Assembly: GCF_030063185.1 (NCBI RefSeq)
Contig: NZ_JASISP010000030.1
Span: 1 to 32,535, forward strand
Origin: Arthrobacter sp. H35-D1
GTDB lineage: Bacteria; Actinomycetota; Actinomycetes; Actinomycetales; Micrococcaceae
DNA length: 32,535 bases
Direction: 5' to 3'
Shown: positions 1 to 32,535 of the stretch, piece by piece
Layout: every line of letters begins with the position of its first letter
Numbering within the stretch: position 1 is the first letter of the stretch
The notes under the pieces: generated by a model
The model's database searches: none
Seen by the model: the letters and a program-made list of their open reading frames with translations, nothing else
What the model was told of the DNA's origin: nothing
Position numbers and translations under genes: made by a program

Positions 1-113
1 GGATCATCAAACGCGCCATCTCCAAATACCGTGCCAAAGAACGAAGCCCCGACCGCCGCACCTACCCCGCCACACTCACCACCAAGATCTTGACAACACC
101 CCTCAGAACCTAA
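1..113 (+). mobile_element. C-terminal fragment of a probable transposase
   Basis: The third plus-strand frame is open from the window edge to a TAA at 111-113 and encodes about 36 basic residues (IIKRAISKYRAKERS near its start). The Lys/Arg-rich tail resembles the C-termini of IS4-like DDE transposases of actinobacteria, which often carry a VIKR-x-SK-type segment. No catalytic residue lies inside the window, so the family call rests on this weak resemblance. Its stop overlaps the stop of the convergent gene on the minus strand by a few bases, which leaves no normal spacer. The rest of the element lies upstream of the window. Confidence 0.4.
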
Positions 114-667
114 CCGAACGGCATTGGCATTAGTGCCGCCGTGGCCAGCAGCACCGGAAGGGGCGAAAGCGCGAGCAAGGCACTGCTTTCCTCCCGGGGC
201 TGCAGCAGTGCAGCGAGGACTCCGGCGGCGCCGCCAACCAGGGGAAGGGCAACAAGGGCCCACATGTGGCGGAGCAGGAGGTTCAGGTACAAGGGCAGGG
301 CTAGGACCAGAACGGCAAGCAGTGCGAAACAGGCCAGTTGCGTGCCCCCAAGCAGCAGCGGCTCGCTGTTGCTCCAAGGAGAGATGGCCGCGGAGAAGAT
401 CAAAAAAACCACCAAGCCAAGGGTGGACAAGATCATCTGCCGCCGCACGCCGTCCCGTGGGGCCAAAGGTGCCTCGGCCGCCAGCCGCGCCGCGTAGTCC
501 CGTGGAGTGCCGAAAGCGTCCTCCGGTTCCTGCCCGGAGTCCTCAATGAACTCCGCCACACTGGCCAAGGCATCGCCGATGGCTGCTCCCGTGACGCGGT
601 GCAGGCGCAACTCCAGTGTCAGCTCGTCAAACCATTTTTTGTGAAGGTCCGTTGCTGTCTTTGTCAT
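110..667 (-). CDS. HAAS-domain (DUF1700-like) membrane protein
   Basis: This 185-residue protein has a soluble N-terminal helical region (about residues 1-70, including WFDELTLELR and a FGTPRDYAARLA segment) followed by about four hydrophobic helices (roughly 78-95, 106-131, 133-152 and 162-180). That arrangement is typical of HAAS/DUF1700-type proteins, which are regularly encoded beside PadR regulators and are thought to sense or transmit membrane signals. The start at 667 was chosen because its ATG overlaps the stop of the upstream padR-like gene as ATGA, implying translational coupling; a longer reading to 820 would run inside that gene. The last codons (PMPFG) and the TAG stop lie against the transposase fragment, so the natural C-terminus may have been replaced. 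The exact function is unknown. Confidence 0.8.
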   Translation of the reverse strand: MTKTATDLHKKWFDELTLELRLHRVTGAAIGDALASVAEFIEDSGQEPEDAFGTPRDYAARLAAEAPLAPRDGVRRQMILSTLGLVVFLIFSAAISPWSNSEPLLLGGTQLACFALLAVLVLALPLYLNLLLRHMWALVALPLVGGAAGVLAALLQPREESSALLALSPLPVLLATAALMPMPFG

Positions 668-1026
668 GGTGAGACTCCTCGATGGTTGGCTGCGGTGAGA
701 AACGCCGTCGTGCTTGTGGTGAAGGTGAGCCATTGGCTGCGTTGGCAGGCCAGCTCGGCACGGCCGTGGGAGGTTAGGGAAAAGAACTTCCGCCCCGGTC
801 CACTTTCGCCGGGACGCCATTCCACCTCAACCCAGCCGGCTGTTTCAAAGCGGGTCAGCAGTGGGTACAGGGTTCCGCCCTTGAAGGTGCCCAGGCCCGC
901 CTGTTCCAGTGCCGTGATGATGGCGTAGCCATACGTGGGGCCAGCCGAGAGGGCCTGTAAGGCGCACAATCCCAGCGATGCCCGGTTCCAGTCGCTGGGC
1001 CACGACTCCAGTTGCGTTGAACTCAT
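664..1026 (-). CDS. PadR family transcriptional regulator
   Basis: This 120-residue protein is almost entirely a PadR winged helix: the recognition region reads YGYAIITALEQAGLGTFKGG, followed by TLYPLLTRFETAGWVEVEW for the second helix and start of the wing. PadR proteins are usually dimeric repressors that act on their own operon. It heads a two-gene operon with the HAAS membrane protein (ATGA overlap at 664-667). No Shine-Dalgarno sequence precedes the ATG. A promoter-like pair upstream would place the transcript start on the A of the start codon, so the mRNA may be leaderless. Two adjacent palindromes immediately upstream are likely autoregulatory operators. The inducer is unknown. Confidence 0.88.
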   Translation of the reverse strand: MSSTQLESWPSDWNRASLGLCALQALSAGPTYGYAIITALEQAGLGTFKGGTLYPLLTRFETAGWVEVEWRPGESGPGRKFFSLTSHGRAELACQRSQWLTFTTSTTAFLTAANHRGVSP

Positions 1027-1062
1027 AACTAGACAGTATGTCTAACTAGTCAGTCTGACAAG
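1027..1062 (-). promoter_or_regulatory. Promoter and tandem palindromic operators of the padR-HAAS operon
   Basis: Two perfect inverted repeats stand side by side: TAGACA-GTA-TGTCTA at 1030-1044 and GTCAG-T-CTGAC at 1049-1059. They also belong to two imperfect direct copies that each begin ACTAG (1028 and 1045). On the minus strand a TTGTCA (-35) and a TACTGT (-10) are 17 bases apart, and seven bases after the -10 comes the A of the ATG. The palindromes overlap both elements, which fits repression by the adjacent PadR protein and a leaderless transcript. The assignment is inferred from position and symmetry. Confidence 0.6.
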
Positions 1063-1092
1063 TACAGCCTGAGGGGCGGGTGTCGGGACAAC

Positions 1093-1128
1093 AAAAAATG
1101 CGCCCCCAACCGTGGTTGAGGACGCATT
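1093..1128 (-). terminator. Rho-independent terminator of tRNA-Ser(GCU)
   Basis: Reading the minus strand, a 14-bp stem (arms 1115-1128 and 1097-1110, with two G-U pairs) closes a 4-base loop and is followed by a run of T residues (complement of A1093-1098). It begins a few bases past the 3' end of the tRNA, so it should end that transcript and insulate the downstream padR-like operon. Confidence 0.85.
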
Positions 1129-1135
1129 CTTTTGG

Positions 1136-1223
1136 CGGAGACGGGGGGATTTGAACCCCCGGTGGAGTTGTGCCCCACACTTCATTAGCAGTGAAGCCCA
1201 TTCGGCCGCTCTGGCACGTCTCC
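1136..1223 (-). tRNA. tRNA-Ser (anticodon GCU)
   Basis: The minus strand folds into an 88-base class II tRNA. The acceptor arms are GGAGACG and CGTCTCC, the D-arm region is GCCAGAGCGGCC, and the anticodon arm is CTTCA-CTGCTAA-TGAAG with anticodon GCT. A long serine-type variable arm precedes the T-arm with GGTTCAAATCC. The discriminator base is G, and the template encodes CCA at 1135-1133. It should read AGC and AGU codons. Confidence 0.97.
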
Positions 1224-1236
1224 AGCACTGGAAAGG

Positions 1237-1284
1237 GTAGAAGCCCCTAACCAGCATCCCAAACTTTACCCAGTAGAAGCCCCT
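1237..1284. repeat. 12-bp direct repeat upstream of tRNA-Ser(GCU)
   Basis: GTAGAAGCCCCT occurs at 1237-1248 and again at 1273-1284, 36 bases apart. It lies in the spacer between the peptidase stop and the tRNA. The copy nearest the tRNA overlaps a weak minus-strand promoter match (TTGGGA, 17 bases, TACCCT). It may be a residue of a duplicated tRNA promoter, but the function is unknown. Confidence 0.5.
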
Positions 1285-1315
1285 CAAAGCAAAACGAGGG
1301 CCGGGGTGGCTGTTT

Positions 1316-3499
1316 TTACAGCTCGCCGCTGAGCGCGCGCCACAGGAACTCGTGCGAGGCCGTGTGCAGCCGCGCGGCCTGTTCGTTGTTCCCGGCGCCG
1401 GCATGCCCGCCCTCCAGGGCCTCATGGAACCACACCGGAATCCCCATCGCCTCCATGCGGGCTGCCATCTTTCGCGCCTGTACGGGCCCCACCCTGTCAT
1501 CGGAGGTCGCCGTCCAAATGAAGGTGGCAGGATAGTCGACGCCGGTGCGCAGCAGGTGGTATGGGGAGAACGTCTTGATGAACTCCCACTGCTCGGGCAC
1601 ATCGGGGTCGCCGTACTCGGCAATCCACGACGCCCCCGCCGAGAGCTTCGTGTACCGTCGCATGTCAAGCAGCGGCACCCCGCAGGAGATGGCGCCAAAC
1701 AATTCCGGGTAGGTTGTGAGCATGTTGCCCACCAGCAGCCCGCCATTGCTGCCGCCGGAGCAGCCCAGGCGTGCCGGGGCAGCGACGCCGCGAGCGGCAA
1801 GGTCGCGGGCCACGGCGGCAAAATCCTCGTACGCCCGGTGCCGGTTTTCCCGCAAGGCTGCGGTGTGCCAGCCGGGCCCGTATTCGCCGCCGCCGCGGAT
1901 GTTCGCCACCACATACACGCCGCCGCGCTCCAGCCAGCTGCGCCCCACGGCCCCGCTGTATGCCGGCGTGCGCGAAACCTCGAAGCCGCCGTAGCCGCTG
2001 AGCAGGGTGGGGTTGCCGCCGTCGAGCAACAGGCCCTTGGGCCCCACTTGGAAGTACGGGATGCGGGTGCCGTCCGCGGAGGTGGCAAAGTGCTGCTCCA
2101 CGCTGTAGTTTTCCGTGCTGAAGAACGACGGCGCCTTCCGCACCAGCGCGGCCGCTGCGCCGGGGGTGCCACTGGGGTCTGTGGAGCGCTCGGACGCCAG
2201 GGTGCCACGGTACACGGTGGAGGGGGTGAGGTATCCGGAAGCGACAAGCCAGTAGTCGTTGCCGGCGTCGAGATCGTCCTCGTCCACAGCGTAGGCGTCC
2301 ACTGAATGCAATGGCGGGCAGGCGTCCAGTTCCTCGGCCGCCCACCCAGCGGCAGGGTCCAGCACCAGGATTTTGGCGGAGACGTCGGAGAGCAGGTTCA
2401 GCAGCAGGAAGTCCCGCGTCCAGCTCCAGGACTGCAAGGACTGCGCCGGGGTGGGGGCAAAGATGATCAGCAGATCCCGGCTGCCGGCCATGAACGCGTC
2501 AAGGCCAATCGCCAGCAGCGTCCCGGCGGCGTGCACGGTGTCATTGACGTGCCACGGCGTGCGGGGCCGCAGCAGGAGCCATTCGCGGTGCAGGGAGACA
2601 TTCATGTCATCCGGAACATCGATGTGGACCCAGTTTTCGCCCACGCGCAGGTAGCTGCGGCTGTTGTAGAAATCCAGCACATCGTAGGCCACATCGCGTT
2701 CAAAGCCGGGCGTGCTGCTGTGTGAAACACCACCACTGAGATGGTTAAGCGGCACGGAAAACAAGGGCTCCTTCGCAGCCATCTGCGCCAGCGACTCCCC
2801 GCGGTGGAGCACCCGGGCGGCGGCCGGGTAGGAGGAGACCGTCATGGAGCCCGCACCCGTGTCGGTGCCCACGTAGAGCGTGTCGGAATCCAGCCAGCTC
2901 AGGCGGGTTTTCGCCGCCGGCAGCTCAAAACCGCCGGGCACGAAAGCAAGCGTGGCAAGGTCGAACTCGCGGTAGGCCACCGCGTCGCCGCCGTCGGGGG
3001 AGAGGGCCAGCATCGCGTGGCGGTACTCCTCGCCCGGGGCCGGGCGCAGCAGGGACGCCCCCGCCCAAATCCATTGGGTGTCCTCTGCCGTGCACAGGGC
3101 GTCGACGTCAAGCAGAACCTGCCATTCGGGGGCGTTGCCGAGGTAGCTTTCCCACGTGGTGCGCCGCCACAGCCCGCGCGGGTTGGCCTCGTCGCGCCAA
3201 AAGTTGTAATACCACTGCCCGCGCTTGGACACCATGGCGATGCGATCCTTGGAATCCAGCACCTCCAACACGGAGGCCTCAAGGGCTTCGTAGGCAGGAT
3301 TGAGCAGGGCCGCGTCCGTGCGGCCATTGCGCTCGCGGACCCAAGCCATGGCCGCCTCGCCGTGGATGTCCTCCAGCCAGAGGAACTCATCGGCGGGTTC
3401 AACAGCTGCAGCTTCGCCGGCAGTTGCTTCGCCAGCAGCGGCAGCTCCGGCAGCTTCGCCGGAAACGAAAGGGGATGTGGGCGGGAGCGCATCAGTCAT
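1316..3499 (-). CDS. Prolyl oligopeptidase family serine peptidase (S9A)
   Basis: This 727-residue protein has the two-part structure of S9A peptidases: an N-terminal beta-propeller region (about 40-450) that restricts access to small peptides, and a C-terminal alpha/beta-hydrolase domain (about 470-725). The catalytic triad is visible: Ser584 in CSGGSNGG, Asp667 in TSDDRVGP and His699 in EGGHAG. The order and the DDR motif match prolyl endopeptidases, which cleave short peptides after proline. There is no signal peptide, so a cytoplasmic location is expected. The first 35 residues are an Ala/Glu/Gly-rich low-complexity stretch absent from most homologs; the domain proper begins near EFLWLEDIHG. 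An AGGA sequence 8 bases before the ATG supports the start. It is monocistronic and divergent from the FAD protein. Cleavage specificity (Pro versus other residues) cannot be read from sequence. Confidence 0.93.
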   Translation of the reverse strand: MTDALPPTSPFVSGEAAGAAAAGEATAGEAAAVEPADEFLWLEDIHGEAAMAWVRERNGRTDAALLNPAYEALEASVLEVLDSKDRIAMVSKRGQWYYNFWRDEANPRGLWRRTTWESYLGNAPEWQVLLDVDALCTAEDTQWIWAGASLLRPAPGEEYRHAMLALSPDGGDAVAYREFDLATLAFVPGGFELPAAKTRLSWLDSDTLYVGTDTGAGSMTVSSYPAAARVLHRGESLAQMAAKEPLFSVPLNHLSGGVSHSSTPGFERDVAYDVLDFYNSRSYLRVGENWVHIDVPDDMNVSLHREWLLLRPRTPWHVNDTVHAAGTLLAIGLDAFMAGSRDLLIIFAPTPAQSLQSWSWTRDFLLLNLLSDVSAKILVLDPAAGWAAEELDACPPLHSVDAYAVDEDDLDAGNDYWLVASGYLTPSTVYRGTLASERSTDPSGTPGAAAALVRKAPSFFSTENYSVEQHFATSADGTRIPYFQVGPKGLLLDGGNPTLLSGYGGFEVSRTPAYSGAVGRSWLERGGVYVVANIRGGGEYGPGWHTAALRENRHRAYEDFAAVARDLAARGVAAPARLGCSGGSNGGLLVGNMLTTYPELFGAISCGVPLLDMRRYTKLSAGASWIAEYGDPDVPEQWEFIKTFSPYHLLRTGVDYPATFIWTATSDDRVGPVQARKMAARMEAMGIPVWFHEALEGGHAGAGNNEQAARLHTASHEFLWRALSGEL

Positions 3500-3591
3500 G
3501 GCACCATCCTAGGCGCGCTGGCCATCTCGGACACATCCCGGCGTCCGCCGAAAACGGCGTCGTGCAGGGTGCCATCAGTTAAGCTCAAGAG

Positions 3592-5538
3592 GTGGAAACC
3601 AAGGGCATGCAAACAGTGGTCATAGTGGGGGCGGGGCCCCGCGGGACCTCCGTCATGGAACGACTGCTGGCGCAGCACACACTGGATCCAACGGCCCAAC
3701 TACTGCACATCCACCTGGTTGATCCCTTTCCTCCGGGTCCGGGCCACGTATGGCGCACCGGACAGTCGCGGCTGTACCTGATGAACACGCAGAGCTTTTA
3801 CCCCACGCTTGTCCCGGACCAGGGGGTGGCCGCCGCGCCGTTGGCCGGCTGCAGTTTCAATGAATGGCGCGCCGCCCAGCAAACAACGCCATGGGAGCAG
3901 CTCAGCGCCGACGACCGCAGCGAACTTGCCTTCTTGCAGGCCGGAAACTTCCCCAGCCGGCCCCTCTACGGGCGCTACCTGAGCTGGTGCTTTGAGCAGT
4001 TGAAACGCTCCATGCCCGACGGCGTCACCCTCACCATCCACGCTGCCGAGGCCAAGCGGGTGGCGAGGGAGCACGAAAAGGGCGGCTTCGTCGTCGAACT
4101 TTTGGAAGGCGAGAAGCTCCACGCCGACCAGGTGGTGCTGGCGCTGGGGCATGTGGAGTCCAAGCTGAGCCCGGCACAGCGCGAGCTCCGCATGCAGGCG
4201 CGCGCCAACGGGCTCACGTACCTGCCGCCCGCGGTCCCCAACGACGTGGACTGGGAGCGGATTCCTGCCGGTGAAACTGTGCTGGTGCGCGGCATGGGGC
4301 TGAACTTTTTCGATGTCCTGGGCCAGCTGACGGAGGGCCGCGGCGGTGCTTTCGAGCCGACGGGCCACCCCGCCGGCGAGGCGTTGCGCTATGTACCCTC
4401 GGGACGGGAGCCGGTCATTGTGGGGGCCTCGCGCCGCGGCACCCCGTACCGGGCCAAGGCAGAACTCGCCAACCATTATCCGCACAGCGTGGTGCTGCGC
4501 TTTCTGGGCGAGGACGCCGCGGCGGCGATCCGGGCCATGGGCGCCACCGCCGGTTTTCGCCACGACATCTGGCCGCTGCTGCACCGCGACACTTTGTGGG
4601 CGTATTACACAACGCTGGTCCGGACCCGGCCCGAAGCGGTTGCGGCGGAATTCCTGCCGGAGCTGGATGCCCTGCTGCATTCCGGGCTCGACGACGGCGG
4701 CGGGGCGGAGTGGGAGCAGCGGCTGAAGGAACTGCTGGCGACGCATGTGCCGGCCGAACACCTGCTGGAGCTGCAGGGCCTGGCCCGGCCGCTGTCCAGA
4801 CACCTGCCGCGCCCCGGCGAGAAGCACCGCTTCGCCACGCGTGCAGAGTTGGACGCGGCGGTGCTGGCGTATTTGGCTGAAGATGCCGCAGGGTCCGCGC
4901 GCGGGGAGGACGACCCCGTCAAAATGGCCATCTGCGCCCTCAATGCCGGGCGTGCCATCATCAAGTCGCTGGTGGCCGACCAGGGCATCACCCAAGACTC
5001 GTGGCTGGGGGAGTTGCGCGGCTGGTTTGAAGGCTTCGTCGAAGGGCTGGCCAGCGGTCCGCCGGCGCTGCGCGTGGAGCAATTGGCTGCCCTGGTGCGG
5101 GCAGGCGTAGTGCATTTTGCCGGACCGGATCCGCGTTTTCGGATTGAGCAGGGCATGTTTACCGTCAGTTCTCCGTGGGTGGCCGACGAGCCGTGGACTG
5201 CGCGGTGCGTGGTGGAGGCGCTGGCCCCGGCCAACGATGTGCAGGCCAGCGAGTCGCTGCTGCTGCAAAACTTGTTCGCGGACGGGTTGGCGCGCCCCCG
5301 CGTCATGCTGGCCTCGGACGGCCAACCCGTGGTGACAAGCGGCTTGGACGTTTCGTTGCCTCCCTACCGTCCCTTGGATGGTGCGGGTGTGCCGGTGGCC
5401 GGACTGTACGTCCTGGGCCTTCAGCTCTCCTCGGTGCAGTGGGGGACGGCCATCGCAGCGGAGGCTTCGGCGAAGTACCGCAGCGGATACCGCACGGTGC
5501 GCGACGCCGACGTGATCGCAGCAGCCATTCTCGCCTGA
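3592..5538 (+). CDS. FAD/NAD(P)-binding protein, NAD_binding_9 type
   Basis: The 648-residue product begins with a Rossmann dinucleotide-binding motif, VVIVGAGPRG (residues 9-18), in the form typical of the FAD-NAD(P)-binding family related to HI0933-type flavoproteins. A later segment, PVIVGASRRGTPYRAKAE, and the C-terminal GLYVLGLQLSSVQWGTAIAAEA fit the same family, whose members are mostly uncharacterised oxidoreductases or amine-modifying enzymes. There are no membrane helices or signal peptide. The start is uncertain: the GTG at 3592 has no spaced ribosome-binding site but could begin a leaderless mRNA, while the ATG at 3607 has AGGTGG 12 bases upstream. Both keep the nucleotide-binding motif intact. 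It is divergent from the peptidase with only 92 bases between them. Its substrate is unknown. Confidence 0.85.
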   Translation: METKGMQTVVIVGAGPRGTSVMERLLAQHTLDPTAQLLHIHLVDPFPPGPGHVWRTGQSRLYLMNTQSFYPTLVPDQGVAAAPLAGCSFNEWRAAQQTTPWEQLSADDRSELAFLQAGNFPSRPLYGRYLSWCFEQLKRSMPDGVTLTIHAAEAKRVAREHEKGGFVVELLEGEKLHADQVVLALGHVESKLSPAQRELRMQARANGLTYLPPAVPNDVDWERIPAGETVLVRGMGLNFFDVLGQLTEGRGGAFEPTGHPAGEALRYVPSGREPVIVGASRRGTPYRAKAELANHYPHSVVLRFLGEDAAAAIRAMGATAGFRHDIWPLLHRDTLWAYYTTLVRTRPEAVAAEFLPELDALLHSGLDDGGGAEWEQRLKELLATHVPAEHLLELQGLARPLSRHLPRPGEKHRFATRAELDAAVLAYLAEDAAGSARGEDDPVKMAICALNAGRAIIKSLVADQGITQDSWLGELRGWFEGFVEGLASGPPALRVEQLAALVRAGVVHFAGPDPRFRIEQGMFTVSSPWVADEPWTARCVVEALAPANDVQASESLLLQNLFADGLARPRVMLASDGQPVVTSGLDVSLPPYRPLDGAGVPVAGLYVLGLQLSSVQWGTAIAAEASAKYRSGYRTVRDADVIAAAILA

Positions 5539-5556
5539 CCGCCCCTCCCCCCGACC

Positions 5557-5629
5557 CTCCTGCAGCTTTGGCGTCCTTTTCTGGGACGCTCCTGCAGCTT
5601 TAGTGCCTTTTCCCGGAACCCTCCCGCAG
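5557..5629. repeat. Tandem 32-bp intergenic repeat
   Basis: Two imperfect copies starting CTCCTGCAGCTTT lie at 5557-5586 and 5589-5618, with a period of 32 bases. A truncated third copy (CTCCCGCAG) starts at 5621. Each full copy continues with a G/T-rich segment and a CCTTTTC-x-GGGA-like end. It sits between convergent genes, just before their shared terminator. It could be part of a dispersed genomic repeat. Confidence 0.6.
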
Positions 5630-5642
5630 TGCAGCAGACACA

Positions 5643-5683
5643 AAATGGCCATCCGCTGCGGGTTTCACAACGGACGGCCATTT
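5643..5683. terminator. Bidirectional terminator between convergent genes
   Basis: A 13-bp stem with one A/C mismatch (arms 5643-5655 and 5671-5683) closes a 15-base loop. The arm ends are AAA and TTT, so a short T-run follows the hairpin on both strands. It lies between the stops of the FAD protein (5538) and the nuclease gene (5725) and should serve both. Confidence 0.75.
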
Positions 5684-5724
5684 CACTGCTGCCCCGGATC
5701 GATGCGTCCAGGGTGTTGCCAGTT

Positions 5725-8700
5725 TTAGTGGCGGGCTGCCTTGCGGCGGGCTGCCATGGCAACTGCAGCGCCGGCCCCCAACAGGACCAGGGCGCCGATC
5801 CCCAGCGGAAGCGCGGTGGCTCCCGTTGACGCGAGGTCGCCTGATCCGTTGCCTGAACCGTTTCCAGCGCCGGTGCCGGATCCGTTGCCAGCGCCGGTGC
5901 CGGATCCGTTGCCTGCGCCGGTGCCTGCGCCGGTGCCGGATCCATTACCTGAATCGTTCCCAGCGCCGTTACCCGCACCGTTGCCCGAGCCACTAGTCGC
6001 TGAGGGCGACTTGGTCGGTGTCGGGCTTTCCGTCGTCGTGGGTGTCGCGCTTGCCGTGGGTGTAGGCGTCGCGGTTGATGTCGGGCTTTCTGTGGGTGTG
6101 GGTGTCGTGGTCGGCGTCGCGCTTTCCGTGGGTGTCGGCGTCGGTGTTCCTGTACCGGCCGTCACCGGGATGGTGATCGGAAGCCGGGCGTAGGTGCCGC
6201 CGTCGGTGGTGATGGTGAAGCGTCCGCCGTTGAGCTCCTCGGGAACCGTGAAGTTCAACGTTGCCGCACCATCGGTGACCGGGAACGTGCCAAGCTCGGC
6301 CGGCAGGACCGCTGCGGCCAGAACCGCGAAACCAGTCCCACCGCCGCTGCCGGAAGGCTCATATCGGAGAGTGACTTCCGTGGAGTCGGGCGCTCCGAGC
6401 GACGTCAGGTCGAGCTTCTGCAAGCCCACCGTGACTTCCTGGCCCTCGGTGACGCTCGCCGGAGCGTCGACGACGTCCACGCCGCGGCGTGAGAAGTCCG
6501 GTGCGATGGGTGCGGTGATCGACTTGTCGCTGAGGTACGCAATCCAAGCGTCGCGGTCAATGAGACCGGAATCCTTGGTGTTGGACCCGTCGGTAAACAC
6601 GCGGAAGTTATCCCCGCCCGTGATCAGGAAGCCGAACGTGCCCACACGGTAGGACCGCTCAAGATCCAGCGGCGCACCATTGATGACAACGGATGTGATG
6701 TGGTCGCCCAGCTCGCGGGTGGAATCGTAGGTGTAGTCCATATTGTCGGACAGGCCAAGGTTCAGGAACGGGCGGCTGGGAATGGTGCCGTCCGCGTTGG
6801 TCTGCCACTGCTGCTCCAGCATGGTCTTCACCTGAGCTCCGGTGAGAGAGGTGGTGTACAGGTTGTTCACGAACGGGAGCACGGCGTTGGCATTCGCGTA
6901 GGTGACCTGGCCGTCCGGGAAGCCTTCGTTCTTGTACAGCAGATCTGCGCGGAGGCCGCCTGGATTGACGACGCCGATCTCGGCTCCGCCGGTTTGCTCC
7001 TCCTTGAGTGCGTCCAGGAGGGCGTTGCCCACCAAGTTGCCCAGTGCGGATTCGTTGGCGCGGTCGTCACGGGAGTATTCGCCTGTGACGGGATCGAAGG
7101 TCTGCGCCGTGGTGATGTCGGCGGTGATCTCGCCGACAGGAACGCTTCCTGCCACCTTGGCGTCGGCCAGAGCCTTGTCAACAATGCGCTGGACCTCGGC
7201 CACGCGCGGGAACTCGTCCGCGAGAGCTGCATCGTCCTCCGTGGTGCGGGGAACGATCTGCTGCGTGTACGCGGTCACCGCATTGGTGTCTGCATCGACG
7301 AACAGCTGAACCTGGCCAATGTTCTCCCCGTAGCTCCCGGTTTGGAGGATGGGACGGGTTTTCAGAGCTGCATCAGCTGTAACGCCGGGGATGGGTGCAT
7401 CCCACGCGTACTGTTTGTGCGTGTGGCCGGTGAAGATGGCGTTGACCAATGGGCTGGTCTTTTCAACGATTTCGGCGAACGCGCCACCGCCGGCGACTTC
7501 CTCTTCAAAGGTTGCGCCGTCGGGTGTTCCCATGCCTGCGCCCTCATGGAATTCGGCCACAATGACGTCGGCGAGTTGGTCGTCGGCGATCTCCTTGGCC
7601 ACGCGGTTCACTGCTTCAACCGGGTCGCCGAAGTCCAGCATGGAGATTCCAGCTGGTGTCACCAGCGTGGGTGTTTCCTGCGTGACGGCCCCGATGACGG
7701 CCACCTTCACACCGTTGACTGTGATGATCGTGTACTCGTCCAGCACAGGGTCGGTGGTTCCCTTGGCGTACACGTTGGCCCCCAGATAGGGCCAATTGGC
7801 GGCTTCGGCAACGCGTCCGTCCAGATCCGCATAGCCCTTGTCGAACTCATGATTTCCGACGGCGGAGGCCTGCAGCCCCAGCGCGTTCAGCACATCGATG
7901 GTGGGCTGGTCCTGCTGTGAGGCGGAAGCGAACAAGCTGGCACCAATGTTGTCGCCGGCGGACAGGAATGCCGTTTTGGCATCGCCCGAAGCTGCGCGCA
8001 GCTGCTCCACCGTACCGGCGAACTTCACCGTGTTTTTGTCGATGCGGCCGTGGAAGTCATTGATGTTCAGGAGGTTGAGTTCCTTGGTGCCCACCGGCTG
8101 CGTGGACATGTTCAGCCCCACCACCACGGGGTCGTGGTCGGAGGCGGAGAACTGATTCGGGGCGTAGAAGTTGGTGATATTGGTGTTGTAGCGGCTGTAG
8201 CCCATGGCGACGGACTCGGTGGAGTTGATGTTCCAAATATCGGCGCCGGATACGAGGGAATTGGCAGCAGGGGAGGCAAGTATGTGGTCGAGGGAACCGA
8301 CCATGCCGCCGTAGCTGTAGGAATGCTTGCCGGTTTTGCTGCCTTGGTCCACATACCCTGCACTGGTCATGACATTGATGGGATCTTCAAATTGGTAGGC
8401 ATTGAAATCACCCATCAACAGCACCTTGTTGGTGCCCTGGGACTGCTGCAGTTCCGTGGAGAACGCCACCAAGGCCGTGGCTTGGGCGGTGCGTGCCTTG
8501 TTGGAGTTGCCTTGGCCCTCGTCGTCGTCGCCTGGAAGCGCCGAACCCTTGGACTTGAAGTGGTTGACGATCAGCAGCACCTTGGTGGAATCAGCGGCAC
8601 CGGCCAGCTTGAAGGACTGTGCCAGCGGCTGCCGGGCAACGCCGGTGAAGGCTGCATCGTCCAGGATCACCGACTCGCCGACGGGTGCGGCAACTTTTTT

Positions 8701-10800
8701 CTTGTAGATGAAGCCGGTGCGGATGACGTCTTCGTCGTCCAGTGCGGGCCGCACGGACGGGGAGGGGACAAAGGCCCACGTGTCCGGCTCGGACACGTTG
8801 AGTGCGTCCACCAAAGTGGAGATGGCTGCGTCGCGGTCTTGGCCGAACTTGGCGGAGTTTTCAAGTTCCTCCAGTGAGAGCACATCGGCGCCGGAGGCGG
8901 TGATGCCAGCCACCAACTTGTCTTGCTGGCGTTTGAGGTTCGCCGCATCGGCGGCACCGCGCTGCAGGCAGCCGGAGCGGACGGAGATGTTGTTCCCGTC
9001 CCGGTCGGTGTAGAACTTGCAGCTGGTGTTTTGATCGCCCGTGGTGGGGAAATAGTTCTCCACATTGAACGAGGCAACTTTCACGTTCCCGCCAACAGCA
9101 TCCGGGGTGTCTTGGCGGGTGTTGCCGAAGGCGATGGGCTGCACTTCGCCGGCATTGTCCGGGGTAAGGGCCTCCAACGGCTGGAACTTGTAGGCGTTGT
9201 TGCGGTTGTCAAAAATGACGGGTGCAATAAAGTCGGCACTTGAGCCAACGCGCATTGGTGTGCCTTGGCTCAGCCACGGAAGTGGGGTTGCGGATCCCGG
9301 GGCCCTGAGGAAGTTGGTGCTGGCGCCGTCGTCGAGCCTGATGGCGCGGGCAGCGTTCTCGGCAACCGTCGCCTCGTATTCCGCAGAACCAAAGGGTGCC
9401 ACGGCCGTGGGCTGGACCAACGCGGTGGTGCCCGTGGCGAGGCCCACCTCGCCGTAGTTGTTCAGGGTGTAGTTGTCGGTGATGGTGAACTCGCCCTGCG
9501 GTTCCACCAGCATGCCTTCGAGGGTTTCGCGTCCTGCATCGGTTGCCGGAACGGCAATGGCTGCGGCCTTGACCGCCTCAACAACGTCGGTCAGCAGAGT
9601 CATGCCGCCGGCGGGGACCTCGATCTCCGTGGTCGTGGTGGCATCATCGGCGTTGCCAAATTCCTTGACGAGGCCGCTCACTTGGACGTAGTCGCCGATT
9701 TTCACGGCGTCCATAGTGGCTGGGGAGTACACGAACACGCCGTCGGAGGCCTTGTGGGTCGCGGGATCAAGGTCTCCGCCGGTGCCTGGCGTCTGGATGA
9801 AGTAGCCGTTGAAGCCACCCGTGGGGTAGGCCGCGGTCACGACGCCCTTGGTGGTGACAGCGGTGCCCACCAACGGGCTGGTGGCGCCTGTGCCCTGGAT
9901 CTCGGCGATGCTCTTGTTGCCGGAGTCTTCCGGATCCGGGAGGGGTTCGGCGCCGCCCTGTGTTCCCGTGGGGCTCGGATCTTGCTTGGAGAAGTCAGCC
10001 GCGTTGTCATCCGTGTCCGCGAAGTCGGTGCGGTTCAGGGAGTTCGTGACGCTGGGCTTCGGGGCGGGAGCCGTCTCGAAGGTGTTGGAAGAGCCATAGC
10101 CGAGCACATCGACAATACCGTCAGTGCCCACCAGTGAGCCGGTGGCAAGATCCGCCGGCAGTTCCGCGGCCTGGTTGGAGAGGAACAGCGTTCCGGCGGA
10201 CCCGGAGGGGTTGATAGTGGTTTTGGTGTAGTCGGTCGCAGGAAGGTCCCGACCGTTGGCACCGTTGGAGCCGCCATTGATCAAAAAATAGTCGTTGGCC
10301 TTGATGATGCCGTAAAGGACAGCCACATCGTTTGGTGCTGCCGTTCCACCGGCCGAGCGGTACTGCAACGACCATCCGGTGAGGCTGATGTCCGCATCAG
10401 TGGGGTTGTGCAGTTCAATAAACTTGTTTTTGTAGGCCGCGTTGGCGCTGCCGCCGTTGACGTAGGCCTCGTTGATGATCACGTTCGGCACAGCCGGAGA
10501 TGCGGACAAGGCGTTGGCCGGTTTGTCTGTTAGGGGGACGGGAGCCGGGGGAGCGTCGCCTGGCGCGGGTTCCGCCGTCGTGCTTGCCGCTGCAGAGCCG
10601 GTGGAGTCCGGTGACTCCGGTGAAGCGGTGGCACCGGTGGTTGTTTCCGCGGGTGCCGGTGAAGCGGTGGCAACGGCGGTGGATTCCCCGGGTGCCGGGT
10701 CGTCGGTGGCCAGAGCCGGCGAGATCGCCAGCGGGGCCACGGCCAGGCCAAAGGCCACCACGGCCCCCAGTCCTGCCTTGATGAAGTTGTTGCTCGTCAT
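5725..10800 (-). CDS. Cell-wall-anchored ExeM/NucH-type nuclease fused to 5'-nucleotidase
   Basis: This 1691-residue surface protein has, in order: a Sec signal peptide (residues 1-31, cleavage after ALA); a lamin-tail domain (about 105-240); an ExeM/NucH-type accessory region (about 295-545); an endonuclease/exonuclease/phosphatase domain (about 572-897) with FNVENY, LEELEN, NHFKSKG, GDFNAY and SDHDPV motifs; a metallophosphatase domain (about 906-1175) with NDFHG, GDN, GNHEFD and GHTHK; a 5'-nucleotidase C-terminal domain (about 1210-1420); a Thr/Pro/Ser linker (1548-1600); a Gly/Ser/Asn repeat (1601-1654); and a sortase signal LASTG (1656-1660), a membrane helix and an RRK tail. It probably degrades extracellular DNA and dephosphorylates the nucleotides, supplying phosphate and nucleosides. 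GGAG before the ATG supports the start. No sortase gene is in the window. Confidence 0.93.
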   Translation of the reverse strand: MTSNNFIKAGLGAVVAFGLAVAPLAISPALATDDPAPGESTAVATASPAPAETTTGATASPESPDSTGSAAASTTAEPAPGDAPPAPVPLTDKPANALSASPAVPNVIINEAYVNGGSANAAYKNKFIELHNPTDADISLTGWSLQYRSAGGTAAPNDVAVLYGIIKANDYFLINGGSNGANGRDLPATDYTKTTINPSGSAGTLFLSNQAAELPADLATGSLVGTDGIVDVLGYGSSNTFETAPAPKPSVTNSLNRTDFADTDDNAADFSKQDPSPTGTQGGAEPLPDPEDSGNKSIAEIQGTGATSPLVGTAVTTKGVVTAAYPTGGFNGYFIQTPGTGGDLDPATHKASDGVFVYSPATMDAVKIGDYVQVSGLVKEFGNADDATTTTEIEVPAGGMTLLTDVVEAVKAAAIAVPATDAGRETLEGMLVEPQGEFTITDNYTLNNYGEVGLATGTTALVQPTAVAPFGSAEYEATVAENAARAIRLDDGASTNFLRAPGSATPLPWLSQGTPMRVGSSADFIAPVIFDNRNNAYKFQPLEALTPDNAGEVQPIAFGNTRQDTPDAVGGNVKVASFNVENYFPTTGDQNTSCKFYTDRDGNNISVRSGCLQRGAADAANLKRQQDKLVAGITASGADVLSLEELENSAKFGQDRDAAISTLVDALNVSEPDTWAFVPSPSVRPALDDEDVIRTGFIYKKKVAAPVGESVILDDAAFTGVARQPLAQSFKLAGAADSTKVLLIVNHFKSKGSALPGDDDEGQGNSNKARTAQATALVAFSTELQQSQGTNKVLLMGDFNAYQFEDPINVMTSAGYVDQGSKTGKHSYSYGGMVGSLDHILASPAANSLVSGADIWNINSTESVAMGYSRYNTNITNFYAPNQFSASDHDPVVVGLNMSTQPVGTKELNLLNINDFHGRIDKNTVKFAGTVEQLRAASGDAKTAFLSAGDNIGASLFASASQQDQPTIDVLNALGLQASAVGNHEFDKGYADLDGRVAEAANWPYLGANVYAKGTTDPVLDEYTIITVNGVKVAVIGAVTQETPTLVTPAGISMLDFGDPVEAVNRVAKEIADDQLADVIVAEFHEGAGMGTPDGATFEEEVAGGGAFAEIVEKTSPLVNAIFTGHTHKQYAWDAPIPGVTADAALKTRPILQTGSYGENIGQVQLFVDADTNAVTAYTQQIVPRTTEDDAALADEFPRVAEVQRIVDKALADAKVAGSVPVGEITADITTAQTFDPVTGEYSRDDRANESALGNLVGNALLDALKEEQTGGAEIGVVNPGGLRADLLYKNEGFPDGQVTYANANAVLPFVNNLYTTSLTGAQVKTMLEQQWQTNADGTIPSRPFLNLGLSDNMDYTYDSTRELGDHITSVVINGAPLDLERSYRVGTFGFLITGGDNFRVFTDGSNTKDSGLIDRDAWIAYLSDKSITAPIAPDFSRRGVDVVDAPASVTEGQEVTVGLQKLDLTSLGAPDSTEVTLRYEPSGSGGGTGFAVLAAAVLPAELGTFPVTDGAATLNFTVPEELNGGRFTITTDGGTYARLPITIPVTAGTGTPTPTPTESATPTTTPTPTESPTSTATPTPTASATPTTTESPTPTKSPSATSGSGNGAGNGAGNDSGNGSGTGAGTGAGNGSGTGAGNGSGTGAGNGSGNGSGDLASTGATALPLGIGALVLLGAGAAVAMAARRKAARH
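5839..5990 (-). repeat. Minisatellite encoding the Gly/Ser/Asn wall-spanning spacer
   Basis: Within the nuclease gene, a mostly 24-base unit (containing GCGCCGGTGCCGGATCCGTT) is repeated imperfectly and encodes runs such as GAGNGSGT. It sits between the Thr/Pro linker and the LASTG signal, where surface proteins carry a flexible wall-spanning segment. Near-identical units suggest recent expansion by slippage or recombination, so copy number may differ between strains. Confidence 0.85.
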
Positions 10801-10924
10801 GTCTCCAACTCTCGAAAGGGTGGCACGTCATTGTGCCGTGAGTGATGATGAACCGCAGACACTAGTTGGAGGCGCTCTGAAGAAGCAGCAAAAGTATGGT
10901 CCCCCCGACCATCCCTGCAGGGTC

Positions 10925-10964
10925 GTGTTTGAGCCAAACACATAGTTGTGAATCATTCATGAAC
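10925..10964 (-). promoter_or_regulatory. Palindrome and PHO-box-like direct repeat upstream of the nuclease gene
   Basis: GTGTTTG-AGC-CAAACAC (10925-10941) is a perfect inverted repeat. Next to it, on the minus strand, GTTCATGAATG and ATTCACAACTA (10964 down to 10943) are two adjacent 11-base units. They resemble the GTTCAYY direct repeats bound by PhoP in Streptomyces. Phosphate control would suit a nuclease/5'-nucleotidase, but only two units match and the second begins with A, so this is a weak inference. The site is about 140 bases from the start codon. Confidence 0.35.
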
Positions 10965-11174
10965 GGACGCTTGCGGTCAAGCAAATTCCGGCTTCTTGTT
11001 TGAAAACGGAAGAAAAAGTGTCAAAGAGTGACTTGCGCAGGCCAAGTCCGGGGAGGATGTTCGAACAAGTGCCTTTGCTGTTGAGGTGGCGGGCGCCCGC
11101 GCATTCGGCAAGCTTCCTGTGCCGGCCACCCCCGGAGTGCAAAAAAGATTTTAGAACCCGATTCCAAAAAACTG

Positions 11175-11210
11175 TTGCCCAAATCACAAACTTAAACTAG
11201 ACTCTAGTTT
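11175..11210 (+). promoter_or_regulatory. Promoter with perfect 17-bp palindromic operator before the acyl-CoA dehydrogenase
   Basis: TTGCCC (11175-11180) and TAGACT (11198-11203), separated by 17 bases, form a plausible sigma-70 type promoter. The perfect palindrome AAACTAGACTCTAGTTT (11194-11210) covers the -10 element and the likely start point, so a bound repressor would block transcription. A 13-of-17 match to this palindrome lies in the promoter spacer of the hydratase gene near 22451. The TetR protein at 15807 is the obvious local candidate to bind it. Confidence 0.65.
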
Positions 11211-11230
11211 CAGTTAACAAATATCCCGCT

Positions 11231-11264
11231 GGACGGGCCACCTCCCCTCCGGGAGGGTCCGTCC
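11231..11264 (+). other. 5'-UTR hairpin ahead of the acyl-CoA dehydrogenase
   Basis: GGACGG (11231-11236) pairs with CCGTCC (11259-11264), and CCTCCC (11241-11246) pairs with GGGAGG (11251-11256) around a CTCC loop. It lies between the predicted transcription start and the GGAG ribosome-binding site at 11273. It could stabilise the leader or act as a weak attenuator; there is no T-run after it. Confidence 0.4.
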
Positions 11265-11283
11265 GTGATTTTGGAGTGATTAG

Positions 11284-13491
11284 ATGCCGCTGTCCCTCAC
11301 CGAAGAGCACGCCGATCTGGCTGCCGCCGTTTCTGAATTCGCTGATCGGTTCGCCGACATCCTGCAGACGCGCGAACTATTCGACGCTTACGGTGCAGGC
11401 GGCCGCCCCGCACACTGGGGCGAGCTGGTAGACAACGGACTCCACTCCCTGCACATTAGCGAGGAACGCGGAGGGCAGGGCGGCAGCGTTGCCGATACCG
11501 CGATCGTGGTTGAAGAATTTGGGCGCCGATTGGTGCCCGGACCCTATGTATCCACCGTTCTGGCCAGTGCGGCTGTGGCGGGAGCCGCCGAATGCAAGGC
11601 ATCCACGCACGGCCTGGACATCTTCGCGGAGGGGGCCACCGGGGCCTTGGTCATGCCCACCTCCGCCATCACTGCCGCAACCACCGGTGAAGGATGGACA
11701 CTGAACGGACGCGTGGAAGTGGCGTCGCTGCTTTCGGCTGAATGGCTCGTTGTCGGTTTCAATGACGGGACGGCAACCCGCTTTGCCCTTGTTGCCGCCG
11801 AGAGCGCGGGCCTGTCCAAAACGGCTGGCAGCTGCACGGACCTGACCCGCGACGCCGGAACGCTGATCCTGGACTCCCTGGAGATTAACGCCAATGACGT
11901 TTTGGCGGGCCTCGACGCGCAGCATGTTCAAACCCTGCAGGCCGGCCTGCTCGCCGCAGAGGCCGCGGGCATCATGCGCTGGGCCGTGGAAGCCACCACG
12001 GAGTACGTCAAAATCCGCGAACAGTTCGGCAAGCCCGTGGGTTCCTTCCAAGCCGTCAAGCACAAGTGCGCCAACTTGCTCATCGCCTCCGAACTGGCCA
12101 CTGCTGCCGCCTGGTCGGCGCTGGTGGCCATGGACCAGGACGCAGACCAGCAGGCGCTCGCGGCCGGCTCCGCCATTCAAGCGGGCATTGTCCCGGCAGT
12201 GGACGCGCTGACGGAGGCCGTCACCATCTTTGGCGGCATTGGCTACACCTGGGAGCACGACGCCCACCTGTACCTGCGCCGCGCCATCACCCTGGCTGCG
12301 CAGGTGGCGCCCGTCAGCGCCCGTGTGGAAGCCTTGGGTCGCGTTGCACTGAATTTGGACCGCCGCATCGACATTGAACTCCCGGATGAAGATCCCGCCT
12401 TCCGCCAGCGCATCAGTACGCTCCTTGACCAAGCCTGCGACCTGAAGAATGAGCACGACGGCGGGCGGTGGAATTCACGCGGCTCGCAACGCACATTCCT
12501 GGCCGAAAACGGGCTTGCGGCCCCGCATTGGCCGGCCCCGTACGGCCTCGGTGCCAGCCCGGCGGAGCAGGTGGTCATCGCCCAGGAATATGCTCGGCGG
12601 AAATTGACCCAGCCCTCGTCGGTCATCGGCGAGTGGGCCATGCCCACCATCCTCGCCTACGGCAGCGACACGGTGAAGGAGCAGTTTGCCCTTCCCACCC
12701 TGCGCGGCGAGCTCATCTGGTGCCAGCTGTTCTCCGAGCCCGGCGCGGGCTCCGATCTCGCTGGCCTGTCCACACGCGCCGTGAAGGTCGACGGCGGCTG
12801 GGAGCTGAAGGGGCAAAAGGTGTGGACCTCCGGGGCCCACGAGGCGGACTGGGGCATCTGCCTGGCACGCACCGACGCCGACGTGCCCAAGCACAAGGGC
12901 CTGAGCTACTTTCTCGTTGACATGCGCGCCAAGGGTGTGGACATCCGGCCACTGAAGCAGTCCACGGGCGAGGCCGAATTCAATGAGGTCTTCCTGGACT
13001 CCGTGTTCGTCCCGGACGCACTCCTGCTGGGCGAACCTGGCCAAGGCTGGCGAATCACGGCCACCACGCTGCAGAACGAGCGCACCCAGATCTCCTCCGG
13101 CGTTTCGGCCGGAACAGAAGAGTCCCTGCGCCGGCTCATCAGCGACGGCGGTTGTGCGGGCGCCGCTGACGAGGCTTACGCGGCGCTGGGCCGCATTGTG
13201 GCCGTGAGCTCCGCCATTGGCGCCCTGAACCTGCGCGAAACGCTGCGCCAGGTCAACGGTCTCCAGCCCGGAGTCGGTTCCTCCCTCGCCAAGGTTGCCC
13301 ACGCCCGGCTCTCCCGTGAAGCCGCCACGGTGGTTCTGCAACTGGCCGGACCGGCAGCCCTGTTTACCCAGGCTCCGGGGGACGCCGTGACAGGGCTGCT
13401 GGGTGTGCCCCAGGTCCTCATTGGCGGCGGCACGGTTGAAATCCAGCTCAATGTCATCGCCGAACGCATCCTTGGCCTGCCCCGGGGCTAG
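11284..13491 (+). CDS. Fused two-domain acyl-CoA dehydrogenase
   Basis: This 735-residue protein consists of two acyl-CoA dehydrogenase units joined head to tail. The N-terminal half (about 1-360) carries REQFGKPVGSFQAVKH and GGIGYTWEHD, with Glu324 in the position of the conserved acidic motif. The C-terminal half (about 370-735) carries SEPGAGSDLAG, GQKVWTSGA and a terminal GGTVEIQLN-x-IAERILGLPR. Separate paired subunits of this kind form alpha2-beta2 enzymes in actinobacteria (for example ChsE1-ChsE2 of cholesterol side-chain degradation) that oxidise bulky or branched acyl-CoAs. The fusion suggests the same active-site arrangement within one chain. The usual Arg of the EIQRN motif is Leu. 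GGAG 7 bases before the ATG supports the start. Electrons should go to the EtfBA pair encoded downstream. The substrate is not known. Confidence 0.92.
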   Translation: MPLSLTEEHADLAAAVSEFADRFADILQTRELFDAYGAGGRPAHWGELVDNGLHSLHISEERGGQGGSVADTAIVVEEFGRRLVPGPYVSTVLASAAVAGAAECKASTHGLDIFAEGATGALVMPTSAITAATTGEGWTLNGRVEVASLLSAEWLVVGFNDGTATRFALVAAESAGLSKTAGSCTDLTRDAGTLILDSLEINANDVLAGLDAQHVQTLQAGLLAAEAAGIMRWAVEATTEYVKIREQFGKPVGSFQAVKHKCANLLIASELATAAAWSALVAMDQDADQQALAAGSAIQAGIVPAVDALTEAVTIFGGIGYTWEHDAHLYLRRAITLAAQVAPVSARVEALGRVALNLDRRIDIELPDEDPAFRQRISTLLDQACDLKNEHDGGRWNSRGSQRTFLAENGLAAPHWPAPYGLGASPAEQVVIAQEYARRKLTQPSSVIGEWAMPTILAYGSDTVKEQFALPTLRGELIWCQLFSEPGAGSDLAGLSTRAVKVDGGWELKGQKVWTSGAHEADWGICLARTDADVPKHKGLSYFLVDMRAKGVDIRPLKQSTGEAEFNEVFLDSVFVPDALLLGEPGQGWRITATTLQNERTQISSGVSAGTEESLRRLISDGGCAGAADEAYAALGRIVAVSSAIGALNLRETLRQVNGLQPGVGSSLAKVAHARLSREAATVVLQLAGPAALFTQAPGDAVTGLLGVPQVLIGGGTVEIQLNVIAERILGLPRG

Positions 13492-13572
13492 GCACCGCAC
13501 CCGCCGCAGGAACCGCGCGGCGAGGAACAATCCTTCAGTAATCTAAGTTTCACCGAAAGGAACACTTTTCGC

Positions 13573-15729
13573 ATGACAACGATGACAGGCGAGGCCGCCA
13601 CATTGAAGAACCTTGACACGGCAAGGCTGAGGGAGCTTGTTGAGCCCCGAAGCATTGTGATCATCGGTGCCAACTCGAAGTCCAGCTGGTCCCACTTCAC
13701 CCATTCCAACCTCCTGGCAGGCGGCTTTGAAGGGGAGCTGTACATGGTCAACCGGCGCGGCGAGGAGTGCCACGGCCAGCCGTCTTTCACCTCGATCGCT
13801 GAACTCCCCGCCGTGCCCGATCTGGCCATTGTGCTCACCGGCGTCAACTCGTTGGAGACCATCCTTGAAGAGGCCAGGGTCAAAGGCATCCGCAACCTGG
13901 TCATGCTGGCCTCCGGCCTCGGCGAGGCCGGAGCGGAGGGTCAGGCGCTACAGGCGCGGCTCGTGGAGCTGGCCCGCGAAGCCGGCCAACTCATCCTGGG
14001 CCCGAACAACCTGGGCTTCGTGAACTCCCATGCGAAGGTAGCCGCGTTCAGCCACATGACGCAGATGCCCATGATCGCCGGAGGTGTCGGCGTGGCCAGC
14101 CAATCCGGAGCCCTGGCCATCTACCTGCTGCCGCACATGGCCTCTCGCGGGGTGGGCTGCTCTACGGCCGTCACGGTAGGCAACGAGGCCATGATCACCG
14201 CCATCGACGTCATGGACATGCTCGTTGACGACCCGGACACCCGCGTTATTGCCGCCTACCTGGAGCAAATCTCCGACCCGGGGCACTTCCTGTCCGTGGC
14301 GCAACGCGCCCGCCTGGCGGGCAAGCCCATCGTGGTGTTCAAGGCCGGGCGCGGGGAGGCCTCCGCCCGCGTGGCAGCCGCCCACACCGGCTCGCTCGTA
14401 GGAGATGACAAGATCATCGACGCCGCGTGCAGGCAGTTCGGCGTGGTGCGGGTTGACAACATCGAGGACTTGGTGGCGACTTCCGGGATCATGGAATCCC
14501 ACGGCCGGATTTCCGGCAATCGCATGGGCGTGGTGACGGGATCCGGCGCCATGTGCGCACTGATCGCCGAGAAGGCCGAGGAGGCGGGACTGGACATGCC
14601 CGCCCCTGCCGAGAACACTGTGCGGGCCCTGCACGACGCCGGCCTGCCCACGTTCTCCACCGTCAACAACCCCATGGACACCACCGGATACATCTCGGTG
14701 GACCCGACCATCATGACCAAGGCCAACCAGTGCTTCATTGACGACGACAACTTTGACTTCATCGTCATCAACAGCGGCTGGCCCATGAGTCAGCCCATGG
14801 CAGACATGGGGCGCCTGAACCAGGATGAGCTGCACCGCCAGCTGACCTCATCGCCGAAGCCCGTCATCGGCATGAGCTTCCTGCCCACCGAGGTGACCGA
14901 TTTTGGGCGTGCTTTCGCCAACGAACACGGCCTGCCGCATGCTTCGGATTCCTTTGACCGCGGCATCCCTGCCGTGGCTCGCAGCGCCTGGTGGAGCAAG
15001 CGGTCGGATGAACTCGCCAGCGACCCCGTGGTTGCACCGGCAGGCGTGATTGAGAAGCCGTCCGGTGCCGAAAGTTGGAGTGAAATTGAGGCCGGCGCGT
15101 TCCTGCGCAAGCACGGCGTTCCCTATGTTCCCGCCGCCATCGCCACGTCTGCCGCGGAGGCCGTTGCGGCGGCCGGTGACATGGGTTACCCAGTGGTCCT
15201 CAAGATCGCCTCCGAAGACATTGCGCACAAGACGGAGGTGGGCGGAGTCCGGCTCATGCTGCGCGACGCCGAGGCCGTCACCGAGGCGTACAACTTCATT
15301 ATGGCCTCCGTGGCAGATCTCGCCCCAGAGGCGCACATCCAGGGTGTGGCCGTCTCGCCCATGCGGCCCGCCGGGAACGAACTGCTCGTGGGAATTGTCC
15401 GGGACCCGCACTGGGGACTGGTGCTCGCCGTCGGATTTGGCGGCGTCATGGTGGAGATCCTCAAGGACTCCGCACTGCGCCTGCTGCCCGTGGGGCCGGC
15501 CGAGATCCGCCGCATGCTCGAATCCCTCAAGGGCATTGACCTGCTGACAGGTTTTCGCGGAAATGCCGCGACGGACCTGGACAAGCTGGCCGAGACCATC
15601 TTCCGGATTTCACAGGTGGCAGTGGGTCTCGGCGACGAGCTCGAAGAGCTGGAAATCAACCCGCTGCGTGTAGCCGGCGACGAGATTGAGGCGCTCGACG
15701 CCCTGATCCGTTGGAAGGACAAGTCATGA
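13573..15729 (+). CDS. ADP-forming acyl-CoA ligase (acetate-CoA ligase family)
   Basis: The 718-residue protein has the domain order of single-chain ADP-forming acyl-CoA synthetases: an N-terminal CoA-binding domain (about 20-120), succinyl-CoA-ligase-like domains (about 150-460) with the likely phosphohistidine His271 in AAAHTGSL, and a C-terminal ATP-grasp domain (about 500-715) with GYPVVLKIASEDIAHKTEVG and LEELEINPLRV. It activates a carboxylic acid to its CoA thioester with ATP giving ADP and phosphate. Relatives include feruloyl-CoA synthetase FerA of Sphingobium and acetyl-CoA synthetases, so the acid could be aromatic or aliphatic. A GAAAGGA about 11 bases before the ATG supports the start. 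It follows the dehydrogenase by 81 bases with no terminator between, and probably belongs to the same transcript as the activation step. Confidence 0.9.
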   Translation: MTTMTGEAATLKNLDTARLRELVEPRSIVIIGANSKSSWSHFTHSNLLAGGFEGELYMVNRRGEECHGQPSFTSIAELPAVPDLAIVLTGVNSLETILEEARVKGIRNLVMLASGLGEAGAEGQALQARLVELAREAGQLILGPNNLGFVNSHAKVAAFSHMTQMPMIAGGVGVASQSGALAIYLLPHMASRGVGCSTAVTVGNEAMITAIDVMDMLVDDPDTRVIAAYLEQISDPGHFLSVAQRARLAGKPIVVFKAGRGEASARVAAAHTGSLVGDDKIIDAACRQFGVVRVDNIEDLVATSGIMESHGRISGNRMGVVTGSGAMCALIAEKAEEAGLDMPAPAENTVRALHDAGLPTFSTVNNPMDTTGYISVDPTIMTKANQCFIDDDNFDFIVINSGWPMSQPMADMGRLNQDELHRQLTSSPKPVIGMSFLPTEVTDFGRAFANEHGLPHASDSFDRGIPAVARSAWWSKRSDELASDPVVAPAGVIEKPSGAESWSEIEAGAFLRKHGVPYVPAAIATSAAEAVAAAGDMGYPVVLKIASEDIAHKTEVGGVRLMLRDAEAVTEAYNFIMASVADLAPEAHIQGVAVSPMRPAGNELLVGIVRDPHWGLVLAVGFGGVMVEILKDSALRLLPVGPAEIRRMLESLKGIDLLTGFRGNAATDLDKLAETIFRISQVAVGLGDELEELEINPLRVAGDEIEALDALIRWKDKS

Positions 15730-15768
15730 AAGCCGCTGAACGCGTCTGCTTCAAGGCCCGGTGGTAGC

Positions 15769-15781
15769 GTTGGTAACCAAC
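15769..15781 (+). promoter_or_regulatory. Palindrome GTTGGT-A-ACCAAC before the TetR gene
   Basis: A perfect 6-bp inverted repeat around a single A lies 25 bases before the TetR start codon. Its sequence is unlike the palindromes at 11194 and 22451, so it may be a separate autoregulatory site or belong to another regulator. A GATATA sequence at 15784 could be the -10 of a tetR promoter, but no good -35 is visible. Confidence 0.45.
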
Positions 15782-15806
15782 CGGATATATACGCAGGAGG
15801 CGAACC

Positions 15807-16421
15807 ATGACCGGAGTGCTATCTGGGGAAAGGATCCAGCTTCCCGCCTATCAAAAGCTGCGACGGCAACGGATTCTGGATGCGGCGAAATCGCTGCTGC
15901 GCAACCACGAGTACGAATCGATCCAGATTCGCGACGTCGCAGCGGAATCGAACGTCGCCCTGGGAACGCTCTACAGGTACTTCTCCTCGAAGGAACACCT
16001 GTATGCGAATGTCGTGTACGACTGGAGCCTGCCGTTCAACGCGGCGGAGCCGGCGCAGGCGGCGAACCTCAACACGATCGAGTGCATCTCCCGGCGGCTG
16101 CGCATGGCGTTGGCTGCGTTCGAACGGCAGCCGAATTTCTACAAGGCCATTCTGATGCTGCGCTCCACGAACGATCCGGACGTCGCGGCGCTCATGCAGC
16201 AACTTGGCACGGTGCTCGAGGAACCTATTCTCTCGGACCTTTCCATGCTGCCACCGGACGAGGCCTCGGACATTACGGCCATGGTCTGGTGCGTCTTGAT
16301 GGACCTGGTCGCCAGACTGCTGTCCGGAGACAAGACCATGGACGAGGCGCTGCGGATCTCGGACAGGTTCGTGCAGATGGTCGGCTTGCGGCTGGCGCAG
16401 TTCGAGGCCGAAACCGCGTAG
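15807..16421 (+). CDS. TetR family transcriptional regulator, KstR-like
   Basis: This 204-residue protein has a TetR DNA-binding domain at about residues 18-65, with the recognition region IRDVAAESNVALGTLYRYFSSKEHLYANVV. The C-terminal half (about 70-204) is the ligand-binding domain and recalls KstR-type regulators, which sense CoA thioesters of sterol or fatty-acid breakdown. AGGAGG 6 bases before the ATG gives a strong start. It lies in the middle of the catabolic block, so it most likely represses these genes and is released by a pathway acyl-CoA. The matching palindromes in the promoters at 11194 and 22451 are candidate targets. An activator role cannot be excluded. Confidence 0.9.
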   Translation: MTGVLSGERIQLPAYQKLRRQRILDAAKSLLRNHEYESIQIRDVAAESNVALGTLYRYFSSKEHLYANVVYDWSLPFNAAEPAQAANLNTIECISRRLRMALAAFERQPNFYKAILMLRSTNDPDVAALMQQLGTVLEEPILSDLSMLPPDEASDITAMVWCVLMDLVARLLSGDKTMDEALRISDRFVQMVGLRLAQFEAETA

Positions 16422-16458
16422 CCGCCCCACCGGCCATGCCCTGCCAGGAGGTGGCGGC

Positions 16459-17280
16459 ATGAGCGCCCACGAGCTCGACCACCTGGCCATCGCGGTCCCT
16501 TCATGGGCACCGGCCGGTGAGGCCCTGAACCGCGAGCTGGGCGCCCGGTGGGCCAGCGGCTTCCGCATGGAAGCTTTCAACCCCTGCCAGCTGGCCGTGG
16601 CCGATGACATGAGGCTGGAGCTGCTGGAACCGGGGAGCGGGGAGCACTCGTTCATCCAACGCTTCCTTTCCGAGAATGACGGCCAGGCGGCCCCCCATCA
16701 CATCACGTTCAAGGTCCATGACATCCGGGCGGCCATTGCCGGAGCGCAAAGGGCCGGGATCGAGCCGATCCTGGTGAACCTGGAGCACCCCCAATGGCAG
16801 GAGGCGTTCCTGCATCCCCGGGACACGGGCCTGGGCTTCCTGGCCCAGATGGTGCAGGCGCCGCAGAGCGTGGAAGAGATCACCGGCACGGACGACGGCG
16901 GCGGCCTCGCCTGCCCGTGGGAACAGAACGGCAGTGCACCCCTGCGGATTCCGCTTATTTATGGAAACGTTGCACATTTGTCCCAGGCCGGGGCTGTCCT
17001 GCGCGACGTGCTTGGCGCCCGGGAGTACTCCACCGGCATGGGCACCACAACTGCCCGCTTCCACTGGGACGAGGGCGCCGATTTGCTGCTGTCAGAGGTG
17101 GGCCACAGCTCCGGAAATAGCGGAATCCAAGGAATCCTGGCCCTCCCGGCAGACGCGGGCGGCTCGCCTCGGGACGTCCCGGAACGCCTGCCCGCCGTGC
17201 TGGCCGCGGGAGGAGACCATCCCGAGATCGGCTTGAGAATCTCAGTCCTGCAGCACACCCCGGCCGGCGCAGGCTCGTAG
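16459..17280 (+). CDS. VOC (glyoxalase/methylmalonyl-CoA epimerase-like) protein
   Basis: This 273-residue protein has an N-terminal VOC unit (about 1-135) similar to methylmalonyl-CoA epimerases and a more diverged C-terminal half (about 155-260) that may be a second VOC unit. His8 (DHLAIAV) and His80/81 (PHHITFKV) match the two histidine metal ligands. In methylmalonyl-CoA epimerase the other two ligands are Gln and Glu; here the aligned positions appear as Glu54 (LELLEP) and Gln130 (FLAQMVQ), so they look exchanged. It may epimerise or isomerise a CoA intermediate, or bind one without catalysis. AGGAGG 6 bases before the ATG supports the start. It lies between the TetR gene and the thiolase-like gene and is probably co-transcribed with them. 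Confidence 0.8.
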   Translation: MSAHELDHLAIAVPSWAPAGEALNRELGARWASGFRMEAFNPCQLAVADDMRLELLEPGSGEHSFIQRFLSENDGQAAPHHITFKVHDIRAAIAGAQRAGIEPILVNLEHPQWQEAFLHPRDTGLGFLAQMVQAPQSVEEITGTDDGGGLACPWEQNGSAPLRIPLIYGNVAHLSQAGAVLRDVLGAREYSTGMGTTTARFHWDEGADLLLSEVGHSSGNSGIQGILALPADAGGSPRDVPERLPAVLAAGGDHPEIGLRISVLQHTPAGAGS

Positions 17281-17383
17281 CAGCAGCCGCCGCACGTCCA
17301 CGCAACCACCAACAGATCACCATCCCGTGCACCCAAAAACAGGTGCAGACGATGAAAACGAACGAATATTTGAGGAGATCACC

Positions 17384-18589
17384 ATGGGCCTTCGAGGAGA
17401 AGCCGCAATCCTTGGCTTTTACGAATTGCCGCCGGAGCGCAAACTTGCCCGCGAAAAAACCTTCAACCTGGAACAGTGGGCCAGGCTATCCAAGGCCGCA
17501 CTCGATGACGCCGGGCTGGATGCGACGGATGTGAACGGCATCGTCACCCCCCTGATCGGTGAAGCCAGCATGTTTGTGCCGTCCACCATCACCGAATACC
17601 TGGGCATCGATGCCAACTTTGCCGAGATCGTCGACCTGGGCGGGGCAGGCTCCGCCGCCGCCGTCTGGCGCGCCGCGGCCGCCGTCGAACTTGGCTTGTG
17701 CGACGCCGTCCTGGTCACGTTCCCCGGGACGCACGAGGTGCCCACCCACGAGCGCCGCCCGTTCGTCATGGAGGATTCCATGTACTTTGGCGCCTCCTCC
17801 AACCAATACGGCTCCCCGCAGGCGGAATTTGAAATTCCGTATGCAAACCTTGGACAGAACGGTCCCTACGGCCAGATCGCCAAACGCTACGGCTACGAGT
17901 TTGGCTACGACGAGCTGGCCATGGCGAAGATTGCCGTGGACCAGCGCACCAACGCCTGCGCCACGCCGGGGGCAGTTTTCCACGGCAAGCCCATCACGGC
18001 ACAAGACGTCCTGGACTCACCGATGGTCGCCGACCCGCTGCACATGCTGGAAATTGTGATGCCTTGCCAGGGCGGCGCCGCCGTCGTGATTGGCAACAAG
18101 GACATGGCGGCCAAGTCAAAGAACCGGCCCGTCTGGATCAAGGGCTTTGGCGAGCGCGTCCCCTACAAGACGCCCACCTACGCCAAGGACCTCATGTACT
18201 CGCCCATGGTCCATGCGGCGGATCAGGCGTTCTCCATGGCCGGGATCAGCCGTGACGACGTGGACATGGTCTCCATCTACGACTGCTACTCCATCACCGT
18301 GCTCATGAGCCTGGAGGATGCCGGCTTTACCGAAAAGGGGAAGGGCATGCAGTTCGTGAACGAGCACGACCTCACGTTCCGCGGCGACTTCCCCATGAAC
18401 ACGGCCGGCGGCCAGCTGTCCTTTGGGCAGGCGGGCATTGCCGGCGGCATGCATCACGTGATCGACGGCGCCCGCCAGATCATGGGGCGTGCCGGCGAGG
18501 CGCAGGTTGCGGACTGCAACCGCGCCTTTGTCACGGGCAACGGCGGCATCATGAGCGAGCAAACAGCACTGATTTTCGAAGGGGAATAG
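17384..18589 (+). CDS. Thiolase-like (SCP2/Ltp2-type) protein lacking the nucleophilic Cys
   Basis: This 401-residue thiolase-fold protein belongs to the lipid-transfer/acetyl-CoA acetyltransferase branch. Where true thiolases have the nucleophilic Cys, it reads VDLGGAGSAAAVW (about 84-95) with no Cys. Other family segments are intact: FHGKPI (His200), IYDCYSITVL (Tyr299, Tyr302), NTAGGQLSFGQAG (about 339-351) and a C-terminal GNGGIMSEQ. Ltp2-type proteins of steroid breakdown have this form and act as retro-aldolases using tyrosines, together with a DUF35 partner. Such a partner is encoded next. I infer C-C cleavage of a beta-hydroxyacyl-CoA to a carbonyl compound plus acetyl- or propionyl-CoA. 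The ATG at 17384, with GAGGAG 7 bases upstream, is preferred to the upstream GTG at 17327. Thiolytic activity is unlikely but not excluded. Confidence 0.87.
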   Translation: MGLRGEAAILGFYELPPERKLAREKTFNLEQWARLSKAALDDAGLDATDVNGIVTPLIGEASMFVPSTITEYLGIDANFAEIVDLGGAGSAAAVWRAAAAVELGLCDAVLVTFPGTHEVPTHERRPFVMEDSMYFGASSNQYGSPQAEFEIPYANLGQNGPYGQIAKRYGYEFGYDELAMAKIAVDQRTNACATPGAVFHGKPITAQDVLDSPMVADPLHMLEIVMPCQGGAAVVIGNKDMAAKSKNRPVWIKGFGERVPYKTPTYAKDLMYSPMVHAADQAFSMAGISRDDVDMVSIYDCYSITVLMSLEDAGFTEKGKGMQFVNEHDLTFRGDFPMNTAGGQLSFGQAGIAGGMHHVIDGARQIMGRAGEAQVADCNRAFVTGNGGIMSEQTALIFEGE

Positions 18590-18598
18590 GAACACACC

Positions 18599-19030
18599 AT
18601 GAGCACCACTTACACACCGCCGGTCTTCACCCAGCCGCTTCCGGTCCCAACTCCGCTGACCCAGCCCTTTTGGGACGCACTGGCTGAGCACAAGGTCCGC
18701 ATCCAGTACTCCCCGTCGCTGGGCGAATACATCTTCTACCCCCGCCCGCTGGCACCGCGCACGCTGGCCGACGACCTTCAATGGCGGGAGATCTCCGGCG
18801 CCGGAACGCTGTACACATACACCATCACCACACGGCCGGTGTCGCCGCACTTTGCCGCGGCGGGCCCCATGGTCCTGGCCGTTGTGCAGTGGGACGAGGG
18901 TCCCAAGTTCTCCACAGAGCTTGTCAACGTTCCCTTCGAGGACGTGAAGATCGGCATGCGCGTCAAGCCTGTTTTCTGCGACTACCCCGAAGCGGGCGTC
19001 ACCATGCTCCGCTACGAAGCGGAGGCCTGA
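18599..19030 (+). CDS. DUF35/OB-fold acyl-CoA-associated protein
   Basis: This 143-residue protein has the DUF35 layout: N-terminal helix (TQPFWDALAEHKVRIQY), a short rubredoxin-like zinc-ribbon region (about 37-57) and an OB-fold (about 62-140) containing GAGTLYTYTIT and AAAGPMVLAVVQWDEGP. DUF35 proteins pair with thiolase-fold enzymes and are needed for their activity, as in the Ltp2 aldolase and benzoylsuccinyl-CoA thiolase complexes. Here the zinc-ribbon cysteines are absent: the segment reads YSPSLGEYIFYPRPLAPRTL, so zinc binding is probably lost. The only Cys is far downstream in VFCDYPE. It starts 9 bases after the thiolase-like gene and ends 1 base before the aldehyde dehydrogenase start, so all three should be co-translated. 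Confidence 0.87.
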   Translation: MSTTYTPPVFTQPLPVPTPLTQPFWDALAEHKVRIQYSPSLGEYIFYPRPLAPRTLADDLQWREISGAGTLYTYTITTRPVSPHFAAAGPMVLAVVQWDEGPKFSTELVNVPFEDVKIGMRVKPVFCDYPEAGVTMLRYEAEA

Positions 19031-19031
19031 G

Positions 19032-20513
19032 ATGGTTGCCGTGACCGAAGAGAAGCAGCCCGAATTCGTGCTGCCGGAAGTGACCCTGCGCATTGGTTCC
19101 ACCGCACGCGCCACGGGTTCCGGAAGCCACCAACACATCAACCCGGCCACGGGAGTCCCGGACGCCGCTGTGCCGTTGGCCAGCGCCGCCGATGTTGACG
19201 ACGCCGTCCAAAACGCCCATGCGGCATTTTCAGTGTGGAAGGCGACGCCTGCCGTCCAGCGAGGGCGGGCCCTGCTGAAGCTGGCCGACCTCGTTGAAGA
19301 CCACACCGCAGAGTTCGCGGCCCTGGCCACTGCAGACAACGGCACCCCGGCAGGGACCGCACAGCTGATGGTGGCCGCCGCGGCCGAGTGGATCCGCTAC
19401 TACGGAGGCTGGGCCGACAAGTTGCCGCTGGGCCGTGTCACGTCGGTGGCCGGTGCCGGTGGTTCCTTTGGGCACACGCTGCGCCAGCCCTACGGCGTCA
19501 TCGGCATTATTATCACGTGGAACGCGCCGCTCATGTCGCTGGCCATGAAGGTGCCGGCCGCGTTGGCGGCCGGCAACACCGTGGTGGTGAAGCCTAGCGA
19601 ATTGACCCCGTTCAGCGCCATGCTCTTTGCCGACCTCATCCGCAAGGCCGGCATTCCCGACGGCGTGTTCAACGTTGTCACCGGCGGCGCCGAAGCCGGC
19701 TCCTCCCTCGTGGCCCACCCGCTCGTCAAAAAAGTTTCGTTCACGGGAGGCCCCGACACGGCACGCAAGATCACGGCCGAGTGCTCCCAGACGTTCAAAC
19801 CCGTCCTGCTGGAGCTGGGCGGAAAATCAGCAAACCTGGTGTTTGCCGACGCGGACCTCGAGGCGGCCGCCCTGCACGCGGCCTTCATGGCGTTTGGCGT
19901 CATGACCGGCCAAGGCTGCGCACTGCCCACGCGGCTGCTGGTGCAGGATTCCATTTACGAAGAGTTCGCGGCCAGGGTGGCTGCCATTGCCGGCTCGCTC
20001 AAGGTGGGCAGCCCGCTGGAGCTGGACACCGTCTGCGGACCTGTCATCAACCAGGCCGCCATCGACCGCATCGAGGCCATGGTGGCCCAGGCCCGGAACG
20101 ACGGCGCCCGCGTCCTGACGGGCGGCACCCGCCTGGGCGGGGAACTGGCCGACGGCTACTACTACCCGCCGACAGTGGTGGCGGACGTGGACCGGCAGAG
20201 TGAACTGGCCCGGCAGGAAGTCTTCGGCCCTGTCCTGGCCGTCCTGCGCTTTAGCGACGAAGCAGATGCCGTGACCTTGGCCAACAGCACCGACTACGGC
20301 CTCTCAGGCTATCTGTGGACGTCGGACGCCAAACGCGCCATGCGCGTCGTCGAAGCGCTGGAAACCGGTGAAGTGGTGGTCAACGGCGCACCCAACGCGG
20401 TGGCCGAGCGCCCCTTCGGCGGCATTGGCCACTCCGGCAACGGCAACGAAGGCGGCTTGGAAGGACTCGAGGAGTTCTTCTGGACCAAGTCCGTCGCCTA
20501 CGGCGCCAACTAG
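19032..20513 (+). CDS. NAD(P)-dependent aldehyde dehydrogenase
   Basis: This 493-residue aldehyde dehydrogenase has the family catalytic set: Asn164 (TWNAP), Glu261 (LELGGKS), Cys296 (GQGCALPTR), and the coenzyme segments KPSELTP and FTGG. It oxidises an aldehyde to the acid with NAD+ or NADP+. Glu rather than Lys preferences for the coenzyme cannot be settled from sequence. The start lies 1 base after the DUF35 stop, so it is tightly coupled to the thiolase-like/DUF35 pair. That coupling suggests it removes the aldehyde that a retro-aldol cleavage would release, as vanillin dehydrogenase does after feruloyl-CoA hydratase/aldolase. The true substrate is unknown. Confidence 0.93.
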   Translation: MVAVTEEKQPEFVLPEVTLRIGSTARATGSGSHQHINPATGVPDAAVPLASAADVDDAVQNAHAAFSVWKATPAVQRGRALLKLADLVEDHTAEFAALATADNGTPAGTAQLMVAAAAEWIRYYGGWADKLPLGRVTSVAGAGGSFGHTLRQPYGVIGIIITWNAPLMSLAMKVPAALAAGNTVVVKPSELTPFSAMLFADLIRKAGIPDGVFNVVTGGAEAGSSLVAHPLVKKVSFTGGPDTARKITAECSQTFKPVLLELGGKSANLVFADADLEAAALHAAFMAFGVMTGQGCALPTRLLVQDSIYEEFAARVAAIAGSLKVGSPLELDTVCGPVINQAAIDRIEAMVAQARNDGARVLTGGTRLGGELADGYYYPPTVVADVDRQSELARQEVFGPVLAVLRFSDEADAVTLANSTDYGLSGYLWTSDAKRAMRVVEALETGEVVVNGAPNAVAERPFGGIGHSGNGNEGGLEGLEEFFWTKSVAYGAN

Positions 20514-20539
20514 GCGACCGGTCCAAACTGCTTCTCCCT

Positions 20540-20625
20540 TTTTGACCCACGGCGCACCGCGCAACGGTGTGCCGTGGGGAAGCGTGTCAAAATCGCCTGC
20601 GCTGCCTTATGCGGCAGTGCAGGCG
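20540..20625 (+). terminator. Two consecutive large hairpins after the aldehyde dehydrogenase
   Basis: The first hairpin pairs CCCACGGCGCACCG (20546-20559) with 20565-20578 over 14 bp with one G-U pair, and the flanks TTTTGA and TCAAAA (around 20540 and 20587) could extend it across a bulge. The second pairs CGCCTGCGCTGCC (20594-20606) with 20613-20625 over 13 bp with one G-U pair. Neither is followed by a T-run. They may end the upstream operon, stabilise its 3' end, or form a leader before the transporter gene. Confidence 0.6.
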
Positions 20626-20671
20626 AGGAACGGTCGGCACAACACCATCGTGTTCGTCCGCCGTACCAAAG

Positions 20672-20686
20672 AATGTTCGTTACATT
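20672..20686 (+). promoter_or_regulatory. Inverted repeat AATGT-N5-ACATT upstream of the MFS gene
   Basis: AATGT (20672-20676) and ACATT (20682-20686) form a perfect 5-bp inverted repeat 66 bases before the transporter start. It is unlike the palindromes at 11194 and 22451. It is a possible operator, but it is short enough to be chance. Confidence 0.3.
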
Positions 20687-20751
20687 GCCCGCCGATTCCG
20701 TGAGGGCACAACCACTTTCTTTTCAGCACACCCAAGAAAGGCTGGACGAAG

Positions 20752-22251
20752 ATGTCCTTCGCTAACCTCCGGAAAACCGGACCCCTGCAAAACCTCAAAC
20801 GGCCCGGATTCGCCGCCGTGGTGACAGTTCTCATCCTGGCCGAGGTTGTCTCGGCCTTCGAACTGTCCATGATGTACGTAACGCTGCCCACGCTGATCAA
20901 GGAATTCCACGTTGATGCCAGCACGGTGGCCTGGGTCGTCACGGCCTACCTGCTGGTTTCCGCTTCCGCCGGTGTCATGGGCGGGCGTTTCGGCGACATG
21001 TACGGCCGTCGGAAGGTCATGGTTATCGTCTTGATGATCGCCTGCGCCGGCTCAGTGATCTCCCTGATCGGCGGCAGCCTGGGCATGATCATCCTGGGCC
21101 GTGCGATCCAGGGCACGGCCGGTGCCTTGATGGGGCTGGCCTTTGGGCTGGCACGCGAACACATGGCCAAGGAACGCGTCCCCGTGGGCGTCTCCATGAT
21201 CGGAGCCTCGGCCCTGATCGCAGGCGCAGGAGGCGCACTCATTGCCGGCATCATGATCCAGCTCTTCACCTGGCACCTGATCTTCATCTTCTCCGCAGTG
21301 CTTGCCGTGATTTCCGCAGCGGCCATCATGGCTGTCATTCCCCGCGACACACTGATCCCCAGCAAGGACAAACCCGACTACCTCGGCGCCGTCCTGCTGC
21401 CGATCGCCGTCAGCGCCATCCTGCTGGCACTTTCCAACGTCTCGAAGACCGGCTTTGGCTCGGTCGAGTTCCTTGGCCTGATGGCCGTGGGAATCGTCGT
21501 CGCGGCCGTATGGGGTTGGTGGGAACTGCGCATCGAGTCTCCCATTGTGAACCTGAGGATGTTCAAGAACCGCCAGATCGCCCTCGTGATGACGGCCACC
21601 ATGCTCGCTGCCCTCGGCCCCATCGGAGGCATGTCCGTCCCCACCCAAATGGTTCTGCAGTACCCCACGGTGATGGGCTTTGGCTTGGGCTTCACCCCGG
21701 CGGCGGCCGGTATTTTCAGCGCACTGACGGCCGTTGTCGGCTACCTTTTCTCGCCATTGGGCGGCAAGCTGGCGTTCCGCTTCGGCGCACGCTCGGTCTT
21801 CATTGGCGGACTCACCCTCATGGCAGTCGTCATACCCGTCATCCTTCTCACCTACGGCAACGTGCTGACATTCTGCCTGGCCATGGCGCTGAACGGCATT
21901 GGCATCTCGTTGACGTTCGGCGCCCTGCCCAATGTGCTCATTGAAGCCATCCCGGAAACCCACACCTCGGAAACAGCCGGAACCAACACGATGGTCCGCA
22001 ACATCGGCCAGTCCGCGGCCACGGCCATCGGAGCCATCATCCTTGCCAGTTACCAGAACCCGGAGACCACCGTGGTGGCCCAGGGCGGCATCAGCGCAAG
22101 CTTTGTCTTCGTGCTCGTGTTCGCTGTGCTGGCCGTTGCCGTTGCCCTGCTCCTGAAGCGCCACCCCGTGCAGTGGGTCCCGGAAACAACGCAGGAACGT
22201 GCCATCCGGCGCGGAACGCCGGCCCAGGTTCCCGTGCTGGCCGCCGACTGA
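20752..22251 (+). CDS. MFS transporter, DHA2-like (14 helices)
   Basis: The 499-residue product has about 14 hydrophobic segments, as in the DHA2 branch of the major facilitator superfamily. The loop after helix 2-3 carries GGRFGDMYGRRKVMV (residues 77-91), the family motif A, and IILGRAIQGTAGALMG follows in helix 4. DHA2 proteins are mostly proton-driven drug or metabolite exporters. In this block it may take up the substrate or export a toxic intermediate; direction cannot be told from sequence. GAAAGG 10 bases before the ATG supports the start. It is separated from the aldehyde dehydrogenase by two hairpins and followed by a strong hairpin, so it may be transcribed alone. Confidence 0.9.
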   Translation: MSFANLRKTGPLQNLKRPGFAAVVTVLILAEVVSAFELSMMYVTLPTLIKEFHVDASTVAWVVTAYLLVSASAGVMGGRFGDMYGRRKVMVIVLMIACAGSVISLIGGSLGMIILGRAIQGTAGALMGLAFGLAREHMAKERVPVGVSMIGASALIAGAGGALIAGIMIQLFTWHLIFIFSAVLAVISAAAIMAVIPRDTLIPSKDKPDYLGAVLLPIAVSAILLALSNVSKTGFGSVEFLGLMAVGIVVAAVWGWWELRIESPIVNLRMFKNRQIALVMTATMLAALGPIGGMSVPTQMVLQYPTVMGFGLGFTPAAAGIFSALTAVVGYLFSPLGGKLAFRFGARSVFIGGLTLMAVVIPVILLTYGNVLTFCLAMALNGIGISLTFGALPNVLIEAIPETHTSETAGTNTMVRNIGQSAATAIGAIILASYQNPETTVVAQGGISASFVFVLVFAVLAVAVALLLKRHPVQWVPETTQERAIRRGTPAQVPVLAAD

Positions 22252-22335
22252 ACCGCTGCCAACTGAAGCGTCCCGACTGAACCGCCGCTGCCTGAATCAC
22301 CGCGCCTGTGCTGCTCGGAACGCAGCGCAGCGGAC

Positions 22336-22387
22336 CACGAGGCGCCCTGCCGGCCTCCCCGCTCGGGGGCCGGCTGGGCGCCTCGTG
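22336..22387 (+). terminator. Long-stem hairpin after the MFS gene
   Basis: CACGAGGCGCCC (22336-22347) pairs with 22376-22387; past a T/T mismatch, GCCGGCC pairs with GGCCGGC, and inner CCCCG pairs with CGGGG around a CT loop. The stem is about 24 bp with small interruptions. There is no T-run, so it may act as a transcript-end stabiliser or Rho-assisted terminator. Confidence 0.7.
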
Positions 22388-22443
22388 TCATCCAGCGGGT
22401 TCGGCCCAATGCAGGGATGGACGAAACTCGCGCGGCCCAACCA

Positions 22444-22471
22444 TGGACAAGAACTAGAATCTCGTTATAGT
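22444..22471 (+). promoter_or_regulatory. Promoter with operator-like palindrome before the hydratase-ETF operon
   Basis: TGGACA (22444-22449) and TATAGT (22466-22471), 16 bases apart, each match 5 of 6 consensus bases, making this the best promoter in the window. The spacer contains GAACTAGAATCTCGTTA (22451-22467), which matches 13 of 17 positions of the perfect palindrome before the dehydrogenase gene at 11194, keeping the ACTAGA and TCT core. A repressor bound here would cover both promoter elements. This links the two operons to a common regulator. Confidence 0.7.
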
Positions 22472-22552
22472 ATTTAATACGTAGTGATCCAAGCCACCCC
22501 CCGGGTGGCCGTCTGAATCGTTGGGGGACATCCCCGTGAAAGGAGCAGGGCA

Positions 22553-23446
22553 GTGGCGATCCACATGCACAACATTGGGAAGACGAATGAGGGGGAACCC
22601 TTCTCCTGGACGTCAAAAGATGCACTCCTGTATGCGCTGAGCGTGGGCGCCGGTGCCGGGGACCAGACACGTAACCTGGCCTTCACCACTGAGAACTCGC
22701 GCGGCATCGAGCAAAAGGTCCTGCCCACGTTCGCGGTGGTGCTCGGCTCGTCGTCGGGGCCCATGGATGAGCTGGGCGACTTCAAACTCTCGCAGATCCT
22801 GCATGGCGGCCAGCAGATCACACTGCACCAGGCCTTGGCAGCCAGCGGAACCGTGATCCCTGTCAGCGGCATGAGCGCCGTGTATGACAAGGGAAAGAAC
22901 GCGGTCATCGAGCTGAGCACGGAACTGCTGGACGCACAGACCCGCGAACCCGTGGCCACGAGCGTGACCACCATGATCATTCGCGGCGAGGGTGGCTTCG
23001 ACGGGCCAAAGGGTCCGTCCGAAAGCTGGGAGGTTCCGGACCGCCCGGCCGATGTGACGGTCGTGGAGAAAACCACCCTTGACCAGGCCCTCCTCTACCG
23101 TCTTAACGGCGACACGAACCCGCTCCATTCGGACCCGCAGCTTGCCAAGATGGTCGGCTTCGACAAGCCGATCCTCCACGGCCTGTGCACCATGGGCTTT
23201 GCCGGACGGGTACTCCTGGAGCAAGTCTGCGGATCGGAGCCGGGGACATTCGGCTCGCTCAGCGTCCGCTTCGCTGCACCCGTAGTGCCCGGCGACGAAC
23301 TGGCCATCAGCATCTGGAAGACCGAAACCGGCGCAGTGTTTCAAGTCCGGGTCGCGGACACCGTCGTCCTGGACCGGGGCACCTACACGCACCGCACCGC
23401 CGAAGCGGGCGGCACCACCGAAGTACTAGAAGCAGCCACGGCCTAG
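22553..23446 (+). CDS. MaoC family enoyl-CoA hydratase (hydratase 2 type)
   Basis: This 297-residue protein has two hot-dog domains: an N-terminal MaoC-like half (about 1-150) and a catalytic C-terminal half (about 165-285). The hydratase-2 motif is complete: YRLNGDTNPLHSDP with catalytic Asp187 and His192, followed by GFDKPILHGLCTMG. It resembles the hydratase of peroxisomal MFE-2 and actinobacterial MaoC/ChsH-type hydratases, giving (R)-3-hydroxyacyl-CoA. In this pathway it would add water to the enoyl-CoA made by the fused dehydrogenase. The GTG at 22553 has AGGAG 8 bases upstream; an in-frame ATG at 22565 is an alternative. It heads an operon with etfB, etfA and a cytochrome b. Confidence 0.93.
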   Translation: MAIHMHNIGKTNEGEPFSWTSKDALLYALSVGAGAGDQTRNLAFTTENSRGIEQKVLPTFAVVLGSSSGPMDELGDFKLSQILHGGQQITLHQALAASGTVIPVSGMSAVYDKGKNAVIELSTELLDAQTREPVATSVTTMIIRGEGGFDGPKGPSESWEVPDRPADVTVVEKTTLDQALLYRLNGDTNPLHSDPQLAKMVGFDKPILHGLCTMGFAGRVLLEQVCGSEPGTFGSLSVRFAAPVVPGDELAISIWKTETGAVFQVRVADTVVLDRGTYTHRTAEAGGTTEVLEAATA

Positions 23447-23471
23447 GGCCGTCCGGACGGGAAGAAAAGCC

Positions 23472-24242
23472 ATGAAGATTGCAGTACTGATCAAGCAGGT
23501 CCCAGACACCGGCGAGGACAGGTTGCTCGCCGCCTCCGGCGCCGTCGACCGGTCCGCCAGCGACCGGGTTGCCGACGAGATCACCGAGCGTGCACTGGAA
23601 ATTGCGTTGCGCGAAAAGGATGCCGACAAGTCGGTGGAGATCGTGGCCGTCACGATGGGCCCCGGCACGGCCACGGAAGCGCTGCGCAAGGCGCTCTCCA
23701 TGGGGGCCGACTCGGCCATCCACGTCATCGACGACGCCTTTGCAGGCTCCGATGCCCTCACCACCGCCAAGGCCCTCGCCGGTGCGGTGCAGGGCGGCGG
23801 CTTTGACCTCGTCGTTGCCGGCAACGAGTCCACCGACGGCCGCGGCGGCGTTGTGCCGGCCATGGTTGCCGAACTCCTGCAGCACCCATACCTGGGCTCG
23901 ATGGACACTGTTGCCATCGACCAGGGCAGCGTGTCCGGGCAGCGCCGGGACGCCGAAAGCATCCAGACGCTGGCCGGACGCCTCCCGGCGGTCGTGTCCA
24001 TCACCGAGAGTTCAGCCGAGGCACGATTCCCCAAGTTCAAGGGCATCATGACCGCCAAGCGCAAGCCCATGGCCGTTGTCAACGCCGCGGAGGTTGGCCA
24101 TTCGGCCTCCAGTCACGCAAACGGCAACGTGGTCCTGTCCGCAAGCCTGCGCCCCGCCCGGGCAGCCGGCCTGAAGGTCGTCGACGACGGAACCGCCGCC
24201 ACCCAGCTCGCTGACTTCCTCAGCGCCGAAAACCTGATCTGA
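23472..24242 (+). CDS. etfB: Electron transfer flavoprotein beta subunit
   Basis: The 256-residue protein starts with [17 protein letters not shown] and carries [17 protein letters not shown] and [15 protein letters not shown], all typical of EtfB (FixA-like). Together with EtfA it forms the soluble flavoprotein that takes electrons from acyl-CoA dehydrogenases. Its position between the hydratase and etfA in one operon, sharing an operator-like sequence with the fused dehydrogenase gene, suggests it is dedicated to this pathway. Actinobacteria usually have another etfBA pair elsewhere. Confidence 0.95.
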
Positions 24243-24256
24243 AAGGGCTGCCCATC

Positions 24257-25243
24257 ATGAGCAACATTCTTGTCAACATCGAACTTGCAGCGGACGGATC
24301 GCTGCGCTCCACCACGGCCCACCTGCTCAGCCTGGCAGCACGCCTCGGCGAGCCCGTCGCCGTACTGGCCGCACCCCCGGGAGCCTCTGCTGAACTCGTC
24401 GCCGAACTGGGCGGGCTGGGGGCGGCGGCGATCGTGGTCGGTGAGTGCCCGGCGTCGTCAAATCTTGTCGCAGCCGCATCGGTGGCCGCACTGGCCGACG
24501 CCATCACCAGCCATGCGCCCGCTGCCGTGTTGGCCTCCACGAGCCCGACGGCGCGCGAAGTCATTGGCCGCCTCGCAGTCCGTACCGGCCACGCCGTGAT
24601 GGTCGACGCCGTTGACATCGCCATGGACGGTGACCGGGTCGTGGCGAGCCATTCGATCTTCGGCGGTAGCTACACGACGGAATCCGGTGTTGGCGCAGGC
24701 ATCGCGCTGGTCACCGTCTCCTCCAGCGGCTCCGAGCCTGCCCCGGCCGTTGCCTCACCCATGGTGGAGGTGCGCCAGCTGGAAGTTTCCACCCAGGCAG
24801 CCGCAGCCATCACGGCCGCAGAGGTTGCCTCGACGGGCTCGGGTCGCCCGGAGCTACGGTCGGCTCGCATTGTGGTTTCGGGAGGCCGTGGCCTGGGCTC
24901 GAAGGAAAACTTCGTGCTGGTTGAGGAACTGGCGGACATGCTGGGGGCCGGATTGGGGGCATCCCGTGCAGCAGTCGACGCCGGGTACGTCCCGCAGGGC
25001 TGCCAGGTCGGCCAAACAGGTATCAGCGTTTCGCCCGAGCTGTACCTTGCCGTGGGCATCTCCGGCGCCATCCAGCACCGGGCCGGCATGCAGACGGCCA
25101 AGCGGATCGTGGCCATCAACGAAGACGCCGACGCCCCGATCTTCGACGTCGCCGACTTTGGCATCGTCGGGGACCTGTTCACGGTCCTGCCCCAGCTGCG
25201 GGAGGCCATTGCAGCACGCAGCGGCGTTCCCGCGGGCGTCTAG
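24257..25243 (+). CDS. etfA: Electron transfer flavoprotein alpha subunit
   Basis: The 328-residue EtfA has an N-terminal domain (about 1-190) that is more diverged and a C-terminal FAD domain (about 200-325) with [14 protein letters not shown] (207-220), [12 protein letters not shown] (249-260), ISGAIQH (268-274) and [10 protein letters not shown] (287-296). These bind the FAD that accepts electrons from the dehydrogenase. It follows etfB by 14 bases. The downstream cytochrome b gene starts 12 bases after its stop, suggesting a direct electron-transfer relationship. Confidence 0.95.
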
Positions 25244-25255
25244 GGAGGTTGGCCG

Positions 25256-26197
25256 GTGTCACTGCTGACCAAGCCCAAAGAACAATCCCAGGGTGGGCGC
25301 AAGCGCTGGGTTGGACCGGCCCTGTGGGCCGCCGCCGCAGTGGTGGCGCTGGCCGCCGTCGTGCTGCTGGCCCGCTGGGCCCGTGAGCTGGAGCCCATTC
25401 AGGACTTCCTGCTCCAGTACCCCGGCCACAGCGAGCTGCCCGCGAACGCACCCGTGGGGATTCCGGCGTGGCTCGGCTGGCAGCACTTCCTCAACGCCTT
25501 CTTCCTGGTGCTCATCATCCGGTCGGGCTGGCAGGTGCGCACCACCGCCAGGCCGAAGGCGTACTGGACGCGGAAGAACACCGGGCTGCTAAAGACGAAG
25601 GCCAAGCCGGCGAAGATCAGCCTGGAACTGTGGTTCCACCTGAGCATGGACGTGCTGTGGCTGCTCAACGGCGCCGTGTTTGTGGTGCTGTTGTTCGCCA
25701 CCGGTGCCTGGATGCGCATTGTGCCCACCAGCTGGGACATTGTGCCCAACGCGCTGAGCGCCGGCCTGCAGTATGCCTCGCTGAGCTGGCCGGTGGAAAA
25801 CGGCTGGGTGAACTACAACGCCCTGCAAGTGCTCGCCTACTTTGCCGTGGTGTTCATCGCCGCGCCATTGGCTGCGATCAGCGGAGCGCGGATGAGCCCG
25901 GCCTGGCCCAAGGGCAACGCCGCATTGGACAAGGCTTACCCCATGGAAGTGGCGCGCAAGATCCACTTCCCCGTCATGCTGTTCTTCACCGGCTTCGTCA
26001 TCATGCACGTGGCGCTGGTGCTGTGCACGGGAGCGCTGGCGAACCTGAACCACATGTTCGCTGCGCGCCAGGACGCCGGGTGGCTCGGTTTTGGCATCTT
26101 CGCCGCCTCGGTGGTGGTCATGGTGGGGGCGTGCTTCCTGGCCCGGCCCGTCTTCCTGCGGCCCATCGCGGGCACCATGGGCAAGATTTCCAAATAA
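25256..26197 (+). CDS. Cytochrome b/b6-domain membrane protein
   Basis: This 313-residue protein has about six hydrophobic helices (near 20-40, 71-90, 123-150, 185-208, 237-258 and 275-298) and histidines within or beside them: His77, His128, His237 and His251. These could hold two b hemes as in di-heme cytochrome b subunits of bacterial dehydrogenases and reductases. It has no Fe-S or flavin motif. Starting GTG 12 bases after etfA with GGGAGG 7 bases upstream, it is the last gene of the hydratase-ETF operon, which ends at the terminator at 26243. I infer that it may pass electrons from reduced EtfBA to menaquinone, because no ETF:quinone oxidoreductase gene is in the window. It could equally be the membrane part of a separate enzyme. 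Confidence 0.8.
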   Translation: MSLLTKPKEQSQGGRKRWVGPALWAAAAVVALAAVVLLARWARELEPIQDFLLQYPGHSELPANAPVGIPAWLGWQHFLNAFFLVLIIRSGWQVRTTARPKAYWTRKNTGLLKTKAKPAKISLELWFHLSMDVLWLLNGAVFVVLLFATGAWMRIVPTSWDIVPNALSAGLQYASLSWPVENGWVNYNALQVLAYFAVVFIAAPLAAISGARMSPAWPKGNAALDKAYPMEVARKIHFPVMLFFTGFVIMHVALVLCTGALANLNHMFAARQDAGWLGFGIFAASVVVMVGACFLARPVFLRPIAGTMGKISK

Positions 26198-26242
26198 GGG
26201 GCTGCGCCTTCGGCCACAGTTTGGCCACAATGTCCGAAACCA

Positions 26243-26278
26243 AAAAGAAGCGGCCCCGGTGACGGGGCCGCTTCTTTT
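26243..26278. terminator. Bidirectional rho-independent terminator
   Basis: A perfect 15-bp stem (AAAAGAAGCGGCCCC at 26243-26257 with 26264-26278) closes a 6-base loop and ends in TTTT on either strand. It ends the hydratase-ETF-cytochrome operon on the plus strand and tRNA-Ser(UGA) on the minus strand. Confidence 0.93.
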
Positions 26279-26286
26279 GATACGTG

Positions 26287-26374
26287 CGGAAGGTAAGAGA
26301 TTCGAACTCTTGGTACGGGGTTACCGCACACTGGTTTTCAAGACCAGCTCCATCGGCCGCTCGGACAACCTTCC
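26287..26374 (-). tRNA. tRNA-Ser (anticodon UGA)
   Basis: The minus strand folds into an 88-base class II tRNA: acceptor arms GGAAGGT and CCTTCC-side pairing, D-arm CCGAGCGGCC, anticodon arm CTGGT-CTTGAAA-ACCAG with anticodon TGA, a long variable arm, and T-arm GAGTTCGAATCTC. The discriminator base is G and CCA is not encoded in the template (CAC follows). It reads UCA and related serine codons. Confidence 0.96.
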
Positions 26375-26469
26375 TAACCCTAGTAGTGTTTCATAGGCAG
26401 GGCGGTGCTACCAAAATGGGTGCCCATGCAGCTAAGATTCACGGGTACTTGCAGGCAATGGAGAAGGTT

Positions 26470-27453
26470 ATGAAGGCAATTATTACAACGGGCGCGGGTG
26501 GGCCCGAGGTGCTGGCATTGGGCGAGGCGCCGGCCCCCGCGGCAGGTCCCGGCGAGGTGCTCATTGATGTGGTTGCCGCGGGAATCAACCGCGCCGACGT
26601 ACAACAGCGCCGCGGCTTCTACCCTCCGCCGCCGGGCACTTCCGAGATCCTGGGCCTTGAGGTCTCCGGTCGGATCGCAGCGTTTGGGCCCAACGTGACC
26701 CGCCCGTTCAGTCTGGGCGAGAAGGTTGTGGCGTTGCTCACGGGCGGCGGATATGCGGCCCAGGTGGCGGTTCCCGCAGGTCAGGTGCTCGCGTTGCCGG
26801 AGGGCATTGACGTGATTTCGGCCGCAGGCTTGCCCGAAGTTGCCGCCACGGTGCACTCCAACCTGTTCATGACGGCCCAGCTGCAGGCCGGTGAAACCGT
26901 GCTGGTGCACGGCGGGGCCGGCGGGATCGGCGCCATGGCCATCCAGCTCGCAAAAGCCGCCGGTGCGCGCGTCATTGCCACGGCCGGCAGCGATGAGAAA
27001 GTTGCCATGCTCACCAGCTACCTCGGGGCCGACATGGCCGTCAACTACCGCACGCACGACTTTGTTGCCGCCGTGCAGGATTTCACCGAAGGCCGCGGCG
27101 CGAACGTGATTCTCGACGTCGTCGGCGCCAAATACCTGGCCCGCAACGTTGAATCGCTGGCCACCTACGGGCGGCTGGTGGTCATTGGCCTGCAGGGAGG
27201 TGCGACGGCGGAACTCAACCTGGGCAACCTGCTCACCAAGCGTGCGGCCATCATTGGAACCACGCTGCGGGCCCGTTCAGTGGAGGAAAAGACGGTCATC
27301 ATGGACGGGGTGCGCGAGCACGTCTGGCCGCTGGTGGCCAGCGGCGCCGTCAAGCCCATGGTGGACAGGACCTTCCCGCTGGCCCAAGTGGCCGCGGCGC
27401 ACGAGTATCTGGAAACCGGAGAGCACGTGGGCAAGGTGCTGCTGACGCTTTAG
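26470..27453 (+). CDS. Zinc-free quinone oxidoreductase (QOR/PIG3-like)
   Basis: The 327-residue product is a medium-chain reductase of the quinone oxidoreductase branch: an N-terminal GroES-like part (about 1-115) with AAGINRADVQQRRGFYPPPP, and a nucleotide-binding fold with VHGGAGGIGAMAIQLAK (146-162). The zinc-ligand cysteines of alcohol dehydrogenases are absent. It reduces quinones or enones with NADPH. The ATG at 26470 has GGAGAAGG directly upstream and starts the conserved MKAIITTGAGGPE; the ATG at 26458 is possible, and any start before that would run into the tRNA region. It stands alone between two terminators. A link to the catabolic block is not supported. Confidence 0.9.
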   Translation: MKAIITTGAGGPEVLALGEAPAPAAGPGEVLIDVVAAGINRADVQQRRGFYPPPPGTSEILGLEVSGRIAAFGPNVTRPFSLGEKVVALLTGGGYAAQVAVPAGQVLALPEGIDVISAAGLPEVAATVHSNLFMTAQLQAGETVLVHGGAGGIGAMAIQLAKAAGARVIATAGSDEKVAMLTSYLGADMAVNYRTHDFVAAVQDFTEGRGANVILDVVGAKYLARNVESLATYGRLVVIGLQGGATAELNLGNLLTKRAAIIGTTLRARSVEEKTVIMDGVREHVWPLVASGAVKPMVDRTFPLAQVAAAHEYLETGEHVGKVLLTL

Positions 27454-27557
27454 GCTTTTGGGCTCTTGCGCTGGTCAGCCTCCCGCAGGGCTGCCAGTAA
27501 ACGTTGGCACTTTCGTATCTCCTGCAGGGGCGGTGCTTTTCAGTGCTGGCTGGGAAT

Positions 27558-27576
27558 GCCTTTACCTCGTAAAGGC
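27558..27576 (+). terminator. Hairpin after the quinone oxidoreductase
   Basis: GCCTTTAC-CTC-GTAAAGGC is a perfect 8-bp stem with a 3-base loop, about 105 bases after the stop. It is followed by CCTATTTCG, a weak T-tract. It is the only terminator-like structure after this gene, so I assign it with modest confidence. Confidence 0.45.
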
Positions 27577-28118
27577 CCTATTTCGTGTACGGCACAGTTC
27601 GCCCGTGCTGCCCCGGCAACCCGCCAATCGCGGTACCGGCGCGGGTCATGCAAGCGGACCGCCACCGGTTGCCAAGTACAGCACTCCAAGGGCACGACTC
27701 CAACCACAATCAAGGGCCGGCACTCCGCCAATTCAGGGCGGCCGGTGTAGCGCAACAGCGTCCCTGCCCTGATCGCCAGGGCGAGAATACGCCAGGGCGA
27801 GAACTGCGCCGGCTGCAGCGCTGAACGGCCATTTCTTCAACAGCCCGCGGAACCAAGCGGGGGAACCAGTATTGGTCGAAGACCCAACTGCGGCGCTTGC
27901 AGCACAATCCGCCCCAACTGGAGCAAGAACTGCGGGCGGCGACCACTGGGGACTGGACAGCCAGCATCGCATGGCTCCGGGGCATGGCCGAAAAGTCCGT
28001 AATTGCGGAGCTGATTGTCCTTTCGAATGGCTTGGCGGCAACAGGTTCGAAAGGTGATCCTGTTCCGACGCAAAGCAACCTCGCGCTTGCGTTGACCATA
28101 CTCAGTAGCTATATTTGC

Positions 28119-28131
28119 CATACGCGGTATG
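28119..28131 (+). promoter_or_regulatory. Palindrome CATAC-GCG-GTATG upstream of the padR-ABC operon
   Basis: A perfect 5-bp inverted repeat with a 3-base centre lies 62 bases before the PadR start codon. A TTGACC at 28092 could be the -35, but no well-spaced -10 is visible. PadR proteins often repress their own operon through ATAC/GTAT-type sites, so this is the likely operator. Confidence 0.5.
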
Positions 28132-28192
28132 CAATCCGCTGTCGCGAGGGTTCATTGGGGGCTTTCGCGCCACACCCACCAAGGAGCCAGCG

Positions 28193-28843
28193 TTGTCCAT
28201 CAAGCATTCACTATTGGCCCTGCTGCAGGAAAGCCCGCGCTACGGCTACCAGCTGCGCGGGGAGTTCGAGGAGCGCACCGGCGCCACCTGGCCGTTGAAC
28301 ATTGGGCAGGTCTACACCACCCTTGACCGCCTTGAGCGCGACGCGCTGGTGCAAAAGGACGGGGACGACGGCGAAGGCCACGTGGTCTACAGCATCACCG
28401 ACGCCGGGCGAGCCGAGGTGATGGGCTGGTTCGCCGCCCCTGTCGTCGCAAGCAATCCGCCGCGCAACGAGCTGGCCATCAAATTGGCGCTTGCCCTGAC
28501 CCTGACCGATGTGGATGTGTCCGCCGTCGTGCAGGCACAGCGCACAGCTTCCATGCGGCTGCTGCAGGACTACACGCGCCAACGCCGCACGGCAGCAAGC
28601 AACGCCGGCGTGCAACTGTCCGGCGACCCCGGCGCGGGCGATCCCAAGGACGCCGCCTGGTTGCTGGTGCTGGATTCCTTAATTTTCAGCACCGAGGCCG
28701 AGGTTCGGTGGCTGGATCATTGCGAGGGCTGGATGGCCAAGCGCGCCGCGTCCCGCACGAAGGTTGGGCCCCGCTCGGTGGCCGGGCTGGCCGAGCCACC
28801 CACGGCCCGGGCCGCCAAGGTCAGCAAGGCGGTGTCCGAATGA
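28193..28843 (+). CDS. PadR family transcriptional regulator
   Basis: This 216-residue protein has an N-terminal PadR winged helix (about 1-80) with SIKHSLLALLQESPRYGYQLR and GQVYTTLDRLERDALVQK, and a C-terminal helical PadR_C region (about 90-185) that serves dimerisation. The start TTG at 28193 is preferred because AAGGAG lies 6 bases upstream and it begins the conserved domain; an earlier ATG at 28115 would fall in the operator region. The stop overlaps the ABC ATPase start as ATGA, so it heads a three-gene operon. Such PadR-ABC operons are usually self-repressed and induced by the exported or toxic compound. Confidence 0.9.
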   Translation: MSIKHSLLALLQESPRYGYQLRGEFEERTGATWPLNIGQVYTTLDRLERDALVQKDGDDGEGHVVYSITDAGRAEVMGWFAAPVVASNPPRNELAIKLALALTLTDVDVSAVVQAQRTASMRLLQDYTRQRRTAASNAGVQLSGDPGAGDPKDAAWLLVLDSLIFSTEAEVRWLDHCEGWMAKRAASRTKVGPRSVAGLAEPPTARAAKVSKAVSE

Positions 28844-29565
28844 GCAACGAAATTCTGCAGCTGGAAAACGTCAGCCGAACCTACGGCGAAGGCGCCACCT
28901 CGGTGGCGGCGCTGCGCAGCGTGAACCTGACCATCCATGCCGGCGAGTTCGTGGCGATCATGGGCCCCTCGGGCTCGGGCAAGTCCTCGCTGCTGACCCT
29001 GGCTGGCGGGCTGGACCAAGCCACCAGCGGTGAAATCTTCGTGGAGGGCACCCCCGTGGGCGGGCTCAGCATCAACGAGCTGGCCAGGCTGCGCCGCCGC
29101 GCCGTGGGGTATGTGTTTCAGGACTTCAACCTTGTCCCCACCCTGACGGCAGCCGAGAATGTGTCGCTGCCGCGTGAGCTTGACGGCACCCCCGCACGCA
29201 AGGCCCGGCGGCAAGCCAACGACGCCCTGCGGCTGGTGGGCATAGAAGAACTCTCGGACCGTTTCATGGATGAAATGTCCGGCGGCCAGCAGCAGCGCGT
29301 GGCCATTGCCCGCGCCATTGTGGGCAACCGCCGGCTGATCCTGGCCGACGAACCCACGGGAGCCCTGGATTCGGCCACGGGCGACGGTATCCTGGAGGTG
29401 CTGCGCCGCCGCGCCGAGGCAGGGGCCGCCGTCGTCATGGTCACGCACGAGGCACGGCATGCAGGCTGGGCTGACAGGGTGGTGTTCCTGAAGGACGGCC
29501 GCATTGTGGACGAGGCCGCCGCGCAACAGGACCCGTCAGTGCTCTTGGCCGGGTTGGGTCGCTGA
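28840..29565 (+). CDS. ABC transporter ATPase (MacB/LolD type)
   Basis: The 241-residue ATPase has all nucleotide-binding motifs: Walker A GPSGSGKS (42-49), Q-loop Gln94 (YVFQDF), signature SGGQQQR (147-153), Walker B LILADEP (166-172) and switch His203. The sequence is of the MacB/LolD/FtsE group that works with FtsX-type permeases. It couples ATP hydrolysis to the permease encoded next, probably for export or extraction of a lipophilic drug or peptide from the membrane. The ATG overlaps the padR stop (ATGA), and its own stop is one base before the permease GTG. Confidence 0.96.
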   Translation: MSNEILQLENVSRTYGEGATSVAALRSVNLTIHAGEFVAIMGPSGSGKSSLLTLAGGLDQATSGEIFVEGTPVGGLSINELARLRRRAVGYVFQDFNLVPTLTAAENVSLPRELDGTPARKARRQANDALRLVGIEELSDRFMDEMSGGQQQRVAIARAIVGNRRLILADEPTGALDSATGDGILEVLRRRAEAGAAVVMVTHEARHAGWADRVVFLKDGRIVDEAAAQQDPSVLLAGLGR

Positions 29566-29566
29566 G

Positions 29567-32494
29567 GTGGCGCTGGACCTGAGCCCTGTCAAAGGGGGCC
29601 GCAAGCCGCGCCTGCGCCTGGCCCTGACCATGGCATGGCGGGACATCCGCCGGCACAAGGGCCGCTCGGCGCTCATCATCGCCTTGATCGCACTGCCCAT
29701 TCTTGCAATGTCGGCCGCCGCCACCGTGGGCATGAGCGCCATCGCCACACCCGCGGAAACCGTGGCCATGGAACTGGGGCAGACCCAGGGCCGGTTGACG
29801 GATTTGCACGCCCAAAACGCCACGAGCATCCAACCGGTCAAGGGTGATCTGGACTACGGATTTGGCGCCCCCGTGGGCGACCCGGATCCAGGCTTCATCC
29901 CCTCCCTGCCGGCCGATGCGGTGCCGGCGGGCTTCACGGCCATTCCGTGGCACTCAACCACCGTGCACACCGCCGTGGGCAAGGCACAGGTTGAGGTGGC
30001 CGTCACAGTTGCCGACGTCCTCAACCCCGCCTTCCAAGGCAAATACACGCTGCTGGACGGGGTTGCCCCGGCCAACGCCAAGGAAGCGCTCGCCTCCCGC
30101 GGCCTGCTGGAACGCTTCAGCCTGGCACTCGGGGATGAATTGACGACGTCGGCCGGAACCTTTGCCATGGTCGGCACCATTCGCCCCGAGCGGCAAGGCG
30201 ACAGCGAATCATTTCTGTTCCTGACTCCGGCACAGTTCCCCGCGGAACTGGCCCAGGACCTGCCACCTGCCACCATCTACCTCTCCGGGGACAAGGCGCT
30301 GGGATGGGCCGACGCCAAGGCGTTCAACGCCCAGGGCATCAACCTGACCTCGCGGAACTTGATCCTGAATCCGCCCAGCAAGGCCGAGCTGGGCGCCGAC
30401 GCGCAGTACATGCAGGATGCCTGGCGCAACTCCAGCATGCTCTCCACCTTGCTTCTGGTAGGGCTCATCGGGGTCCTGGCGTTGTTGGAGGTGGGCCTCC
30501 TGGCAGGTGCCGCCTTTGCCGTCGGTGCCAGAAAGCAGCAGCGCGACCTTGCCCTGCTGGCAGCCTCCGGCGCGGAAACTTCCATGCTGCGCACAACTGT
30601 CACGGCCGGGGGCCTGTGGCTGGGGCTCGCCGGAGGTGTTGTGGGAGCTGTGCTGGGCAGCGTGGCCGCCGTCACCGTCGTGCTGGTGGTGCAGGCCCAA
30701 GGCTCCAGCCGGTTCCCGGGGGTGCACCTGATGTGGCTGCCCGCCCTGGCCCTGGTGGTTCTCGGCGTCGTGGCGGGGCTCGTGGCGGCCATGGTCCCTG
30801 CCCGTGCGGTGGCCCGGCAGGCAACGCTTGCTGCACTGAAATCCGGGCGCGCGGCGGAGGCGCCGTCCAAGTGGACCCCGCGGGTGGGGTGGTCCCTGCT
30901 GGTGCTGGCGGCCTTGGCCATGGCCGCTGCAGGGGTGGTCAACGTCAGGGTCCGGGACCACGAACAGTCATACATGTGGGTTCCGCTGACATCGGGCCTC
31001 ATCATCGGTGGTGCCGTTGCGCTGGTTGTTGGGTTGATCTGCCTGACGGGACGGCTGATCGGATTGCTGACCGCGAAGACATCGTGGCTGCCCGTGCCGC
31101 TGCGCTTGGCTGCCCGCGATGCAGCCCGCAACCGCGGGCGCACGGTGCCCGCCGTTGCCGCGGTGCTTGCGGCGGCCACGCTGTCCGGCGCGCTCATGGT
31201 GGGAACGGCCAGCACCATGGCGGACAGCAGCAGCAACTATCAGTGGCAGTTCAACCCCAAACAAGCCGGCATCCGACTGGAATTCACGGACTACAAGTTC
31301 ACGGACTATGGCGGTGGAATGGGTAGCGCTGAAGCGATGGGGCTCTCCCACCTCGATCCGACGGCAGCAACCTCGCTGCTGAGCGACGCGCTGGGGCCAA
31401 ATATCCGGACCCAGGTCCTGCGGGGCACTCCGCGGGACACCCAGTGCGAGCTGGACCAACAGGAAGTGGCGAGAGGGAACCAGCAAGGCATGGAAGTTGC
31501 TTTTGACACTCCATGCCCCCAGTGGGCGTTGGCAGAACCTGTTGCCAACCGATGCGAGCTGGCCCCGGACTGGAAGCCTGCAACCTTGGGCGACTGGCGC
31601 TGTGCGGGGTCCATGAGCAACACCAACTACGACAACACCATTCCAGCCATCGTTGTTGGCGGGGAAGCCGAACTGACCGCCTTGCTGGGACGCAAGCCAA
31701 GTACTGCGGCACTGCGAGCACTGAGCGCGGGTGGCATGGTCATCACGAACAAGGTGTACCGCCAGCCTGATGGCACGGCGCAGCTCATCAGCTATGACCC
31801 GAGGGCACCGGAGAACTCTGGGCAAGGCAACCCGTCGGCGAAGGGCCAGCCGAGCATGCGCCCGCAGCTCACACCACTGACCTCCGCATCGCTGCCGGCA
31901 GTGGTGGAGGAGCCGGAGAAGGCCCTTGGCTTTTACGGTGTCGTCTCGCCCACCACAGCGGCGGCCGTGAAACTACCCGTCAGCGATCAGCTGCTGCTGG
32001 CAACGGTGCCGAAGCCGCTCAGCCAGGCCGAAAATGACCAGGTGCAGGCAGTCATGGAGCCGTTGTTGGGCCAATTCAACAGCATTCGTTTTGAAACTGG
32101 CCCGGCCGGCAACCTGGCCATGATCCTTTGGGTAATCGTGTTGGGCGGGGCGCTGATCACCTTGAGTGCCGCCGGCATCACTGCCGGGCTGGCGCTCGCG
32201 GACGGCCGCAGCGATCAGGCAACCTTGGCCAGCGTGGGCGCGGACACGAAGCTGCGCAAGGCCATCTCCGGGTCCCAGACACTCCTGACGGCCATGCTCG
32301 GCACCGTGCTGGGCATGTTCGCCGGGGCGGTGCCGATGGTTGTGGTGCTGTCGCTGCAGCGCGGTTTCCCCATCGTCATCCCGTGGCTGCAAATGGGGGC
32401 ACTGATGATCATGGTGCCGCTCTTCGGTGCTGCCGTCGCGTGGCTGCTCACCCGGGGCAGGGTTCCGCTGACGCGGAGGCAAACGCTGGCGTAA
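29567..32494 (+). CDS. Large FtsX/MacB-type ABC permease
   Basis: The 975-residue membrane protein has a first helix at about 34-56 (after LTMAWRDIRRHKGRSA), a large extracytoplasmic domain (about 60-285), a block of helices with FtsX-type sequence (about 290-505), a second extracytoplasmic domain (about 560-850) containing several Cys residues (such as TQCELDQ and DTPCPQWA), and a final helix group (about 865-970). This two-FtsX-domain arrangement in a single chain is typical of actinobacterial ABC exporters. The GTG at 29567 is one base past the ATPase stop and is preferred, although its ribosome-binding site is weak; an in-frame ATG lies at 29630. The transported compound is unknown. Confidence 0.9.
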   Translation: MALDLSPVKGGRKPRLRLALTMAWRDIRRHKGRSALIIALIALPILAMSAAATVGMSAIATPAETVAMELGQTQGRLTDLHAQNATSIQPVKGDLDYGFGAPVGDPDPGFIPSLPADAVPAGFTAIPWHSTTVHTAVGKAQVEVAVTVADVLNPAFQGKYTLLDGVAPANAKEALASRGLLERFSLALGDELTTSAGTFAMVGTIRPERQGDSESFLFLTPAQFPAELAQDLPPATIYLSGDKALGWADAKAFNAQGINLTSRNLILNPPSKAELGADAQYMQDAWRNSSMLSTLLLVGLIGVLALLEVGLLAGAAFAVGARKQQRDLALLAASGAETSMLRTTVTAGGLWLGLAGGVVGAVLGSVAAVTVVLVVQAQGSSRFPGVHLMWLPALALVVLGVVAGLVAAMVPARAVARQATLAALKSGRAAEAPSKWTPRVGWSLLVLAALAMAAAGVVNVRVRDHEQSYMWVPLTSGLIIGGAVALVVGLICLTGRLIGLLTAKTSWLPVPLRLAARDAARNRGRTVPAVAAVLAAATLSGALMVGTASTMADSSSNYQWQFNPKQAGIRLEFTDYKFTDYGGGMGSAEAMGLSHLDPTAATSLLSDALGPNIRTQVLRGTPRDTQCELDQQEVARGNQQGMEVAFDTPCPQWALAEPVANRCELAPDWKPATLGDWRCAGSMSNTNYDNTIPAIVVGGEAELTALLGRKPSTAALRALSAGGMVITNKVYRQPDGTAQLISYDPRAPENSGQGNPSAKGQPSMRPQLTPLTSASLPAVVEEPEKALGFYGVVSPTTAAAVKLPVSDQLLLATVPKPLSQAENDQVQAVMEPLLGQFNSIRFETGPAGNLAMILWVIVLGGALITLSAAGITAGLALADGRSDQATLASVGADTKLRKAISGSQTLLTAMLGTVLGMFAGAVPMVVVLSLQRGFPIVIPWLQMGALMIMVPLFGAAVAWLLTRGRVPLTRRQTLA

Positions 32495-32535
32495 CCCGGC
32501 CCGGCGAGACCGCGCCGAAGCCGCTTGCCCGCGTC

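Follow-up and report, generated by a model that had tools for sequence, protein, structure and literature searches.

The window analysed here, a stretch of 32,535 nucleotides from Arthrobacter sp. H35-D1, carries a unit of twelve genes on the + strand at positions 11284–26197 (Table 1); open reading frames on high-GC loci were called with a GC3-based caller. All genes named in the original prediction (ligase, fused acyl-CoA dehydrogenase (ACAD), MaoC, thiolase-fold protein, DUF35 protein, aldehyde dehydrogenase (ALDH) and EtfBA) were found on this single strand. Its start at 11284 stands, but the unit runs past the proposed end at 25243 to include the cytochrome b561-like gene, which was absent from the earlier gene list along with those for the TetR-type, VOC/epimerase-like and MFS proteins.

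Table 1. Genes of the twelve-gene unit, with positions in the window.
Feature	Position	Strand	Comment
Fused acyl-CoA dehydrogenase, 735 aa	11284..13491	+	two ACAD halves
ADP-forming acyl-CoA ligase	13573..15729	+	Succ_CoA_lig + ATP-grasp_5
TetR-type regulator	15807..16421	+	TetR_N 47.4 bits
VOC protein	16459..17280	+	N-terminal half resembles methylmalonyl-CoA epimerase, weak match
Sal-type aldolase	17384..18589	+	thiolase fold, Gly87, YDCY
DUF35 (OB_ChsH2_C) putative partner	18599..19030	+	without zinc-ribbon ligands
Aldehyde dehydrogenase	19032..20513	+	Cys296, Glu261
MFS transporter	20752..22251	+	EmrB/DHA2 is nearest named model, 124 bits, below cut-off of 230
Double-MaoC (MFE-2 type) enoyl-CoA hydratase	22553..23446	+	GDTNPLHSDP motif
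EtfB	23472..24242	+	
EtfA	24257..25243	+	
Cytochrome b561-like membrane protein	25256..26197	+	26.6 bits, Pfam cut-off 30.1

The conserved synteny that had been suggested as a check was observed: the identical twelve genes occur in identical order in five of 22 other genomes of the same genus, as well as in one Paeniglutamicibacter and one Paenarthrobacter, so their grouping is not due to chance. A. psychrochitiniphilus GP3 is among the Arthrobacter carriers of the module. The ALDH gene lies within the unit in all ten Micrococcaceae carriers (L019 and L025 are one genome, counted once, and both were kept as alignment rows). As originally claimed, neither a 3-hydroxyacyl-CoA dehydrogenase nor a thiolase with a nucleophilic cysteine was found among the window frames scanned, which form part of all frames. 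A search of the open-access literature by title or abstract opening returned no paper on this Micrococcaceae cluster among the matches listed.

The aldolase most likely starts at the ATG at 17384; its relatives open with (M)GLRG. Its nearest solved relative is Sal (PDB 9MYR, 450.7 bits, versus 111 bits for Ltp2, 6OK1), the aldolase for the C5 side chain of bile acids in Comamonas (CtSal). The nucleophile position of thiolases is occupied by Gly87, which aligns with Cys in 7YVY and with Gly in CtSal, the YDCY motif is kept (Tyr299/Cys301, corresponding to CtSal Tyr302/Cys304), and Gln344/Gln349 correspond to CtSal Gln347/Gln352. All seven of CtSal Gly89, Gln161, Tyr302, Cys304, Gln347, Gln352 and Gly391 are present, while the CoA contact Arg216 is replaced by Pro, and Pfam analysis returned a Thiolase_C_1 match. 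With Gly in place of the nucleophilic Cys of catabolic thiolases and the Sal catalytic residues intact, the protein is very unlikely to be a normal thiolase; its earlier description as Cys-less holds for the nucleophile but not for the second, catalytic Cys of Sal, which is present in YDCY. Similarly, the proposed likeness to Ltp2 is correct in that both are thiolase-superfamily aldolases with a DUF35 protein, but Sal, not Ltp2, is the nearest characterised relative. According to excerpts from PMC12329534, the Ltp2–ChsH2(DUF35) steroid C3 aldolase (6OK1) uses YDHF plus Tyr344 in its chemistry and has a zinc ribbon with four Cys, whereas the window protein has YDCY and a Gln at the Tyr344-equivalent position. 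Ltp2–ChsH2 acts on a C3 side chain and releases propionyl-CoA, whereas Sal acts on a C5 side chain and releases acetyl-CoA; the window aldolase is about 30% identical to the Glutamicibacter Ltp2. Because the protein groups with Sal and keeps both YDCY and Gly, retro-aldol cleavage to an aldehyde and acetyl-CoA, followed by oxidation, is well supported by homology as the predicted activity of the unit.

The gene directly adjoining the aldolase gene encodes a DUF35 protein whose best sequence and fold match is 9MYR_B (TM 0.83). Zinc-ribbon ligand cysteines are absent from this protein and from 85 of the 88 other aligned sequences (for the pattern-scan part, among the matches listed); the window protein also lacks the Cys3His1 zinc ribbon conserved in Shy proteins, and zf-ChsH2 is not among its domain matches. 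In CtSal, the zinc ribbon shapes the bile-acid cleft (excerpts from PMC12329534). The absence of its ligands here, like the Pro at the Arg216 position, counts against a steroid substrate.

The hydratase is a double-MaoC protein separate from the DUF35 protein, and therefore does not have the Shy-type arrangement, in which DUF35 is fused to a single MaoC domain. The two halves of the fused ACAD match both different subunits of 6WY8 and of 4X28, which we take to be steroid α2β2 ACADs, and in the alignment with 4X28_A, Glu599 falls on the functional Glu of 'nhErv'. The best NCBIfam model for this protein, pimeloyl-CoA dehydrogenase, falls below its cut-off and is not a steroid model. In the ligase, His271 is conserved within AHTGS, where we assume that it has a functional role. 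Single-chain ACAD and double-MaoC types are shared with the actinobacterial C5 route (CasC ACAD, which is a single-chain fusion, ChsH3/CasD hydratase, a dehydrogenase and FadA5/CasB thiolase), but that route ends by oxidation and thiolysis instead of aldol cleavage. Known actinobacterial C5 side-chain routes use a dehydrogenase and a thiolase (excerpts from PMC11321319 and PMC8399759), which would favour ordinary β-oxidation with both enzymes supplied from elsewhere and another role for the thiolase-like gene. We consider this highly improbable given the intact Sal residues, the Gly at the nucleophile position and the presence of an ALDH in every Micrococcaceae unit.

We propose that this ALDH is the counterpart of Sad. 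Its best NCBIfam models include HpaE (414 bits, cut-off 638) and StyD (379 bits, cut-off 850), while amine-aldehyde and semialdehyde models score similarly; all are below cut-off and none are steroid models. Two ETF pairs were found in the genome, one of them being this EtfBA, and the cytochrome b561-like protein, which has four conserved His residues (77, 128, 237 and 251) and no PDB relative at E values up to 1, is proposed to be the quinone end of this dedicated ETF. The MFS protein is a candidate exporter of the trimmed product, or an importer.

In Glutamicibacter protophormiae, the C5 module is directly followed by a C3 module that encodes an Ltp2 orthologue (PRK07855, 653 bits, cut-off 469; 6OK1, 578 bits), a ligase that scores best with the steroid-22-oyl-CoA synthetase family CasI (601 bits, below the cut-off of 900), two ACADs, two MaoC proteins and a zinc-ribbon DUF35 protein, and then EtfBA–cytochrome b561. 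Because the module adjoins this steroid C3-side-chain module, its substrate is probably a steroid acid. A separate C3 module is present in an Arthrobacter-group genome (G005, Ltp2 97% identity) and in a Paeniglutamicibacter (L026, 95%). Of the three substrate classes originally offered (phenylpropanoid, terpenoid and steroid), steroid is now favoured, and weak sub-cut-off ALDH matches are all that is left for phenylpropanoids. Phenylpropanoid catabolism would have an identical reaction order (dihydrocinnamoyl-CoA to cinnamoyl-CoA to aryl aldehyde and acetyl-CoA), the HpaE and StyD models belong to aromatic pathways and, in some sphingomonads, ferulate is a substrate of ADP-forming ligases. Nevertheless, we regard it as very unlikely: models for other aldehydes score alike, the nearest solved relative of the aldolase is a steroid enzyme and the Glutamicibacter module adjoins an Ltp2 module.

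We therefore favour, with a probability of roughly 0.6, a self-contained module that would shorten the C5 carboxylic side chain of a steroid acid, such as a bile acid or another C24 acid, by retro-aldol release of acetyl-CoA. Both homology and the conservation of catalytic residues support the predicted sequence of activation, desaturation, hydration, retro-aldol cleavage and aldehyde oxidation. The ligase would convert a C24 acid to its acyl-CoA, in which the fused ACAD would form a 22-ene, with the dedicated EtfBA as electron acceptor and the cytochrome b561-like protein as the probable next carrier. Hydration of the 22-ene by the double-MaoC protein would give a 22-hydroxyacyl-CoA, which Sal–DUF35 would cleave to a C22 aldehyde and acetyl-CoA. 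The ALDH would oxidise this aldehyde to a C22 acid, and the MFS protein may then carry the acid out of the cell. If so, the aldol route for C5 steroid side chains is not exclusively proteobacterial, and a pocket formed by an aldolase pair without zinc-ribbon ligands may accept other steroids and be useful for C22 aldehyde synthons.

Ring-degradation genes were sought alongside the module. In G. protophormiae, homologues of KshA, KstD and HsaC lie on a different contig from the module, the KstD and HsaC matches being below curated cut-offs; a KshA gene adjoining the module had been expected, but KshA is on contig C5 and the cluster on contig C2. Strong KshA, KstD and HsaC matches were found in only one of the ten Micrococcaceae carriers, and seven of the ten lack an Ltp2 orthologue, which is odd for a steroid pathway. 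The genome of the window itself has no KshA_C match and no Ltp2 orthologue, and scores only 28.3 bits with the KstD model and 28.9 bits with the HsaC model, so the marker set of aerobic 9,10-seco steroid degraders (KshA, KstD and HsaC) was not found in it and nothing among the genes searched for would process the product further. Bile-salt hydrolase had been sought as support, but no member of this family was found in 14 genomes, including the ten carriers; like the sub-cut-off CasI, KstD and HsaC matches in Glutamicibacter, this counts against the steroid reading. Excerpts from PMC4810484 count Arthrobacter among putative steroid-degrading genera, with A. gangotriensis as an exception without the majority of reciprocal hits; if the steroid reading is true, surveys requiring KshA and HsaC, as in that study, would overlook such bacteria, and an actinobacterial twelve-gene kit can occur without known ring-degradation genes.

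The scarcity of strong ring-degradation matches in nine of ten carriers could also indicate the same chemistry on a non-steroid substrate, namely a terpenoid or another alicyclic acid whose aliphatic side chain would be trimmed, with steroid use in Glutamicibacter and mycobacteria as a separate specialisation of the family. The zinc-free DUF35 may mean another pocket, and other Sal-clade members adjoin FMO-like flavoenzymes (taken for Baeyer–Villiger enzymes), SDRs annotated as mycofactocin-coupled, CoA transferases or ABC transporters; such differing neighbour sets suggest that the clade has probably diversified. We consider this explanation unlikely, as the Glutamicibacter module is contiguous with an Ltp2/CasI-like module, the Ltp2 module co-occurs in two further carriers, and Sal is more conserved among Micrococcaceae (80–98% identity to the window) than its neighbours (ACAD, 51–93%), which argues against recent re-targeting. 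For the favoured steroid acid substrate, we tentatively suggest catabolism confined to the side chain, whereby Arthrobacter-like soil bacteria might partly live on bile-acid side chains, gaining acetyl-CoA (plus propionyl-CoA where an Ltp2 module is present) by aldol chemistry. The nucleus would be left intact and leave the cell through module-borne MFS proteins in the form of C22 acids or 17-ketosteroids, which would nourish ring degraders and supply soil with hormone-like steroids. A steroid module of this kind would provide candidate organisms and genes for C22 steroid acids in manured soils, with cross-feeding as a prediction.

In Pseudomonas Chol1 and Comamonas, the scheme from activation to aldehyde oxidation has already been established for the C5 side chain of bile acids (excerpts from PMC8399759, PMC11321319 and PMC12329534), so the originally proposed pathway distinct from β-oxidation is not a new pathway type. 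The proteobacterial pathway (StdA1, Scd1AB, Shy1, Sal1 and Sad in Pseudomonas Chol1 and Comamonas testosteroni) likewise features a ligase, ACAD, hydratase, Sal with DUF35 and ALDH, and shares YDCY and the Gly that replaces the thiolase Cys. In contrast, the window encodes a fused ACAD and double-MaoC protein instead of Scd1AB and Shy, a stand-alone DUF35 without zinc ligands, an ADP-forming ligase and its own EtfBA and cytochrome b561-like protein, and ring-pathway markers were not found in nine of ten carriers. What appears to be new is the combination of an actinobacterial dehydrogenase/hydratase front end with a Sal back end and a DUF35 protein without zinc ligands.

Judged by CtSal identities and gene content, the nearest tested relative by clade is probably the Mycobacterium neoaurum HBC operon (atf1, chsH4, chsE6 and kstR3), which shares a Sal-type aldolase, stand-alone DUF35, ACAD and TetR regulator with the window. 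Excerpts from PMC10398937 report that Atf1 is 56% identical to Sal1 and that atf1 deletion blocked the C22 product; the 53–56% identity to CtSal of mycobacterial Sal rows with a fused ACAD is in keeping with this. Those excerpts name no ligase, ALDH, Etf or transporter in the operon, and the aldehyde is reduced there to 4-HBC, versus the oxidation proposed here.

Genome contigs were scanned with two peptide patterns, one of which contained YDCY, so the conservation of this motif in the at least 80 loci matched is partly due to selection; only the window, the loci from the genome search and the plasmid matches are free of it. One plasmid match (L024) has only 44–45% identity to either protein in the CtSal identity table. 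The RHA1 plasmid match is at 43%.

The thiolase-fold protein encoded in the twelve-gene unit has its best match among solved structures in the bile-acid C5 side-chain aldolase Sal of Comamonas testosteroni (CtSal, 9MYR_A; 450.7 bits), with the next match at 162.8 bits and the steroid C3 side-chain aldolase Ltp2 (6OK1) at 111 bits. In CtSal, Tyr302 and Cys304 are catalytic, Gln347 and Gln352 are activating and Gln161 and Gly391 belong to the oxyanion hole, while a Gly occupies the position of the thiolase nucleophile (PMC12329534). An alignment in which the YDCY motif at 302 served as numbering control showed that all of these residues are retained in the window protein, including the nucleophile-site Gly; the CoA-contacting Arg216 is replaced by Pro. 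The alignment with solved structures also paired this Gly (Gly87) with the Cys of the acetyltransferase 7YVY, and the YDHF motif and second Tyr of Ltp2 are absent. Given the Gly and the conserved CtSal residues, the protein should not work as a classical thiolase, and Cys301 is its predicted general acid, so the "Cys-less" protein of the original prediction was inaccurately described. Retro-aldol chemistry is therefore likely for the module (probability roughly 0.85).

The DUF35 protein is closest to the partner chain of CtSal (9MYR_B, 104 bits). Its AlphaFold model (mean pLDDT 87) matched 9MYR_B at TM 0.83, followed by 6OK1; the ribbon region is among the least confident parts of this model, where the lowest blocks are residues 51-60 (66), 1-10 (70) and 41-50 (75). 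Every zinc-ligand Cys is lost, and a profile search gave no match to the zf-ChsH2 zinc-ribbon model, which is matched by the Ltp2-linked DUF35 protein of Glutamicibacter and by a Vibrio protein. Zinc is bound by four Cys in the compared homologues and by three Cys and one His in CtShy, the C. testosteroni DUF35-MaoC hydratase, in which the steroid cleft owes its shape to the ribbon (PMC12329534). DUF35 proteins were recovered for 89 of the 91 rows of a Sal sequence set, and ligand Cys are missing in 86 of these (two have one Cys outside the ligand columns), being kept only by CtShy, one Vibrio and one Mesorhizobium sequence. The ligand-free clade is therefore a real difference from zinc-ribbon homologues; no description of it was found in the accessible text of the open-access literature examined. 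The Vibrio alfacsensis plasmid L023 carries a Shy/Sal-like set, with a gene annotated as coniferyl aldehyde dehydrogenase nearby.

Coordinates of the module and of features at compared loci
Locus	Coordinates	Strand	Feature
Window	11284-26197	+	Gene order: fused ACAD, ADP-forming acyl-CoA ligase, TetR, VOC, thiolase-fold protein, DUF35, ALDH, MFS, double MaoC, EtfB, EtfA, cytochrome b561-like
Window	5725-10800	-	1691-aa protein adjoining the module: lamin-tail, Exo_endo_phos, metallophosphatase and 5'-nucleotidase domains
Window	16459-17280	+	VOC protein
Window	25256-26197	+	Cytochrome b561-like protein directly after EtfBA
Window	26284-27453		Zinc-type dehydrogenase frame
L123	13582-14520		Cytochrome b561-like protein directly after EtfBA
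L125	16010-16951		Cytochrome b561-like protein directly after EtfBA
L028 (G. protophormiae)	ACAD 74264 to MFS 85092, then MaoC 88403		C5 module
L028	85092-88403	-	Four called frames between MFS and MaoC genes (record coordinates)
L028	Directly after C5 module		TetR, ACADa, ACADb, second MFS, ligase, MaoC, DUF35, MaoC, Ltp2, 4HBT thioesterase, EtfBA, cytochrome b561
L090 (mycobacterial)	7040-13154		TetR (divergent), fused ACAD, Sal, DUF35, amidohydrolase
L023 (V. alfacsensis plasmid)	9122-13178		Sal-like gene, zinc-ribbon DUF35-MaoC fusion, gene annotated long-chain acyl-CoA synthetase
NC_008269.1 (R. jostii RHA1 plasmid)	843903-845066		Relative of window aldolase, 43% identity

The window covers the full length of one contig (32,535 bases) from a genome of 86 contigs totalling 4.46 Mb. 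A GC3-based caller recovered 11 of the 12 genes as tabulated and gave the thiolase gene an alternative start upstream. The twelve genes are found in unchanged order in five further genomes of the genus (G003, G005, G009, G020 and G021), in Paeniglutamicibacter antarcticus (L026) and in a Paenarthrobacter (L027). Altered forms are present in Glutamicibacter protophormiae (L028) and an Arthrobacter MAG (L029), the latter with divergent MaoC-EtfBA-cytochrome b561 genes and no VOC gene found in its module. With the window's genome, these make ten Micrococcaceae carriers; the aldolase occurs at at least 93% identity in 6 of 23 same-genus genomes. Downstream, a tRNA-Ser gene and a zinc-type dehydrogenase follow in the window and four of its five same-genus relatives (L015, L017, L018 and L019). 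Neither was found in the available stretch after the unit in L016, L026 and L027 (L028 and L029 do not show this edge), and both are therefore flank rather than module. The listed GTG start of this dehydrogenase overlaps the tRNA-Ser gene of the opposite strand, and its true start probably lies further in. Pieces of a relative of the upstream 1691-aa protein also lie beside the module in L015, L017, L018 and L019. The VOC protein has a conserved His and an N-terminal half weakly similar to methylmalonyl-CoA epimerase, and may be a pathway epimerase acting on a CoA thioester or an aldehyde.

In the fused acyl-CoA dehydrogenase (ACAD), the C-terminal half matches chains 6WY8_B and 4X28_A, whereas 6WY8_A and 4X28_D are matched by the N-terminal half; these chains are the two subunits of heteromeric ACADs with steroid functions. 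Its best NCBIfam model, pimeloyl-CoA dehydrogenase large subunit, scored far under cut-off, and the best models for the aldehyde dehydrogenase (ALDH), among them aromatic, amine and semialdehyde dehydrogenases, were all under cut-off. Catalytic motifs of the ACAD, ligase, ALDH and MaoC proteins were found in the window and in 9 of 9 compared loci. Two MaoC domains make up the hydratase (3KHP, 234 bits), as in the fused actinobacterial C5 hydratases ChsH3, CasD and CasQ, while proteobacterial Shy combines DUF35 with a single MaoC (PMC11321319). The module thus joins an actinobacterial front end to a Sal/Sad-like back end, in which the ALDH is a putative counterpart of Sad. R. jostii RHA1 is reported to have no Sal1 homologue, and no Sad homologue near its cholate cluster, for which a thiolase is indicated (PMC8399759). 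A relative of the window aldolase, 43% identical, nevertheless lies on an RHA1 plasmid.

A steroid C5 acid is somewhat favoured as the substrate, as indicated by the tested relatives of Sal, which act on steroids, and by Ltp2-type (C3) modules in three of the ten carriers. In G. protophormiae, such a module directly follows the C5 module, which is itself split by four frames, none matching any of the reference genes. Its ligase is closest to the steroid-22-oyl-CoA synthetase family CasI (601 bits, under the cut-off of 900) and its Ltp2 exceeds the family cut-off of 469 (653 bits; 6OK1, 578 bits); this C3 module corresponds to the round that follows in steroid side-chain degradation. Ltp2 orthologues at 97% and 95% lie in like modules elsewhere in the genomes of G005 and Paeniglutamicibacter, respectively, the latter running to a contig end. 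Only 1 of 23 same-genus genomes, also a carrier, has the orthologue; G007 and G018 have relatives at just 32-34%.

Profile searches for the steroid-ring marker KshA_C missed it in 9 of 10 Micrococcaceae carriers; G. protophormiae has it, as do 6 of 6 clade carriers tested outside this group (L030, L034, L042, L055, L090 and L103). In these nine, KstD (NF005882) and HsaC (NF045631) reached at most 32.4 bits; G. protophormiae scored 574 and 329 bits, short of the curated cut-offs of 788 and 450, which two mycobacterial controls exceeded. The C5 module thus stands by itself in seven carriers, is accompanied by C3 in two, and by C3 and ring genes in one. For the nine there are three readings: side chains are trimmed and the nucleus is left intact, the nucleus is degraded through genes invisible to these models, or the module acts on a non-steroid substrate. 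No member of the bile-salt hydrolase family was found in 14 genomes. The former Arthrobacter simplex has since been moved out of that genus. It accounts for the older strains cited in a paper that reports a bile-salt hydrolase from a bison isolate of Arthrobacter citreus and also cites cholate metabolism by Arthrobacter (PMC11736000).

In a tree of the 91 Sal rows, whose outgroup rows are affected by long branches, Micrococcaceae form a single clade (support 100/99). This groups with mycobacterial clades, one of which has an adjoining fused ACAD (a weak join, 91/62) and 53-56% identity to CtSal, and is separated from a clade whose ACAD and MaoC genes are split (99/97). Loci such as L090 have a layout like the M. 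neoaurum HBC operon, in which Atf1 is 56% identical to Sal1 and is required for the C22 product 4-HBC, as atf1 deletion showed (PMC10398937). If the layouts are the same, the comparison suggests that ChsE6 would be the acyl-CoA dehydrogenase acting ahead of Atf1 and not an aldehyde reductase, which would explain why no aldehyde conversion by ChsE6 was seen in that report. The split-gene clade (L021, L036, L039, L042, L055 and others) often has an FMO-like (Baeyer-Villiger-like) flavoenzyme and sometimes CoA transferases, and probably applies the same aldol step to another substrate.

The window's genome encodes a second ETF pair, around which only EtfB and EtfA matched window genes; the following frame does not resemble b561, and the contig continues for 1.4 kb beyond the pair. 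An ETF-QO ubiquinone-binding model had no match in this genome, which is weak evidence in an actinobacterium because, among 14 controls, it matched only E. coli and Caulobacter. A PDB search (E up to 1) returned no relative of the module's b561-like protein, whose four His are conserved in the window and nine loci. In G005, the C5 and C3 modules each have their own EtfBA and b561-like protein, and the latter may plausibly serve a dedicated ETF-to-quinone step.
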